Shown here piece after piece: positions 1 through 64,000 of a stretch of 64,000 bases of DNA. The notes under the pieces were generated by a model, which had not been told where the DNA came from, ran no database searches, and worked only from the letters and a program-made list of their open reading frames with translations. Both the position numbers and the translations under genes were made by a program. Numbering within the stretch: position 1 is the first letter of the stretch; each line of letters starts with the position of its first letter. This DNA is from Noviherbaspirillum pedocola (GTDB taxonomy: Bacteria; Pseudomonadota; Gammaproteobacteria; Burkholderiales; Burkholderiaceae_D), in the NCBI RefSeq assembly GCF_016632335.1, contig NZ_JAEPBG010000001.1, forward strand, positions 1 to 64,000, read 5' to 3'.

Positions 1-169
1 TGGCCCGCAGCGGCGGCTTGGAGCTGCAACAAGGCCGGATATACAGCTGCAGCCCAACTTGTTCTTAGTTGCTATAGAAACCTCTCGCAAAGGGAGGCGT
101 TCATATACATTACAACGAGCAGCATCCTCATAGCGCGCTGAAATATCGTTCGCCACGCGAGTTTCGCCG

Positions 170-650
170 CGGGACGGAATCATTAACCTTGGTGTGACGC
201 TGTGTCCGGTAGTACGGGGGCAAATCCAACAACGAAATGGTCGGTCGTACTTCTACCTCGGTCGTACGTCATGCCGTGGACCTGCGGTGTGCTAATAGCT
301 TGGGATTGTCAGTAGAGCCGGCCATTGCCGCAGTTGTAGCCACAGTTGCATCCCCCATGCGCGCCAGTCGCACCAGACGGCTGCTGCGCTCAACCAGCAT
401 GCCAATCGAGGACTGAGCGCCTGCTCATTTGACGAAAGTCTCCTTCCCAGTGGCGCAACATCACCCGCTCATCGACGTGCGGCGGTCACACGTGATGCTG
501 AACACCTCCAGAGGCTGACTTCGGCGGTCGATGCCGCGGCTACGCAGCAAGCGGGTACTGCGTCCGTAACGGAAATAAGCTATGCGTTGACGGTGCAACT
601 CGCCCTTGACGCGGGACCGGTGGCGGTGTGAGTGATTGCGTGGTTAGAAA
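170..650 (-). pseudogene. decayed IS30-family transposase fragment
   Basis: Reading the minus strand, short stretches in different frames match IS30-type transposases in the right order: an R-S-R-G-x-D-R-R stretch around 520-600, V-D-E-R-V-M-x-R-H-W-E-G-D-F around 430-480 (family: P-G-H-W-E-G-D), V-E-R-S-S-R-L-V-x-L-A-R-M around 330-400, and M-T-Y-D-R-G around 250. Stops and frameshifts separate them, so no transposase can be made. Terminal repeats and element ends were not identified, and the limits given are approximate. It shows that the left part of the window is old insertion-sequence debris. The identification rests on motif memory only. Confidence 0.55.
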
Positions 651-737
651 AGCTTAGCCGCTATTTGCGGAAGAGACCACCGCGCATTACGGACCACCCA
701 TTACGCTGGGCTGCCGAGCTGCAAGCCAGTTTGTTTA

Positions 738-920
738 TTAACTGTATTGCTGAATGATGATGGCGACCAGCGCTAAAAGAAGCAACTGGCATGCGATGAT
801 GGGCTCCAAAATGCTGAGCAACCCCCGTGAATCGTCGGAAGGTGGTGAAGTCGTGCCCAATGCCTTAACTGCTTCTGCATCTGACGACACACCCAACTTT
901 GCGATTTCCAAGCGATTCAT
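738..920 (-). CDS. small protein with C-terminal membrane segment
   Basis: A 60-residue protein starting at the ATG at 920; an AAGG-containing purine stretch lies about 8 bases upstream. A polar N-terminal half of about 38 residues is followed by a strongly hydrophobic stretch to the end (I-L-E-P-I-I-A-C then L-L-L-L-A-L-V-A-I-I-I), so it would be tail-anchored in the inner membrane. I do not recognise a family. The surrounding DNA is degenerate, so it may be a chance or relict reading frame. Confidence 0.35.
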   Translation of the reverse strand: MNRLEIAKLGVSSDAEAVKALGTTSPPSDDSRGLLSILEPIIACQLLLLALVAIIIQQYS

Positions 921-965
921 TGCGTGACCTTGCTGTCGTTTTGCGATGTCAGCGCAGCTTGCCAT

Positions 966-1440
966 CTTACGTAAGCCCCCAAAGCACTACTTTACCAATC
1001 TATTGCGCCGCAACAAATGGGTGCACAAAGAACGAGCTTGTCAGGAACTAGCTCTATAGCCGATGACGCAAATGCCTACAGCGCAGCGCAGCAAATTACG
1101 GCTCAACTTCGTGTTGATGACTATCTCCAAAACGCCAAGGGTGGGTCCCTCGCGCATACTCTGGCCGCTCTCGGACAAGCCAGCCCCGGACTACCGGCCT
1201 GCAGATGGTGAGAGCTTAAGGGAACTAGGCGGGCGCCTCGAGGTGAGGTTTTACAGGCATTGGCTTCGCGACCTGATAGTCACCCCGTCGAACCTGGGCC
1301 GTCCGTGTAGCGCAGGGCTTTATACGTCTTCGAATTCTATGAGGGCAATCCAAATAAGGTACGGTCGTTCAGTAGTTCCGCGACCACTAAATCGTTTTAC
1401 CGTCATGTGGCCGAGACTGGCGGCTAGGGAACCCAATACC
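966..1440. other. no recognisable gene
   Basis: Two overlapping plus-strand frames run through here (1017-1211 and 1063-1488), but neither looks like a protein I know, neither has a clear ribosome binding site, and the longer one runs into the 3' end of the convergent exported-protein gene. It looks like degenerate sequence continuous with the IS remnant to the left. Confidence 0.4.
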
Positions 1441-1441
1441 A

Positions 1442-2050
1442 CTATTGCTCGCTTTGCCGGCCGAAAGTATTGCCCTGCTCGAAATTAGGCAGTGGGAACG
1501 ATATCGTTCCAGTGGCTTGTAGCTTGCCGTAGTAAAGTGGGTTAGCTGGGTTAATGAGTTCCGTACCTTGGAGTTGTCCTGTGCCAGAAGCTCCAGCGAA
1601 AATCCCTGTCCCGCCTGTTATCGTGAATGCGCCACCGTTAATGGTAAAAAGCCCGGGCGTCGCGGTCGGAATGAAAGCGCCAAAGTATGTGGCAGTAAGC
1701 TTATCGCCGTTCACGGCAGTGATTGTAAGTTTGCCGTCGCTGAACTGAAGGTTTGAAGTGGCACAATCAGTAGCCGTCGCAGTAATTGGGCCGCTATAGC
1801 CTCTCGAGCCAGCACCGACTGTTATCGTCCCCGTACCTGCCGACATGCCTACAAAGGCCGTCCCCGCAGGGCAAGATACGCCCTTGGCTAACTGAATGGG
1901 GGTGACTGTCTCTTGCGTATTGAGATTGATATTTAAAGGCAGGTTTAGCAGTGCAGCTTCAGAACTTACCGGGGAGAATGCAAGCGCTGAAAAGAGCATT
2001 GAGCCCGCGAAGCTGAAGAATTTAGACTTGGATTTCATGAAATTTGTCAT
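1442..2050 (-). CDS. exported protein, beta-rich, family unknown
   Basis: A 202-residue protein with a clear signal peptide: a lysine-rich start, a hydrophobic core (F-A-G-S-M-L-F-S-A-L-A-F) and likely cleavage after S-S-E-A-A. The mature part is rich in Gly, Thr and short alternating strands (T-I-T-V-G-A-G, G-T-G-I-F-A-G-A-S-G-T-G), like small secreted beta-barrel or dirigent-like folds, but this is only an impression. It has one Cys pair (C-P-A-G-T and D-C-A-T). The start could also be the ATG at 2038; neither start has a good Shine-Dalgarno sequence. No neighbour suggests a function. Confidence 0.6.
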   Translation of the reverse strand: MTNFMKSKSKFFSFAGSMLFSALAFSPVSSEAALLNLPLNINLNTQETVTPIQLAKGVSCPAGTAFVGMSAGTGTITVGAGSRGYSGPITATATDCATSNLQFSDGKLTITAVNGDKLTATYFGAFIPTATPGLFTINGGAFTITGGTGIFAGASGTGQLQGTELINPANPLYYGKLQATGTISFPLPNFEQGNTFGRQSEQ

Positions 2051-2216
2051 TGATAAATAAATCGGTCGTTTTAAAATTTCGTTTTGTTTATTGATAAGCA
2101 GCGATGGAAATTCTGAAGGAATTCTCGCCTTTAAATATACCGTTTATGGTGGTCTTAGGGCTGAGAAGAGAAATATGACCAATTGTTGCTTTCGCGGTCG
2201 CTTTGGTGGTTATTGG

Positions 2217-2642
2217 TCAAGGCGCGCATAGTGCCGGGTGTAACTGCGTAGTAACGACCACTTCTCTGCCATAGGTGTCGAGCTCGATATCGCTAAAATT
2301 ACCAGTCAACGAATCGATAATCGCAGCCTCACATGTGCCGTTCGATGCCAGAACGTTAGCGACTTGCCCCCGAAATGCGCCATAGGCGACAACATTGCTG
2401 CTCGGGAGAAGACAAAATGCACTGTTTTCCTGTCCTGTCTGGTAGTTGTACAGGCATCCCGTGTCGGCGTAGAACGCAAACACATGCCCGGGACCATCGA
2501 TGACATGACTGCCTGCGCTGCTACCCGCCCAGACGATAAATTGTGGTGATGTTTGTGCTGCACCACCATCCGCGGAACCGCCTCCGCCACATCCGGCGAG
2601 AACTGCCGCGCTGAGCGCAATGAGTTTGGACGTCATTTTCAT
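2217..2642 (-). CDS. small lipoprotein, unknown function
   Basis: The start at 2642 is chosen because AGGTG lies just upstream and the protein then opens with a typical lipoprotein signal, M-K-M-T-S-K-L-I-A-L-S-A-A-V, and a lipobox L-A-G-C followed by G-G-G-G. The longer frame to 2756 has no plausible N-terminus. The mature protein is about 120 residues with several cysteines and no motif I recognise. It would be acylated and anchored in the outer or inner membrane facing the periplasm. Confidence 0.55.
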   Translation of the reverse strand: MKMTSKLIALSAAVLAGCGGGGSADGGAAQTSPQFIVWAGSSAGSHVIDGPGHVFAFYADTGCLYNYQTGQENSAFCLLPSSNVVAYGAFRGQVANVLASNGTCEAAIIDSLTGNFSDIELDTYGREVVVTTQLHPALCAP

Positions 2643-3186
2643 AATTTCACCTATGGACGTACTGTTACAGCGACCCGGCCGCAAGCGGCGGCAGTACAAC
2701 GCGAATCGCAGGATAGCAGCAACGTGCGGCCGAGCATTGGAAAACGGACAAAGCATGCATGCTTAACATACAGGTAACACAATCGTTAGGTTCTTTGGTT
2801 GCATGGTCCCGCGCTTCCTTAACATGGCTCCGATGCGCCTCTCAATGTCGATAAGCGCTTTGTCTTGGACTCACGGACACCGAATGATTTGCAAAAGCGT
2901 CAGCGTCGTACGTCGAAGTCGGCTCATCCGGAAATTCAGAGTTCATGCTGTGCGAGCCATTGACTGAAAAAGCGGTCGCACAACGTTCATTTTGTCTACC
3001 GAGGTTCGCTGCACAGTGTCCGGAGACCCGAATGGGGCCTTTTTCAGCGACTTCGGGATGTCTTTCCTATTCCGCTGTGGCAGCATTTACAACCCGTTAC
3101 CGGTGAAACAGCTTTCTGTGTACCAATGCCGTTGGTCTGGGAATATTCTTTGAACAACCCAATCGCACTTGCTTAAGGAGCACAAC
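2643..3186. other. intergenic region, nothing recognised
   Basis: About 540 bases between the lipoprotein gene (leftward) and the glycine-zipper gene (rightward). Short frames occur on both strands, but none has a ribosome binding site or a recognisable product. It should contain divergent promoters, but I cannot pick convincing -35/-10 boxes. An AAGGAG at 3174-3179 belongs to the downstream gene. Confidence 0.4.
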
Positions 3187-3705
3187 ATGGAAATGAACCA
3201 AGCATCAAATCGTATCCATCCCCTTGTCGCCGGCGCTGCCGCGTCTGTCATGCTAGTAAGCTTGGTCGGTGTCGCTGCAATTACGGGCCTGCTTCCGAGT
3301 TCGCATGGCACCGTCGCTGAACATGTGCCAGTGGCGACCCAGCAAGCTGCTGTCGCCAATATCCCGGCACAGGCTCAACAAACCGCTCCTGTTGTGGTGA
3401 GAGAGGTTGTAGAGCACAGGACAGTTGTGCATGACCAGTATGTGCAGCACGCGACCGCACCACGGCATACCCATGCTACGCAGTACGCTCAATATGATTC
3501 AACTCCCCGGTATGCACCCGCCCCGGTCTATCAGCGTCCTGCTCCTGCTGCAAGCAATAGTCCGGTTGGAATTGGTGTCGGCGCCGTTGTCGGCGGTCTG
3601 CTCGGCAGCCAAGTAGGCGGAGGCACCGGCAAGACTCTGGCCACCATAGCCGGTGCAGTCGGCGGCGGATATGTCGGTAATGAAGTCGCCAAGCGAAACT
3701 TCTAA
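3187..3705 (+). CDS. glycine-zipper 2TM-domain protein (17 kDa antigen-like)
   Basis: 172 residues. The start at 3187 follows AAGGAG with normal spacing. An N-terminal hydrophobic segment (A-S-V-M-L-V-S-L-V-G-V-A-A-I-T-G-L-L) serves as signal or anchor, a Gln/His/Pro-rich middle follows, and the C-terminal 40 residues form a glycine-zipper domain (G-V-G-A-V-V-G-G-L-L-G-S-Q-V-G-G-G, then A-G-A-V-G-G-G-Y-V-G-N). Proteins of the Rickettsia 17 kDa antigen/SlyB type with this domain sit in the envelope, and some respond to envelope stress. It lies 16 bases before a second protein with the same domain, so the pair is probably one operon derived from a duplication. Confidence 0.75.
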   Translation: MEMNQASNRIHPLVAGAAASVMLVSLVGVAAITGLLPSSHGTVAEHVPVATQQAAVANIPAQAQQTAPVVVREVVEHRTVVHDQYVQHATAPRHTHATQYAQYDSTPRYAPAPVYQRPAPAASNSPVGIGVGAVVGGLLGSQVGGGTGKTLATIAGAVGGGYVGNEVAKRNF

Positions 3706-3721
3706 ACACCAAGGAGCGGCC

Positions 3722-4255
3722 ATGTCATTCCGGACATTGAGCGTAATCGCGGTTCTCGCCTTTCCTCTTGTGGCCTCTGCGACGGAATATCGCATCCTCG
3801 AGCGCCCGCGCCAGGAGTGCTGGAACGAGCAAGTCCCTGTACAAAACGCCGGTCAGGGCTATGGTGGCGTAGTTCTCGGTGGACTTGCCGGTGGCATCCT
3901 GGGCAACCAAGTTGGCGGCGGAAACGGACGTGCTGTTGCGACTGCGGTTGGTGCCGTGACCGGTGCGTTGGTCGGCGACCAAATCGCCAATAGCGGCGGC
4001 CCCGGATTTCGCTCGGTCCAGCGCTGCCGCACTGTCGTCGACCAGGTGCGAGTGCCGGTGGCTCAAGAGCCCGCCGCAGTCTATGTACAACCTGCTCCCG
4101 TCTACGTACGACCCGCCCCGGTATATGCGCAACCGCCCATGGTTGTTCAGCAGCCAGGATACTATGTGGCACCTGCTCAACCTGATTACTACGGCTACGG
4201 GGACCGTTGGGACCGTCGCTGGCATAAGCACCACCATCACGACGATGACGACTAG
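3722..4255 (+). CDS. glycine-zipper 2TM-domain protein, paralog of its neighbour
   Basis: 177 residues from the ATG at 3722, preceded by AAGGAG. A signal peptide ends near A-S-A-T-E. The glycine-zipper segment (G-G-V-V-L-G-G-L-A-G-G-I-L-G-N-Q-V-G-G-G, then G-A-V-T-G-A-L-V-G-D-Q-I) lies about residues 45-85, followed by a Pro/Val/Tyr-rich repeat region (Q-P-A-P-V-Y-V-R-P-A-P-V-Y) and an extreme His/Asp tail (H-K-H-H-H-H-D-D-D-D) that could bind metal ions. Unlike the upstream paralog, the zipper comes before the repeat region. Envelope location follows from the signal peptide; the function is not known. Confidence 0.75.
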   Translation: MSFRTLSVIAVLAFPLVASATEYRILERPRQECWNEQVPVQNAGQGYGGVVLGGLAGGILGNQVGGGNGRAVATAVGAVTGALVGDQIANSGGPGFRSVQRCRTVVDQVRVPVAQEPAAVYVQPAPVYVRPAPVYAQPPMVVQQPGYYVAPAQPDYYGYGDRWDRRWHKHHHHDDDD

Positions 4256-4344
4256 CAGAGGACAAATGGAAGTTAGCTTGGTATCGAGATAATGCGACCT
4301 CTCCAAGCACTGAAGAGGGATGCTTTAGGCGCTATTTATCGCCA

Positions 4345-4773
4345 TCACCGCATTACAGTGCCCTCTTCCTTTTCAGAGTCACCATTACTTGGATATTTGC
4401 TTTGCCCGTATCGAATTAGTAGCACGCCGAGAGCAAGGAGAAATATCGCCCCCGCTGATGCAAGCATATGCCATTCGGTGATGCGCTCAATATTGAGAAT
4501 CAACTCTCGGGCCAACGAAACTATGGCGATATACAGCGGAAAACGAACCGGCAATTGGCCGGCTTTAAAATATTGGGTAACCATGACTAATATTTCAAGG
4601 AAAAGAAACATCAGCAGTAAGTCGGTAAGCGTTACCTTACCAAAAAATGCCATTGCCCATGCCTCACGTGCCATTGCGTAGGTAGTCGCAATAGCGATAA
4701 CAACCAAACCAAACATTTCAGAGATGTGAAGCAGCTTGCGAAAAACTTCCTGCATTGACCGAATTGATTTCAT
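4345..4773 (-). CDS. PsiE-like membrane protein
   Basis: 142 residues; AAGGAAAT precedes the ATG. Four hydrophobic segments are visible (about residues 18-36, 46-64, 78-92 and 104-122) with the charged patterns R-F-P-L-Y-I-A-I-V-S-L-A-R and L-F-L-E-I-L-V-M-V typical of the phosphate-starvation-inducible PsiE family. The biochemical role of the family is unknown. It stands alone, convergent with the glycine-zipper pair to its left; no Pho box was identified upstream. Confidence 0.65.
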   Translation of the reverse strand: MKSIRSMQEVFRKLLHISEMFGLVVIAIATTYAMAREAWAMAFFGKVTLTDLLLMFLFLEILVMVTQYFKAGQLPVRFPLYIAIVSLARELILNIERITEWHMLASAGAIFLLALGVLLIRYGQSKYPSNGDSEKEEGTVMR

Positions 4774-5003
4774 CTATTTCCTTATAAGCAAATACACCGT
4801 TAAACATTCTGAAAGATGAAAAGCGTACAATGTCAAAAATTGTTTTATGATGACACGGTCATCGCCTTGGGAATAAGGACTGGACATATCCCCCAAAACC
4901 TTGACTCATCACATCACCATTAACACAATACGCGCCACATCCTCACAAAGCCTAAACTCATTAAAGCGCCCGACAGAGAATCCATACCACCTCCTCAACA
5001 CCC

Positions 5004-5294
5004 TCACCGCTTTATATTATTTTGCTTTTCCTGCGCAACATTAGAAGAATTCCGAAATATTTCATTGCGTGCCGCGCTGTAGCTTGAAACGCAGAATGGA
5101 ACAACATAATTCATCAAAAGGTGCCCTACCGCGATTGGCGCGCCCTCAATGAATGCGCCTCCCTGGTTGATTGTGTTAAGAATTGAGCCTACGAACAACG
5201 ACGTCCGCAACGATGCCCAAAAAATAACGGGGTTTTTAGCGGCCAGCACGATTCTTCCGAAATACCGAAAAAAAGAAAATGTTTTCATTTGCAT
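5004..5294 (-). CDS. NrtS-like small membrane protein
   Basis: The start at 5294 gives 96 residues and follows AAAGGGTG with good spacing; upstream in-frame codons are less likely. The central part carries the pattern S-L-R-T-S-L-F-V-G-S-I-L-N-T-I-N-Q-G and G-A-P-I, then N-Y-V-V-P-F-C-V-S-S-Y-S-A, which is how I recall the NrtS (nitrate/nitrite transporter-associated) family: two membrane segments around an N-Q-G loop. A nitrate-linked role in other bacteria is family knowledge; nothing nearby supports it here. The gene stands alone. Confidence 0.6.
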   Translation of the reverse strand: MQMKTFSFFRYFGRIVLAAKNPVIFWASLRTSLFVGSILNTINQGGAFIEGAPIAVGHLLMNYVVPFCVSSYSAARNEIFRNSSNVAQEKQNNIKR

Positions 5295-5596
5295 TGCACA
5301 CCCTTTTATCTGAAACAATTCCATATGAATGTTTGCAGGGTTCCGCATCAACTAGGTGTTATATCACCCCGCTATAATTTGACTAGCGGCAAGAAGTACT
5401 TTGCTATTTAGCATATAGGGAGCCCTTTTTAATTCGCAGTCACTGCAAAGTGCTTTCTTTGCACGCGCGCTTTCACCGCCGCATGTTGAAGTGCCGGGTT
5501 GGCATAACCGCCAGATTTCATTGGCGCGGGCGACCACACCATAATGGCGGAATCTTTAGGACGCCCTAAAAACCAGCATATTTAGGTAGCATTTAT

Positions 5597-5618
5597 TTTT
5601 GGACCGATTATACCAAAA
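5597..5618. promoter_or_regulatory. operator-like dyad, site 1 upstream of tetR-type gene
   Basis: A 22-bp element with ends TTTTGG and CCAAAA and the internal bases ACCGATT. It shares the TTTTG...GATT...CAAAA frame with two further sites at 5744-5765 and 6380-6401, all exactly 22 bp. It lies 175 bp before the regulator start. Probably a TetR-family binding site, by inference. Confidence 0.5.
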
Positions 5619-5743
5619 CGAAACGAAACGACATAGTATGCCTGCCCTATTCACTACGAACTGGATAGGAAAGTGGGACGGCAACCTCCCCATGGTCAAA
5701 TACTTCAAAGCAACAATAGGTGGCACGTGCACTTCTTCCCTGG

Positions 5744-5765
5744 TTTTGGTATGATTGGCCCAAAA
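5744..5765. promoter_or_regulatory. operator-like dyad, site 2 in the tetR-type leader
   Basis: A 22-bp element with ends TTTTGG and CCAAAA around a GATT centre, 28 bases before the regulator's ATG. Its position suggests autorepression of the regulator gene. It overlaps a TTG codon that would otherwise extend the reading frame, which favours the downstream ATG. Confidence 0.5.
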
Positions 5766-5793
5766 TCATTTTCAATTATCCGTTGACATTACT

Positions 5794-6366
5794 ATGGGGC
5801 GACCAAGAGAGTTCTCACATGAAGAGGTAGTTGATAGTGCTGTTGAAGCCTTTTGGAGCAACGGCTATGAAGCACTTTCAACGGCGGACCTTGCGAGCGC
5901 CATGGGTGTTGCGAAGTCATCTTTGTATAATGCTTTTAAATCCAAGCAAGATGTGCTCCTCTACGCCCTTGCTCGTTATGCAAACATGCACAGTGCGGCA
6001 GTCCGCAGGCTTGTAGACGAAAGCGATACCGTCGGCGCATTACGGCAACTACTTCTTAATGTTGCCCAATGCAACGACGATGGACGGGGCTGCTTGCTGG
6101 TTAACACTGCTGCCGAGTTAGGCGCAAAATCCGTCGACGTGCAAACCGAGCTGAAGTCGGGTTTTATGGCGATGCAAAAGGCGTTTGCCGCTATCATTAA
6201 ATCAGGCGTTCAGGCGGGCACTATCAACTTCAGTTGTGATGCCGATGCCGTTGCTCTGACACTTGTTACAGGCATTGCCGGGATGCGTGTATTGGCCAAA
6301 GGCGGTTACTCAGCGGCCGAACTCGCCCCATTTATCGACCTTCTCGTGCAACAGCTAACGGCATAA
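5794..6366 (+). CDS. TetR/AcrR-family transcriptional regulator
   Basis: 190 residues from the ATG at 5794; an upstream TTG start at 5755 would add 13 residues that do not look like the family, whose proteins begin M-G-R-P-R-E-F. The N-terminal helix-turn-helix is clear: V-V-D-S-A-V-E-A-F-W-S-N-G-Y-E-A, then A-M-G-V-A-K-S-S-L-Y-N-A-F and K-S-K. The C-terminal ligand domain (about residues 50-190) contains G-R-G-C-L-L-V-N-T-A-A-E, common in one TetR subgroup. It is followed 69 bases later by an AhpD-like gene, with an operator-like dyad between them, so it very likely represses that gene and itself. Confidence 0.85.
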   Translation: MGRPREFSHEEVVDSAVEAFWSNGYEALSTADLASAMGVAKSSLYNAFKSKQDVLLYALARYANMHSAAVRRLVDESDTVGALRQLLLNVAQCNDDGRGCLLVNTAAELGAKSVDVQTELKSGFMAMQKAFAAIIKSGVQAGTINFSCDADAVALTLVTGIAGMRVLAKGGYSAAELAPFIDLLVQQLTA

Positions 6367-6379
6367 ATTTTTTTCGCTA

Positions 6380-6401
6380 TTTTGTACCGATTGGTACAAA
6401 A
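6380..6401. promoter_or_regulatory. operator-like dyad, site 3 before the AhpD-like gene
   Basis: The best of three related sites: TTTTGTACC, a 4-base spacer GATT, then GGTACAAAA, a perfect 9-bp dyad that extends one more base pair on each side. It ends about 35 bases before the downstream ATG, where an operator would block transcription or initiation. TetR-family binding is inferred from its place directly after the regulator gene. Confidence 0.6.
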
Positions 6402-6437
6402 TTGTAATTCACTGTTCTTTTTCACAAGGAGACCATG

Positions 6438-7025
6438 ATGGAGCATTCAAAGGTTGCAAAACTTTCGCTTTCCCCTGTTCAACCTTCGTCCGCTGAGGGC
6501 CGAACTAAAGAAGTATTAGAAGCTGGAAAAAAGTCGGCAGGCTTCATTCCCAACATGTATGCCGGTATGGCTAATGCGCCCGCTTTATTGGACACCTATC
6601 TGTATGGCTACGGTCTTTTCCGCAATGAGGCGGGATTTACTCCAGCGGAGCAAGAACTGGTGTTCCTGACGATTGCGCGCGTGAACGAATGCACCTATTG
6701 CGTCGCTGCCCATAGCTTTATTGCCGAGGCCATCTCGAAGACCCCTCATCAGGCTATCCAAGCGGTCCGCGAGGATGCAGCCATCGACGAGCCGAAGCTC
6801 CAAGCACTGTCCACCTTCACACGTACGATGGTTGAAACGAGGGGGAATCCGACGCCTGAAGAGTTGCAGAAATTCCTTGATGCAGGATATACCGAAAAAA
6901 ATGTACTCGACATCATCTTGGCCATTGCTGTGAAGACCATCAGCAATTACGCCAATCACGTATTCCATACCGAAGTAGACCCGCAGTTCGCCTCCAAGAA
7001 ATGGAGCCCGAAAACTGAGTCGTAA
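6438..7025 (+). CDS. carboxymuconolactone decarboxylase/AhpD-family protein
   Basis: About 195 residues; AAGGAG stands 6 bases before this second of two adjacent ATGs. The core of the fold is visible: L-T-I-A-R-V-N-E-C-T-Y-C-V-A-A-H near residues 78-93, giving the C-x-x-C-x-x-x-H redox motif of AhpD-like alkylhydroperoxidases. The C-terminal half includes I-S-N-Y-A-N-H. Such proteins usually reduce peroxides or act on related small molecules; the substrate here is unknown. It is the evident target of the TetR-type regulator upstream, so it is probably induced by an electrophile or oxidant. A hairpin follows the stop codon. Confidence 0.8.
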   Translation: MEHSKVAKLSLSPVQPSSAEGRTKEVLEAGKKSAGFIPNMYAGMANAPALLDTYLYGYGLFRNEAGFTPAEQELVFLTIARVNECTYCVAAHSFIAEAISKTPHQAIQAVREDAAIDEPKLQALSTFTRTMVETRGNPTPEELQKFLDAGYTEKNVLDIILAIAVKTISNYANHVFHTEVDPQFASKKWSPKTES

Positions 7026-7045
7026 AAGCCATCCTTGAGGTAGGC

Positions 7046-7075
7046 TACCAAGCCGGACTTCGTTCCGGCTTGGTA
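7046..7075. terminator. 12-bp hairpin between convergent genes
   Basis: ACCAAGCCGGA-type arms (12 perfect base pairs with the flanking T/A) around a 6-base loop CTTCGT. It lies between the AhpD-like gene and the convergent reductase gene. There is no clear T-run on either side, so it may be a weak or bidirectional terminator. Confidence 0.5.
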
Positions 7076-7122
7076 TGGCGACGTGCTAAGCGCGCAGGAG
7101 TCATCTTAGAAAAGGCCGGCGT

Positions 7123-8469
7123 TCAAAGCATATAGCCGATATCGGAAGCACCTGTTGGATAGGCAAATATCGTCGACTTCAAGTTTTGGGCGGTTAGTTC
7201 ATGCCGAATAGCTAGAGCGAAGAGATTGATGACTTCATCAGCATTTGGCCCGACCAAATGTGCGCCCAATACCCGTTCTGTGGTTTCCTCAACGAGCACC
7301 TTGAAGCCATATACTGGCTCTGCTGATTGCCGAGCCGTGAACCAGGTTGATGCTTTCTCGCTCTGGATACGGAATTTGAGCCCTTGGGCCCGGGCTTCCT
7401 GTTCTAACAGACCTACGCGAGCAATTGGCGGGATAGTGAACGCGACACTCGGTACGCCGCGATAATCAGGCCGCTGGTGGTTTCCCTTGAGTAGATTTTC
7501 AGCTACCACCTTGGCATCATGGCTTGAAACCGGCGTCAATGGCGGCCCTTTTTGCGCGACGTCGCCGGCTGCGTAAATTGCGGGGTTCGATATGCTTTGC
7601 AAATAGTCGTTGAGCTCCAGCTTTCCGTTTTTGGTAGTTACTCCCGCCGCGACGAGATTCAACGATTCCAGGTCGGGAGAGCGTCCTCCAGCATGGACAA
7701 CCAAATCCGCGTCAATAGTGACTTTGCGGCCATTCGTAGACGCATGGACACGGTAGTTTGCGCCAATTTTCTCGACAGCCTCTACCGACGTTTTAGTGCG
7801 GACATCAATGCCAAGTGCTTGGAATTTCTCCATCAGCCAAGCCACCAGGTCGGCATCGAATCCCTTCAACATGCGGTCGCCACGCTGAAGAATCGTCACG
7901 TTCGCGCCAGCACGAGCTGCAATATGGGAGAACTCGGCGGCAATATAGCCCCCACCCACTAACACGATTCGCCGTGGCAGGCTCTCAAGAGCAAGGAAGC
8001 CTTCATTGTCGATTAGGTATTCCTCACCCGGGATATTGAGCTTAACCGGTTCAGCCCCCGAGGCGAGCAGGATGTATTTCGAATCGAGCGCTTCGCCATC
8101 TACTTCGAGGGAGTTTCTGCCGGTGAGTCGCGCCCGGCCATGATAGGTATCAATGCCCTTGTCGGTGTAACGCTGCGCATTTTTTTCTGGTACCGGGTCC
8201 GTGAAAGAGCGCTTGAACGCCATCAGCTTTTCCCAGTCGATATGGGCATCGCCGACGACTCCGTTGCCGCGCATGCGTTGGACATGGTCAATCGCAGAAG
8301 CTCCCGCAATCAGCATCTTCTTGGGGTCGCAACCACGCAAGGCACAGGTACCGCCCAAAGGACGGAAATCGATAACGGCAACTTGCCAGCCGGCTGCGCG
8401 TACCCGCATAGCCGCCACCATCGCCGCCGTGCCGGCGCCAATCACAACGAGGTCATATTGCTTCGCCAT
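7123..8469 (-). CDS. MerA-like FAD/NAD(P) disulfide oxidoreductase lacking the C-terminal Cys pair
   Basis: 448 residues; AAGGA precedes the ATG. It is a class I pyridine nucleotide-disulfide oxidoreductase: FAD-binding G-A-G-T-A-A near residues 11-16, redox pair C42-A-L-R-G-C47 followed by D-P-K-K, a second nucleotide fold at G-G-G-Y-I-A-A-E-F near 170-180, the A-A-G-D motif near residue 300, and a dimerisation domain with A-Y-P-T. It ends in G-Y-M-L, so it has neither the N-terminal MerP-like domain nor the C-terminal vicinal cysteines of true mercuric reductase. It is the last gene of the merT-merP operon, so a metal- or thiol-linked reductase role is likely; Hg(II) reduction is unproven. 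Confidence 0.8.
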   Translation of the reverse strand: MAKQYDLVVIGAGTAAMVAAMRVRAAGWQVAVIDFRPLGGTCALRGCDPKKMLIAGASAIDHVQRMRGNGVVGDAHIDWEKLMAFKRSFTDPVPEKNAQRYTDKGIDTYHGRARLTGRNSLEVDGEALDSKYILLASGAEPVKLNIPGEEYLIDNEGFLALESLPRRIVLVGGGYIAAEFSHIAARAGANVTILQRGDRMLKGFDADLVAWLMEKFQALGIDVRTKTSVEAVEKIGANYRVHASTNGRKVTIDADLVVHAGGRSPDLESLNLVAAGVTTKNGKLELNDYLQSISNPAIYAAGDVAQKGPPLTPVSSHDAKVVAENLLKGNHQRPDYRGVPSVAFTIPPIARVGLLEQEARAQGLKFRIQSEKASTWFTARQSAEPVYGFKVLVEETTERVLGAHLVGPNADEVINLFALAIRHELTAQNLKSTIFAYPTGASDIGYML

Positions 8470-8535
8470 TTGTTATATCCTTTTTGCGCATGAGTGCGTT
8501 GGGTTTGCGTGCCAGCGGCGGAATGGTCGCCTACG

Positions 8536-8748
8536 TTAGCTGCAGCAATCTCGTTGCTCTTGCACCGGCGGGCACTTTACCGACCCATACGTACAGAAGA
8601 CACAACAGTCCCCAGACTTCGGACGAAGAACAGTCTTACAGTTCTCGCATTCGTAATAGAACTGACAGGCATCAGTCGGCATCGTTTCGCGTTTGGCGAA
8701 ACCGCACCTTGGGCAAGTCAATATCGATTCGGTAATTGGACCGGTCAT
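8536..8748 (-). CDS. small Cys-rich mer-operon-associated protein
   Basis: 70 residues, starting 5 bases after the merP stop codon. It holds C-P-R-C, C-E-N-C and then G-D-C-C-V-F-C-x-Y-G-S-V-K-C-P-P, a signature I recall from small proteins found beside heavy-metal genes; it ends R-D-C-C. Eleven cysteines in 70 residues imply zinc binding or capture of a thiophilic metal. It is cytoplasmic (no signal peptide). Sitting between merP and the reductase-like gene, it may pass metal between them, which is inference. Confidence 0.7.
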   Translation of the reverse strand: MTGPITESILTCPRCGFAKRETMPTDACQFYYECENCKTVLRPKSGDCCVFCTYGSVKCPPVQEQRDCCS

Positions 8749-8753
8749 CCTGA

Positions 8754-9032
8754 TTACCTTCGTGGCGTGGATGGGTAACCTGCATCGGTTGTAGCCTTGA
8801 CCAGCGCGGCAGTATCCGCCTTGGCCGGGTCAAACTGGACCGTCGCCGTCTTGTGGTCATAATCGACCTTGGCGTCTTCAACGCCTGGCACTTTTTGCAG
8901 CGCCTTTTTCACGGTCACTTCGCATAGCGAGCAGGTCATGTTCTTCACATCGAGAACTGTCGACTGTGACGCCGCGAATGCCGACGCCATGGGTAACAGG
9001 CCCAGCGCCAGGATTTTTGCAAGAAGTCGCAT
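8754..9032 (-). CDS. merP: MerP-like periplasmic mercury-binding protein
   Basis: 92 residues. The start at 9032 is chosen because AAGGAACC precedes it and a signal peptide follows (L-L-A-K-I-L-A-L-G-L-L-P-M-A-S-A-F-A). The mature part is a single heavy-metal-associated domain with N-M-T-C34-S-L-C37, and the C-terminus G-Y-P-S matches MerP. MerP takes Hg(II) in the periplasm with its two cysteines and hands it to MerT. It lies 11 bases downstream of merT in the same operon. Confidence 0.85.
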   Translation of the reverse strand: MRLLAKILALGLLPMASAFAASQSTVLDVKNMTCSLCEVTVKKALQKVPGVEDAKVDYDHKTATVQFDPAKADTAALVKATTDAGYPSTPRR

Positions 9033-9043
9033 TTTGGTTCCTT

Positions 9044-9391
9044 TCAGATAAATAGAGGGGCTACCGCCGGGAAAGCGAGCAATCCGATGATGAAGACGGT
9101 GACCACCCAGAAAATCGCACGCTGCCGTTTGACTACCACAGGAATAGCGCAAGCCTGCCCCGGACTACAGACTTGCTTGACCAGATAGAGACGGCGAAAC
9201 GCCATGGCAAAGAAAAGCACGGTAAGCCCAATGAATAGCGGCCGGTACGGTTCGAACGCCACCAGATTGCTAATCCAGGCGCCACCAATACCGAGCGTCA
9301 ACAGCAGTAAAGGACCGACGCAGCAAACTGAGGCGCCAATGGCGGCCAAAACGCCAACGGCTAGCGACCGTTTCGAATCCCAAAAAAGCAT
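9044..9391 (-). CDS. merT: MerT mercuric transport protein
   Basis: 115 residues, preceded by GGGAGGAG. Three hydrophobic segments fit the MerT topology. The first carries the vicinal pair S-V-C23-C24-V-G-P that accepts Hg(II) from MerP; the loop between the second and third carries C75-S-P-G-Q-A-C81, the cytoplasmic-side pair. First gene of the operon merT-merP-Cys-rich protein-reductase, read from the merR-merT intergenic promoter. Confidence 0.9.
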   Translation of the reverse strand: MLFWDSKRSLAVGVLAAIGASVCCVGPLLLLTLGIGGAWISNLVAFEPYRPLFIGLTVLFFAMAFRRLYLVKQVCSPGQACAIPVVVKRQRAIFWVVTVFIIGLLAFPAVAPLFI

Positions 9392-9421
9392 GAACGAACT
9401 CCTCCCTCAAATGACAACCAA

Positions 9422-9453
9422 AGTATAGACTGCGTACCTTGGTACGGAATCAA
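9422..9453 (-). promoter_or_regulatory. MerR-type promoter/operator for the mer operon
   Basis: On the minus strand TTGATT (-35) and TATACT (-10) are 20 bases apart, the long spacing typical of MerR-activated promoters. Between them lies the dyad CGTACC-AA-GGTACG (9433-9446), close to known mer operators with their GTAC half-sites. It sits between the divergent merT and merR genes, so it should serve MerR activation of merT and autorepression of merR. Confidence 0.75.
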
Positions 9454-9479
9454 GCACCTCTTGTAGTAGTCGAACTGCC

Positions 9480-9890
9480 ATGCTGACTATCGGACAAATT
9501 GCCAAGGCGGCCAATGTTAATGTCGAAACGGTGCGGTATTACCAGCGCCGTGGCCTGCTGCGCGAGCCAACAAAGCCACTGAACGGTCAGCGTCGTTATG
9601 ATGACGCTGACGTTCGTTGCCTTCGCTTCATCAAGCGCGCCCAGGCTTTGGGTTTTCGTTTGGATGAAATTGAGCATCTTCTGCGGCTGGAAGGTACGGA
9701 CTGCTGCCATGATATGCATGAGCTTGCCATTGATAAATTGTCCCTTATCGAGGCAAAGATTGCCGACCTGTTGAACATGCGCCAAGCACTGACCCGCCTC
9801 GTACAACAATGTGAGCATGGAGAGCACCAAGGCGCATGCCCAATCATTCAATCGCTCGCACTCGGTCTTGATGTCGATATGCTGAAATAA
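9480..9890 (+). CDS. merR: MerR mercury-responsive regulator
   Basis: 136 residues. The N-terminal winged helix-turn-helix (I-G-Q-I-A-K-A-A-N-V-N-V-E-T-V-R-Y-Y-Q-R-R-G-L) and the dimerisation helix are typical. Metal ligands: C76, C111 and C120 have spacings of 35 and 9, exactly those of the Hg(II)-binding cysteines of Tn501 MerR (C82, C117, C126), and C-P-I-I follows. This is good evidence for mercury sensing rather than copper or zinc. It is transcribed away from merT and shares its operator region. Confidence 0.85.
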   Translation: MLTIGQIAKAANVNVETVRYYQRRGLLREPTKPLNGQRRYDDADVRCLRFIKRAQALGFRLDEIEHLLRLEGTDCCHDMHELAIDKLSLIEAKIADLLNMRQALTRLVQQCEHGEHQGACPIIQSLALGLDVDMLK

Positions 9891-9913
9891 GGCCGTCTCG
9901 GTCGAACTTTCCA

Positions 9914-10582
9914 TCACATACCACTCTTGACACCCCATTTCACGAGTAGCCAATTGGCAGGATAGGTGGTCAGAAAACCTAGGACCATCCCGACCTGCAT
10001 CATGAACCAGAACACCATCGATGTCGGTTCAGGGCGGTGCGATGGCATCAGCATGAAATAGACCACCGCCATCCATGCGAACATGCCGACCTCAAATGCA
10101 ATGAGGGACAAGGTATCAGCCTTCACCGCATCTTTCAGCGCCTCGACAGGCGATGCTTTGGTCATCGCGCGAACAGGAAAATACTGGAACGCGATGCCAA
10201 ACAGGTAGGCCAACGTGAAAGACATCAAATAGTCCGCGTACAGCCGCTCTCCCAACACCTGCCATCCGATGACAAAGACAATTGGTGCGCCAATCAGGTC
10301 GCCGAGCACGCACCCGCTGCCGCAATGCGTAGCCGACAGGAATATGCTTTTCCAATGCGGCTTGCTTGCCGCCGACTTGGGGGCATCCATAGCGAGTGGG
10401 CGCCCCATGCCGGTGTACAGCCACCAGCCAATCATCGGGAAGTACAAGCCTGTAATCGGCCAGACCAGATTCATGATTTTCATCATTTGTGGATGCGCCA
10501 TGACATCCACTCCAATGGCAAGCGCTGTCATCACGCCGCCAATGACAGACAACCAGGCCAGGATAATCAACCAATGTGGCAT
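9914..10582 (-). CDS. DUF4396 membrane protein, downstream of cueR
   Basis: 222 residues from the ATG at 10582 (GGAG upstream; the longer frame adds an Arg-rich tail that looks non-coding). Five or six membrane segments are visible. A conserved-looking motif A-T-H-C-G-S-G-C-V-L-G-D at about residues 82-93 opens a central membrane segment and could bind metal; a Met-rich stretch (F-W-F-M-M-Q-V-G-M-V) lies near the end. I recall this as the DUF4396 family, with no assigned function. It starts 53 bases after the cueR stop codon and is probably the third gene of copA-cueR-DUF4396, hinting at a copper-linked role. Confidence 0.75.
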   Translation of the reverse strand: MPHWLIILAWLSVIGGVMTALAIGVDVMAHPQMMKIMNLVWPITGLYFPMIGWWLYTGMGRPLAMDAPKSAASKPHWKSIFLSATHCGSGCVLGDLIGAPIVFVIGWQVLGERLYADYLMSFTLAYLFGIAFQYFPVRAMTKASPVEALKDAVKADTLSLIAFEVGMFAWMAVVYFMLMPSHRPEPTSMVFWFMMQVGMVLGFLTTYPANWLLVKWGVKSGM

Positions 10583-10635
10583 ATCATTTCTCCATCGATA
10601 TTCGCGGGAATTGCCTACAGGCTTCCTTCTTCTGC

Positions 10636-11034
10636 CTAGTGGCGAGCGGTTCGCTCGAGCTCGTCGAGAATTGGGCATTCCGGCCGGTGGTTTCCTTCGC
10701 AGGTATCAGCAAGGTGCTGCAGTTGGTTCCGTATGGACTGCAGCTTTTCGATGTCTGCGTCGAGCTCGCTGATGTACTGGCGGGCGAGCTTGCGGACCTC
10801 TGAGTTTCTGCGACTACGGTCTTCCCAGAGCTCGAGTAGCGTTCGGATACGCTCAATAGAGAATCCCAGCTCGCGTGCGCGTTTGATGAAGCGTAGTTTC
10901 TGCACGTCAGTCTGGCCATACTGGCGATACCCGGATTCAGTACGGTGAACAGCAGAAATCAATTCGATGCTTTCGTAATACCGAATCATCTTTGCTTTCA
11001 CACCAGATGCCTCTGCTGCCTGTCCGATGTTCAT
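10636..11034 (-). CDS. cueR: CueR copper-responsive regulator
   Basis: 132 residues. The start at 11034 overlaps the copA stop codon (ATGA). MerR-type DNA-binding domain: [21 protein letters not shown]. The metal loop has C112 and C120 followed by P-I-L, the same positions as the Cu(I)/Ag(I) ligands of E. coli CueR, and no third cysteine. It therefore senses monovalent coinage metals and should activate the promoter in front of copA, and so also its own transcription. Confidence 0.88.
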
Positions 11035-13454
11035 GACTGCCCTCCCTGCCCGGTTGCTGGCTTCCACCGGCGCAGCAGCAGTGCATTCGAGACCACGCTG
11101 ACGCTGCTGAATGCCATTGCTGCGCCCGCAATCACCGGATTCAGATATCCAAGAGCTGCCAGCGGAATGCCGATGACGTTGTAGAGGAAGGCCCAGCCAA
11201 GGTTTTGTTGAATCTTGCGGTATGTCTTCTTGGAGATATCGATGGCGTCTGCCACGAGCACCGGGTCTCCACGCATCAGGGTAATGCCCGCCGTGTGTAT
11301 GGCGACGTCCGTACCGGTGGCCATGGCAATGCCGACATCGGCTGCCGCAAGAGCAGGCGCGTCATTGATGCCGTCACCGACCATCGCCACTTTGCCTCCA
11401 TCGCGTTTCAGCGCAGTAACGACGTTCGCTTTGTCCGCAGGCAGAACCTCGGCCTCGAAATCCGTAACGCCGACGGCGGCTGCAACGGCTTTCGCACTTC
11501 CTGCATTGTCCCCGGTCAGCATTACCGAGCGTACCCCGATGCGGTTAAGCCGGGACACCGCTGCCTTCGCCGAAGCCTTGAGCGTGTCGCCAAAGGCCAA
11601 GAGCCCGGCAAGTGCAATGTCGTCAGCAGTTTGCACCGCTAGCCAGGATACGGTTTGTCCGGCGTCTTCATGGGCTTTGGCAGCGTTTTCCATCTGCGTT
11701 ACCGGGACGCCGATTTCTTCCATCAGGCGCTTGTTGCCCAAGAACACCGTTGCGCCGTCCACATCAGCCTGGACGCCACGTCCGGGAAGCGCTTTGGCTG
11801 CGGAAGCGGGGCGAAGTACGACTGCGCGGGAAACGGCAGCGACTTCGACTGCCTTCGCCAAAGGGTGGTCGCTGTACTGCTGAACGGCCCTGGCGAGCTC
11901 GAGAACTTCACTATCTGACCGGGCAGCGCCCTCAATACCGACGACTGCTGGCTTGCCTTCCGTCAGCGTGCCGGTCTTGTCGAACGCCACCGTAGTTACC
12001 GCATGCGCGGTTTCAAGAGCTTCCGCATCCTTGATAAGGATGCCGTATCGAGCGGCTGCGCCGGTGCCAGCCATGATGGAAGTCGGCGTGGCCAGACCAA
12101 GCGCGCAAGGGCAGGCAATCACCTGGACCGCCACAGCGTTCAACAAGGCTTGCTGCCAGTCTCCGGTAAGCAAGCCCCAACCGAAGAACGTGACCAGTGA
12201 GATGAACAAGACAACCGGGACGAAGACTGCACTCACCTTGTCGACGAGCCGCTGAATCGGGGCCTTTACCGCTTGCGCCTCTTCGACCAGTTTGATGATA
12301 TGCGAGAGCATCGTCGCGCCGCCAACGGCGGTAGCTTCCAGCACGAGAAGACCTTCGGCATTTACCGCGCCCCCGGTCACTGCGTCGCCAATGGTCTTGG
12401 CCACCGGCAGGCTTTCGCCGGTCAGAAGGGATTCATCCAGGTGGCTGCTTCCTTCGATAACGACGCCATCGACCGGAAGACGGTCTCCCGGGCGGACAAT
12501 CACCGTATCGCCTACCTGAACAGAAGCAATCGGCACCTCGCTCTCTTGACCATCACGCCGAATAATTGCGACGGCCGAACGCAAGGATTCGAGCGCACGC
12601 AAGGCGGCAACCGTCTGGTGTTTCGCTCGAGCTTCCATCCATTTGCCGAGCAAAATCAGCGTAATGACAACGGCAGACGATTCGAAATACAAATGATGCA
12701 TGCCTTGGTGGCCCGCGTCTTTTATCAGCAGATAAACCGACAGGCCGTAGGCAGCGCTTGTCCCGAGAGCGACGAGCAGGTCCATGTTGCCTGACTTGGC
12801 TCGCAGCGCCTTCCAGCCCGCCTTGTAAAAGCGGGCACCCAACCAGAACTGCACTGGCGTGGCCAGCAATAGCTGCAACCATCCGGACAGCATCCAGTCC
12901 CGGCCGAACAGCATTCCGAACATCGGGGCGACCAGTGGTGCGCTCAACAGGGCTGATACCGCGACCGGCCACCACGTTGGAAGTCGATTCGCGGGTTGTG
13001 ACGCGGGCGCGCCCCCGGCTTCGACAGCTGCGTCATAGCCAGCTTTTTGCACGGCGGCGATGAGAACATCGACCGGCACACCAGTCGTGCGGATTTGCGC
13101 CTTTTCAGTCGCAAGATTGACAGACGCCTCGGTGACGCCCGGCACCTTTCTGAGCACCTTTTCCAAGCGTGCCACACAAGACGCGCAGGTCATGCCGGAA
13201 ATCGACAATGCGACTTGTTCTCCGGGCACTTCATAACCGGCCTTTTCCACCGCCTTCGAAATCGCCTCGAAGCTTACGGTGGGCGCTGCGTACACGGTGG
13301 CGTTCTCGGTTGCCATATTGACGGAAGCACTCTTCACCCCAGGAACTGCTTGTAACGCCTTTTCCACACGTGAGACGCACGATGCGCAAGTCATCCCACC
13401 GATTTTGAAGCTCAGTTCCGTGGTGTCTGCTCTTTCCCTAACAGCGGTATCCAT
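11031..13454 (-). CDS. copA: CopA Cu(I)-exporting P1B-type ATPase
   Basis: 807 residues. Two N-terminal metal-binding domains with M-T-C23-A-S-C26 and M-T-C90-A-S-C93; eight membrane segments; actuator T-G-E-S near 345; the Cu(I) channel motif C-P-C at 448-450; phosphorylation site D-K-T-G-T near 492; S-D-H-P in the nucleotide domain; hinge G-D-G-I-N-D-A-P near 700. It moves Cu(I) (and Ag(I)) from cytoplasm to periplasm using ATP. First gene of a copA-cueR-DUF4396 operon. The antisense frames across it are shadows. Confidence 0.95.
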
Positions 13455-13477
13455 AAAACCTCCTGTCTATGTCCCTC

Positions 13478-13508
13478 ACGATAGTGATTCCAACGATGGG
13501 AAGGTCAA
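13478..13508 (-). promoter_or_regulatory. CueR-type promoter of copA
   Basis: On the minus strand TTGACC (-35) and TATCGT (-10) are separated by 19 bases, with ACCTTCCC at one side and GGAATC at the other of the spacer (13486-13505). This is the layout of CueR-controlled copA promoters. It lies 24 bases before the copA start codon. Confidence 0.75.
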
Positions 13509-13551
13509 GGGAGGATTTTGGTGGTAACGAGACGGAACAGGCATACTCTGT

Positions 13552-13672
13552 CTACAGCGCTTTACGCCTGGAAACATCGAGCGCAAAGCGGGCGTCCATC
13601 TTGTGTGGATGGTCAAGTGCGACCAACTGTGCCGCACTTTCAGGCGGAATGGTGAATTGCAAACGCGTAGAC
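13552..13672 (-). pseudogene. possible C-terminal fragment of an unknown gene
   Basis: Between copA's promoter and the bufD stop codon, a minus-strand frame reads like protein for about 40 residues (Q-F-T-I-P-P-E-S-A-A-Q-L-V-A-L, then D-A-R-F-A-L-D-V-S) and ends in TAG at 13552. There is no start codon or ribosome binding site, so it is either a remnant or chance. I do not recognise it. Confidence 0.25.
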
Positions 13673-13696
13673 TTTCTTATTCTTTGCCCCCGCGAC

Positions 13697-14179
13697 TTAC
13701 CGGCCCAGGACTACGGGTCCACTGAGCCGTCGGTATAGCCAGTAGTCTACTGACCATTTTCCAGCGCCTCGGCACAACAAGATAAGCAGCATTGCTGCCC
13801 ATTGAATATGGGTTGGCCATGCAAGCGGATACACAAACACCTCAATGACGGTCGTCATCCCGAGCAACACCAAGGCCACCGGGCGGGTCGCCAACCCGAG
13901 GATTAGGAGTACCGGTGTTGTCAGCTCGATAGAGACTGCAAGATAGGCGGCAATCTCAGGAGGAAGAAACGGCAACCGATACTCCTCCCGGAATAGTTCA
14001 AGCGCGGTACTCCAATTGGCCAGCTTCGTCATCGCCGAGTTCCAGAATATGGTGGCGACAGCGAACCGTAACGGGAGCGCGAGCAAGCTGTAGGGCACCC
14101 GCTCGAGCCATCCAACTATGCTTCGCGACCAGCTTGTCGACGACGAGTCCCATAATGCAGATTGTGAAAGATGCTTCAT
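13697..14179 (-). CDS. bufD: DoxX-family membrane protein of the bufferin operon (BufD-like)
   Basis: 160 residues, DoxX-like: four membrane segments including L-P-L-R-F-A-V-A-T-I-F-W-N-S-A-M-T-K-L and P-V-L-L-I-L-G-L-A-T-R. The start overlaps the stop codon of the upstream DUF2063 gene by 4 bases. DoxX proteins are the usual fourth member of bufferin/MNIO operons (bufABCD); an electron-transfer or maturation role in the membrane has been suggested for the family but I cannot show it here. Last gene of the operon. Confidence 0.8.
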   Translation of the reverse strand: MKHLSQSALWDSSSTSWSRSIVGWLERVPYSLLALPLRFAVATIFWNSAMTKLANWSTALELFREEYRLPFLPPEIAAYLAVSIELTTPVLLILGLATRPVALVLLGMTTVIEVFVYPLAWPTHIQWAAMLLILLCRGAGKWSVDYWLYRRLSGPVVLGR

Positions 14180-14991
14180 ATGACATCCTCTCCGAGTAAT
14201 AACTCGCGCGCCCTCATGGACAGGTCAATATCGGTGAAGCAGCCTGATGCAAGAAGCGACGCGAGCCAAAGATGTGTCTCGGCTTCCGGCATCCCGACGA
14301 GAGCCGTACCCAATTGCTGTCCTGCAAGCAGCGCGGCGGTAAGCTTCCACTGCCACCCCGCTATTCGTTCCACTTCTATTCCCGACGCGGACCGGCGAAC
14401 AAGCAAAAACACCGCAGCGTTATCCAGGCTGATTTGCGCCAAGGCGCTCTCGTCACGGTCCAAGACCGCGCGCCAAATGACATCGATTGGAAACGTGGAC
14501 TGGAGCATCCGTACGGCAGGATGCGCCACAAACCGCACGTTTCCGAGTTCTGACTGTTCCACGCAAGCGAGGCGAGCGACCTCGAGAGGTTCTTTATCGG
14601 GCGCATGCAGGGCCTCATTCACAGCCCATTCAAGCCGTGCAGTATCAGGGAGATAGCCAAGTGCCGCCGCTTCGGGCATGCGTGCAAAAAAATCCGGAAA
14701 TCCGGCGCCATAGGCGTCCAGGTACGCGCTCATCGGCGGGTTCTGCTCGATGAACAAGCGTGCGGCGCCCTCGAAGAATTCGGCCCCGACCAACAATTGG
14801 ACGACCGGATAAGACAAGCGTAGTGAGCTGACCAGCGTACTGGTTACGGTATTACGGTAAATCGTGATTCGGCTACGGGCGTCCAGTCCATCAGTCACGA
14901 CAAATTCGGAGGCATGACTATCGCCTGCACTGAGTAGGTCAGAGTAGACTGCCTGCTGCAGCTCAAGCAGCGTTGGCGTACGGGGATGCAT
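14176..14991 (-). CDS. bufC: DUF2063 partner of MNIO enzyme (BufC-like)
   Basis: 271 residues from the ATG at 14991, overlapping the 3' end of bufB by 29 bases; the longer start at 15021 is less likely. The N-terminal part has the DUF2063 signature: R-I-T-I-Y-R-N-T-V, then L-R-L-S-Y-P-V-V and A-R-L-F-I-E-Q-N-P-P. In bufferin systems this protein carries a peptide-recognition (RRE-like) role and forms a complex with the DUF692 enzyme to bring in the BufA precursor. The C-terminal half is a variable helical domain. Confidence 0.82.
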   Translation of the reverse strand: MHPRTPTLLELQQAVYSDLLSAGDSHASEFVVTDGLDARSRITIYRNTVTSTLVSSLRLSYPVVQLLVGAEFFEGAARLFIEQNPPMSAYLDAYGAGFPDFFARMPEAAALGYLPDTARLEWAVNEALHAPDKEPLEVARLACVEQSELGNVRFVAHPAVRMLQSTFPIDVIWRAVLDRDESALAQISLDNAAVFLLVRRSASGIEVERIAGWQWKLTAALLAGQQLGTALVGMPEAETHLWLASLLASGCFTDIDLSMRARELLLGEDVI

Positions 14992-15853
14992 TTCGCTGTT
15001 TCTCCAAAGCTGCCGTGGCAATTGCCGCCTCTTCCATCAACACGTCGAGCGCGGGCACGCTCGTGTCCCATTCAATCAAGGTCGGGACACATCCGAAACG
15101 TTTGAGCGCTTGCTCATAAAGGGACCAGACTGACGACGCAACACGTGAACCATGGTCGTCGATGAGAATGACCTGGCCATTGTCGAGTTGGCGTTCACTG
15201 TGGCCAGCCAAATGAATTTCGGTAACTGCCTCCGGCGGCAAGGCATCCAGATAGGCTTTGGCATCCCAGCCATGGTTCTTGGCGCTGACATATATGTTGT
15301 TGACGTCGCACAAGATGCCGCAACCGGTTCGCCGTGCCACTTCGGCGAGAAACTCCCACTCTGGGATAGTTGAATGTTGGAAACGTAGGTAGGACGAGGG
15401 ATTTTCGATTGCGATACGGCGCTGCAGGCAAGACTGCATATGGTCAACGTTATTGCATACGACGCGCAACGCTTCCTCGGTCAACGGCAGCGGTAGCAAA
15501 TCGGCTAGATACCTTCCGCCGATGACACTCCACGAGAGATGCTCCGATACCAGTCCAGGTTCGACACGCTCTACGACTGCGCGAACGCGGTTCAAATGGT
15601 GAACATCGATTCCTTCGGCACTTCCAAGTGATAATCCGACTCCATGCAGCGAAATCGGATAGTCGCGTCGAATGGAGTCCAGACAGCCAGGCGTTCTACC
15701 TCCGCCCATGTAGTTTTCCGTGTGCACTTCAAACCAGGCGATAGCAGGACGCTCATCTATCACTTCCTGATGATGTCGGAAGCGCAGCCCGACGCCGGCG
15801 CGTGCCGGAATCAGGCTGGATGCACGCAGCGAAGCAGATAATGCAGCATGCAT
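14963..15853 (-). CDS. bufB: DUF692 multinuclear iron oxidase (BufB-like)
   Basis: 296 residues from the ATG at 15853; the longer frame to 16009 overlaps bufA and has an Arg-rich non-family N-terminus. The TIM-barrel ligands of MNIO enzymes are all visible: F-E-V-H-T-E-N-Y, S-L-H-G-V-G, S-E-H-L-S-W, I-E-N-P-S-S-Y, C-D-V-N-N-I-Y, E-I-H-L-A-G-H, D-D-H-G and I-E-W-D. The family uses two or three iron ions to oxidise cysteines of a precursor peptide, giving copper-binding heterocycles in bufferins. Here the substrate is the adjacent bufA product, 13 bases upstream. Confidence 0.9.
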   Translation of the reverse strand: MHAALSASLRASSLIPARAGVGLRFRHHQEVIDERPAIAWFEVHTENYMGGGRTPGCLDSIRRDYPISLHGVGLSLGSAEGIDVHHLNRVRAVVERVEPGLVSEHLSWSVIGGRYLADLLPLPLTEEALRVVCNNVDHMQSCLQRRIAIENPSSYLRFQHSTIPEWEFLAEVARRTGCGILCDVNNIYVSAKNHGWDAKAYLDALPPEAVTEIHLAGHSERQLDNGQVILIDDHGSRVASSVWSLYEQALKRFGCVPTLIEWDTSVPALDVLMEEAAIATAALEKQRNASPYANAA

Positions 15854-15866
15854 AGCCGACTCTCGC

Positions 15867-16187
15867 TCAGGTAGGATTCGGCTTGCCGCCCTGGATTTTG
15901 CTGCAATCGCCTGCTGGTAGCAGAACGAACGACTTCGTATCGCGCGCCTGCGTCGCCTGACCGGCACAGGAGTGGGCTCCCTCGGCACAGTCATTCTTTG
16001 CCGCGGCATTGATGCCGTAGCATTTTTCGAGCTTGCTATTTTTCATTCTTGCCATGTTGTCTTTGACCACTTGCGGCATGGCGCCCATATCTTTCGACTG
16101 CTGTGCTTGAGCAGGGAGAGCTTGCATGGCGAGCGCCAAGCCGATGGCTGAAGACAGGGTCGAGGCGGCCAAAACGTGTTTGTTCAT
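15867..16187 (-). CDS. bufA: bufferin precursor peptide, DUF2282 (BufA1-like)
   Basis: 106 residues from the ATG at 16187 (GGAG upstream). A signal peptide (V-L-A-A-S-T-L-S-S-A-I-G-L-A-L-A, cleavage near A-Q-A) precedes a core with four cysteines at 56, 67, 74 and 95 in the DUF2282 pattern: E-K-C-Y-G, N-D-C-A, H-S-C-A-G, G-D-C-S-K. Bufferins are secreted, their cysteines are modified by the MNIO enzyme, and they bind copper in the periplasm. It is the first gene of bufABCD and lies behind a SigF-type promoter. Met-rich stretch near 34-48 (M-G-A-M, N-M-A-R-M). Confidence 0.88.
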   Translation of the reverse strand: MNKHVLAASTLSSAIGLALAMQALPAQAQQSKDMGAMPQVVKDNMARMKNSKLEKCYGINAAAKNDCAEGAHSCAGQATQARDTKSFVLLPAGDCSKIQGGKPNPT

Positions 16188-16237
16188 CTTGCATTCTCCG
16201 GAAGATTGCGGCCCGATTTCGGCACCGTATCTTGAAG

Positions 16238-16263
16238 TTCGGCGGAACACCGCTAAAGGTTAC
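16238..16263 (-). promoter_or_regulatory. ECF (SigF-type) promoter of the bufferin operon
   Basis: On the minus strand GTAACC (16258-16263) and CGAA (16238-16241) are separated by exactly 16 bases. That is the -35/-10 signature I recall for the Caulobacter SigF regulon, which also drives a bufferin operon. It lies 50 bases before the bufA start codon. The divergent gene encodes the matching type of sigma factor. Confidence 0.75.
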
Positions 16264-16286
16264 CGTCCTTTCAAAATATTTTTTGC

Positions 16287-16979
16287 ATGACGTTTGCCCG
16301 GTCCATCGCGCAAAATGCAGCCATGCTCAAGTACCCATTTCGTCTCGGCCCCTCCACAGACCTGGAGCATGAAGCCGAGAAGTTCACCACGTCGAAAGTG
16401 CAGACTGAATCGTCAAGTCTTCGAGGAGACGGGACATTGGACTGGTCCATTGCGATGGCCAATGCACAAGCTGGCGACCAGGAGGCCTATCGCCGACTCC
16501 TTGAAGGCATCACCCCTTATGTACGAGCGCTCGTGGCCCACCAGATACGCAATAGCGCCGACATCGAGGATACGGTTCAAGATGTTTTGCTGACGATACA
16601 CTCGGTACGCCATACCTATGACCCGTCGCGCCCATTCGGGCCATGGCTGGTTGCTATTGTGAACAGGCGAATTACCGACGGGTTACGCCGGCGTGGGCGT
16701 GTTGACGCGCGCGAGATGCCGCTTCAACCTGAGCACGAAACTTTTGTTTCCACGGATACTAACTCGCAAGAAGAAGCTGTGGACGCGCGCTTGGTACGCG
16801 CCGCCGTCGAGCGCTTGTCGGCAGGACAGCGTCACGCCGTGCGCATGCTGAAGCTGGAAGAAATGTCACTAGAGGAAGCTTCCGCTGCGAGCGGGATGTC
16901 GATATCCGCGCTAAAGGTCGCGACGCACCGGGCAATGAAGCGCCTGCAAGAGCTATTCAAGCAGGGAGATAAGAGATGA
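16287..16979 (+). CDS. sigF: ECF sigma factor (SigF-like) controlling the bufferin operon
   Basis: 230 residues from this ATG, but the start is uncertain: a TTG at 16437 preceded by AGGAG would give a 180-residue protein of more usual length. Region 2 (Q-E-A-Y-R-R-L-L, D-I-E-D-T-V-Q-D-V-L-L-T-I-H) and region 4 (L-S-A-G-Q-R-H-A-V-R-M-L-K-L-E-E-M-S-L-E-E-A-S) are clear. The next gene, overlapping by 4 bases, is its NrsF-type anti-sigma. Release of the sigma factor by metal stress should switch on bufABCD. Confidence 0.85.
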   Translation: MTFARSIAQNAAMLKYPFRLGPSTDLEHEAEKFTTSKVQTESSSLRGDGTLDWSIAMANAQAGDQEAYRRLLEGITPYVRALVAHQIRNSADIEDTVQDVLLTIHSVRHTYDPSRPFGPWLVAIVNRRITDGLRRRGRVDAREMPLQPEHETFVSTDTNSQEEAVDARLVRAAVERLSAGQRHAVRMLKLEEMSLEEASAASGMSISALKVATHRAMKRLQELFKQGDKR

Positions 16980-17632
16980 TGAACCGAACCAATGACTTGA
17001 TTAACCTGCTTGTTGCAGACGTAAAGCCGGTTAAGCGGCTTCGCGCTCCCATTGTAAGAGCCGCATGCTGGATATTGTTTGCCATGCTAATCATGGTTCT
17101 CGTCGGTATCGCGCACGGTCTGCGGCCAGACTGGGAGCTGAAGCTCGGCCAGCCTCGTTTTCTTCTCGGTGTAGCAGCAGCCATCACCACAGGGCTGCTC
17201 GCTGCCGTAGCGGCGTTCATGGTTAGTGTCCCAGGGACGTTACGCCGGTGGCTTTTGTTGCCGATACCAGCGGCGGGCGTCTGGTTCGGGACGATTGGCT
17301 ATGGTTGCCTGTCTGAGTGGGTTGCCATTGGTCCGGACGGCATTTCTTTTGGCGAGACGGCACGTTGCTTTGCAACGCTGGGATTGGTCGGCATGCCGCT
17401 GTCCCTCTTGATGCTCCTCATGTTACGGCACGTAGCCCGGCTATCACCGAATTCCGTCGCGATGACGGGTAGCCTCTCTGTCGCGGCGATGACGGCAGCT
17501 GCGCTGTCGGTATTCCATCCGCTTGATGCCACAATCATGATATTGATATGGAACCTTGGACTGGCCGCCTTGTTTGTGTGGTTAAGCGGCAAGTATGCGC
17601 GGCGTATTTTCGAATGGATGGAGTCCCAGTGA
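16976..17632 (+). CDS. nrsF: NrsF-type membrane anti-sigma factor (DUF1109)
   Basis: 218 residues with six membrane segments, DUF1109-like. Two cysteines, C111 (G-Y-G-C-L-S-E-W) and C131 (T-A-R-C-F), lie in the regions where NrsF proteins carry the cysteine pair thought to sense metals such as chromate, cadmium or copper. The start overlaps the sigma stop codon (ATGA), so the two are co-translated. It holds the sigma factor at the inner membrane until the signal arrives. Confidence 0.85.
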   Translation: MMNRTNDLINLLVADVKPVKRLRAPIVRAACWILFAMLIMVLVGIAHGLRPDWELKLGQPRFLLGVAAAITTGLLAAVAAFMVSVPGTLRRWLLLPIPAAGVWFGTIGYGCLSEWVAIGPDGISFGETARCFATLGLVGMPLSLLMLLMLRHVARLSPNSVAMTGSLSVAAMTAAALSVFHPLDATIMILIWNLGLAALFVWLSGKYARRIFEWMESQ

Positions 17633-17639
17633 TAGCAAG

Positions 17640-18326
17640 CTAATTTCCCTTGCAGAGCTGGTCAGCCAAAACCTGTATATCAGCAACGTTGAAATCAGGT
17701 TTTGGTCCTAAAGGAAAAAGTTGCTGGCCCGCGCGGGCGACAAACGCAGTTTGCAAGCCAGCCCATTTTGCGCCGGCGACATCCCATCCATGGGCAGCGA
17801 CCAACATGCACTGGCCTGGCTCACAACCCATTTCTTTGACTGCCCATTCGTAAACGGAGCGGTGTGGCTTGTATTTTCCGACGCTTTCGACACTAAGTTG
17901 ACGCTCAAAGCAATCCGACAGCCCCGCGTAGTCGATTTGTGCTTTGACGCCTGACTGCGAAGAATTCGTTAACGTCGCCAACCGAAAGCCCTTCTGCTTC
18001 AATTGCTCCAATCCCGGTCGTACATCCGGAAACGCAGGAAGCGTGCGCATTGGTTCGAGAGCTTTCTTCGCCTGCTCCGTAGTCAAAACAACGTCCGTAT
18101 TCTTAGCCATCATTTCCAGAACGGCTGCGCCGATGTCCGGTAGCGATGCGTGCTGTTCGCTGGCTGTCATGACGAGAGAGTACTGAAGCATGGTTGTAAA
18201 CCATAGTTTAGCGGCGCGCTCATCCAGGAGTACGGCATTGATGCTCTCCGACAACGGCGTCAAATCTAGCAGCGTCTCATTTACGTCAAATAGAAGCACC
18301 GTTGGACGGAGTTTCTGCTCAACCAT
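17640..18326 (-). CDS. type II haloacid dehalogenase-like HAD hydrolase
   Basis: 228 residues; AAGGAG precedes the ATG. HAD motif I is L-F-D-V-N-E-T-L-L-D (nucleophile D14), motif II T-L-T-N-S-S near 118-123, the Lys is in G-K-Y-K-P-H-R near 150, and the acidic motif is A-A-H-G-W-D near 180. The F-D-V-N-E-T-L form is typical of L-2-haloacid dehalogenases, which remove halide from 2-haloalkanoates; many relatives are phosphatases. It ends 7 bases from the convergent nrsF gene and has no evident metal link. Confidence 0.8.
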   Translation of the reverse strand: MVEQKLRPTVLLFDVNETLLDLTPLSESINAVLLDERAAKLWFTTMLQYSLVMTASEQHASLPDIGAAVLEMMAKNTDVVLTTEQAKKALEPMRTLPAFPDVRPGLEQLKQKGFRLATLTNSSQSGVKAQIDYAGLSDCFERQLSVESVGKYKPHRSVYEWAVKEMGCEPGQCMLVAAHGWDVAGAKWAGLQTAFVARAGQQLFPLGPKPDFNVADIQVLADQLCKGN

Positions 18327-18755
18327 TTTTCGTCTCCTTCTATTACAAGAAAGTGTTTAAATCGGTGTTGTCCTATAGATGGAGATTTTAGACTATACGT
18401 TCCAAAACATTTTTCAGCAACTGATTTGGCACTGTATTTTCGTTTTGGATTAACGTACATGCCGCAAGAATCCTTCGATTTTCTTGCGGGTGCTCGATTG
18501 AGAAACATGAGTCTGGCTACACCAGACCGGAAAGCGCAAATGTGTTTACTCCCATCAACTAACGCCTCATGCTCGCCTGCGTACGCATGGCGAGCATTCC
18601 CAACGTCAGCACGACCTCGCGTGGGACGGATAGAACCCGCATGTCCAACTGCATTGCCATGAGCTGTTGACGCATCATTCCCGCGTTCCGGACATTTACC
18701 ATCGCCATGCGCACTAGGTGGATAGGCATTTGCAAGAAAACCGCGCGAGCCCTTA
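18327..18755. other. spacer between HAD gene and cus operon, with one Met-rich frame
   Basis: About 430 bases. A 56-codon minus-strand frame (18559-18729) beginning M-P-I-H-L-V-R-M-A-M-V-N-V contains ten methionines, but it has no ribosome binding site and resembles low-complexity frames often found opposite or beside real genes. Nothing else was recognised. The cusF end lies immediately to the right, so transcript termination of the cus operon must happen here; no strong hairpin was found. Confidence 0.35.
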
Positions 18756-19139
18756 CTACTTTTCCACAGTCAACGCTGTAACCGTCGCCTGGTCTTTGAC
18801 CCTTTCAACAGCGACTTTGACCTTGTCACCTGCTTTAACCGTCGAAAGCAGCGAAGCGTTTTGAACTGGGAAAGTCATCGTCATCGGTGGCATTTCGACC
18901 GTTGTGCTTTTCAAGGGGCCATGCTGTATGGTGATGGCTTTTCCTGCCTTATCGACCGCCTTCACTTCTGCCTCATTCGTGGCCAGTCCAGCAGTCTTGG
19001 ATGAGCCCATTTGCATAGAATTCATTTTCATGTTGCCCATATCCATTTTCATGCTGCCATTACCTTGGTCAGCGTAGGCATTCAGCACCAGCATGGCAAA
19101 GCCGAAAGCTGCGGTGGTTTTAATCAGTAAATTCTCCAT
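18756..19139 (-). CDS. cusF: CusF-like periplasmic Cu/Ag-binding protein
   Basis: 127 residues from the ATG at 19139, preceded by AAAGGAG. A signal peptide ends near A-Y-A-D. A Met-rich linker (M-K-M-D-M-G-N-M-K-M-N-S-M-Q-M) is followed by the CusF OB fold: I-T-I-Q-H-G-P-L, P-P-M-T-M-T-F and V-K-V-A-V-E. His and the two Met of the P-M-T-M motif, with a nearby aromatic, bind Cu(I)/Ag(I) in the family. It would deliver metal to the CusB adaptor. Its start overlaps the cusA 3' end by 20 bases. Confidence 0.88.
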   Translation of the reverse strand: MENLLIKTTAAFGFAMLVLNAYADQGNGSMKMDMGNMKMNSMQMGSSKTAGLATNEAEVKAVDKAGKAITIQHGPLKSTTVEMPPMTMTFPVQNASLLSTVKAGDKVKVAVERVKDQATVTALTVEK

Positions 19140-22100
19140 GGGATGACTCCTTTGTGGATGAGAGTGGAAAATGGGTATTGCGTCGTAGCTTGTGCTCTTG
19201 AAGGAGGCGCCAAGCCGCGGGGATGACAAAGAGGGACAGCAACGGTGCCGTCAACATCCCTCCGACCATAGGCGCTGCGAGTCTCGACATAGCTTCATGC
19301 CCTGCCTCATGCCCCAGCATCAAAGGAATCAGTCCGGCCAAGATGACAGAGACAGTCATGGCTTTGGGCCGAACGCGCTGCACCGCGCCTTCCCGTATAG
19401 CCTCGGCAATCAGTTCCTTGGTTAACGGGCGCCCGGCGTCCAAGCGTTGTTGGAGCGCATTGCGCAGGTAGACCAGCATGACTACGCCGAACTCCGCTGC
19501 AAGCCCCGCCAGCGCGATGAAACCGACCGCCGTGGCGACCGAAACCGCGTGACCGAGCAGCCAGATGAACCAGAAGCCGCCGATGAGTGCAAATGGCACG
19601 GTCAGCATCAGCAGAAGCGCTTCCGAGACCGACCGGAAGGCCAGGTACAGTAGGAAGAAAATAACCAGCAACGTAGCCGGAATGACAGTTTCCAGCCGCG
19701 CAGCCGCGCGTTCCATACTTTCGAATTGGCCGGACCACCCGATTGAGTAGCCGGGCGGAAGCTTGACCTCGCGAGCCACCGCGCCTTGCATGGCCTTGAC
19801 CGCTGAGAGCAAGTCCGTGCCGCGTACATCCACATAGACCCACCCCGACAGCCGGGCATTTTCGCTGCGTACCATTGGCGGCCCATCGGTGATGCGCACC
19901 CCGGCGATATCGCCCAGCCGAATCTGCGCCCCCTTGTCGGTGACAACTGGGAACTCCCGCAGGGATTGCACCGAGTCCCGGTATTGCTGCGGATAGCGTA
20001 CGTTGATGGGGAAGCGCTGGCGGCCGTCGACGACTTCGCCAACGTTCTCGCCGCCAATCGCCGATGACACGACAGACTGCACATCGGCCACAGACAAGCC
20101 ATACCTTGCCGCGCGTGCCCGGTCGACATTGACATCGATGTATCGCCCACTGCTTACCCGCTCTGCCAACGCCGACGTCACTCCCGGGACGCCTTTGACG
20201 GCTGACTCTATTTGCCGCGTGATGTGGTCAATTTCTTCGAGGTCCGCTCCTGAAACCTTCACGCCGACTGGCGTTTTAATTCCCGTAGAGAGCATGTCCA
20301 GACGATTACGAATAGGCGGCACGAACACGTTAGAGAGACCTGGCACCTTCACCACGCGGTCTAGTTCCTCGACCAGTTTTTCAGTAGTCATGCCGGCCCG
20401 CCATTGCTCTCTGGGCTTGAACTGGATGGTCGTCTCGAACATCTCCATCGGCGCCGGGTCAGTGGCTGACTCCGCGCGGCCCGCCTTGCCGAAGACCGTA
20501 GTCACCTCGGGCACCGTTTTGATGAGCCGGTCAGTCTGCTGCAGGAGTTCGCTCGCCTTGGATGCAGCCAGTCCAGGCAATGCGGATGGCATGTAGAGCA
20601 GGTCGCCCTCATCCAGCGCTGGCATGAATTCACCGCCCAAGCGCGAGACCGGTATGGCGGTCAACGCTAGAGCGATAAGAGCAATGCCAATGGCCCAGGC
20701 TGGATACCGGATACTGGCCTCCAGTAGCGGCCGGTAAGCGCGAATTAGTACCCGGTTGAGCGGATTGGACGCCTCGCTGGGAATGCGGCCGCGGATGAAG
20801 TAGCCCATCAGGACCGGGACCAGCGTAACTGCCAAACCGGACGCCGCCGCCAATGCGTAGGTCTTGGTGTACGCCAAGGGCGAAAACAGCTTACCTTCCG
20901 CGGCTTCTAAGGCGAACACCGGAACGAATGACAGCGCTACGATGAGGAGCGAGAAAAACAGTGCCGGCCCGACTTCAATGGCGGCCGCTGTCACAAGCTC
21001 CCAGCGTTCTTTGTTGCCGATTTGTCGATTGGGGTGAGCATGCGCATAGGCCTCCAGATGCTTGTGGGCGCTCTCCACGAGCACGACGGAGGCGTCAGTG
21101 GCGGCACCGATTGCCAAAGCTATCCCGGCAAGGGACATGACGTTGGCATTCACCCCCTGGTACCGCATCACAATGAACGCCGCGAGCACCGCCACTGGAA
21201 GTGACAGGATGGCGACCAAGGAACTACGGAAATGGAACAGGAAGATGGCGCAGACGACCGCGACCGCAATGAATTCCTCGATGAGCTTATTGCGGAGATT
21301 CTTCACCGCAGCGGTAATCAGGTTTGACCTATCATAGGTGCGCACCACCTCAACGCCTTTGGGCAGGGAGCCTTGCAGGCTTGCCAGCTTCGCCTTGACC
21401 GCCTTGATGGTGTCCAGGGCATTCTTCCCCGAGCGCATCACGACCACGCCGCCTGCGACTTCGCCCTGACCATTCAGTTCGGCGATACCGCGGCGCATTT
21501 CCGGCCCCAGACGGATGGTGGCGACATCGCGCAGTAGGACGGGCGTCCCGGTGTCGCTGGCACTCAAGAGCACATTACGGAAGTCTTCCAGGGAGCGCAG
21601 ATACCCACGCGAGCGGACCATGTATTCCGTCTCGGCCATTTCGACGACAGAACCGCCTGTTTCCTGATTGGCCTTCGCCAGAGCATCGAGCACCTTCGCG
21701 TGCGAAATGCCAAATATCCGCAGCTTGTCCGGGTCCAGGACCACTTGGTATTGCTTGACCATGCCACCGATGCTGGCAACTTCAGCAACATCCGGAACCG
21801 TTTTGAGTTCGTACTTCAGGAACCAGTCGTTCATCGCTCGCAACTGGCTCAGGTCGTGCTGTCCAGTGCGGTCGACCAAGGCGTATTCGTAGACCCAGCC
21901 AAGCCCCGTGCCATCCGGCCCCAGTTCCGCTCGTACGCCCGGCGGCAGGCGGCTTTGGACTTGGCTCAGGTATTCCAGCACCCGCGAGCGTGCCCAGTAC
22001 AAATCGGTGCTGTCGTCAAACAGGACGTAGACGAACGAATCCCCGAAGAAAGAATAGCCTCGAACCGTCTTCACGCCGGGTACGGACAGCAGGGCCGTAC

Positions 22101-22308
22101 TGAGCGGGAACGTCACCTGGTCTTCAATGAGCTGCGGCGACTTCCCCGGATAATTGGCCCGGATGATTACCTGCGTTTCCCCGATGTCGGGCAAGAAATC
22201 GAGCGGAACGGTCATTGCCGCCCGCGCGCCCACAATCAAGATGACAGCGGCAGTAAGCAGCACCCAGAACCTGTTGGCGATGGATGCCCGAATAATACGG
22301 GCAATCAT
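19120..22308 (-). CDS. cusA: CusA-type heavy-metal RND efflux pump
   Basis: 1062 residues, the normal length for HME-RND pumps, with 12 membrane segments and large periplasmic loops. The sequence follows the monovalent-cation class: D-F-L-P-D-I-G-E-T-Q-V-I near residue 40 and, in the periplasmic cleft, three methionines in the contexts L-L-Y-M-P-S, A-P-M-E-M-F-E-T-T and R-L-D-M-L-S-T-G-I-K, matching the Cu(I)/Ag(I) ligand positions of CusA. It exports metal from periplasm or cytoplasm through CusC using the proton gradient. Start overlaps the cusB stop codon by 4 bases. Confidence 0.93.
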   Translation of the reverse strand: MIARIIRASIANRFWVLLTAAVILIVGARAAMTVPLDFLPDIGETQVIIRANYPGKSPQLIEDQVTFPLSTALLSVPGVKTVRGYSFFGDSFVYVLFDDSTDLYWARSRVLEYLSQVQSRLPPGVRAELGPDGTGLGWVYEYALVDRTGQHDLSQLRAMNDWFLKYELKTVPDVAEVASIGGMVKQYQVVLDPDKLRIFGISHAKVLDALAKANQETGGSVVEMAETEYMVRSRGYLRSLEDFRNVLLSASDTGTPVLLRDVATIRLGPEMRRGIAELNGQGEVAGGVVVMRSGKNALDTIKAVKAKLASLQGSLPKGVEVVRTYDRSNLITAAVKNLRNKLIEEFIAVAVVCAIFLFHFRSSLVAILSLPVAVLAAFIVMRYQGVNANVMSLAGIALAIGAATDASVVLVESAHKHLEAYAHAHPNRQIGNKERWELVTAAAIEVGPALFFSLLIVALSFVPVFALEAAEGKLFSPLAYTKTYALAAASGLAVTLVPVLMGYFIRGRIPSEASNPLNRVLIRAYRPLLEASIRYPAWAIGIALIALALTAIPVSRLGGEFMPALDEGDLLYMPSALPGLAASKASELLQQTDRLIKTVPEVTTVFGKAGRAESATDPAPMEMFETTIQFKPREQWRAGMTTEKLVEELDRVVKVPGLSNVFVPPIRNRLDMLSTGIKTPVGVKVSGADLEEIDHITRQIESAVKGVPGVTSALAERVSSGRYIDVNVDRARAARYGLSVADVQSVVSSAIGGENVGEVVDGRQRFPINVRYPQQYRDSVQSLREFPVVTDKGAQIRLGDIAGVRITDGPPMVRSENARLSGWVYVDVRGTDLLSAVKAMQGAVAREVKLPPGYSIGWSGQFESMERAAARLETVIPATLLVIFFLLYLAFRSVSEALLLMLTVPFALIGGFWFIWLLGHAVSVATAVGFIALAGLAAEFGVVMLVYLRNALQQRLDAGRPLTKELIAEAIREGAVQRVRPKAMTVSVILAGLIPLMLGHEAGHEAMSRLAAPMVGGMLTAPLLSLFVIPAAWRLLQEHKLRRNTHFPLSSTKESSHGEFTD

Positions 22309-23849
22309 TTCTTGCCCCCGTCAACCGGCGTGACGGTTTCGAGCACGTAGCTGCCGTCTTTGCCTTCCTTGAACGAGAACTCGACGTCCTGGCCAACTTT
22401 GGTTTCCGAGAAGGCGTCCGGACGTGGCTTAACAAACTCCATAGTCATGGCTGGCCATTGAAGTTCCGGGATGGGCTTGTGCGAGAACGTGATGCCCTGT
22501 GGAGAGACTTTCTCTACCTTGCCCACGCCGTGGTACACCGGCGCCGTACTGGTCGAGGTAGGCTCGGGGCCCGGCCGCGCTTGTCCCTGCGCCTGGGTCG
22601 CTTCGGCAAGCTTCGGCAGAGCGGCTTTTAGGCTAGCCTCCGAGTCAATCAGGAATTGTCCGGAGGAGATTACTTTCTGCCCCTCGGCCAGGCCGCTAAG
22701 AATTTCGGTGTCTTCCCCGATATCCCGGCCAGTCGTGACGGTCACCGGCTGCATGCTGTTGTTTTCGCCTGCGATGATGACCACTGACCTCTTTCCGGTC
22801 ACGATGACCGCCTCGGTGGGAACCAATAGACGAGAAACCGGCTTGTCGGCGCCAAGGCGGACCCGCATGAGCATTCCCGGGGTCAGGCTACCATCCCGGT
22901 TGTCCAGCTCAAGGCGGGCTTGTAGCGTTCTCGTGGCGGTGCTCACGCCAGGCAGGATTTCACGCACCTTGCCCGTATATTTCCGATTCGCGTCGCCGGA
23001 TGGTGCGGCTTCGACCAGCATTCCTGACCGCGCCGAATTGGCCAGCGCCTCCGGAATTTCGGCCACCAGCCAGACTTTGTTCAGGCCCGCCACTTTGGCT
23101 ACGGTCACTCCTGGCGAAACCATGGCGCCCTCGCGCACCGCCAACTCTGTGATAACGCCGGTTACTGGCGACGTCAGCGTAAGCTGGCTCTGCGCCTTGC
23201 CCGTCCGTTCAGCCTGGTCGACCAGCCCTGACGGAATGGAGAGAGCCTGCATCCGTTGGCGCGTGGCGGCCGCCAGTGCGTCGTTCCCGGACCGCTTGAG
23301 TGCCAGATACTCCTCTTGCGGACCAATCCAGTCTGGAACGAACAGCGAGGCGACCGGTTCTCCGCGCTTGATGCGCTGCATGGGCGCGCGGGCATAGAGC
23401 CGGTCGATGTAGCCGGTCACGCGGCTCTGTACGACTTCAGAAAGACTTTCGTCGAACTGGGTCGTGCCAACTACCTCGAGCGAGTCTCGCGTTTCCGCAC
23501 GGCGTACGGTAGCGAACCGGACTCCCAAATTCTGCTGCACGGTGGGACTAACTTTGACCCCGCCCTCTGCGGACGCTTCATCGGCATAGACAGGCACCAG
23601 CTCCATGTCCATGAAAGGACTCTTACCCGGCTTGTCGAACTTCTGGCCGGGCACCATTGGGTCATGCCAGTACAGAACCTTGCGACCCGTCTTCGGGTCA
23701 ATCTTGTCGCCTGCTACCGGGGCCGCCGACGCAGCTGGCGTAGCGGGTTGGCTCGTGCTCTGATGCATGCCGGCCCAGTAGCCGCCATAGGCCAGCCCGG
23801 CGCCAGCCAGCGCAAGAACTAAGGCTTTCATTACGATGTTCGACTTCAT
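22305..23849 (-). CDS. cusB: CusB-type periplasmic adaptor with fused C-terminal CusF domain
   Basis: 514 residues, longer than plain CusB (about 400). An N-terminal membrane anchor is followed by a heavy-metal-binding motif at 60-88 (Y-W-H-D-P-M then F-M-D-M-E-L-V-P-V-Y), the hairpin/lipoyl/barrel adaptor core, and at about 435-514 a CusF-like domain (G-I-T-F-S-H-K-P-I-P, Q-W-P-A-M-T-M-E-F). The fusion means metal delivery may be built into the adaptor although a separate CusF is also encoded. Overlaps both neighbours by 4 bases, so the operon is tightly coupled. Confidence 0.92.
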   Translation of the reverse strand: MKSNIVMKALVLALAGAGLAYGGYWAGMHQSTSQPATPAASAAPVAGDKIDPKTGRKVLYWHDPMVPGQKFDKPGKSPFMDMELVPVYADEASAEGGVKVSPTVQQNLGVRFATVRRAETRDSLEVVGTTQFDESLSEVVQSRVTGYIDRLYARAPMQRIKRGEPVASLFVPDWIGPQEEYLALKRSGNDALAAATRQRMQALSIPSGLVDQAERTGKAQSQLTLTSPVTGVITELAVREGAMVSPGVTVAKVAGLNKVWLVAEIPEALANSARSGMLVEAAPSGDANRKYTGKVREILPGVSTATRTLQARLELDNRDGSLTPGMLMRVRLGADKPVSRLLVPTEAVIVTGKRSVVIIAGENNSMQPVTVTTGRDIGEDTEILSGLAEGQKVISSGQFLIDSEASLKAALPKLAEATQAQGQARPGPEPTSTSTAPVYHGVGKVEKVSPQGITFSHKPIPELQWPAMTMEFVKPRPDAFSETKVGQDVEFSFKEGKDGSYVLETVTPVDGGKK

Positions 23850-25162
23850 TGGTCGACCCTCCGCATTGCTGTTTGGTCATGCGGGACGACGTGGTATTCA
23901 AGCTCGGCCCAAGTGGTCGCCGCTTCCTTTTCGACATCGAGCACCTGCATTTGGGCGTCCAAGGACATCCGTTTGGCATTGAAGACTGCCGCCAGGCTGC
24001 CTGTTCCTGACCGGTATGCAGCCGTGGCCAACTCGACCTGCTGGTCTGCCGTCGGCAGAAATTCCTTTTTGAGTTGAGACACCCGCTCTTGAAGGCTAGA
24101 CAAGGTCAGAGCCTGGTCATCAATTTCGGCCTGCAGCTGTCGCCGGGCGTCTTCGTACTGCATCCGGGCTTTGGTGCCCAGCGCTGATTTCTCAGCGATG
24201 TCGCGGTCCTGCTTCTGTGCGCGGTTGACTGGGAGCGGGATGCTGACACCGACCGAAACCATATTGGAGTATTGGCTGCCTCGTTGGGCATAGGCGGCTT
24301 CAAAGCTCCAGTCAGGCTGTCGCTCAGTAGTGGCGACCGTCGTTTCGGCATCGGCCAAGGCGACCCCTCGCTTAGCTGACAAAAGCATCGGGTGGTATTT
24401 CTCAAGCTCCTCGACCGGAAGGTTCACCACATGGGAGGTCAATGGTGGCAGCGTGCCGTCAACGAACTCCACGGGAACGGCTATCCACCGAAACAGCGCC
24501 GTCCTGGCGCTCTTGAGCACCTGCTCGCCTTTGCGAGTGCGGTCCTGCGCCTGTGCCAAGGCTAGCTGGGCTTGCAGAACGTCGGCTGCTCCTGTTTTTG
24601 CGCCGCGCAACGCTGCTTGGCCCGTGGTCAGGTCCTGCCTTGTTTCATTTTCCAATGCCTTCAGCAGTTCGAAGGAACGCTGAGCAAACAGCACATTTAT
24701 CCAGGCTACGGCCGTCTCTTTTCTCACGTCGGCGACGTTGGCTAAGTAATTGGCTTCTTCGGCTTCGACGGCTCGTTGACCACGTTCGGCGCGGGCGATG
24801 CGCTTGTCGGAGGAAACCCACTGCTGTTCGATGCCGACGCGGCGCGCGGTCATGAAGTCACGCGTCAAGCTGTACTTTTCCTCGCCAGTCACGGGCAGGT
24901 TATCGACGCCCAACTTTAGCATCGGGGCTGGTAATTGGTCTGCCTTCACAGCCATTTCCCGGCTAGCCTGTACAGAAGCAGCCGCAGCTTGGCTAGAGGC
25001 GGAGTGCTGAACGCCCAGTTGCACTGCTTGGTCCAAGGTAAGCCCACTGGACTCGGCCAGGCTGAAAACTGGGACGATGGCGAGCGCCACTAGGGCACTC
25101 AGATGAAAACGATAGTGCTTCCGGCTATTGGCTGCCGGCAGCGATTTGATGCTGCAAAACAT
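23846..25162 (-). CDS. cusC: CusC-type outer-membrane factor (TolC family)
   Basis: 438 residues; AGGAG precedes the ATG. A signal peptide (L-V-A-L-A-I-V-P-V-F-S-L-A) is followed by the two TolC repeats with long heptad helices (A-E-R-G-Q-R-A-V-E-A-E-E-A, L-A-L-A-Q-A-Q-D-R and the second repeat around residue 290-420). No lipobox, so it is not lipidated like E. coli CusC. It forms the outer-membrane channel of the CusCBA pump. It is the second gene of the operon, 70 bases after a small exported protein gene. Confidence 0.9.
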   Translation of the reverse strand: MFCSIKSLPAANSRKHYRFHLSALVALAIVPVFSLAESSGLTLDQAVQLGVQHSASSQAAAASVQASREMAVKADQLPAPMLKLGVDNLPVTGEEKYSLTRDFMTARRVGIEQQWVSSDKRIARAERGQRAVEAEEANYLANVADVRKETAVAWINVLFAQRSFELLKALENETRQDLTTGQAALRGAKTGAADVLQAQLALAQAQDRTRKGEQVLKSARTALFRWIAVPVEFVDGTLPPLTSHVVNLPVEELEKYHPMLLSAKRGVALADAETTVATTERQPDWSFEAAYAQRGSQYSNMVSVGVSIPLPVNRAQKQDRDIAEKSALGTKARMQYEDARRQLQAEIDDQALTLSSLQERVSQLKKEFLPTADQQVELATAAYRSGTGSLAAVFNAKRMSLDAQMQVLDVEKEAATTWAELEYHVVPHDQTAMRRVDQ

Positions 25163-25232
25163 GAATTCTCCTGTGATTGGACGTGCGCCAGCTTCGGCAA
25201 CATGCCGGCCAGCGAATCAACAGAAGTTCAGG

Positions 25233-25613
25233 TCAAATGCGGAGTCGGAGCGTCTGAAGGTAGGGCGGGTCTGTTCCGGATGACAGAGGAATGTTGCCCT
25301 TCTTGGCGGCGAGGACAAGCGGGACAACCGACAAGGGGGCCGGCATGACAGAGGTGGTGGCAAGCGGCCCCAAGGCGGGCGTCGTCGCCAGATGCTCGAG
25401 CGCCAGCTGGACGCCGATTTGCTGTTCAGCGCAAAGGACGGGTTCCTTCTTGTCCATTTCTGCGCAGGGCATCCCTGCCATGGCCATCTCTTCCACCGGC
25501 GCCGGTGTCAGCCGCGGGCAAGCGTAGGCAGCCATCGCGATTCCGTTGACCAGGACGGTCATGACCAAGAAGCACGCTACCAGGCGACAGAACGATGAAA
25601 AGGACCGGTGCAT
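25233..25613 (-). CDS. small exported Cys/Met protein leading the cus operon
   Basis: 126 residues. The N-terminus is a signal peptide (F-L-V-M-T-V-L-V-N-G-I-A-M-A-A-Y-A) followed by C-P-R-L, then M-A-M-A-G-M-P-C-A-E-M-D and V-L-C-A-E-Q. Three cysteines and clustered methionines suggest Cu(I)/Ag(I) binding in the periplasm. Similar small proteins lead copper-efflux operons in related bacteria as I recall, but no function is established. It starts about 50 bases after the MerR-type promoter and is first in the order small protein-cusC-cusB-cusA-cusF. Confidence 0.65.
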   Translation of the reverse strand: MHRSFSSFCRLVACFLVMTVLVNGIAMAAYACPRLTPAPVEEMAMAGMPCAEMDKKEPVLCAEQQIGVQLALEHLATTPALGPLATTSVMPAPLSVVPLVLAAKKGNIPLSSGTDPPYLQTLRLRI

Positions 25614-25671
25614 CGAGTTAGAGAGATATCGGACGTGCGTAGTGTAGGGACATTTTGCAAACTGGTCTAAT

Positions 25672-25702
25672 ACTCTACTCTCTCCCTCGGTGAGAGGGTC
25701 AA
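25672..25702 (-). promoter_or_regulatory. MerR-type promoter of the cus operon
   Basis: On the minus strand TTGACC (25697-25702) and TAGAGT (25672-25677) are 19 bases apart. The spacer contains the imperfect dyad ACCCTCTC and GAGAGAGT separated by 7 bases (7 of 8 positions pair). Overlong spacing plus a dyad is the mark of promoters switched by MerR-family regulators; CueR encoded at 10636 is the best local candidate, although the half-sites differ from those at copA. Confidence 0.65.
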
Positions 25703-26046
25703 GCGGCCCACGTCGCTGGGCCGAACCTCATCACGAATTTGCTCCCGAACCAAGACAGGTATGGGAGGTTGGCATGGATATGCGGTGAGGACCCTCGGAA
25801 GCAGAAGTAACAATCGACAAGGTTTTTCCTTCCCACTGGAATGCCCATGGGAGGGAAATTACCGCATCACGCAGAAAAAGGGGACGTCACAGATATTTCG
25901 AATGTCAAAATGTCAAGTCCTGCCGACCTCGAATTCATTGGTGCTGTTGACATACCCCAACCCTAGTTCCCATCCCTAGTTGATAAACTGTACATGCGTA
26001 CGGCCTTATCGAACTATGCAGGTAGCAATCATCAGGGCAATGAAAG
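25703..26046. other. intergenic region, no gene recognised
   Basis: A plus-strand frame of 72 codons (25761-25979) has no ribosome binding site and no recognisable product. The stretch around 25872-25885, GCAGAAAAAGGGGACG, resembles sequence I associate with REP/RAYT elements in Proteobacteria, but no palindromic unit or transposase is present. Confidence 0.3.
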
Positions 26047-26337
26047 ATGGTATCGCGCTTACAAAGAGTGAACTACTTAAAGCTCCGCGCCACCAAGGGC
26101 AATTGCTACTTGAGGACTGGCCGGAAACGAATCTTTTTGGACTTCTCGTCTGCCGGGCTCGACTTATTTTCAAACCTTCAAAAAGTAGAAGATATCGACG
26201 TGGTCGCACTACTCTACGAGCCTCAACCCGTCAAAGTTGGCGACGACCGTCTCACGTTCGTTGGGCATAAGGAGCATGCCGTTGATGTGACAGCACGGCA
26301 GGTCAGGCAGGTTTGGCTCATGAAGCCATACGACTGA
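26047..26337 (+). CDS. hypothetical protein, doubtful
   Basis: A 96-codon frame. The second half reads like protein (V-V-A-L-L-Y-E-P-Q-P-V-K-V-G-D-D-R-L-T-F-V-G-H-K-E-H), but the first half does not resemble anything I know, and only AGGG, 9 bases upstream, could serve as ribosome binding site. An overlapping frame from 25980 has a plausible-looking N-terminus, so a frameshifted remnant is possible. No function can be given. Confidence 0.35.
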   Translation: MVSRLQRVNYLKLRATKGNCYLRTGRKRIFLDFSSAGLDLFSNLQKVEDIDVVALLYEPQPVKVGDDRLTFVGHKEHAVDVTARQVRQVWLMKPYD

Positions 26338-26415
26338 TGCCATCCGACTTCCTTGCTCTACTGCGGAACGGCGGACGGCATTTGTGTTTTCCAGATGCAA
26401 ACCAAGGAATGGTTG

Positions 26416-26817
26416 CTACTGTAGTGACAGAACCTGGACTTCAAAAGTCAGCGTCGCATTCGAAGGGATAACGCCAGGAATTCCACGCTCACCATATGCA
26501 GTCGCCGCAGGACAAGTCAGCTTCGCTTTGCCGCCGACATTGACGTGCTGAATGCCTTGAGTCCAACAAGGTACCACCCGATTCAACGGGAAAGTCGCGG
26601 GTTGTCCGCGCTTATACGAACTGTCGAATTCCGTACCATCAGCCAGCGTGCCACGATAGTTCACTACGACGGTATCCGTAGCTTTGGGCGAGGCACCAGT
26701 GCCTGCCTTGATAGTCTCGATAACTACGCCCGACGGCAGCGTTTCTTTTGCAGGCGCCGCCGCGAAAGATGAAGTGGCAGCAAGAACTAAAGCAAGACCG
26801 AAAAAGGAACACTTCAT
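26416..26817 (-). CDS. periplasmic FKBP-type peptidyl-prolyl isomerase
   Basis: 133 residues; AAGGAA precedes the ATG. A signal peptide (F-F-G-L-A-L-V-L-A-A-T-S-S-F-A-A-A) precedes one FKBP domain: V-V-V-N-Y-R-G-T-L, G-T-E-F-D-S-S, W-x-Q-G-I-Q, A-T-A-Y-G-E-R-G and I-P-S-N-A-T-L-T-F-E-V. It should catalyse cis-trans proline isomerisation in the periplasm like FkpA/FklB. A cysteine pair, P-C-W-T and T-C-P-A, replaces the usual residues around the active site and might be oxidised or bind metal. A decayed second copy lies at 27627-27749. Confidence 0.88.
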   Translation of the reverse strand: MKCSFFGLALVLAATSSFAAAPAKETLPSGVVIETIKAGTGASPKATDTVVVNYRGTLADGTEFDSSYKRGQPATFPLNRVVPCWTQGIQHVNVGGKAKLTCPAATAYGERGIPGVIPSNATLTFEVQVLSLQ

Positions 26818-26835
26818 GCGACTATTCCTTTTTGG

Positions 26836-27138
26836 TTAGGCAACTCGATACTGCTCTTTATCCTGTCCGTGCAGCCAACCGGGCATGCGACCACGGCCAG
26901 ACCAAGTATTACCTTGGTCGTCACGAAACTGCACTTTGCCATTTGCTTTACTTTTGGCACCGGCTTTTCCGCCGCCACCGCGCTTCTTGGAGTCAGCGAG
27001 GTCTTCAATAGACAAGCCGTAATCCGCCATCAAGGTCTTGATTTGGTCGACGGCTCCCTGCACCTCTTTTGCGCGCGCTTCTTCCGCAGCGCGTTGCAGT
27101 TCAGCGATTTGATTTTGAATCTCTTTGTACGTTGCCAT
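26836..27138 (-). CDS. H-NS family nucleoid-associated protein
   Basis: 100 residues, GAGGAG before the ATG. An N-terminal coiled-coil oligomerisation segment (I-A-E-L-Q-R-A-A-E-E-A-R-A-K-E) is linked by a Gly/Lys-rich hinge to the C-terminal H-NS DNA-binding motif (F-R-D-D-Q-G-N-T-W-S-G-R-G-R-M-P-G-W-L). It silences AT-rich DNA. Its presence on an accessory region is common: island-borne H-NS paralogs help keep transferred DNA quiet. It lies 18 bases upstream of the FKBP gene on the same strand. Confidence 0.92.
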   Translation of the reverse strand: MATYKEIQNQIAELQRAAEEARAKEVQGAVDQIKTLMADYGLSIEDLADSKKRGGGGKAGAKSKANGKVQFRDDQGNTWSGRGRMPGWLHGQDKEQYRVA

Positions 27139-27434
27139 CTTTCACTCCTCGGTTGAAAAATTACACTGTTCGCATATTCTTTTTTTCACCATCAGCAAAT
27201 CAGTATTGTCTACTTTGGTAAAAATGCAAACCTATAAACCCGCGCGAAGCTTAATGCATTTATTGAAATGGGTCTAGGTCCTCTTTAGCTTTTGAGCAAA
27301 GGATGTGTAAAAAGTTGCGAGTTGTTTGCCCACCCCGAAAATGCATCAATTTTTAGAACTTTTTCTCGACTTCTGAATCGCTTATAAACAGTTTTAAAAC
27401 CTTGCGGGCAATGACCATTTAGACCCTTGGCCCC
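27139..27434. other. AT-rich H-NS gene upstream region
   Basis: About 295 bases with AT-rich stretches and no reading frame that looks coding. It should hold the promoter of the H-NS-type gene; H-NS genes are commonly autoregulated, which the AT-rich character would allow. No specific boxes were picked. Confidence 0.4.
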
Positions 27435-27599
27435 TTGTTGTTGTGGCTGCTTTTTAACTCGTTGGATGTAATTGCGTTACTGGGTGAGAGCGAACGCTTT
27501 GTTCATCTAAATGAAGCGGCAGTTGAGATTTTGGGATACCAGCCACAGAAACTACTCGGCAGACACTATGCCGACTTACTGTATCCTGTGGAACCGTAA
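27435..27599 (+). pseudogene. PAS-domain fragment
   Basis: A plus-strand frame of 54 codons reads as the first half of a PAS domain: V-I-A-L-L-G-E-S-E-R-F-V-H-L-N-E-A-A-V-E-I-L-G-Y and L-L-G-R-H-Y-A-D-L-L-Y, then stops at TAA. Sensor kinases and diguanylate cyclases carry such domains, but nothing follows here. No start codon other than TTG is in frame. It is the broken remnant of a larger signalling gene. Confidence 0.6.
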
Positions 27600-27626
27600 G
27601 GAGCTCTAAAAGGCGATGCGCAGCTG

Positions 27627-27749
27627 TCACTGCACCGACAAAACCTCGACCTTGAACGTCAGTTGCGCATTCGTTGGAATCACCCTCCGGATGCCGTGGG
27701 CATCATAGGCCGTCGCCGCCGCGCGGGTAAGCTTCGCTATACCAACAAT
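27627..27749 (-). pseudogene. 3' remnant of a second FKBP gene
   Basis: On the minus strand the frame ending at TGA (27627-27629) reads A-K-L-T-R-A-A-A-T-A-Y-D-A-H-G-I and V-I-P-T-N-A-Q-L-T-F-K-V-E-V-L-S-V-Q. This matches the C-terminal 40 residues of the FKBP at 26416 (A-K-L-T-C-P-A-A-T-A-Y-G, V-I-P-S-N-A-T-L-T-F-E-V-Q-V-L-S-L-Q). Similarity stops upstream of 27750. It is a diverged paralog, not an exact duplicate. Confidence 0.7.
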
Positions 27750-27980
27750 TTTGAAACAGAGCTAACGTGCTATGAGCACAGCGATTTTTGGGATACGGCT
27801 GGCGCGACTGTTCCACCACAAGTCAGCGCAGTGCTGAATGGCGTCAGGACACAAGAACTGCAAAACTTCGATGACGCCAGCAACCAAGCAATTTCTTAAT
27901 TGGTGCTGTGCACTATTTTTTCCCATATGCAAATAGTTACGGGTCCCCGGCAAGAATACCGGGGACGGAATCAATCTGCT

Positions 27981-28352
27981 TCATTGCGTAAAGACGACCC
28001 CATATCCGGCGGAATCACATTCTTGACCACCCACCATTCGAAGCATATCGGATACTTTCGATGCAATATTATTTTCCACCACCTGGCATTCAGTTACTGC
28101 GTCTAAGTATATTTTACGTTGCTTTTCCAAAGCACGCCCAATGCTCTTCAAAAGTTTATTGGCATTGGCTTGAGGACCAATGAGCTCTAAATGTCCCAAC
28201 ATATCGACGAGCTTTTGAGTGATTTCGTATGCCTCCTCTTTCTGTCGCAGTCGTTCGCGGGTATAGTGAACTTTATCAAGCGCTTTCCTGAAGTGAAAAT
28301 GCGTAATATCTAGCATGGCTGCAGCGTCCGTATTCTTGTAAAGCGTATTCAT
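27981..28352 (-). CDS. hypothetical protein, helical
   Basis: 123 residues from the ATG at 28352, which follows AAGGAAAT with good spacing. The protein is mostly charged helix (F-R-K-A-L-D-K-V-H-Y-T-R-E-R-L-R-Q-K-E-E-A and L-L-K-S-I-G-R-A-L-E-K-Q-R-K), probably coiled coil, with no signal peptide, membrane segment or known motif. I do not recognise it. It is a single gene; the next minus-strand gene upstream begins beyond a 400-base gap. Confidence 0.6.
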   Translation of the reverse strand: MNTLYKNTDAAAMLDITHFHFRKALDKVHYTRERLRQKEEAYEITQKLVDMLGHLELIGPQANANKLLKSIGRALEKQRKIYLDAVTECQVVENNIASKVSDMLRMVGGQECDSAGYGVVFTQ

Positions 28353-28627
28353 TTCCAATTTCCTTAGGGTGTTTTATAAAGTCGAAGAGAGAAGCACCCC
28401 TCTCCTCTTCTGTATAGCAAGGAATTACAAAAAAATTATACGTTTTCGAAATTTTTCGGAAAATTTTTTAACGTTACAATTCCCCGTCAATGTTTCAAAA
28501 AAGATAGCTACAATTTTCGCGACCATAAGCGGTAATCCGTCGCCTTGTCGTCTGCCACTCTCTGCAGGGGAAGGTTGGTGTCTGTGCGCCACTCCGACAC
28601 CGCATAAACCATGCTTGAGCCGCTTTT
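28353..28627. other. intergenic region, nothing recognised
   Basis: About 275 bases, AT-rich between 28420 and 28520. Frames on both strands lack start signals. It must carry the promoter of the helical hypothetical gene to its left. No repeats or hairpins stand out. Confidence 0.4.
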
Positions 28628-28750
28628 TTACCTTTGCCAGCATAGTGGGGCAAAGGCCGACGCGGCGGCGTCGGTCAGAGTGGAATCGGAGAACCTGACG
28701 TAGACGGTCTTAGGGCAATGGTAGTAGCACTCATGGTCTGCCTCCTGCAC
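28628..28750 (-). CDS. possible 40-residue protein with Cys/His motif
   Basis: A GTG-initiated frame 14 bases after the stop codon of the neighbouring hypothetical gene, reading V-Q-E-A-D-H-E-C-Y-Y-H-C-P-K-T-V-Y-V-R-F. The H-E-C...H-C arrangement could bind zinc. Against it, a better ribosome binding site (AGGAGG) points at an ATG at 28734 in another frame that encodes only 19 residues. One of the two may be the product of a frameshifted gene. Confidence 0.3.
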   Translation of the reverse strand: MQEADHECYYHCPKTVYVRFSDSTLTDAAASAFAPLCWQR

Positions 28751-28764
28751 AGGGAGGTTAAGGT

Positions 28765-29091
28765 CTAGTCGAAACGGTTGGATAGGCTGGCGAGCAGGGC
28801 CAAGATTGCGCGATGTTTTGGGCTGCCGGTGCGCACACGGCCCAATACTCGGTCGGCGACACCCCACGAGGAATTCGAGCGCGTGAATTCCTCGGCAAAT
28901 ACCAAATGCCGCGTATCGAGGGCGCCGTTCTCCGTTAGCGGAAAGACGCGAATGACGCCGTGCTTATGCCAGCCAGCCGAAGTCCAGACAATCAGGTAGC
29001 CCAAGCGGTGCTTTGCCAGCAGCGCTTGGAACGCTTTCACGCTATCGGCGGCGGGCTCGCACACCTGTACTTCTCGCTGAGCGGATTCCAT
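28765..29091 (-). CDS. hypothetical protein
   Basis: 108 residues from the ATG at 29091, chosen for the strong AAGGAGG upstream; the longer frame to 29151 overlaps the preceding gene. The centre is beta-rich with aromatics (L-G-Y-L-I-V-W-T-S-A-G-W-H-K-H-G-V-I-R-V-F), the C-terminus helical. No family recognised. It follows a 67-residue gene by 10 bases and forms a small operon with it. Confidence 0.6.
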   Translation of the reverse strand: MESAQREVQVCEPAADSVKAFQALLAKHRLGYLIVWTSAGWHKHGVIRVFPLTENGALDTRHLVFAEEFTRSNSSWGVADRVLGRVRTGSPKHRAILALLASLSNRFD

Positions 29092-29101
29092 GTCGGCCTC
29101 C

Positions 29102-29305
29102 TTAGATGCAACTGGCGAAGATGGCGGCGGCCCGCATTTGCTCGTTTGCATTCAAGCTGTTGAGTTCTGACAGTTGCTCGGGGTTAATCGACACCGAGGT
29201 CAAGTGGTCTCCCATCCTGCAAAACATCGTCGTCTCGTTATAGGAATACTCAACGCGGACGAGCGGCTTTCCGGTGAAATAGGGCTGGAACTTGTAGGTT
29301 TTCAT
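29102..29305 (-). CDS. small hypothetical protein
   Basis: 67 residues from the ATG at 29305. The ribosome binding site is weak (GGAAT). The sequence (M-K-T-Y-K-F-Q-P-Y-F-T-G-K-P-L-V-R-V-E-Y-S, then a helical C-terminus N-E-Q-M-R-A-A-A-I-F) looks like a small soluble protein. It lies just upstream of the 108-residue gene on the same strand. Not recognised. Confidence 0.5.
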   Translation of the reverse strand: MKTYKFQPYFTGKPLVRVEYSYNETTMFCRMGDHLTSVSINPEQLSELNSLNANEQMRAAAIFASCI

Positions 29306-29627
29306 AATCAATATTCCGTTAAAAGGTTCAGGGTCGGGCCTTTTTCTGCGGCAGCGATAACTTGTAAAACGAGTGAAAGCGCGACAACCCGCTGAAAAGC
29401 CCATTGGCGACACTCCCTCCTCGATATTTATTAGTGACTCGAAGGAAATTTCCGTTGCAATAACATATTTTCATAAAGAAACAGCTTCTTATGCTGGAAT
29501 AGTATTTACAAAGCGAAGCGCCGGATGTGGAGAAAATCGTTCATAACGGAGAACTCGGACATGTCAGTGCGCTGGTTTTTGTTTCATCGTGTTAATATTT
29601 TGTTTTATCCAAGATGAAGGAATCATT
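29306..29627. other. divergent intergenic region
   Basis: About 320 bases between minus-strand (left) and plus-strand (right) hypothetical genes. It should hold both promoters. The AT-rich part from 29440 to 29620 has no coding frame. No operator-like dyad was noticed. Confidence 0.4.
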
Positions 29628-30047
29628 GTGAGCAAGGGCCTGAATCGCAGCACTGTTTCTCTGTCATACGCGCTGACAAAAGATATCGCCGGCAATCTGC
29701 TGACCGGCAACGACCATCGCGCGATGATTTACCTAAAAGCGTTGAATAAGTCGCTCGAGGCACTATTGGAGAAGCTGGACGCCGGTAACGATGTCCGTGC
29801 AGAGCGCAAGCTGGAAGCTACCCTCCGCACCATCAGGCAGGAAATGGACGAAGCACACGCTGCGGTCCCACACGATGAGACTTCCATGGGTACAAGCCTG
29901 CAGCAGTGGGAAGAGCGCGGCTTCAGCATGTCCGACTTCGCCCAGCCGCTCGACGCCGACGTAATGGCAGAAGTCTTGGCACAGAACGGCATTGAGATTG
30001 TCGACGGCAAGCTGGTCAGGACCGGAAAGGCGATGGGCGAGGCGTAA
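29628..30047 (+). CDS. hypothetical protein, helical
   Basis: 139 residues from the GTG at 29628, preceded by AAGGAATC. The upstream codons to 29589 encode a Phe/Ile-rich stretch with no start signal. The protein is mainly helical and charged (L-N-K-S-L-E-A-L-L-E-K-L-D-A-G, R-A-E-R-K-L-E-A-T-L-R-T-I-R-Q-E-M-D-E-A). No known motif. A 58-residue gene follows after 81 bases, ending at a terminator, so the two may be one operon. Confidence 0.6.
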   Translation: MSKGLNRSTVSLSYALTKDIAGNLLTGNDHRAMIYLKALNKSLEALLEKLDAGNDVRAERKLEATLRTIRQEMDEAHAAVPHDETSMGTSLQQWEERGFSMSDFAQPLDADVMAEVLAQNGIEIVDGKLVRTGKAMGEA

Positions 30048-30128
30048 AGGCCGCGGCGCTATGCGGTGTATTCCCTTTGTCGCCAGTTTCGCTATACGAG
30101 ACAGGCAAACACACAAAGGGAGTGAACT

Positions 30129-30305
30129 TTGCAAGCGTTCTATGATTTCTTGGCGAACCGCGCTTTCACTGAAGGCATCGCCGCGTACAAGGCGAATCAG
30201 CCACGGCATGCCCCCGCACACTTGGGCACGTTTTCCGGGTACTGGGTAGAAGGTTGGGACCAAGCAGCATTGGAGGCCTATAAGAAGGACCTAATAGAGA
30301 GTTGA
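30129..30305 (+). CDS. 58-residue hypothetical protein with TTG start
   Basis: Too short for usual gene callers. A TTG start at 30129 follows AGGGAG by 6 bases. The product (Q-A-F-Y-D-F-L-A-N-R-A-F-T-E-G-I-A-A-Y-K, then F-S-G-Y-W-V-E-G-W-D-Q-A-A) reads as a compact helical protein with conserved-looking aromatics. It ends 5 bases before a strong terminator. I do not recognise it, but codon pattern, ribosome site and terminator together support it. Confidence 0.6.
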   Translation: MQAFYDFLANRAFTEGIAAYKANQPRHAPAHLGTFSGYWVEGWDQAALEAYKKDLIES

Positions 30306-30310
30306 TTCGA

Positions 30311-30336
30311 GCCCCTCGCAAGAGGGGCTTTTCTTT
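30311..30336 (+). terminator. rho-independent terminator
   Basis: GCCCCTC, loop GCAA, GAGGGGC, followed by TTTTCTTT. A 7-bp GC-rich stem with a stable GNRA-type loop and T-run just after the 58-residue gene. Confidence 0.85.
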
Positions 30337-30565
30337 GGCATGTGTGAATCACTAGGTCACCAGCTTACAAGGTTGGCCAAGAAGCTCAGGCTAGTCGAAG
30401 TCCGGCATCGGCCGGATTAGCAGCGTCGGCATCTGTGCGACCGTCATTGAAATCCTCAAGGGCAATACGCCCGGTCTTGCAGGATAAAGGCTCGATGCGC
30501 TGCGTGAATCCCACAAGGCAAGCCATGCACTTTGATTTGTGGGACCTCGGTCTCCTTCTTTTTTC

Positions 30566-30961
30566 CTAGCTATCAAACATGCTGCTGCCGCAACTGCTAC
30601 TGAAGTTGTCGTCCATGAAGCTACCACTTCCGAAGGTGTCATCGTAGGTTGGAAAGCCACTACCCCACGCGTTGCCCGCCACATCCGGCGAGCCAATGCC
30701 GGCGATAGTGGGTAGTCCCGTTCCAGGATTGATAGCCGTCTCCGGAAACGTGTTGTCGTCACATATGCTGCTACTGGTCCCGTCGTAAGTGCCCCAAGTG
30801 GTCCCAGCTAAGTCGGGGGTACCCACACCGCCAACAGTGGGCAGGCCTGTACTTGGGTTGATGACTGTCTGCGAACTCCTGAACCCGTCGCAATTGCTGG
30901 GGGCGTTCATCGCTGCAGCGAACTCCGCCAAGAAGGTGCCAACTTTGCCGAGGATGTCCAT
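30566..30961 (-). CDS. repeat protein with two NP-x-TGLP units
   Basis: 131 residues; AGGTG precedes the ATG. After a helical N-terminus (V-G-T-F-L-A-E-F-A-A-A-M), two units of about 45 residues repeat: V-I-N-P-S-T-G-L-P-T-V-G-G-V-G-T-P-D-L-A-G and A-I-N-P-G-T-G-L-P-T-I-A-G-I-G-S-P-D-V-A-G, each followed by a Trp-Gly and an acidic/Ser linker. The tail is Ser/Cys-rich. Similar short repeat proteins occur in other bacteria as I recall, without known function. No signal peptide. Confidence 0.6.
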   Translation of the reverse strand: MDILGKVGTFLAEFAAAMNAPSNCDGFRSSQTVINPSTGLPTVGGVGTPDLAGTTWGTYDGTSSSICDDNTFPETAINPGTGLPTIAGIGSPDVAGNAWGSGFPTYDDTFGSGSFMDDNFSSSCGSSMFDS

Positions 30962-31084
30962 TTCACCTCCGCTCGCTGTTGATTCAGACAGCTTAGCACC
31001 AAATAATGTAGGTATCCACTTTGTGAGTAGGGGCTTTAAAAGAACAAGTTTTTTGGAGGCTTAGCCGGAAAGGAAAAGCAGCAA

Positions 31085-31276
31085 ATGAACACATTCGTAA
31101 TTGCGCTTAGCGCTGGCGTTCTCGGTTTTGCTTTAGGTCGCCTTTGGAATCTTCAGGCGATTAGAGATTTTCTGGGGGACACGGAACGCGCGCCAAGAGT
31201 GCTCGCAAACGTCGCGATGGCTCTCATGACCATTGGCATGGTAGTTGTAGTCTTAGCCGTTATTTTCTTGAAGTAG
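31085..31276 (+). CDS. small two-segment membrane protein
   Basis: 63 residues, AAAGGAA upstream. Two hydrophobic helices (F-V-I-A-L-S-A-G-V-L-G-F-A-L-G and V-A-M-A-L-M-T-I-G-M-V-V-V-V-L-A-V-I-F-L) flank a charged loop. It would sit in the inner membrane. No family recognised. A terminator hairpin follows the stop codon, so it is a single-gene unit. Confidence 0.6.
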   Translation: MNTFVIALSAGVLGFALGRLWNLQAIRDFLGDTERAPRVLANVAMALMTIGMVVVVLAVIFLK

Positions 31277-31282
31277 CCAACT

Positions 31283-31304
31283 GGGAGCTTCGGCCTCCCC
31301 TTTT
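31283..31304 (+). terminator. terminator after the small membrane protein
   Basis: GGGAG, 7-base spacer CTTCGGC, CTCCC, then CTTTT. The spacer contains a C(TTCG)G tetraloop, giving an effective 6-7 bp stem. Confidence 0.65.
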
Positions 31305-31459
31305 CGTGCGACGAGTCTGGAAAGCTTTTGCAGAGGTGTCTGCTAACGGTGTTGGCCAAGGATGCATCGCCAGGGCGCCTTCTTGGCGGAGCGTGGCCGG
31401 GTTCCGGGAAATCCAGACGGGGCGAAATTCCGGGCTATTTCGCGCGCTATGCCGTGCTC

Positions 31460-31648
31460 CTAGCCCTCTGACCGGCGCCGACGTCGGTCAGCCCACCGGT
31501 AGTAGAGCCACTGACCTACGCCGCCGACGCCGAGGACGAAGTAGGTGATTCCGAGCCCTCGAAGCTCGTGCGCCAGATGTGCCCAGGTCGCTTCGTGCAC
31601 GTGCTGCACGATGTTTGCCCAGCCCTCCGCTAGCGTCATGTCATCCAC
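31460..31648 (-). CDS. small membrane protein, second of a pair
   Basis: 62 residues with a GTG start at 31648 that overlaps the stop codon of the preceding gene; an ATG 9 bases further on is an alternative. One hydrophobic segment (L-G-I-T-Y-F-V-L-G-V-G-G-V-G-Q-W-L) and a very basic C-terminus (R-W-A-D-R-R-R-R-R-S), so the tail would stay in the cytoplasm. Function unknown; translationally coupled to its neighbour. Confidence 0.45.
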   Translation of the reverse strand: MDDMTLAEGWANIVQHVHEATWAHLAHELRGLGITYFVLGVGGVGQWLYYRWADRRRRRSEG

Positions 31649-31877
31649 CGCCCCGGCGGCTGAACCACGCCAGGCTGCGCACTCGGCCTACGGCGAAGCC
31701 GACGACCGCTGCAGCTGCAATCAGCACAATTGTTTCCATACGCTCATCGTGAAACTTATGCGATAGCGAGACGAGCAGCACCACTACGTCGACGGCGAAC
31801 AAGACAGCGACTACTTTCAGCACTGTATCGCCGTGCGCTACGAACCGCTCTAGCGGCGTCTTTGGTTCGTCTTCCAT
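31641..31877 (-). CDS. small membrane protein, first of a pair
   Basis: 78 residues with two hydrophobic helices (V-L-K-V-V-A-V-L-F-A-V-D-V-V-V-L-L-V and I-V-L-I-A-A-A-A-V-V-G-F-A-V-G) and an N-terminal charged segment (M-E-D-E-P-K-T-P). A purine-rich GGGGGCAGGC precedes the ATG. The pattern G-F-A-V-G-R-V-R-S-L resembles the first helix of the plus-strand membrane protein at 31085 (G-F-A-L-G-R-L-W-N-L), so the two may be distant relatives. Confidence 0.5.
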   Translation of the reverse strand: MEDEPKTPLERFVAHGDTVLKVVAVLFAVDVVVLLVSLSHKFHDERMETIVLIAAAAVVGFAVGRVRSLAWFSRRGGG

Positions 31878-31923
31878 GCCTGCCCCCTTTGGTTGAGATT
31901 ATGACAAGGACTGGTGGCTTGGG

Positions 31924-31980
31924 TTCAGGTGACCGTTTTTGGGCAAAGTCCCAGAAGTCGTACAAAAACGGTCACCTGAA
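31924..31980. repeat. 18-bp perfect inverted repeat
   Basis: Arms 31924-31941 and 31963-31980 are exact reverse complements (TTCAGGTGACCGTTTTTG and its complement) with a 21-base loop. It is followed immediately by a second hairpin. On RNA it would be a strong stem in either direction. It could be a terminator, a protein-binding site or the ends of a tiny lost element. Confidence 0.8.
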
Positions 31981-31983
31981 ATG

Positions 31984-32018
31984 GAAGTGACCACCCTTGG
32001 AGGTGGCCACTTCTTTCT
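31984..32018 (+). terminator. 12-bp hairpin with T-rich tail
   Basis: GAAGTGACCACC and GGTGGCCACTTC pair at 11 of 12 positions around a 6-base loop, followed by TTTCT. Probably a terminator between the small membrane genes and the frameshifted gene to the right. Confidence 0.6.
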
Positions 32019-32103
32019 AGCAAGCCTTTTTGGAACGGCTATCGCGAAGTGTGGGGTTTTATAGGCTGGATTTTTATTCACCCCTCAATGCACCATGCAG
32101 AGC

Positions 32104-33014
32104 TTAATCATCGGCGCGACGCACCCCGTCGAAGAACGCGGGCGAGACCTCCAGCCGCAGCTCGCCGTGGTTTGCTAGTATCTTCTGCGCGAGCTCTGGC
32201 GATACCTCTTCGCTGAAATCAAAGAGGTATGAATACACCAGCCCGTCATCGCTCTCGTTGACAATGGGCTCGATGTCAACTAACTCCTCGGCTTCGGCCA
32301 CCTCCAGGCCCAGTGCATCGGCCAGTGCTTCGGCCAGCGTGCGGGGCGGCTGCTGGGGGACCTCATCGTCGCCCCAGCCGTAGTCGAGTCCTGCCTCCAG
32401 CACTTCGAAACGCGGTGCGGCAAAGCAGACGCGGCCCTTGGCTTCCAGCCAGAGCGCAACCTGCACCGGAATACGATGTCCGCTATAGGGGCGCTCGGTA
32501 TCGATGTCCATCGACACATGCCCGCCAAAACTCAGGTCGAGTTCTTCGCCCGGCGGCGGTAGCTCCGCCAAGTGAAACTCCTCGATGGGTAAATACACTT
32601 CACCAATGCCGTCGTTATCCGTCTGGTTCATCGCGCTGTTCACGTCATCGTCACGGAGCACCGCGTCTTCCACCAGGCGGAGCAGGTATTCGTCGACCGC
32701 GAATTCCGAATCGTGAAACTTCGCGCCGGGCAGGCAGTGGCCGATGGCCGAAACTATCAAGGGCAGCCAGAGCGCGCCGTCCTGTGGCAACCCAGCTGAT
32801 GCGCCCGCAGGGATATCCGGTCACCGTCTAGCACATAGTGGTTCGGCCCGTCGAAGGTCGTCTGCGTTTCGGCAGAGGCTTGGTAAGCCGCTAGCGAGTC
32901 ATAGCCCAATGCGGCGGCGACGAGCTGCTGCGCGTAGCTCACGGATACTGGTGTAAGGGCAGCGCGGCTGGCGTTGCGAAGGACAAACGCTATCGTCGAA
33001 AAAATGGTCACCAT
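32104..33014 (-). pseudogene. hypothetical gene interrupted by a frameshift
   Basis: Two minus-strand frames join into one protein. The first starts at the ATG at 33014 (GGAG upstream) and reads V-T-I-F-S-T-I-A-F-V-L-R-N, A-A-L-G-Y-D-S-L-A-A-Y-Q-A-S and N-H-Y-V-L-D-G-D-R-I. The second, in another frame from about 32820, continues I-P-A-G-A-S-A-G-L-P-Q-D-G-A-L-W-L-P and runs 230 residues to 32104 with an acidic, well-formed sequence. A shift of one base near 32818-32826 restores a single frame of about 300 residues. The family is unknown; the L-G-Y-D-S-L-A-A-Y segment recalls small helical domains of plasmid proteins. Confidence 0.6.
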
Positions 33015-33446
33015 CACGAATCTCCATGTTCGTGCGCGGGCACTCGAGCGCTTATCTGACCGCGCGATGGAAAAATCACGTGGTGGTTACGGCAGGTATT
33101 GCAGATAACAGGAGGGGGAGTATTGATTGAGTCGCTCGAAACTCGGCCGGACCGGGGCGCTGCGGTTATTCTACTTAAATTCCGCGCGGCGCGGCAATGC
33201 ACTTTTCGGCAGTGATGTAGACCAAACTATCTTTCCCGTACACTTACGTGAGGTTGCACAACGCACTGGGCTCAACGTCGCGTTTCTTGCGGGAAGGCGC
33301 TCCGAGATTGGCAGCGTGCCATGTCTAGGGATTGACCCTGCTTCTGTTTCGTTGGGTGGTTGCGTCTTACGTTGCAATATAGCAATATATTCTTATATTT
33401 CCATCTGGTAACATTGTCTTTTTACTGCCAAAACCAGAGGAACTGT
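33015..33446. other. intergenic region, nothing recognised
   Basis: About 430 bases upstream of the H1-like gene. A plus-strand frame of 94 codons (33127-33411) has no ribosome binding site and no recognisable product. The last 90 bases are AT-rich with several TATA-like stretches, a likely promoter region for the following gene. Confidence 0.4.
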
Positions 33447-33950
33447 GTGATTAATAAAGATACCGCAGCAACACTTGTTGCTTATGCACGCGCTGTAGAG
33501 AAATATGGAAAAGCAAGCGACAAAGAAAGGCGTGATGCCGTTACAGAAGAGAATCGCCGACGCGCTTGGGTTCTACTCAAGGTATTGAAAGGCTACTGTG
33601 AGCACTTAGAACAGTCTGATTTCTACAGTCTTCTGTCTGAGATGTCCGCCAAAACGCCAAAAGACCGTGAACGCTGCGGGAGAATTGCGCAAAGAGAACA
33701 GTTCGAACTGGCCTTGACCATCGCAGAGTTTAATAAGCGCTATGGCGAATTCGAAAAGACGCCGGCACGTGCTGTTGCAAAGCAGCCTGAGGACGAGTCA
33801 TTACTCGACGCTCTAAGAAAACCGACGGCTAAGCAAGCCACCACCAAGAAGGCCGATGCTAAGAAACCAGTAGCCAAGAAGGCCACCTCCAAGAAAGTCG
33901 TAGCTAAGAAGGCCGTCGCAAAGAAGACGGCTTTTAAGAAAGCTGCCTGA
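33447..33950 (+). CDS. protein with lysine-rich histone H1-like tail
   Basis: 167 residues from the GTG at 33447, preceded by AGAGGA. The N-terminal two thirds is a charged helical domain (A-Y-A-R-A-V-E-K-Y-G-K-A-S-D-K-E-R-R, R-R-A-W-V-L-L-K-V-L-K-G-Y). The last 45 residues repeat K-K-x-x-A-K-K-P/A (for example A-K-K-P-V-A-K-K-A), as in bacterial H1-like proteins, and should bind DNA without sequence preference. A chromatin or element-maintenance role is inference. It ends at a terminator that lies inside the convergent integrase gene. Confidence 0.65.
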   Translation: MINKDTAATLVAYARAVEKYGKASDKERRDAVTEENRRRAWVLLKVLKGYCEHLEQSDFYSLLSEMSAKTPKDRERCGRIAQREQFELALTIAEFNKRYGEFEKTPARAVAKQPEDESLLDALRKPTAKQATTKKADAKKPVAKKATSKKVVAKKAVAKKTAFKKAA

Positions 33951-34019
33951 GCGGAGTTCCTCTGCCAGGCATCCTTGGCCAACCGCGCATCGACAAGTTG
34001 GCCAGGACATCACCGCCTT

Positions 34020-35381
34020 TTAGGCAGGCTGGGCAGCGAGCCCAGCCTGTTTTGCTTCTGCTTCAGCAACCAAGGCTTCCGCCCTTGCTTGGTCAGCGTA
34101 TTCGAGCTTTTTCTTCTCTTCGTAATCCAGCGTGGCCTCGGGCAGAAAGCCAGTCCCGGCGGTCTCCCTCTTCGTATACATCACGAACTGCCTAGCCGTA
34201 GCTTCGACCGCTTCTCTGAATGTGCGCTCTGATGTGCGGACATACAGCTCGGTAATCTCTGTCTCCCGGTTCTTCGGTGCTTGAGAGTGAGTCAGAAGGC
34301 GCTGCACTGTAAGCAAGTCTTTTGTAGCCGCATATGCGATGGAGCCGAAGGTTTTGCGGAGGTCGTGGTCCGACAGCTTGATGCCCGCGTGCTTCTCCAG
34401 CTTTTCATGCGTTCCGCGGACAGAGCACAGCGGGTATCCAGGATACTGCGGCGATTCAAGAATCCACTCTGCGCCAGGTTCACGAATCTCCAGCCGTGGC
34501 ACGATGACGCGCTCCCAGAGAAAATCGCAAATCGGGTAGTCGAACGCTATCTTTGACTTGTTCCCTATGTCGACGGCCTCAACATGGTACGTGTGCCTTC
34601 TCATGTCGAGCCTTGCCCAGGCCAGACTGCCGAGCAGGCTCGCTCGAAATCCGGTGAGCAGGCCAAAAAGGATGTAGTCACGTTGGGCTGGGCCGGCGCG
34701 CGTCATCAGGGCTTGGTAATAGTCCGGCATCAGTTCGAGCGACACATGCCTTTCTCGTTTCTTAGGCTTCTGGACAATCCTTTCTTTTTTCCTTGCCAAG
34801 CGTTCGAGGTCCTCACAGGGGTTAGTCTCAATGAGGTTTTCCTTGATGAAGTAGCTGTAGACGTTCCTGGCTAGACTGTGCGCTGCTAGCGCTGCAATTG
34901 GCCCATTCTTTTCTACAAGTTCGGCGTACAGGTCAAACCACTCCCAGTTCGTGATTTCCTCCATAGGGCGGTTGTGGAATTTTTCCACGTTTTTCCACCG
35001 GGAGTCATAGCCGACTACTGTTATCTTCGACCAGCCCACTTTGTTTTCAAGGATGAACCTCTGATATGCCTCATTCATCGTAAGCGACGGCGCGATGCCC
35101 TTCTTGATATCGCTGACCCTCTTCTTTTCGAAGGCTACCCGCTGGCGGGCGATGTCCGATGCCGCAGCGAAGTCGATTTCATCGTAGCGGCCGATGGTCG
35201 GGCGCTGGTCTTTGCCGTGCTCATCACGCCAGCGCGCCAGGTACTCTTTTTGAAACGACCCGTCTTTCTTACGGCCGCCGATGCGGATGCCGAAGCCCTC
35301 TTGGCTGGACGACCAATAATCCCCTTTGAACGCAGGAGGTATCATCTTGGCCACATCAGATTTTGTTTTGAAGTTTGCCAT
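34020..35381 (-). CDS. tyrosine recombinase (integrase) of the genomic island
   Basis: 453 residues. The N-terminal part (about 1-100) is an arm-binding-like region with a F-G-I-R-I-G-G-R-K segment; a core-binding SAM-like domain follows (residues 110-205); the catalytic domain carries the first Arg in L-T-G-F-R-A-S, H-D-L-R-K-T-F near 350 (H-x-x-R), T-H-S-Q near 377 and the nucleophile in I-T-E-L-Y-V-R-T near 392. It is complete, so the element may still be mobile. It is transcribed away from mutS and sits at the junction with the core genome, the usual place of an island integrase next to its attachment site. Confidence 0.88.
   Translation of the reverse strand: MANFKTKSDVAKMIPPAFKGDYWSSSQEGFGIRIGGRKKDGSFQKEYLARWRDEHGKDQRPTIGRYDEIDFAAASDIARQRVAFEKKRVSDIKKGIAPSLTMNEAYQRFILENKVGWSKITVVGYDSRWKNVEKFHNRPMEEITNWEWFDLYAELVEKNGPIAALAAHSLARNVYSYFIKENLIETNPCEDLERLARKKERIVQKPKKRERHVSLELMPDYYQALMTRAGPAQRDYILFGLLTGFRASLLGSLAWARLDMRRHTYHVEAVDIGNKSKIAFDYPICDFLWERVIVPRLEIREPGAEWILESPQYPGYPLCSVRGTHEKLEKHAGIKLSDHDLRKTFGSIAYAATKDLLTVQRLLTHSQAPKNRETEITELYVRTSERTFREAVEATARQFVMYTKRETAGTGFLPEATLDYEEKKKLEYADQARAEALVAEAEAKQAGLAAQPA
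34025..34053 (+). terminator. terminator for the H1-like gene
   Basis: CAGGCTGGGC, loop AGCGA, GCCCAGCCTG, then TTTT. A perfect 10-bp stem. It is encoded within the last codons of the convergent integrase gene. Confidence 0.75.
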
Positions 35382-35395
35382 GCCGGCCTCCCAAA

Positions 35396-35612
35396 TTTTT
35401 CCACGTCAGTTTAAACCTGTTTTAAATTTTTTCCACGACTTTTCCACTAAAATGCTGGTGCTGGGCGTCGCACCTGGAAAATTTCCACGAGGGAAAAATC
35501 CTTTGTTTAGTTCAGTTTTCTCGAATACCTCCTCTATAGGAAGAGAACTTTAATGAAATTGCACGACGCGGATTTTCCAGGGAAACAAACGATAAAAAAC
35601 GACGTGGAAAAA
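35396..35612. other. likely attachment-site region with TTTTCCAC repeats
   Basis: TTTTTCCACGTC at 35396-35407 recurs in inverse orientation as GACGTGGAAAAA at 35601-35612, inside the first codons of mutS. Between them are TTTTCCACGA (35429-35438), TTTTCCACT (35440-35448) and ATTTCCACGA (35481-35490); two more copies lie in the integrase gene near 34980-34998. Clustered short repeats on both sides of a crossover are typical of integrase arm and core sites. The exact crossover was not determined, and the left attachment site is outside the window. Confidence 0.5.
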
Positions 35613-38225
35613 CATACCCCTATGATGCAGCAGTATCTGCGTCTGAAAGCCGATCATCCGCAGACCCTGCTGTTCTACCGCATGGGCGATTTCTATGAGC
35701 TTTTCTATGAAGACGCGGAAAAGGCGCATCGGCTGCTGGGCATTACGCTGACGCAGCGTGGCAGCTCAAATGGCGCGCCGGTGAAAATGGCTGGCGTGCC
35801 CTTCCATTCCGTCGATCAGCATCTGGCGCGCCTGGTGCGCATGGGTGAATCGGTTGCGATTTGCGAACAAATTGGCGACCCGGCCAACAGCAAGGGGCCA
35901 GTTGAACGCAAGGTCGTACGCATCGTCACGCCCGGCACCCTGACCGAATCTGAACTGCTGCCGGACAAGGCCGAACGCCCGCTGCTCGCGCTGTGCCGGC
36001 AAACGCAGCGCAAGACCGTGGTCATCGGATTGGCGTGGCTGTCGATGGCAGCCGGCGCGCTGCGGGTCATGGAAATTTCGGGTGATGCGACAACCGTCGA
36101 TGCGCGCTTGCGGCAGGAACTGGATCGCATCGCGCCCGCTGAAATCCTGATCGGCGAGGATTGCGCGCAGGACGAGGGCTGGCCGCTGCGTGCCGCAACG
36201 CTGCCCGCCTGGCATTTCGATGGGCAGGCCGGATCCAAGGCGCTCCTGACCCAGCTATCCACCGCGACGCTCTCCGGTTATGGCGCCGAAGGCTTGTCCG
36301 CGGCATTGGGCGCTGCCGGAGCGCTGCTGCGTTATGCGCAATCCACGCAAAGCCAAAGCCTGCAGCATGTGCGCACGCTGACGGTGGAACGCGAGCAGGA
36401 ATACATCGGCCTGGATGCTTCCACCCGGCGCAACCTCGAACTGACTGAATCGCTGCGTAGCCAGGATGCCGGGCCGACGCTGTTTTCCCTGCTCGACCAT
36501 TGCCGCACCACGATGGGTTCGCGGCTGTTGCGGCACTGGCTGCATCATCCGCGCCGCGACCGGCGTGTGGCGATGTCCAGAAATGCGGCAATACAGCTGA
36601 TCATCGATGCAGAAAGTGCTGACACTCTCGGCCAGGTGCTTGCTGAAGTGCCGGATATCGAACGCATAACCACGCGCGTGGCGCTGCTGTCCGCGCGTCC
36701 GCGCGATCTGGCTGCGCTGCGTCGCGGACTGCAGCAATTACCGGCCCTGTGCGAGCAGATCAGCCGCAGTACCGGCAATGCCGAAGGCTCGATGCTGGTG
36801 CGCATACGCGCCGCGCTCGCCACGCCCGACGAATGTCTGGACCTGCTCGAACGCGCGATCCAGCCCGAGCCGGCCGCGCTGGTGCGCGAAGGCGGCGTGA
36901 TCGCCACGGGTTTCGATGCCGAACTGGATGAGCTGCGCGGTCTGTCCCAGAACGCCGGACAGTTTCTGCTCGATCTGGAGACCCGCGAACGCGCGCGTAC
37001 CGGCATTGCAAATTTGCGGGTCGAATACAACAAGGTGCACGGCTTTTATATCGAAGTCACCAATGGCCAGACCGACAAGGTACCGGACGACTATCGGCGC
37101 CGGCAAACGCTGAAGAACGCGGAACGCTACATCACGCCGGAATTGAAAGCCTTTGAAGACAAGGCGCTGTCCGCGCAGGAGCGCGCCCTGGCACGGGAGA
37201 AGAGCCTGTACGACGAGGTATTGCGCGCACTGGCGCCGCATATCGCCGTGCTGCAACGCATCGCGCATGCGATCGCTGCGGTCGATACGCTGACCGCGCT
37301 GGCGGTGCATGCGCAGCGTCATGGCTGGTGCGCGCCGCGCCTGGTGGAAGAATCGGTGCTCGACATCGAAGCCGGGCGCCATCCGGTGGTCGAAAACACG
37401 ATAGAGCGCTTCATTCCGAATGACTGCCGGCTCAATGATGAGCGTCGTCTGCTGCTGATCACCGGCCCGAACATGGGCGGCAAATCCACCTTCATGCGGC
37501 AGGTGGCGCTGATCACGCTGCTGGCGTATGTCGGCAGCTTTGTGCCGGCGACTTCGGCGACCATCGGACCGATCGATCGCATCTTCACCCGCATCGGCGC
37601 AGCGGACGATCTTGCCGGCGGCCGTTCGACCTTCATGGTCGAGATGACCGAATCGGCGGCGATCCTGAATGGCGCGACCGAGCAATCACTGGTGTTGATG
37701 GATGAAGTCGGCCGCGGCACTTCGACTTTCGATGGACTGGCGCTGGCCTGGGCAATTGCGCGTCACCTGGTGGACGCGACACGCAGTTTCACGCTGTTCG
37801 CTACCCACTACTTCGAATTGACGCAGCTGCCGGAAAACCATCCGACCGCAGTGAATGTGCATTTGTCGGCGGTCGAGCACAAGGACAACATCGTCTTCCT
37901 GCACGCAGTGCAGCCTGGTCCGGCGTCGCAGAGTTACGGCCTGCAGGTGGCGCAGCTGGCTGGCGTGCCGCAGACGGTGATACGCGCCGCGCGCAAGCAT
38001 CTCGCGGAACTGGAAGCGCATTCGCTGCAGGCTTCGCCGCAGTTCGATCTGTTTGCCGCACCGGCCGAGACCGAGACTGCCAGTGAGCCGGAAGCGGACA
38101 CCCAAGCACAGCTCGACCATCCCCTGACCGACGCACTGAACGATATCGACCCCGACACGCTGACGCCGCGGCAGGCGCTCGATGCGCTGTACCGGCTCAA
38201 GGCAATTCTGGCGCAGCACGCATGA
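35553..38225 (+). CDS. mutS: DNA mismatch repair protein MutS
   Basis: 890 residues. AGGAAG precedes the ATG. The family-typical sequence starts at [10 protein letters not shown] (residue 20 on); the mismatch-reading [11 protein letters not shown] follows. The ATPase domain has G-P-N-M-G-G-K-S-T near 638, D-E-V-G-R-G-T-S-T and T-H-Y-F-E. MutS binds mismatches as a dimer and recruits MutL. The first 19 residues and the upstream region belong to sequence brought or shared by the island, so its expression may depend on the element. The next gene overlaps its stop codon by 4 bases. Confidence 0.96.
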
Positions 38226-39121
38226 GGCGCCCTGCGCGCATTCTGCTTCTGCTCCTGGCCGCAATGCAGGCCAGCGCCTGGGCTGGCGATACTGGTTTTG
38301 ACTTTGCGGTCATCGGCCATGCCTTCCGCAAACGTTCGGATGAAGCGGCATTGTCCCGGGCCATTGAAGAAACCGATGCGGACAATCTCGGCTTTGTTGT
38401 CGTCAATGGCATCAAGTCGCCATCCGAGGCTTGCAGCGATGACTTGTATGAGCGGCGGCGCCAATTGCTGGCAAAGGCCAAGAATGGCCTGGTGCTGTCC
38501 CTGTCCGCCAGCGACTGGGCCGAGTGCCGGCATCCGGACGGACGATCGGCCGCCATCGAACGTCTGGCCAGGTTTCGGGAATTGTTCTTCGAGGACGACG
38601 CCAGCCTGGGCAACACCCGCATCCCGCTGATGCGGGAATCGACGACATCGAAATTCCGCAGCTATGCGGAGAATGCGCGCTGGGAAATCGGCAGCATCGG
38701 GTTCGCCACCGTCAATCTGCCAGCCGACAACAATCACTATCTGTTCGCAGCCGGGCGCAACAGCGAGTTCGAGGATAGGCTGATCGCGAACCGCTACTGG
38801 CTGCATCGGGTGTTCTATGCCGCCGCGCGTCAGAAGATGGCCGGCATTGTGCTGTTCTGCGATGCCAATCCAATGGCGTCTCCGCAGAATGTGCGGCGCG
38901 ATGGCTACCTCGAAGTACGCCGCCAGATCCAGACACTGGCAGCGCATTATCCCGGGCGGGTGTTGCTGGTGCACGGCCGTATCGAGCCAGGCGCGGGTGC
39001 GATCGTCTGGTCAGGAAATCTCGGTACGCTGGGCGTGGGCGCGGGCTGGGTGAAGGTCATGGTCCAGCCAGCCGCTTCGGATTTGTTCCGCCTAACACGC
39101 GCCGAGCACGGCGCGCGTTAG
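38222..39121 (+). CDS. exported protein, possible metallophosphoesterase-like
   Basis: 299 residues, starting on the mutS stop codon (ATGA). A signal peptide ([15 protein letters not shown]) is followed by [10 protein letters not shown] and [12 protein letters not shown], which recall calcineurin-like phosphoesterases (D-x-H and G-D/N motifs), although the usual Asp/His ligands are not all present. H-G-R and N-N-H occur later. It is probably periplasmic. Its link with mutS is positional only. A hairpin overlaps its stop codon. Confidence 0.7.
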
Positions 39122-39122
39122 G
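39091..39122. terminator. hairpin overlapping the end of the exported-protein gene
   Basis: CCTAACACGCGCC and GGCGCGCGTTAGG pair at 12 of 13 positions around GAGCAC, followed by TTT. It lies between convergent genes and may terminate both. Confidence 0.6.
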
Positions 39123-39145
39123 TTTCGCCGCCTGAAATTGCCGGC

Positions 39146-39688
39146 TTACTGCAGCGGTACGGTGCGGAACTGATCGCCTTCGTCACCGAAGTCGTCATCG
39201 TCGCCATGATGATGGCCGTGCGCGCCATGTACGTGGCCATGCGCGACTTCCTCGGGCGTTGCCGCACGCACATCCACGAGGTCCAGATCAAAGCGCAGCG
39301 CCATGCCGGCCAGTGGGTGATTGCCATCCAGGACGACCTTGTCGTCAGCGATATCGGTGACGGTGAAAATCATCGCTTCCCCATCCGAGCCGTTGTCGGG
39401 CACGCCTTCGAATTGCATGCCGACCTGCGTATCGGCCGGGAAGCGATTGCGCGGCTCAACCTTGACCAGGTCGGCATCGTATTCGCCAAAGGCTTCCTCG
39501 GGCTCGACCTGGATGCGGGTTTTGTAACCCGGCTGCTGGCCGTCAAGGGCACGCTCGATGGCCGGAAGCGTGTTCTCGTAACCGCCATGCAGATACACCA
39601 TGGGTTCGCTGCTTTCCTCGATCAAGTTGCCCTGTGCATCCGAGAGCTTGTAGTTGACGGTAACAACAGTGTCTTTGGCGGTTTGCAT
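39146..39688 (-). CDS. slyD: SlyD-like FKBP-type peptidyl-prolyl isomerase
   Basis: 180 residues, no signal peptide. FKBP core V-T-V-N-Y-K-L and L-H-G-G-Y-E-N-T-L-P-A-I-E, an inserted-flap chaperone domain in the middle (F-G-E-Y-D-A-D-L-V-K-V-E-P), N-H-P-L-A-G near 130, and a His-rich metal-binding tail (H-G-H-V-H-G-A-H-G-H-H-H). SlyD folds proteins in the cytoplasm and binds nickel for hydrogenase maturation in some bacteria. Single gene, divergent from roxA. Confidence 0.92.
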   Translation of the reverse strand: MQTAKDTVVTVNYKLSDAQGNLIEESSEPMVYLHGGYENTLPAIERALDGQQPGYKTRIQVEPEEAFGEYDADLVKVEPRNRFPADTQVGMQFEGVPDNGSDGEAMIFTVTDIADDKVVLDGNHPLAGMALRFDLDLVDVRAATPEEVAHGHVHGAHGHHHGDDDDFGDEGDQFRTVPLQ

Positions 39689-39784
39689 GGCACTTCCTTT
39701 CAGTTGATGTGAGCGCGATTATACGCGGCGCATGTCCCCGACTTTCCGCCACCCTGCCCCATGGGTTTCCGCGATAATACCGGG

Positions 39785-40915
39785 ATGAAAAATTTGACAT
39801 GTCTGGGCGATATCACGCCCGAGCGCTTTTTGCGCGAATACTGGCACAAGAAACCCCTTTTGATTCGTCAGGCGATTCCAGGTTTCCGGGCTCTGCTGTC
39901 ACGTGATGAATTATTTGCATTGGCCGCGCGCGAGGATGTCGAGTCGCGGCTGATCACGCATTTCCGCAAGCAATGGAAAATGCATTCCGGCCCGCAATTG
40001 TCGTTGCCGACGCCGAACCAGAAGGAATGGACCCTGCTCGTGCAGGGCGTGAATCTGCATGACGATGCCGCCGACGCCTTGCTACGCCGCTTCCGCTTTC
40101 TCCCGGACGCGCGCCTGGATGATCTGATGATCAGCTATGCCAGCGAAGGCGGCGGTGTCGGGCCGCATTTCGACTCCTATGACGTCTTCCTGCTGCAGGC
40201 GCATGGACAGCGACGCTGGCGCATCGGCGCACAAAAAGACCTGAGCATCGTCGAAGGCATGCCGCTAAAGATTCTGCAGAATTTCACGCCCGAGGAGGAA
40301 TTCGTGCTGGAGCCAGGCGACATGCTGTACTTACCGCCGCATTATGCGCACGAGGGCACGGCCATCGGCGAGTGCATGACCTATTCCATAGGTTTTCGCG
40401 CGCCGTCCCATCAGGAAATCGCCGAGGCCTTCCTGCAATTCATGGCGGATAGCGTCGAACTGCCTGGCCGCTATGCCGATCCGGATCTGACACCGACGAA
40501 GCGTCCCGCCGAGATCGGCAAGCCGATGCTCTCTGCCCTGGCTGCCGAACTGGAAAAGATACGCTTCACCGAAGATGACATTGCGATCTTCCTCGGTGAA
40601 TACCTGTCGGAACCGAAACCGGGCGTGATGTTCGATGCGCCCGATGCGCCGATCACGGCTGGCCGTTTTCAGCAGCAGGCGACCCGGCGCGGCGTGAGGC
40701 TGTCGCGCAAGACGCAGATGCTGTACAGCGGCAAGCATCTGTTCATCAACGGCGCTTCCTTCATGATCCGATCTGCTGACCGCAAGGCACTGCTCGCTCT
40801 GGCAAACGAACGAAAGCTTTCCAGTGAAGAAATTGCCGCCAGTTCCGAGGACGTACGCGAGGCGCTCTATGCCTGGTATTGCGACGGTTGGGTGAACATC
40901 GATGTGCACTCGTAA
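39785..40915 (+). CDS. roxA: RoxA/YcfD-type ribosomal protein uL16 arginine hydroxylase
   Basis: 376 residues from the ATG at 39785 (the longer frame adds eight unlikely residues). It is a JmjC/cupin-like 2-oxoglutarate- and Fe(II)-dependent oxygenase: G-P-H-F-D-S-Y-D-V-F gives the H-x-D pair near residue 127 and P-H-Y-A-H-E-G the distal His near 190, with Q-R-R-W-R near 144. The E. coli homolog hydroxylates an arginine of ribosomal protein L16. The C-terminal winged-helix part is present. Single gene. Confidence 0.88.
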   Translation: MKNLTCLGDITPERFLREYWHKKPLLIRQAIPGFRALLSRDELFALAAREDVESRLITHFRKQWKMHSGPQLSLPTPNQKEWTLLVQGVNLHDDAADALLRRFRFLPDARLDDLMISYASEGGGVGPHFDSYDVFLLQAHGQRRWRIGAQKDLSIVEGMPLKILQNFTPEEEFVLEPGDMLYLPPHYAHEGTAIGECMTYSIGFRAPSHQEIAEAFLQFMADSVELPGRYADPDLTPTKRPAEIGKPMLSALAAELEKIRFTEDDIAIFLGEYLSEPKPGVMFDAPDAPITAGRFQQQATRRGVRLSRKTQMLYSGKHLFINGASFMIRSADRKALLALANERKLSSEEIAASSEDVREALYAWYCDGWVNIDVHS

Positions 40916-41130
40916 AATCCTGTTACACAAAAGTCAGCAAATGACTGCACGTTTGATTGCATTCATGCAATACCCTTGTCCCAATGCCAAATCGATTCCG
41001 ATATAATCGCGGGTTAGGACGCTTCTGCTTGGCGCACTGCATCATGCGCGCGACGGGCAAAGCACCTTGCAGAGCGATACCCCGGTAACCACACATCGCA
41101 TTACCATCAAAATCTACTAGAGGAAACCTC

Positions 41131-41457
41131 ATGAAAAAATCGTTGTTGATCGCGTCCCTGCTGGCCGCCGTTGCCCTGACCGCTTGCAGCAAGAAAGAAG
41201 AAGCTGCTCCTGCCGCTGCTCCGGCTGCGACCGCTCCGGAATCCGCCGCTCCGGCTGCAACCCCTGCCGCTCCGGCTGCCCCGGCTGCTGACGCCAGCAA
41301 GCCTGCCGATTCCGCAGCTCCGGCTGCTGCAGCTGCTGACGCCAACAAGGCTGCTGACTCCGCGAACCAAGCCGCTGCTGATGCCAACAAGGCTGCCGCT
41401 GACGCGAACAAGGCTGCTGATTCCGCTGCCCAGCCTGCTGCTCCGGCTTCGAAGTAA
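41131..41457 (+). CDS. Ala-rich small lipoprotein
   Basis: 108 residues, GAGGAA before the ATG. Lipoprotein signal L-L-A-A-V-A-L-T-A-C-S-K-K-E-E with the acylated Cys at 19. The mature chain is almost only Ala, Pro, Asp, Lys and Ser and contains repeats of A-D-A-N-K-A-A, which predict a helical rod, like E. coli Lpp-type or alanine-zipper proteins. Abundant expression is likely given the strong terminator. Function unknown, possibly structural in the envelope. Confidence 0.75.
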   Translation: MKKSLLIASLLAAVALTACSKKEEAAPAAAPAATAPESAAPAATPAAPAAPAADASKPADSAAPAAAAADANKAADSANQAAADANKAAADANKAADSAAQPAAPASK

Positions 41458-41473
41458 TCAGCAACACGTATTG

Positions 41474-41500
41474 AAACCGGCCGAAAGGCCGGTTTTTTTT
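41474..41500 (+). terminator. strong rho-independent terminator
   Basis: AAACCGGCC, loop GAAA, GGCCGGTTT running into a run of eight T. It lies 16 bases after the Ala-rich lipoprotein gene. Confidence 0.93.
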
Positions 41501-41558
41501 CGCCTGCAATCCGGCGACGGGGGCAATGAGAAACGAGGAATGACGCGCTTGGCGTTCT

Positions 41559-42338
41559 TCAGGCAGCCACGTCAACCCAGCCGAAGCCCTCTTCCTGGCA
41601 AGCGATCATGATTTCCGTGGATTCGCCAGTGAGCACCGATTCGAGCGCCTGACGCGCCAACTCCGGCGTATTGTTCTGCTGGCTCAAATGCGCACCGACC
41701 AGCCGGGACAAGCGTGAGCGATCCAGCGCCGACAAAATCTCGGCAGCGGTGTCATTGGACAGGTGACCGTAAGCGCCGCCGATACGCATCTTCAACGAAT
41801 ACGGATAAGAGGAATTCGCGAGCATCTCGCGATCGTGGTTGCACTCGAGCACCAGCGCATCGCACGCCGCCAGCGCACCGACGAGATGCGGCGTCGACTG
41901 CCCGGCATCGGTCAGCACGCCAAGGCGCAGCGCGCCATCGCTGGCGACATACTGCACCGGCTCGCGCGCATCATGCGGCACGGTGTAGGGAGCGAGTTCC
42001 AGGTCGCCAATCGCAAAGCGATCGCCGTCGCGGCAGAGGTGGATATCGACGTCGTGGCTGTCGCGGCTTACCGCGCGCAAGGTGCCATGGGTCAGCCATA
42101 CCGGCACACGATGACGGCGCGCGAACTTGAACACGCCGCCGACATGGTCCTTGTGCTCATGGGTGACGATGATGCCGGACAGCTCGGAAGGCGCGATGCC
42201 GAGCCGGCCCAGGCGGCGCTCGGTTTCGCGTATGCCGAATCCGCAATCCAGCATGACTGTGGTTCGGGTCGTACCCGAATGCGTGGAAATGAGCAGCGCA
42301 TTGCCTTCGCTACCGCTGCCCAGACTGGCGAACCTCAA
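41559..42338 (-). CDS. MBL-fold metallo-hydrolase (YycJ-like)
   Basis: 259 residues. Metal-binding T-H-E-H-K-D-H near 59-65, then D-A-G-Q-S-T-P-H, L-E-C-N-H-D and A-H-L-S-Q-Q-N-N, in the order of the YycJ/WalJ-type MBL family. These enzymes act on nucleic acids or phosphodiesters; the bacterial role is not settled. It follows bamC by 13 bases and is the last gene of a dapA-bamC-MBL operon. Confidence 0.85.
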   Translation of the reverse strand: MRFASLGSGSEGNALLISTHSGTTRTTVMLDCGFGIRETERRLGRLGIAPSELSGIIVTHEHKDHVGGVFKFARRHRVPVWLTHGTLRAVSRDSHDVDIHLCRDGDRFAIGDLELAPYTVPHDAREPVQYVASDGALRLGVLTDAGQSTPHLVGALAACDALVLECNHDREMLANSSYPYSLKMRIGGAYGHLSNDTAAEILSALDRSRLSRLVGAHLSQQNNTPELARQALESVLTGESTEIMIACQEEGFGWVDVAA

Positions 42339-42351
42339 CGCAGGACCGCTC

Positions 42352-43632
42352 CTACTTCAATTGCTCGGTGAGCAGAGTCAGGATGCGATCGCCGGTTTTC
42401 GAGGTCTCCGGCGCGCCATCGCCATTGAGCACGCTGACTTCGCTGATGCTGCCGGACGGCTTCACCGCGATGCGATAGCGCTGCGCGCCCTTGGCGGCAT
42501 CTTTCTTCGAGCTGGAGAACAGGCGCGAGAAGAAACCCTTGTCGGCAACCTTGCTATCCGCATCCTTGTCCTGGTCGATATAGCGCACGAAGTACAGGCC
42601 CTGCGAGCGATCGCGATCTTCGACAGTGAAGCCGACCCGATCGAGCGCCAGACCGACGCGACGCCAGGCCCGATCAAAGGACTCGTCCACCCGGACCATC
42701 GCCGTGCCGCCTTCGCGCACCAGCTTCGCGCGCGAGGCTTCGATCGGCGCCTGCACGACGGCCACCTTGGCCTTCGGCGCATCGGTGGCGCCCAGGCGCG
42801 CCATCAGGCGCGACAGGAATTCCGCCTCCAGGCCCGGATCGGCAGGACGCGGCGTCCACACGGTGCGTTCCTTCTCCAGGCCGGTCAGCACTTCTTCCGC
42901 GCCGCGATGGCTGATGTAGATCTCGGTCGTGCCATCGGGGCCGCGCTCGAGGCGGGTGCGGAACTTGTCGCGCTCACCGGTCGAGTAAAGCGAATCGAAC
43001 ACCTTGCCGATCGTATTGCGAATGAAATCCTGCGGTATCTTCGCGCGGTTTTCCGCCCAATCGGTTTCCATCACGCCCGCTTCCTGGTTTTCATAGGCGA
43101 TCAGGAAGCCATTGTCCTGCCAGAAATCGTGGATCGGCTGCCAGAGTGCTTCCGGCGGCTGCTTCACCACGAGCCAGCGCTGACTACCGTCGCGCTCGAC
43201 GCGCACATCGGCAAGCGCGGCAGGGGCCACTGCGGCACCGGTCGACGCGGCAACAGCCGGCGCGCCGCCGATGGCGTTCGGTGCCACGCTGCCGGCGGCC
43301 ACCGGCGCCGTGGCGTCCTGGCGCTGCTGATTGAAGCTGGATGCGGTGGCCACGCCGCGATTGGCGTCGGGAAGCGCATAGCGGTTGTCGCGCTGCACTT
43401 GGGTCAGATCCGGCGGCACTTCGAGATTCGCGCCGCGCTTGCTCGCGCTTGCCGCGCTCTTGTAGTCGATGCGCTCCGGCTCGAGCAGCGTGCCGAAAGA
43501 GGAATTGATGGAGCCGCAGCCGGCGAGGCCGGAGATGAGCGCCGCGGCGGTCAGGCCGCGCAGCACTGCCTGGTTGGCGCCACGTTGTGCATGGGCGCGT
43601 TGCGTTCTGGAGGAGGATTTCCGGTTTGTCAT
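42352..43632 (-). CDS. bamC: outer-membrane assembly lipoprotein BamC
   Basis: 426 residues from the ATG at 43632, which places a lipoprotein signal (L-T-A-A-A-L-I-S-G-L-A-G-C) at the start; the first in-frame codon 12 residues earlier would push it away from the N-terminus. After the unstructured segment (E-R-I-D-Y-K-S) come the two BamC helix-grip domains. It is part of the BAM complex in the outer membrane. It lies 32 bases after dapA, an arrangement found in E. coli (dapA-nlpB) and many Proteobacteria. Confidence 0.9.
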   Translation of the reverse strand: MTNRKSSSRTQRAHAQRGANQAVLRGLTAAALISGLAGCGSINSSFGTLLEPERIDYKSAASASKRGANLEVPPDLTQVQRDNRYALPDANRGVATASSFNQQRQDATAPVAAGSVAPNAIGGAPAVAASTGAAVAPAALADVRVERDGSQRWLVVKQPPEALWQPIHDFWQDNGFLIAYENQEAGVMETDWAENRAKIPQDFIRNTIGKVFDSLYSTGERDKFRTRLERGPDGTTEIYISHRGAEEVLTGLEKERTVWTPRPADPGLEAEFLSRLMARLGATDAPKAKVAVVQAPIEASRAKLVREGGTAMVRVDESFDRAWRRVGLALDRVGFTVEDRDRSQGLYFVRYIDQDKDADSKVADKGFFSRLFSSSKKDAAKGAQRYRIAVKPSGSISEVSVLNGDGAPETSKTGDRILTLLTEQLK

Positions 43633-43664
43633 ATCTGGGGAATCGGGATACATGGGTGCGTGGC

Positions 43665-44543
43665 TCACTGCATCAGGCCGGATTCGCGCAGTGCTGCGCG
43701 GACCGTGTCATGGAGGCTTTCCGCCAGCGGCGCCAGCGGCAGGCGCAAGCCGTGCTCGATCAGGCCCATTTCGGCCATTGCCCACTTCACCGGGACAGGG
43801 TTCGGTTCGACGAAGAGCTTGTTATGCAAGGGCAGCATCCGATTGTTGATGCGCACCGCTTCGGCCACATTGCCGTTCATGGCCGCCACGCACAGCTCGT
43901 GCATCGCGCGCGGCGCCACATTGGCGGTAACCGAGATATTGCCCTTGCCGCCACAGAACATCAGCGCCATTGCGGTCGGATCGTCACCGGAATACACCGC
44001 GAAATCGGCAGGCGCCAGGCGGATGAGATCGGTATTTCGGCCGATGTTGCCTGTCGCTTCCTTCACGCCGACGATGCCCGGCACCTCGGCCAGACGCAGC
44101 ACGGTCTCATTGGCCATATCGGCCACGGTGCGGCCCGGCACGTTGTACAGGATGACCGGCAGATCGACCGATTCCGCAATCTTGCGGAAGTGACGGTACA
44201 TGCCTTCCTGGGTCGGGCGGTTGTAGTAGGGAACCACCTGCAGCGAAGCGTCGGCGCCGACACGCTTCGCGTATTCGGTCAATTCGATGGCTTCAGAGGT
44301 GGAATTGCCGCCGGTGCCGGCAATGATGGGGATGCGTTTTGCCGCATGCTCGACCGTGATGCGGATCAGCTCGCAATGTTCTTCGACCGATACCGTCGGC
44401 GACTCGCCGGTAGTGCCAACGATGACAATGCCGTCGGTGCCTTCGGCGATATGCCAATCGATCAGCTTGCGCAGTCCAGGCAGGTCGAGGCTGCCGTCCG
44501 GATGCATGGGAGTGACAATGGCTACGATGCTGCCCTGGATCAT
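43665..44543 (-). CDS. dapA: 4-hydroxy-tetrahydrodipicolinate synthase
   Basis: 292 residues from the ATG at 44543. TIM-barrel aldolase: G-T-T-G-E-S near 43-48, [10 protein letters not shown] with catalytic Tyr near 132-133, Y-N-V-P-G-R-T and the Schiff-base lysine in G-V-K-E-A-T-G near 160. It condenses pyruvate with aspartate semialdehyde, the first committed step to lysine and diaminopimelate. First gene of the dapA-bamC-MBL unit. Confidence 0.95.
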
Positions 44544-44638
44544 GATGATGGTCTGCGGAAAATAAAATAAAGCGTCGATTGTAGCGGATAGCTCGGTCAC
44601 ACGATACCGCGCATGCCGGGCCCTTCCCGCACGGATTG

Positions 44639-45205
44639 CTAGAGCTTCAGTGCTGCCTCGTCTGTTCCAACGGCAAGCAGGCAGATACGCTGCAAGCGCG
44701 CCGGCTTCGGCTCGTCGACAAGACCGTCTTCGTAGGCAACGATGCGCAGCCGTTCGGACCGCAGCGCCGCAAGCTCCAGCAGTTCGCCAGGCCGAAGCAG
44801 GAATGCCGGATTCGAAGGCTTGCCGTAGCGCTCGTTGCCGAGCGCAAAGGTTTCATAGATCAGCACGCCGCCCGGCGCCAGGCTGTCGAACAGCGCCGGA
44901 AACAGGGGCCGATGCAGATAGTTCGTGACCACGATGCCGGCGAAGCGCCCTGCCGCGTAGGGCCAGGGCGAACCATCCTCCAGGTCACGCGATTCAGTAT
45001 TGATGCCATCCGCTACGCAGGCAGCCAGCGCTTGCGGGTCGCGATCCACCGCCAGCACCGGATGCCCGAGCGCGGCCAGGAGACGCGCATGCCGTCCGCC
45101 GCCGCAGGCCAGATCCAGAACTTCGCCCGGAGGAATCTGCGCCGCGAAGCGCCGTACCCAGGACGAAGGCGCGGCAAGCGGCGCATGAGGCAGGGTTGCG
45201 CTCAT
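44639..45205 (-). CDS. class I SAM-dependent methyltransferase
   Basis: 188 residues from the ATG at 45205, which shares a base with the trpS stop codon (TGATG). SAM-binding motif [11 protein letters not shown] near 30-40, then A-V-D-R-D-P and [10 protein letters not shown]. The family is sometimes called TehB-like; the substrate is unknown. Translationally coupled to trpS. Confidence 0.8.
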
Positions 45206-46407
45206 CAGCTGTAAGACAGGCCCATGACTTCGCGCACATCGCGCATCGTTTCCTGGGCCATCTTGCGGGCCACGTCGCAACCGTCGGCGATGATCGCGCG
45301 CACCAGCGAAGGATCATCCAGGTATTGCTGCGCGCGCTCGCGCATCGGTTCCTGTTCCTTCAGCACCGCGTCGACGATCGGCTGCTTGCATTCGAGGCAG
45401 CCGATGCCCGCGCTGCGGCAACCCTTCTGCACCCATTCCCTGGTCGGCTCGTCCGAGTAGACCTTGTGCAATTGCCACACCGGGCAGCGCTCCGGCTCAC
45501 CCGGATCGGTGCGGCGCACCCGCGCCGGATCGGTCGGCATGGTGCGAATTTTCTTCGTGACCGATTCCCGGTCTTCGCGCAGGCCGATCGCATTACCGTA
45601 GCTCTTGGACATCTTCTGGCCATCCAGGCCGGGTAGACGCGATGCCTCGGTCAGCATCGCCTGCGGCTCCACCAAGATCAGCTTGCGGCTACCTTCGAGA
45701 TAGCCGAACAGGCGCTCGCGATCGCTCATCGACAGGTTCTGCGCATCATCCAGCATCGCACGCGCCTGTTCGAGCGCATCGGCGCTGCCCTTCTCCTGGA
45801 ACTCGGTGCGCAGCTCGTTGTACAGCCGGGAACGCTTGCCGCCGAGCTTCTTGACCGCCTCGCGCGCCTTTTCCTCGAAATCCTTTTCCTTGCCGTACAG
45901 GTGGTTAAAGCGACGCGCCAGCTCGCGCATCATTTCCACGTGCGGCACCTGATCTTCACCGACCGGCACCATGCTGGCGCGGTAGATCAGCACGTCGGCC
46001 GCCTGCAGCAGCGGATAGCCGAGAAAGCCGTAAGTGGCCAGGTCGCGGTCGGCCAGCTTTTCCTGCTGGTCCTTGTAAGTCGGCACCCGTTCGAGCCAGC
46101 CCAGCGGCGTGGCCATCGACAGCAGCAGATGCAGCTCGGCATGCTCGGGCACCTTGGACTGGATGAACAGCGTGGCCTGCGACGGATCGATGCCCGCCGC
46201 GAGCCAGTCGATGACCATGTCCCAGGTGCTGGTTTCGATGATGCTCGGATCGTCATAGTGCGTGGTCAGCGCATGCCAGTCGGCCACGAAGAACAGGCAC
46301 TGGTGCTCGGACTGCAAGCGAACCCAGTTCTTCAGGGCGCCATGGTAATGGCCAAGATGCATCACGCCGGTCGGGCGCATGCCGGAGACTACGCGGTCTG
46401 GGTACAT
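45205..46407 (-). CDS. trpS: tryptophanyl-tRNA synthetase
   Basis: 400 residues, class I synthetase with H-L-G-H near 17-20 (R-P-T-G-V-M-H-L-G-H) and K-M-S-K-S near 268. It is about 60 residues longer than E. coli TrpRS because of an insert around 190-240 and an extended C-terminus (C-L-E-C-K-Q-P), a form known in Burkholderiales and others. It charges tRNA(Trp). It starts 11 bases after the M50 protease gene. Confidence 0.95.
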   Translation of the reverse strand: MYPDRVVSGMRPTGVMHLGHYHGALKNWVRLQSEHQCLFFVADWHALTTHYDDPSIIETSTWDMVIDWLAAGIDPSQATLFIQSKVPEHAELHLLLSMATPLGWLERVPTYKDQQEKLADRDLATYGFLGYPLLQAADVLIYRASMVPVGEDQVPHVEMMRELARRFNHLYGKEKDFEEKAREAVKKLGGKRSRLYNELRTEFQEKGSADALEQARAMLDDAQNLSMSDRERLFGYLEGSRKLILVEPQAMLTEASRLPGLDGQKMSKSYGNAIGLREDRESVTKKIRTMPTDPARVRRTDPGEPERCPVWQLHKVYSDEPTREWVQKGCRSAGIGCLECKQPIVDAVLKEQEPMRERAQQYLDDPSLVRAIIADGCDVARKMAQETMRDVREVMGLSYS

Positions 46408-46418
46408 GGTGATTCAGC

Positions 46419-47069
46419 TCAGAGTAAATGGGTCAGGGGGGAAATCAGCAGCAGCAGCCCGGCGTTGGCCACCGCCATCACCGGCGCCATCCAGTATTTC
46501 AGGAAGCCGAGCATGGCCAGCGCCAGCACGATGACGAAGCCATAGGCTTCCAGCTGCGCGAACTTGTAGGCGGCGCGGTTCGGCAGCGCGCTGGTGAGGA
46601 TGCGGCCGCCGTCCAGCGGCGGCACCGGGAACAGGTTGAAGGCGAAGATCACGAGATTGGTCAGCACGCCGGCCTGTCCCATGCGAAAGAAGAATTCCTC
46701 GTGTGAATTTGCCGCGGACAGCGCCACGGTGAACAGCATCCACAACAGCGCCATGAACAGATTCGCCGCCGGACCGGCCAGCGCCACCCAGGCCATGTCC
46801 CGCTTCGGGTGACGCAGGTTGCGATATTCGATAGGCACCGGCTTGGCATAGCCGAACAGGAAGGGACTGCCGACGAAGAACAGCACGATCGGAATCAGCA
46901 GCGTGCCAACCGGATCGATATGCCGCGCCGGGTTCAGGCTCATGCGCCCCTGCGCATACGCGGTGTTGTCGCCGAAATAGCGCGCCGCATAGGCATGCGC
47001 CGCTTCATGCAGCGTAATGGCGAACAGGATGGGAAGCGCGTAGACGGCAAAGGTTTGGATGGAGTTCAT
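46419..47069 (-). CDS. site-2 protease-like membrane protein (M50)
   Basis: 216 residues from the second ATG (M-N-S-I-Q-T-F). Zinc-protease motif H-E-A-A-H near 20-24 in the first membrane helix and N-L-F-P-V-P-P-L-D-G-G-R near 150, typical of the short rhomboid-like M50 family without PDZ domain; five or six helices. It would cleave membrane proteins; targets are unknown. Same order next to trpS occurs in related genomes. Confidence 0.85.
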   Translation of the reverse strand: MNSIQTFAVYALPILFAITLHEAAHAYAARYFGDNTAYAQGRMSLNPARHIDPVGTLLIPIVLFFVGSPFLFGYAKPVPIEYRNLRHPKRDMAWVALAGPAANLFMALLWMLFTVALSAANSHEEFFFRMGQAGVLTNLVIFAFNLFPVPPLDGGRILTSALPNRAAYKFAQLEAYGFVIVLALAMLGFLKYWMAPVMAVANAGLLLLISPLTHLL

Positions 47070-47115
47070 CGGCGGCATTCTAGCAGAGCGATTCAGGGCG
47101 ACAGCCGGCCCCGGC

Positions 47116-47739
47116 TCACAGGCCGAAGGGCGCGGCGTCGCCCAGGCCCTGGCGGATCAGCGAGGGTTCCGGACCGGTCAGATCGATCACCGTGGTCGGC
47201 TCGAGCGCGCCGGCGCCGCCGTCGATGATCAACTCGATCTGGCGGTCCAGCCGGGCGCGGATTTCCTCGACATCCGAGAGCGGATGCTCATCGTCCGGCA
47301 GCATCAGCGTCATGCCCAGCAGCGGCTGCCCGAGTTCCTCGAGCAGCGCCTGGGCGATCGGGTTCTGCGGCAGGCGCAGGCCGATAGTCTTGCGCGACGG
47401 ATGCGACAGCCGGCGCGGCACTTCCCGGGTCGCTTCCAGGATGAAGGTATAGGGACCGGGAGTAGCCGCCTTCAGCATCCGGTATTGCCCGTTGTCGACC
47501 TGGGCATAGGTAGCGATCTCCGACAGCGAGTGGCACAGCAGCGTCATGTGGTGCTTCTCATCGACGCCGCGGATGCGCCGCAGCCGGTCGGCCGCAGCCT
47601 TGTCGTCCAGGCGCGCGACAAGCGCATAGCAGGCGTCGGTGGGTATGGCGCCGATGCCGCCGGACTGCAGGATCTGCGCCGCCTGCTTGATCAGCCGCGG
47701 CTGCGGATTTTCAGGATGGATCTGGAAGAATTGGCTCAT
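47116..47739 (-). CDS. YciO/Sua5/YrdC-family protein
   Basis: 207 residues from the ATG at 47739. The YrdC fold: G-G-I-G-A-I-P-T-D-A-C-Y-A-L, R-I-R-G-V-D-E-K-H-H-M-T-L-L and T-P-G-P-Y-T-F-I-L-E-A-T, S-R-K-T-I-G-L-R-L-P. The R-x-K-x-x-P-L loop of true threonylcarbamoyl-AMP synthases is changed to G-V-D-E-K-H-H-M, as in YciO proteins, so a tRNA t6A role is not assured. It probably binds ATP and RNA. Confidence 0.85.
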   Translation of the reverse strand: MSQFFQIHPENPQPRLIKQAAQILQSGGIGAIPTDACYALVARLDDKAAADRLRRIRGVDEKHHMTLLCHSLSEIATYAQVDNGQYRMLKAATPGPYTFILEATREVPRRLSHPSRKTIGLRLPQNPIAQALLEELGQPLLGMTLMLPDDEHPLSDVEEIRARLDRQIELIIDGGAGALEPTTVIDLTGPEPSLIRQGLGDAAPFGL

Positions 47740-47801
47740 CGAAAAAAAGGCGGAAGCCGCTGGCCGCCGCCATGTCGGGTTCGGTTCAGTTGAAATCCCT
47801 G

Positions 47802-48677
47802 TCAATAACGCATCTCGCGCAGCGCCGCGATGCGCTGCTCGATCGGCGGGTGGGTGGAAAACAGGTCGAGAAAACCGGGCTTGTCATGAATGCCTAGCGT
47901 GGCCACCGATTCCGGCAGATGGCTCGGTTCTATGCCGCCCAGCCGCGCCAGCGCCTTGACCATGGGCTGAGGGCCGCCGAGCAGCTTGGCCGAACCGGCG
48001 TCGGCGCGGAATTCGCGATGCCTTGAAAACCATGCCACGATCAGCGAAGCGGCGATGCCGAAGACGATCTGGCACACCATCACCGTCACCATGTAGCCGA
48101 TGCCGGGCGAGCTGTTGTTGTCGCGCGAGATCGCGCGGTCCACGACATAGCCAACCACCCGGGACAGAAACACTACGAAGGTATTCACCACGCCCTGGAT
48201 CAGCGTCATGGTCACCATGTCGCCATTGGCCACGTGCGCGATCTCGTGCCCGAGCACCGCTTCGACTTCGTCGCGCGTCATGCCCTGCAATAGCCCGGTG
48301 GACACCGCGACCAGCGCCGAGTTCTTGAACGCGCCGGTGGCGAAGGCATTCGGTTCACCTTCATAGACGGCCACTTCCGGCATCGCAATGCCAGCGCGAT
48401 CGGCAAGCTTCCTGACGGTATCGAGCAGCCACAGCTCGGTGGAATTGGAAGGCGCATCGATGACCTGAGCGCCGGTGGACCATTTCGCCATCGGCTTGGA
48501 AATCAGCAGCGAAAAGATCGAGCCGGTGAAGCCGACCACCAGCGAAAACACCATCAGCGCCGGCAGGTTCAGCCCGCTGCCCGCCAGAAAGCGATTTACA
48601 CCCAATAACGACAGCACGATCGACATGACCGCGATGACCGCGATATTGGTCGCCAGGAACAGGAAAAGGCGTTTCAT
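47802..48677 (-). CDS. htpX: HtpX membrane zinc metalloprotease
   Basis: 291 residues. Two N-terminal helices, then the cytosolic protease domain with H-E-I-A-H near 145 and a glutamate ligand in S-R-H-R-E-F-R-A-D, plus two more helices at 160-210. HtpX degrades misfolded inner-membrane proteins together with FtsH and is usually under envelope-stress control. It lies in the same orientation as the upstream genes but with a 62-base gap. Confidence 0.93.
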
Positions 48678-48805
48678 TGCGAGATCTCCCCAGAGGTGCT
48701 TTCAGGACGGCATTCGAAAGCGGCGTCCGAAATACGAGCCACATATGCGGCCGAGGGCCGCGCGCTTCAAGAAGCACAGCAAGGCAACATCATGAAACGA
48801 TGGGG

Positions 48806-49636
48806 TCACCAGTCATGCCAGACCGGCGTCAGGCCGGACGGCAGCGGCGGCAGGTCGCCCAGGTCGACACGCGATTCGCCGGGCCCGTGGAAATCCGAGC
48901 CGCGTGAGGCCAGGAAGCCGTAGCGCTTCGCGACCTTCGCATATTCCTCGTACTGGTCCACGGTATGGCTGCCGGTGACGACTTCGATGGCGCGCCCGCC
49001 AAGATCCTTGAACTCGGAAAACAGCGCATCGTAGGCCGTGTCGTCATAGTTGTATCGACCCGGGTGAGCAATCACCGGTATGCCGCCCGCCGCGCGTATC
49101 CACTCCACCGATTGCTTGAGCGACGCCCAGCGGTGCGGCACATAGCCAGGCTTGCCCTCGGTCAGGTAATTGCGGAACACCGAGGCCACATCACGGCAAA
49201 CGCCGCGCTGAATGATGTAGCGGGCGAAATGGGTGCGGGAGATGAGATCGGGATTGCCGGCGTATTGCAGCGCGCCTTCGAAGGCATCCGGGATGCCGAC
49301 CGCGGCGAGCTGCTCGCCGATTTCCTTTGCGCGGCGTTCGCGGCCGGAACGCGTGTCTTCCAGGCCCTGGCGCAGCACCGGATTGGTTTCATCGATCTGC
49401 AGGCCAACGATGTGCACCGTCTGCCCGGCCCAGGTGATGGAGATCTCGACGCCGGGCACGAAGTCTAGTCCGGCCGAGCGCGCCGCCTGCCGTGCTTCCG
49501 CGATGCCGCCGACTTCATCATGATCGGTCAGCGCCCACACATCGACGCCACGCGACTTTGCGCGCGCTGCGACCGAAGCCGGCGCGAGTACGCCGTCGGA
49601 AACATTGGAATGACAGTGCAGATCGTAGTTGAGCAT
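48806..49636 (-). CDS. PHP-domain phosphoesterase (RNase AM/YciV-like)
   Basis: 276 residues from the ATG at 49636. PHP ligands: D-L-H-C-H-S-N-V-S-D-G near 4-14, A-L-T-D-H-D-E near 38-44, P-G-V-E-I-S near 64, V-I-A-H-P-G-R near 190 and S-D-F-H-G-P-G near 245. E. coli YciV is a 5'-3' exonuclease trimming RNA ends and a 3',5'-bisphosphate nucleotide phosphatase. Single gene. Confidence 0.88.
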   Translation of the reverse strand: MLNYDLHCHSNVSDGVLAPASVAARAKSRGVDVWALTDHDEVGGIAEARQAARSAGLDFVPGVEISITWAGQTVHIVGLQIDETNPVLRQGLEDTRSGRERRAKEIGEQLAAVGIPDAFEGALQYAGNPDLISRTHFARYIIQRGVCRDVASVFRNYLTEGKPGYVPHRWASLKQSVEWIRAAGGIPVIAHPGRYNYDDTAYDALFSEFKDLGGRAIEVVTGSHTVDQYEEYAKVAKRYGFLASRGSDFHGPGESRVDLGDLPPLPSGLTPVWHDW

Positions 49637-49712
49637 GGGGCGCAAAGACCGAGGGGATGCAAAGCCGGATTGTACGCTCGCCGCACGGGCGCTGCCTTGC
49701 AATCCCGCCTTC

Positions 49713-50594
49713 CTATGACGCAAGCAGGAAGCCTTCGATGATTTCGGCCAGCATTTCCGGCTGGTCATGGTGCAGCATGTGGCCGGCATCCGGAATCATG
49801 CGCGTGCTCACCTGCGGAATCGTGGCGATGCGCCTGTCGATCTCGCCGCGCGCTTCTTCGCGCTTGCCCATCCAGCGCCACAGGTCGGTGTCCTCGGCTT
49901 CCAGGTACAGCGTCGGCGCGGCAATGCGGCTCCAGCAGGCCATGATTTCTTCGACGTGGTACAGCAGCGGGCTGATGCCCTTGTGCGCCGGATCGCCGAG
50001 GATTTCCCAGACGCCCGGCGCGCTTTCACGCGACCAGTGCTGCGACAGGAAATCGGCCCGCGCATCCGATAGGCGCGGATTGGTCTTCTGCAGCCGTGCC
50101 GCCACCTCGGCGCGCGACGCATAGGTGCGCAACACCGGCGGCGTGCGCAATTCATCCAGCCATTTCTCGTAGCGGCGCGGCGCCTGTTCCGGCCGGGTCG
50201 CCGGCATGCCCACGCCCTCCAGGTTCACCAGCCGCGCGATGCGCGCATTGCGCACACCGGCATAGGTAGTGACGACGTTGCCGCCCATGCTGTGACCGAG
50301 CAGGTTCACCGGCTCCGTGGGCGAGTAATGCCCGAGGATGGCATCGAGGTCGCCCATGTAGTCCGGGAACCAGTAGGTATCGCTGCCGCTGTTGTCGGTG
50401 AGGCCGAAGCCGCGCCAGTCCGGGGCGATCACATGCCAGTCGCGCTGCAGGCAATCAACCATGAACTGAAAGGATGCTGATACATCCATCCAGCCATGCA
50501 CCATGAACAGCTTCGGCGCGCCCTCTTCCCCCCAGTGCCGGATGTGGTACCGCAGGCCGCGGAGGGACAGGAATTCGGAACGGGAAGCTTTCAT
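49713..50594 (-). CDS. alpha/beta hydrolase
   Basis: 293 residues from the ATG at 50594. Oxyanion region V-H-G-W-M-D near 33-38, nucleophile elbow G-H-S-M-G-G near 96-101, and catalytic His in D-A-G-H-M-L-H near 268-274. A typical cytoplasmic lactonase/esterase fold with a cap domain; the substrate is unknown. It is divergent from the acyl-CoA synthetase, which may hint at fatty-acid metabolism. Confidence 0.85.
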   Translation of the reverse strand: MKASRSEFLSLRGLRYHIRHWGEEGAPKLFMVHGWMDVSASFQFMVDCLQRDWHVIAPDWRGFGLTDNSGSDTYWFPDYMGDLDAILGHYSPTEPVNLLGHSMGGNVVTTYAGVRNARIARLVNLEGVGMPATRPEQAPRRYEKWLDELRTPPVLRTYASRAEVAARLQKTNPRLSDARADFLSQHWSRESAPGVWEILGDPAHKGISPLLYHVEEIMACWSRIAAPTLYLEAEDTDLWRWMGKREEARGEIDRRIATIPQVSTRMIPDAGHMLHHDQPEMLAEIIEGFLLAS

Positions 50595-50706
50595 CGTTGG
50601 TCTCGCTAACGGGGCATGTGCAAGCGATAATGCCCGCAACTTGCAAAGTGAATAAATGCGCCCGACAAGCAATGACAGCAGAAGGACTTGTCAGGCCAAT
50701 AATAGA

Positions 50707-50716
50707 ACGAACGTTC
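50707..50716. promoter_or_regulatory. palindrome upstream of acyl-CoA synthetase
   Basis: CGAACGTTCG, a perfect 10-bp palindrome in the context GAACGAACGTTCGAAG, 21 bases before the acyl-CoA synthetase ATG. Similar palindromes are TetR-type operators in fatty-acid degradation operons, so it may be a regulatory site. No regulator is nearby. Confidence 0.4.
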
Positions 50717-50737
50717 GAAGATTATCACGGAGACCTC

Positions 50738-52405
50738 ATGACAGTCAGCAGCAAGGATGTGCTTCGAGACACGTATGGCCGGCTTTACGGCGATTTCCAC
50801 TGGGAAGTGCCGCCCGACTTCAACATCGCCGCAATGTGCTGCAGCCGCTGGGCCGCCGATGGCGAGCGTATCGCCGTATTGTTCGAGGACGATGCCGGCA
50901 CGTCTTCCACCCTGAGCTATACGCAACTCCAGGAACAGGCCACGCGGCTGGCGGCGGCGCTGCAACGGCGTGGCGCGCAGCGTGGCGACCGTATTGCGAT
51001 CATCCTGCCGCAGCGACCGGAAACCGCAATTGCGCATATCGCCTGCCACCTGCTGGGCGCGGTGGCGGTGCCGCTGTCGATCCTGTTCGGCCCCGATGCG
51101 CTTGCTTACCGATTGCAGGACAGTGGCGCCGCCTACGCCATCGTCGACGATGCCGCCGCGGCGAGTCTGATGGAGACGCGGACGCAATGTCCGGCCTTGC
51201 GCGAGGTGCTGGCCATCGATTGCGACGCCGGTATCAGCTGGCATGTGGAGCTGATGGCGCCGCCGGAAGACTTCGCGCCGGCGGCAACGCGAGCGGGCGA
51301 TCCGGCGATATTGATCTACACCAGCGGCACCACCGGCGCTCCGAAAGGCGCGCTGTTGCCGCAGTCGGCAATCCTCGGAAATCTGCCCGGCTTCGTCGCT
51401 TCGCAGAACTGGTTTCCGCAGGAAAGCGACGTGTTCTGGTCGCCGGCCGACTGGGCCTGGACCGGCGGCTTGATGGATGCGCTGCTGCCGGCGCTGTATT
51501 TCGGCATGCCGATCGTCGGCTATCGCGGCCGCTTCGTACCGGAGACGGCGTTCCGGCTGATGGAGAAGTACGGCGTGACCAATACTTTCCTGTTTCCGAC
51601 CGCGCTGAAAATGATGATGAAGTCAGTGCCGGCGCCGCGCGAACGCTATCGCTTGCGGCTGCGCGCGATCATGAGCGCCGGCGAATCGGTCGGCGACGCG
51701 GTGATCCTGTGGGCGCAGGAAGCGCTGGGGGTGACGATCAATGAAATGTTCGGCCAGACCGAGATGAATTACATCGTCGGCAACAGCGCTGGCAAGTGGC
51801 CGGTCAAGCCGGGCAGCATGGGTCGGCCCTATCCCGGGCACCGCGTGGCGGTGATCGACGACGAAGGAAATCCGGTCGCGCCGGGCGAACTCGGCGAAGT
51901 CGCGCTGCATCGCACCGACATCCATGGCCATCCGGACCCGGTGCTGTTTCTCGGCTACTGGAACAATGAGGAAGCCACGCGCAACAAGTTCAGCGGCGAC
52001 TGGTGCCGCACCGGCGACCTGGCCACGCCGGACGCGGACGGTTATCTCTGGTACGGCGGCCGCGCTGACGACATGTTCAAGGCTGCCGGCTATCGCATCG
52101 GCCCGGCGGAAATCGAGAATTGCCTGGTCAAGCACCCGGCGGTGCAGAATGCCGCAGTCGTGCCCAGGCCCGATCCCGAGCGCGGCAACCTGGTGAAGGC
52201 GTTCATCGTGCTGGCGCCGGGCGTGGAACGCGGCCCCGACGCCGACGCCGCGCTGATCGCCGATCTGCAGCAGCATGTGCGGGGCAAGCTCGCGCCCTAT
52301 GAATATCCGAAAGAAATCGAATTTCTCGAAGCCTTGCCGATGACCACGACCGGCAAGGTGCAGCGGCGTGTGCTGCGGGAAAGGGAAGCGCAGCGGCAGC
52401 AGTGA
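50738..52405 (+). CDS. AMP-dependent acyl-CoA synthetase
   Basis: 555 residues from the ATG at 50738, GGAG upstream; the longer frame to 50597 is not supported. Adenylate-forming enzyme: P-loop Y-T-S-G-T-T-G-A-P-K-G near 190, F-G-Q-T-E near 340, W-C-R-T-G-D near 425 and the C-terminal lysine in T-T-T-G-K-V-Q-R near 540. It is of the medium-chain/acetate-like class; it activates a carboxylic acid through acyl-AMP to acyl-CoA. Substrate chain length cannot be read from the sequence. Confidence 0.88.
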   Translation: MTVSSKDVLRDTYGRLYGDFHWEVPPDFNIAAMCCSRWAADGERIAVLFEDDAGTSSTLSYTQLQEQATRLAAALQRRGAQRGDRIAIILPQRPETAIAHIACHLLGAVAVPLSILFGPDALAYRLQDSGAAYAIVDDAAAASLMETRTQCPALREVLAIDCDAGISWHVELMAPPEDFAPAATRAGDPAILIYTSGTTGAPKGALLPQSAILGNLPGFVASQNWFPQESDVFWSPADWAWTGGLMDALLPALYFGMPIVGYRGRFVPETAFRLMEKYGVTNTFLFPTALKMMMKSVPAPRERYRLRLRAIMSAGESVGDAVILWAQEALGVTINEMFGQTEMNYIVGNSAGKWPVKPGSMGRPYPGHRVAVIDDEGNPVAPGELGEVALHRTDIHGHPDPVLFLGYWNNEEATRNKFSGDWCRTGDLATPDADGYLWYGGRADDMFKAAGYRIGPAEIENCLVKHPAVQNAAVVPRPDPERGNLVKAFIVLAPGVERGPDADAALIADLQQHVRGKLAPYEYPKEIEFLEALPMTTTGKVQRRVLREREAQRQQ

Positions 52406-52472
52406 ATCAAGGCGCTGTCATGAACCCCGAAAAGTGTTCACGACAGGGTTCAGCCGCAGCGCTTGTGTCGCT

Positions 52473-52748
52473 TCATTTCTGTGGCTGACCGGAAGCCTGG
52501 GCGTCGCGCGCGGCATTGTTCGCCTGCGCTTCCTTGGCTTCCTTCTGCATGTTTTCGCCGGCTTTCTGCAATCCCGAGCCGGCCTTGTCCGCCAGGTTGT
52601 TGATGCCTTGCGCCGCCTTCGCCGCGGCCTGGTCGATTTTCTCTCCCGCCTTCTCGGCCGGCCCCTTCGCCTCGGGCGGCGTATTGCGCTCGCAACCCGC
52701 CAGCGCTGCCAGCGTCAGACAGAAGGCGAGCGTGATGGTGGTTCTCAT
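52473..52748 (-). CDS. small lipoprotein with helical repeat
   Basis: 91 residues from the ATG at 52748. Lipoprotein signal A-F-C-L-T-L-A-A-L-A-G-C-E; the mature chain is an amphipathic helix (A-E-K-A-G-E-K-I-D-Q-A-A-A-K-A-A-Q, G-L-Q-K-A-G-E-N-M-Q-K-E). Comparable small Ala/Lys-rich lipoproteins occur in related bacteria without known role. Convergent with the acyl-CoA synthetase gene. Confidence 0.7.
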   Translation of the reverse strand: MRTTITLAFCLTLAALAGCERNTPPEAKGPAEKAGEKIDQAAAKAAQGINNLADKAGSGLQKAGENMQKEAKEAQANNAARDAQASGQPQK

Positions 52749-52816
52749 GTCCCGACTCCGTTGGATGTTGATGAAGTCCCAAGTGTAGTGCGGCGTGTCG
52801 TGAGCGAGCCGCGGCC

Positions 52817-53641
52817 TCAGCACTTCAGTTGCGCAAGCTCCAATTCGGTGAATCCGGCGGCGCGGCGCGCTTCGAGGTTGAACGGTCCGCGCAGGGTCGG
52901 CGCCCGGTAGCGCTGCGCCAGTTCGGCATAGGTCGCCACAGGCTCCAGGCCGCGCTCGCGGCACAGCCAGCCGTACCAGCGGTTGCCGATGGCAACATGG
53001 CCGATTTCGTCGCGCAGGATGATGTCGATGATGCCGGCTGCGGTCACATCGCCGGCCTGCGCCAGCTTCGCGCGTACCGGCGGCGAGGCGTCCAGGCCGC
53101 GCGCCTCGAGCGTGCGCGGCACCAGCGCCATGCGCGCGAGGACATCTTCGGCAGTCTTTTGCGCCATGTCCCACAGGCTGTTGTGCGCGCTGAAGTCGCC
53201 ATAGGCATGGGCCAGCGTGCGCAGGTGCGCATCGAGCAGCGAGAAATGCAGCGCTTCCTCGGCCGCCACCTTCAGCCAGTCAGCGTAGTACTCCTGCGGC
53301 ATGCCGGGAAAGCGCCAGACCGCGTCCAGCGCCAGGTTGATCGCATTGAACTCGATGTGCGCCAGCGCATGCAGCAGCGCTGCCCTGCCCTCGATTGTTG
53401 CCATCGAGCGCCGCTCCACCGCCAGCGGCGGCACCAGTTCCGGACGCTCGGGCCGGCCCGGGATGCCGGACGGCGCGGGAATGGAAGCGTCGGCTATGAG
53501 GGCGATGCCGCCCTGCAGCCAGGCTTCCCGCAGCGCAGTCACGCCGGCGGCCTTTGCCGCGGGATTGCGCTCGGCAAGCCAGAACAGCGCAGCCTGGCGC
53601 AATTCACTGGGCATGGAATGTTCGGTCGTCGGTGAAGTCAT
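52817..53641 (-). CDS. DUF455 ferritin-like protein
   Basis: 274 residues from the ATG at 53641 (a second ATG nine codons later is possible). The di-iron-type helical bundle ligands are visible: H-A-L-A-H-I-E-F near 117-124, A-A-E-E-A-L-H-F near 150-157 and R-D-E-I-G-H-V near 215. The family (DUF455) resembles ribonucleotide reductase and MiaE-like proteins; its reaction is unknown. It is divergent from the carbonic anhydrase gene. Confidence 0.85.
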   Translation of the reverse strand: MTSPTTEHSMPSELRQAALFWLAERNPAAKAAGVTALREAWLQGGIALIADASIPAPSGIPGRPERPELVPPLAVERRSMATIEGRAALLHALAHIEFNAINLALDAVWRFPGMPQEYYADWLKVAAEEALHFSLLDAHLRTLAHAYGDFSAHNSLWDMAQKTAEDVLARMALVPRTLEARGLDASPPVRAKLAQAGDVTAAGIIDIILRDEIGHVAIGNRWYGWLCRERGLEPVATYAELAQRYRAPTLRGPFNLEARRAAGFTELELAQLKC

Positions 53642-53697
53642 AGGTGCAGCGTTACAATGCGGGCTTGCCAAAAAATTCACCATTCTACTCAATCCCT

Positions 53698-54225
53698 ATG
53701 GCCATCTATCAGCTGGGCGACCTGACGCCCGAAATCCATTCCAGCGCGTATGTGACGGAAACCGCGAGCGTCATCGGCCGGGTAAGGCTGGAGGCGAATG
53801 CCAGTGTCTGGTTCGGCGTGACGATACGCGGCGACAATGAACAGATCACGATAGGCGAGAACACCAACATCCAGGAAAACTCGGTGCTGCATGCCGATCC
53901 CGGCTCGCCGTTGACGCTCGGCAAGGGCGTCTCCATCGGCCACCAGGCGATGATCCATGGCTGCTCCGTCGGCGATGGCAGCCTGATCGGCATACAGGCG
54001 GTGATCTTGAATAACGCGAAGATCGGCCGCAATTGCCTCGTTGGCGCCGGCGCGCTGATTACCGAGGGCAAGGAATTTCCCGACAATTCGCTGATTCTGG
54101 GTGCGCCGGCAAAACTGGCGCGCACGCTCAGCGACGAAGAAGTCGCGCGCCTGGCGGAAATCAGCGCCTCCTACGTGCAACGGGCCCACGACTTCCGGGC
54201 CAAGCTCAAGCGAATCGATCAATGA
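53698..54225 (+). CDS. gamma-class carbonic anhydrase-like protein
   Basis: 175 residues, left-handed beta-helix: repeated hexapeptides (V-I-G-R-V-R, A-S-V-W-F-G, N-I-Q-E-N-S-V-L-H-A-D) with zinc ligands H in L-H-A-D, I-G-H-Q-A and M-I-H-G. YrdA/CaiE-like members lack proven hydratase activity in many cases. Its stop codon overlaps the hslO start by 4 bases, so the two form an operon. Confidence 0.88.
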   Translation: MAIYQLGDLTPEIHSSAYVTETASVIGRVRLEANASVWFGVTIRGDNEQITIGENTNIQENSVLHADPGSPLTLGKGVSIGHQAMIHGCSVGDGSLIGIQAVILNNAKIGRNCLVGAGALITEGKEFPDNSLILGAPAKLARTLSDEEVARLAEISASYVQRAHDFRAKLKRIDQ

Positions 54226-55148
54226 CGGATACCCTGCAGAAATTCCTTTTTGAAAATACCGCGGTGCGCGGCGAGCTCGTCGAGCTTTCCGACACCTGGC
54301 GCCAGGTGCTCCAGCGGCGCGAATATCCGCGCGCGGTGCGCACGCTGCTCGGCGAAATGATGGCGGCAGCAGCGTTGCTGTCGGCCAACCTGAAATTCAA
54401 TGGCGCAATCGTGATGCAGATTCATGGCGATGGCCCGGTGCGGCTGCTCGTGGTCGAGTGCGATGCCGAGCTGCAGATGCGCGCCACCGCGAAGATCGCC
54501 GCCGACGCCGTGGTGCCGGACAATGCATCGCTGTCGCAGCTGGTCAACGCCGGCGGCAACGGCCGCTTCGCCATCACGCTGGATCCGAAGGAAAAGCTGC
54601 CGGGCCAGCAGCCTTACCAGGGCATCGTGCCGCTGGATGGCGAATCGGTGGCGGTGGTGATCGAGAACTACATGTTGCGTTCGGAACAGCTCGACACCCG
54701 GCTATGGCTGGCCTCGGACGATAGCGTCTCGCGCGGCCTGCTGCTGCAGAAACTGCCGCTGACGGGCGGATCAGGCGTCTCCGGCGAAACCGCCGCGGAA
54801 ACCTGGGAGCGCGCGGTGATGCTGGCCTCGACGCTGCGCACCGATGAAATGCTCAGCACCGATATCGCCACGCTGATGCGCCGGCTGTACTGGGAAGAGA
54901 CCATCCGCGTATTCGACCCGGTGCATCCGCAGTTTCATTGCAGCTGCAACCGGGAACGCGTGGGCAACATGCTGCGCATGCTGGGTCAGGATGAGGTGGA
55001 ATCGGCGCTGGAGGAGTTGGGCAGCCTGTCCATCGACTGCGATTTCTGCGGTCAGCACTACGACTTCGACCGCGTGGACTGCGCGCAACTGTTTGCGGCG
55101 GACACGAGTGTGGATGCGATGCAGGAAGCCGGGCCGAGTCGGCATTGA
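54222..55148 (+). CDS. hslO: redox-regulated chaperone Hsp33
   Basis: 308 residues from the ATG at 54222. The C-terminal redox switch has the four zinc cysteines C-S-C-N near 245 and C-D-F-C-G near 277, exactly the C-x-C and C-x-x-C arrangement of Hsp33. Oxidation releases zinc and unfolds the linker, activating holdase function in the cytoplasm. Coupled to the carbonic anhydrase-like gene. Confidence 0.95.
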   Translation: MTDTLQKFLFENTAVRGELVELSDTWRQVLQRREYPRAVRTLLGEMMAAAALLSANLKFNGAIVMQIHGDGPVRLLVVECDAELQMRATAKIAADAVVPDNASLSQLVNAGGNGRFAITLDPKEKLPGQQPYQGIVPLDGESVAVVIENYMLRSEQLDTRLWLASDDSVSRGLLLQKLPLTGGSGVSGETAAETWERAVMLASTLRTDEMLSTDIATLMRRLYWEETIRVFDPVHPQFHCSCNRERVGNMLRMLGQDEVESALEELGSLSIDCDFCGQHYDFDRVDCAQLFAADTSVDAMQEAGPSRH

Positions 55149-55165
55149 GTTAGCGGTAAAACAAC

Positions 55166-55234
55166 CGTAGGGTGGGCGCAGCCCACGCATCTGTTCGGTT
55201 ACCGATGGACCGCGTGGGCTGCGCCCACCCTACG
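55166..55234. repeat. dispersed inverted repeat, GTAGGGTGGGC type
   Basis: Arms 55166-55188 and 55212-55234 are 23-bp perfect complements, beginning CGTAGGGTGGGCGCAGCC, with a 23-base loop. The GTAGGGTGGGC...GCCCACCCTAC form is a repeat I have seen between convergent genes of many Proteobacteria. It lies between hslO and ftsB, which converge, and may also stop transcription. Confidence 0.8.
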
Positions 55235-55237
55235 ACA

Positions 55238-55567
55238 TCACTTCTTGGGTTTGCCTTTCACCGGCGCCGCCACTTCCTGCAGCGGATTGGCGGAGTTTGC
55301 ATCCACGAGCTGCACATAGATCTCGTCATCCTTGATCATGCCCAGCTCATAGCGGGCGCGCTCTTCGATTGCGCCCTTGCCTTCCTTCAGATCGCTGATT
55401 TCCGAAGCCAGCTTCTCGTTGCGCTTTCTGAGGTCGTCGTTATGGCGTTGCGCGGCGAAGACCTGCTGGTCCAGGTCCCAGACATGCAACCAGCCTCCCT
55501 TGCCCAGCCACAGCGGAAACTGAACCAGCACCAGCAGCGCTGTGAGACAAAGAAGGATGAGGCGCAT
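55238..55567 (-). CDS. ftsB: cell division protein FtsB
   Basis: 109 residues: one N-terminal membrane helix ([18 protein letters not shown]), a coiled coil ([19 protein letters not shown]), then [12 protein letters not shown], the FtsB/DivIC signature. It links FtsL and FtsQ in the divisome. Its position directly after eno is the classic eno-ftsB order. Confidence 0.92.
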
Positions 55568-55590
55568 GGCATTACCAGCAGGAAACGAAA

Positions 55591-56874
<1,284 letters not shown>

Positions 56875-56939
56875 TCAACTCTCTCCAGACAGATCAAAAA
56901 TGGTGGCGGCGGACCACGGCAGGCCCGCCCTGCTTACTG

Positions 56940-62169
<5,230 letters not shown>

Positions 62170-62178
62170 GGCGCGGGA

Positions 62179-62976
62179 TCAGGCAGGCATGCGCAGCCGC
62201 GGCAATGCGGCCTGCGCATTCGCGGTCGTGATCCGGGCAATCTCATCGACCGGCATGCCTCGCAGCTCGGCCAGCGCCGCGCCGATGCGCGGCAATGCTT
62301 CAGGAGTATTGCGTTGTGGATGCAGCCACACCGGCGAGATGTCCGGCGCATCGGTTTCCAGCACCAGCGCATCATTGGGCACCGTGCTTGCCAGCCGGCG
62401 TATCTGCAGGGCGCGCGGAAAGGTCATCGCGCCGCCGAAGCCCAGGCGAAAGCCCATGCCGATGAAGGTTTCGGCCTGCTGGAAGCTGCCGTTGAACGCA
62501 TGCGCGATGCCGCCGGGCACGCTGATGCGGCGCAGGTATTTCAGGATGATGTCCTGTGAGCGCCGCACATGCAGCAGCACCGGCAGATCGAAGTCGCGCG
62601 CGAGTTTCAACTGCTCGACATAGAAATGCTCCTGCTTGTCGCGCATCGCCGGCTCGCGCAAGAGCGGGATGAAGAAGTCCAGGCCGATCTCACCGATCGC
62701 GATGAAGTTCGGATCGGCCATCGCCGCTTCGACCGCACGGCGCAAGGCAAGCAGGTCTTCTTCATTCGACTGCGGCACGAAGATCGGATGGATGCCGAGC
62801 GCATAACGGCAATTCGCCTTGCGCCGCGCCATGTCGCTCACGGCGCCGAAATTGAACGGCGCCACTGCCGGGATCACAATGCCTTCCACGCCTTCCCGCG
62901 CCGCGCTATCGGCGATCGCGTCGGCGGCGTCGCCGAATTCGCTGGCATCGAGATGGCAGTGGGTGTCAATCCACAT
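62179..62976 (-). CDS. TatD-family metal-dependent DNase
   Basis: 265 residues from the ATG at 62976, overlapping the lolD 3' end by 11 bases. Metal site I-D-T-H-C-H-L-D at 3-10, E-I-G-L-D near 97-101 with Phe in place of the more usual Tyr, H-V-R-R near 135, A-H-A-F near 160 and E-T-D-A-P near 210. TatD proteins are 3'-5' exonucleases acting on DNA/RNA and help with damage and quality control. In operon with lolD and comEC. Confidence 0.9.
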
Positions 62977-63667
62977 AGGGTTGCAATCCCTCGTCGGACA
63001 GGCGCAGCACGCGGTCGCAATGGCGCGCGAGTTCGATGTCGTGCGTGACGATGACGAACGCAGTGCCAAGCGTGTGCGACAGCTCGAGCATCAAGTCAAA
63101 AGTCAGCTGCGCGGTATGGCGGTCCAGGTTGCCAGTGGGCTCGTCGGCCAGCACGCAAGCCGGCTGCGTCACCAGCGCCCGCGCCAGCGCCACCCGCTGC
63201 CGTTCGCCGCCGGACAGCTCGCCCGGCACATGCGATACCCGCTTGCCCAGCCCGACCCGTTCCAGGATCGCGCGCGCCGCTTCCTGCGCCTGGCTGCGCG
63301 GCACGCGCCGGATCAGCAGCGGCATCGCCACATTGTCCAGCGCCGAAAATTCAGGCAGCAGATGGTGGAACTGGTAGACGAAGCCGAGCGAGTGGTTACG
63401 CAGTTCGCCACGGGCGCGCTCGTTCAGGCTGTCGAAGTCACGGCCGAGCAGGCTGACATGCCCTTCGCTCGGCGTATCGAGTCCGCCGAGCAAATGCAGC
63501 AGGGTCGACTTGCCCGAGCCCGAGGCGCCGACGATGGCCACCCGCTCGCCCTTGTAGGCATCGAAATCGATGCCGGACAGCACCGTCACCGCATACTTGC
63601 CCTGGGTATAGGTCTTGCCGAGACCGCGGCAGGAGAGCACGGTTTCACTGTTCATCGTTGCATTCAT
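62966..63667 (-). CDS. lolD: lipoprotein-release ATPase LolD
   Basis: 233 residues. ABC ATPase: Walker [10 protein letters not shown] near 48-56, Q-loop [11 protein letters not shown], signature L-S-G-G-E-R-Q-R, Walker [12 protein letters not shown], and V-T-H-D. The H-H-L-L-P-E-F segment after the Q-loop is typical of LolD. It powers LolCE to release lipoproteins to LolA. It lies 12 bases after the lolC/E gene. Confidence 0.95.
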
Positions 63668-63679
63668 GATTGCGCCGCC

Positions 63680-64000
63680 TCATTCATACCGCAGCGCTTC
63701 GGCCGGCTTCACGCGCGCGGCGCGCCAGCTCGGGTAGATCGTCGCCAGGAAAGCCAGCACCACCGCGACGCTGCCGATGGTGGTCACGTCATGCCAGCGC
63801 AGATCGGATGGCAATGCCGAGATCAGGTAGATGTCGCGCGGCAGGAATTGCACATGCAGCAGGTGCTCGATGAAGGGCACGATCACATCGATGTTCAGCG
63901 CGACCAGCACGCCCAGGCCGACGCCGATCGCGGTGCCGAACAGGCCCACCAGCGCGCCCTGGATCATGAAGATCTTCATGATCGAGCCGGGCGAGGAACC
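63680..64000 (-). CDS. LolC/LolE permease, C-terminal part (cut by window)
   Basis: The last 107 codons of an FtsX-type permease reach the right edge of the window. The end G-S-S-P-G-S-I-M-K-I-F-M-I-Q-G-A-L-V-G is the conserved helix start of LolC/E, followed by two membrane helices and the tail I-Y-P-S-W-R-A-A-R-V-K-P-A-E-A-L-R-Y-E. It works with LolD in lipoprotein transport at the inner membrane. LolC or LolE cannot be told apart from this part. Confidence 0.92.
   Translation of the reverse strand, partial: GSSPGSIMKIFMIQGALVGLFGTAIGVGLGVLVALNIDVIVPFIEHLLHVQFLPRDIYLISALPSDLRWHDVTTIGSVAVVLAFLATIYPSWRAARVKPAEALRYE

Follow-up and report, generated by a model that had tools for sequence, protein, structure and literature searches.

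Gene sets of the kind described here are already in print for three organisms. In Cupriavidus metallidurans CH34, the gigPABT-rpoQ-rsqA locus (L113) has the same genes in the same order, with a divergent sigma/anti-sigma pair; copper and gold are reported to induce it, with a stronger response at raised periplasmic Cu(I), while its contribution is described as small (PMC10304878). In Sinorhizobium meliloti, the four genes SMb20530-SMb20527, DUF692 and DUF2063 genes among them, are divergent from the rpoE7-ecfR7 pair of group ECF16. These genes are raised by RpoE7 overexpression, and the rpoE7 reporters gave no response to H2O2, Cd or chromate (PMC6180224). In Caulobacter, the DUF2282, DUF692, DUF2063 and DoxX genes CC3254-CC3257 belong with sigF-nrsF to one sigma-F regulon, with NrsF holding the sigma factor (PMC3511200). 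The captophorins, or thiooxazole metallophores, likewise come from Cys-rich precursors modified by an MNIO enzyme with a DUF2063 partner, and DUF2282 proteins are one of the three precursor groups (PMC13097082), and Buf1 bufferins carry a thiooxazole on the central Cys and chelate copper (PMC12452194).

Here, we describe a locus of this type in 64,000 nucleotides of a Noviherbaspirillum pedocola contig (the window). On the minus strand, from 16187 to 13697, lie bufA (15867-16187), encoding a DUF2282 bufferin precursor of 106 amino acids (PF10048, E 3.9e-20); bufB (14963-15853), encoding the MNIO maturase (PF05114, E 4.1e-105; NCBIfam NF050167 MNIO_BufB, 384.8 bits, above the cut-off of 310); bufC (14176-14991), encoding the DUF2063 partner protein (PF09836, E 1.3e-20); and bufD (13697-14179), encoding a DoxX family membrane protein (PF07681, E 3.5e-16). 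Divergent from these, on the plus strand, are the genes for an ECF sigma factor resembling RpoQ, SigF and RpoE7 (16323-16979; Sigma70_r2 and r4_2) and for an NrsF-family anti-sigma factor (16976-17632; PF06532, E 6.6e-26, 91.8 bits against a cut-off of 26.8). With these family profiles above their cut-offs, the gene order and the divergent regulatory pair given in the preliminary description hold. That description also had the genes overlapping by four bases or more, which is true of bufC/bufD (4 bp), sigma/nrsF (4 bp) and bufB/bufC (29 bp) but not of bufA/bufB, where a 13-bp gap (15854-15866) rules out an overlap. The sigma gene allows a longer reading from 16287; the ATG at 16323 is the most consistent start in relatives (16 loci, compared by eye). 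All six reading frames are open, and the buf locus holds the only match of each of PF05114, PF10048 and PF06532 in the 7.24-Mb draft genome. BufC and BufD score below the cut-offs of the NCBIfam HvfC equivalog (33.1 of 142) and HvfX family (61.1 of 80), respectively.

A DUF2282 precursor, a BufB-group MNIO, a DUF2063 partner and a DoxX gene in one operon are the genes expected of a Buf1 cluster, and the anti-sigma gene, overlapping the sigma gene and scoring above the PF06532 cut-off, gives an ECF/NrsF pair. The same bufABCD order with sigma and NrsF genes is also found in relatives. Altogether, we consider it highly probable (roughly 0.85) that the locus is a biosynthetic unit for a Buf1-type bufferin, a copper-binding RiPP of the captophorin class, with a dedicated ECF16-type sigma/NrsF switch. 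In itself, the locus confirms an arrangement already in print, in this case carried by a mobile metal-resistance island. What it adds is a sigma-F type promoter upstream of bufA both here and in relatives, a candidate leader hairpin, and an NrsF that has His in place of C181 together with an invariant C111.

Precursor and enzyme both carry the residues that the preliminary description had picked out. By eye, BufA begins with a signal peptide-like N-terminus, and its core, KCYG...NDC...SCAG...GDC, holds four cysteines (C56, C67, C74 and C95) that are conserved in 78 or 79 of 79 aligned BufA proteins, the remainder being gaps. In this DUF2282 core it differs from the captophorin products that have been solved, which carry EGKCG-type repeats (PMC13097082). 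BufB, which is 46% identical to its CH34 counterpart, can be aligned with the solved chains 3bww, 8hci and 7fc0. Twelve of its residues (H44, E46, H70, H105, E150, N151, D183, N185, H214, D232, H234 and E261) do not vary among 30 aligned BufB proteins, and most of them match the same residue in 3bww, as expected of genuine MNIO ligands. BufC had no match among solved chains up to E 0.001. By analogy with the published relatives, BufB and BufC would convert two central Cys residues of BufA into thiooxazoles, exported BufA would hold periplasmic copper beside CopA and Cus, and BufD may have a redox role in the membrane.

Upstream of bufA, GTAACCTTT-N13-CGAA (16238-16263, minus strand) fits the published consensus GTAAC(C)-N16/17-CGAA; the Caulobacter sigma-F motif is given as GTAACC-N16-CGAA (PMC3511200). 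In the window alone this pattern is not significant, at least one match occurring in 25 of 100 shuffles. Across 99 relatives (loci L002-L100), it is conserved: within 900 bases before bufB, GTAACC-N16-CGAA is present in 42 of the 43 relatives with a close sigma gene (tblastn identity >40%), the sole miss being L051, versus 6 of the 56 others, four of which (L055, L056, L071 and L074) had fewer than 900 bases upstream. On the opposite strand of the same intervals the motif occurs in none of the 99. Among the motif-bearing loci without a close sigma gene, L033, L042 and L049 have a more distant sigma/NrsF pair nearby, and L030, L043 and L044 have no such pair in the fetched DNA, which for L044 is a 5.5-kb contig.

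CH34 gigP is, like bufA, preceded by a sigma-F type promoter, and a further copy of the motif in CH34 faces rpoQ. By contrast, a promoter of this type facing the sigma gene is absent from the window and was found in none of the 99 relatives. The Caulobacter sigF gene, too, has a same-type promoter of its own, and the S. meliloti rpoE7 system appears autoregulated (PMC6180224), both unlike the locus described here. As far as the available part of the 2023 study of the gig operon goes, it gives neither a promoter before gigP nor proof of RpoQ control, and deletion of rpoQ raised gig expression (PMC10304878). Thus, control by RpoQ is not proven in C. metallidurans. The conserved GTAACC-N16-CGAA before bufA and gigP, the facing copies in CH34 and the cassette exchange considered below make such control directly testable.

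We set aside a wide sigma regulon at both scales at which it was sought. In the genome of the host, GTAACC-N16/17-CGAA is not enriched (12 sites versus 39 in the backward control). Across the order, 17 of 150 genomes (the host included) carry 25 sites in all, against 38 in the backward control (counted by hand from the table), so that part or most of these sites are probably due to chance. By eye, the frames that follow them are DUF2282-like in L144 and L149 and MsrB-like in L157 and L161; a site in L124 precedes an EGKCG precursor, some sites precede spondin-like frames, and others look like chance matches.

The anti-sigma factor departs from its described relatives. The reported cysteines of Caulobacter NrsF are C131 and C181, with C181 described as a sensing residue (PMC3511200). 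Counted over all 41 relatives and the window (alignment A1 holds 35 of the 41 relatives and the window), C131 is kept in 42 of 42 rows, and the position of C181 is His in all 41 rows with a letter there, the correspondence resting on alignment with CH34, L123 and L125 rather than with the Caulobacter protein itself. C111, C131 and H181 are invariant in the clade. The CH34 protein, 31% identical over 108 residues, has the C181-type cysteine and lacks C111, the reverse of the protein described here. Because the C181 equivalent is His and the canonical pair of cysteines is therefore incomplete, the published sensor model does not transfer unchanged. The change from C181 to His offers a natural experiment on the sensing of metals or oxidants in this anti-sigma family. 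Six membrane helices are expected of a Caulobacter-type NrsF; the predicted structure (mean pLDDT 77.4; the other four models 54.0 to 72.4) has long helices at residues 25-47, 60-83, 97-113, 125-150, 158-180 and 186-211. Of the 174 matches that a fold search with it gave at E up to 10, none reached 0.001. L033 and L042 combine an operon and promoter of the window type with a sigma/NrsF pair of the C181 type in another orientation, which suggests that a whole sensor cassette was exchanged over a fixed output promoter. In resting cells, inner-membrane NrsF would hold the sigma factor. Excess copper or another thiol-reactive stress in the envelope would then act on groups at its periplasmic face (C111, C131 and H181), and the sigma factor thereby freed would transcribe bufABCD from the promoter described above, a release modeled on that of the published systems.

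Copper has a serious rival as inducer in hypochlorous-acid or thiol stress. The system would still make a bufferin, but instead of copper as such the switch would answer oxidant or thiol stress, such as that from hypochlorous acid, oxidised methionine or soft metals generally, with copper one inducer among several. The ECF16 pair of Brucella is reported to respond to hypochlorous acid; sigma-F of Caulobacter responds to chromium and cadmium, with a YedY gene also under its control (PMC3511200); and some motif sites in the order precede MsrB-like or spondin-like frames as well as DUF2282-like ones. These last sites, however, are no more frequent than in the backward control, as noted above. Moreover, gig induction by copper and gold, with its increase as periplasmic Cu(I) rises (PMC10304878), and the position of the present copy between copA and cus argue for copper. 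We therefore lean against the broader oxidant switch while regarding it as a real possibility.

Ten nucleotides after CGAA, the bufA message could form a short leader hairpin (16209-16227, minus strand), which may protect the message near its 5' end or tune output. By most but not all measures, and with less certainty than the promoter, this hairpin is kept despite sequence change. First, in the leader alignment 88.2% of hairpin cells are paired, versus 76.7% in shuffled and 30-49% in slid controls. Second, after similar leaders were collapsed, 14 of 20 representatives have at least six pairs, against a shuffled mean of 7.4, a count reached in 1 of 200 shuffles. Third, the arms co-vary, with U-A or C-G at one pair and G-C, U-A or C-G at another, and 38 cells in 47 leaders have both sides changed. 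Two of five covariation measures are nevertheless ordinary (both-sides-changed pairs were reached by 67 of 500 shuffles and further pair types by 74 of 500), and the remaining ones are, by the tool's own warning, inflated by related rows. RNAalifold gave four pairs only (-2.4 kcal/mol), and a search of 13000-18500 against Rfam found nothing up to E 1. The alignment (A3) holds 48 of 49 leaders, L010 being omitted; a realignment of 19 spread leaders (A4) set the gap outside the loop, and pair counts were taken alignment-free instead. By that count, six of the 49 leaders (L005, L014, L025, L042, L046 and L048) fall below six pairs, and of five further loci four reach six and L141 has five. The stem is full in L033 and interrupted in L042. 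Fourteen of 24 other motif sites in the order also have at least six pairs, a count made with no shuffle control and with two DUF2282-like sites included, so the hairpin may not be specific to buf loci.

Instead of an RNA hairpin, the repeat could be the DNA operator of a second regulator or have arisen by chance. Its place directly after the likely transcription start is usual for an operator, its outer GG...CC is nearly constant, and the ordinary covariation measures fit this as well. Arms that change in step, with the double-changed cells given above, would hardly be tolerated by an operator for a single protein, and the excess of stems persists once similar leaders are collapsed, making an operator or chance unlikely. 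In several leaders, RNAfold pairs the first nucleotides after CGAA with AGGAG. We do not claim pairing of the hairpin with this ribosome-binding site, as at the usual spacing between a sigma promoter and its start, part of the 5' arm would precede the transcription start. Taking the candidate hairpin together with the NrsF changes, we tentatively suggest, at somewhat less than even odds, that bufferin clusters of this burkholderial clade have a re-wired NrsF, in which C181 gave way to an invariant His and a new invariant C111 on the membrane face of C131 completes a Cys2-His site suited to Cu(I). A second layer of control would act on the RNA, through the covarying hairpin in the bufA leader.

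The unit lies on a mobile island between copA and cus, as the preliminary description had it. A cueR-type Cu(I) regulator gene (10636-11067, minus strand; TIGR02044 above cut-off) and copA, for a copper-exporting P1B ATPase (11031-13454, minus strand; TIGR01511 above cut-off), flank it on one side; on the other are cusF, cusA, cusB and cusC-type efflux genes (18756-25162, minus strand; CusF_Ec, HlyD_D23 and OEP), including a large frame (19120-22308) whose plasmid matches carry the annotation RND permease. The island ends on the right with a tyrosine integrase gene (34020-35381, minus strand; PF00589) next to mutS (35553, plus strand; named by eye), a site that is island-free in three same-genus genomes. 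No direct repeats of 12 bases or more were found at the island ends, and contig C80 carries more of the island. No MNIO gene was found in the three same-genus genomes, which suggests that the host lineage may manage without buf. It is nonetheless very unlikely that the island copy is an intact but silent or useless passenger, as this absence and the small gig contribution in C. metallidurans (PMC10304878) might suggest, given that six frames are open, the core and catalytic residues are kept, the promoter is intact, and the unit carries its own sigma factor and needs no host regulator. Joint acquisition of buf with a copper package, as proposed earlier, is plausible here but does not generalize, copper neighbours being rare in relatives. 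In the fetched flanks (at most 9 kb, shorter at contig ends) of the 43 close-sigma relatives, none has a full-length CopA match and two (L005 and L027) have CusA at 60% identity or more; the copper neighbours of the present unit therefore look like a local assembly.

The buf locus is genuine, was rightly interpreted in the preliminary description and has an ordinary architecture. The genes, coordinates, families and divergent sigma/NrsF unit described there are borne out by Pfam, NCBIfam and the reading frames: bufA (16187-15867, DUF2282), bufB (15853-14963, MbnB_TglH_ChrH), bufC (14991-14176, DUF2063) and bufD (14179-13697, DoxX) lie on the minus strand, divergent from an ECF sigma gene (Sigma70_r2/r4_2), for which 16323 is the best start and 16287 would begin a longer frame, and nrsF (16976-17632; NrsF) on the plus strand, and all score above the curated Pfam cut-offs. 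BufB also matches the NCBIfam MNIO bufferin maturase model (384.8 bits; cut-off 310), and the window proteins fall below cut-off in the NCBIfam models for BufC-like and BufD-like proteins. The overlaps reported between genes hold for three junctions (29, 4 and 4 bp) but not for bufA/bufB. No second MNIO, DUF2282 or NrsF gene was found in the host draft genome. The same gene set is already published for C. metallidurans (PMC10304878), S. meliloti (PMC6180224) and Caulobacter (PMC3511200), and a 2025 survey records genes for sigma factors and NrsF in Buf1 clusters (PMC12452194). The window locus is a further example of this arrangement. The limited literature covered gave no description of the His-type NrsF, the probable leader hairpin or the apparent sigma/NrsF cassette exchange. 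Three additions, the conserved promoter, the hairpin and the NrsF residue pattern, are testable and concern control of the locus.

The Caulobacter sigma-F site is GTAACC-N16-CGAA (Kohler et al. 2012, PMC3511200). A site of this type, GTAACCTTTAGCGGTGTTCCGCCGAA, lies at 16263-16238 and ends 50 bases upstream of the bufA start codon. In the window alone the pattern is weak, with at least one match in 25 of 100 shuffles; across relatives, support for this putative promoter is strong. We surveyed the 900 bases upstream of bufB in 99 loci that encode a relative of BufB. A close sigma gene (>40% tblastn identity) accompanies 43 of them. The site is present, at a nearly fixed position, in 42 of these 43 loci and in 6 of the 56 others, three of which (L033, L042 and L049) have a more distant sigma/NrsF pair; on the opposite strand it occurs in none of the 99. 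Across relatives GTAACCTTT and CGAA are mostly constant and the middle is variable. A Herbaspirillum locus (L018) encodes a BufB that is 74% identical, yet the 2 kb covered upstream contains neither the site nor a sigma gene. Two Paraburkholderia buf operons (L030 and L043) have GTAACC-N16-CGAA without the TTT following GTAACC, and no sigma gene in the flank covered. In C. metallidurans CH34 two sites face each other, one directed toward gigP and one toward rpoQ; in the published account, a promoter before gigP was not found and control by RpoQ was presumed but unproven (PMC10304878). In contrast to CH34, the window type lacks the sigma-facing copy and, thus, its sigma gene is probably not autoregulated by this route.

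Starting 10 nt past CGAA, the leader of the bufA message contains a potential hairpin with one bulge, CGGTGCCG-AAAT-CGGGCCG. Several lines of evidence bear on it. First, in an alignment of 48 leaders (47 distinct), 88.2% of cells in the six-pair stem are paired versus 76.7% when the 3' letters are redealt (0 of 500 as high), and 30-49% when the arms are slid by 1-3 columns. Second, cells changed on both sides number 38 versus 16.5 expected from redealing (0 of 500 as many). Third, counting stems without an alignment gives six or more pairs in 43 of 49 leaders versus a shuffled mean of 18 and maximum of 26 (100 sets). Collapsing the leaders at 75% identity leaves 20 representatives, 14 of them with six pairs (shuffled mean 7.4; reached in 1 of 200 sets), and collapsing at 70% leaves 15, 10 of them with six pairs (shuffled mean 5.7; reached in 3 of 200 sets). 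RNAalifold predicts just four pairs (-2.4 kcal/mol). The two covariation measures least inflated by kinship are ordinary, being matched by 67 and 74 of 500 shuffles, and this slightly raises the odds, still unfavorable at about one in four, that the inverted repeat is a DNA operator or due to chance and not an RNA hairpin. A hairpin in the bufA mRNA is the likely reading of these sequence comparisons, and it might protect the 5' end or tune output. Rfam contains no match, and our limited reading of the literature met no description, which is weak evidence of absence. Stems of different sequence start 7 nt after CGAA in Nitrobacter (L116) and 9 nt after it in the second type of buf unit of Paraburkholderia fungorum (L119).

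Two cysteines are named in NrsF of Caulobacter, C131 and C181 (PMC3511200), and of Brucella, C129 and C179, with C179 proposed as the one that encounters the signal (PMC8315932). Throughout the window clade the first cysteine is kept (C131, 42 of 42 rows), the second position is His181 in all 41 rows with a letter there, and an additional Cys111 is invariant (42/42; 36/36 in a second alignment). Among loci outside the clade, C111 and His181 recur in L116, L117, L119, L120 and L124; a C181-type cysteine without C111 is found in L113 (CH34), L123 and L125 by alignment and in L121, L033, L042 and L049 by motif. In L118 the His is present and C111 absent; L122 lacks both and has Glu at the His column. 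A structural model of moderate quality places C111 at the end of helix 97-113, C131 early in helix 125-150 and H181 just past helix 158-180. Based on these positions and the positive-inside rule, applied by eye, all three residues should face the periplasm, and we infer that they may form a common Cys2-His site. Our limited reading of the NrsF literature met no description of a His-type NrsF.

The MNIO ligands and four-cysteine core recognized earlier are conserved. In BufB, the His, Glu, Asp and Asn positions taken as iron ligands in the MNIO literature are retained in 30 aligned proteins (29 relatives at 48-78% identity plus the window copy), and most align with the solved chain 3bww; each of the four BufA cysteine positions is Cys in 78 or all of the 79 rows. 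In Buf1 precursors the modification is on the central two cysteines, and a disulphide links the outer pair (PMC12452194). By analogy with published relatives (PMC12452194, PMC13097082), window BufA would undergo thiooxazole formation and chelate copper. The inducer could be either copper or a wider thiol/oxidant stress.

The proposal that the buf unit lies on a mobile island is supported. GC content lies at 0.47-0.61 over the first 36 kb and at 0.60-0.67 thereafter, an integrase gene (34020-35381) adjoins mutS (35553), and the 7.5 kb at the mutS site contains no island match in any of three same-genus genomes, none of which has an MNIO gene. In two of these, mutS is immediately preceded by an HTH gene that also has, by eye, a receiver-like part, and in the third ~5 kb with two other frames intervenes. 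In the host this HTH gene is on a second contig (C80:37877-38485). From it toward the C80 end follow a ParA-like gene, a response regulator and an RND permease with its outer-membrane partner; the extreme end is occupied by a transposase (rve and HTH_21 domains). The island thus seems to be split over at least C80:1-37.8 kb and the window contig, 1-35.4 kb. RND efflux genes accompanied by a response regulator (L139:2348-10141) lie in the C80 part, and MerT and a pyridine-nucleotide disulphide oxidoreductase (7123-9391) in the window part. Acquisition with a copper package fits the island but not a general association: in the fetched flanks a close CusA is nearby in 2 of 43 relatives (L005 and L027) and a full CopA in none, and the copper neighbors therefore appear to be a local assembly. 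An MNIO gene is present in 33 of 60 family and order genomes searched, own included. A plasmid near-DNA search with window 6-28 kb gave no match beyond ~2.8 kb.

In L033 (6774-8457) and L042 (2193-3854), sigma and C181-type NrsF genes are co-directional with bufA, with thioredoxin-like and DsbD/CcdA-like frames (by eye) upstream, and bufA itself carries a window-type promoter. This suggests an exchange of the sigma/NrsF cassette, and we met no description of such an exchange in our limited reading of related literature. On a Paraburkholderia fungorum plasmid (L119:297-7272), a mer operon adjoins the second type of sigma/NrsF/buf unit.

The pattern GTAACCTTT-N13-CGAA has no genome-wide enrichment. 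In order genomes it precedes, by eye, MsrB-like or spondin-like secreted frames (L151, L153, L156, L157, L161 and L162), which fits an oxidant-response regulon, and in L150, L158, L164 and L166 it lies upstream of small proteins that look secreted and have a high content of Met, Lys and Asp. A Cupriavidus sp. KK10 plasmid (L142) has two extra sigma-F type sites near its buf unit (16450 and 19552, both minus strand), each followed by a possible hairpin and one upstream of a 65-80 aa secreted-looking frame. In L124 (2789, plus strand) a sigma-F type pattern precedes an EGKCG-repeat frame, an oxazolin/captophorin-type precursor, with an NrsF gene nearby.
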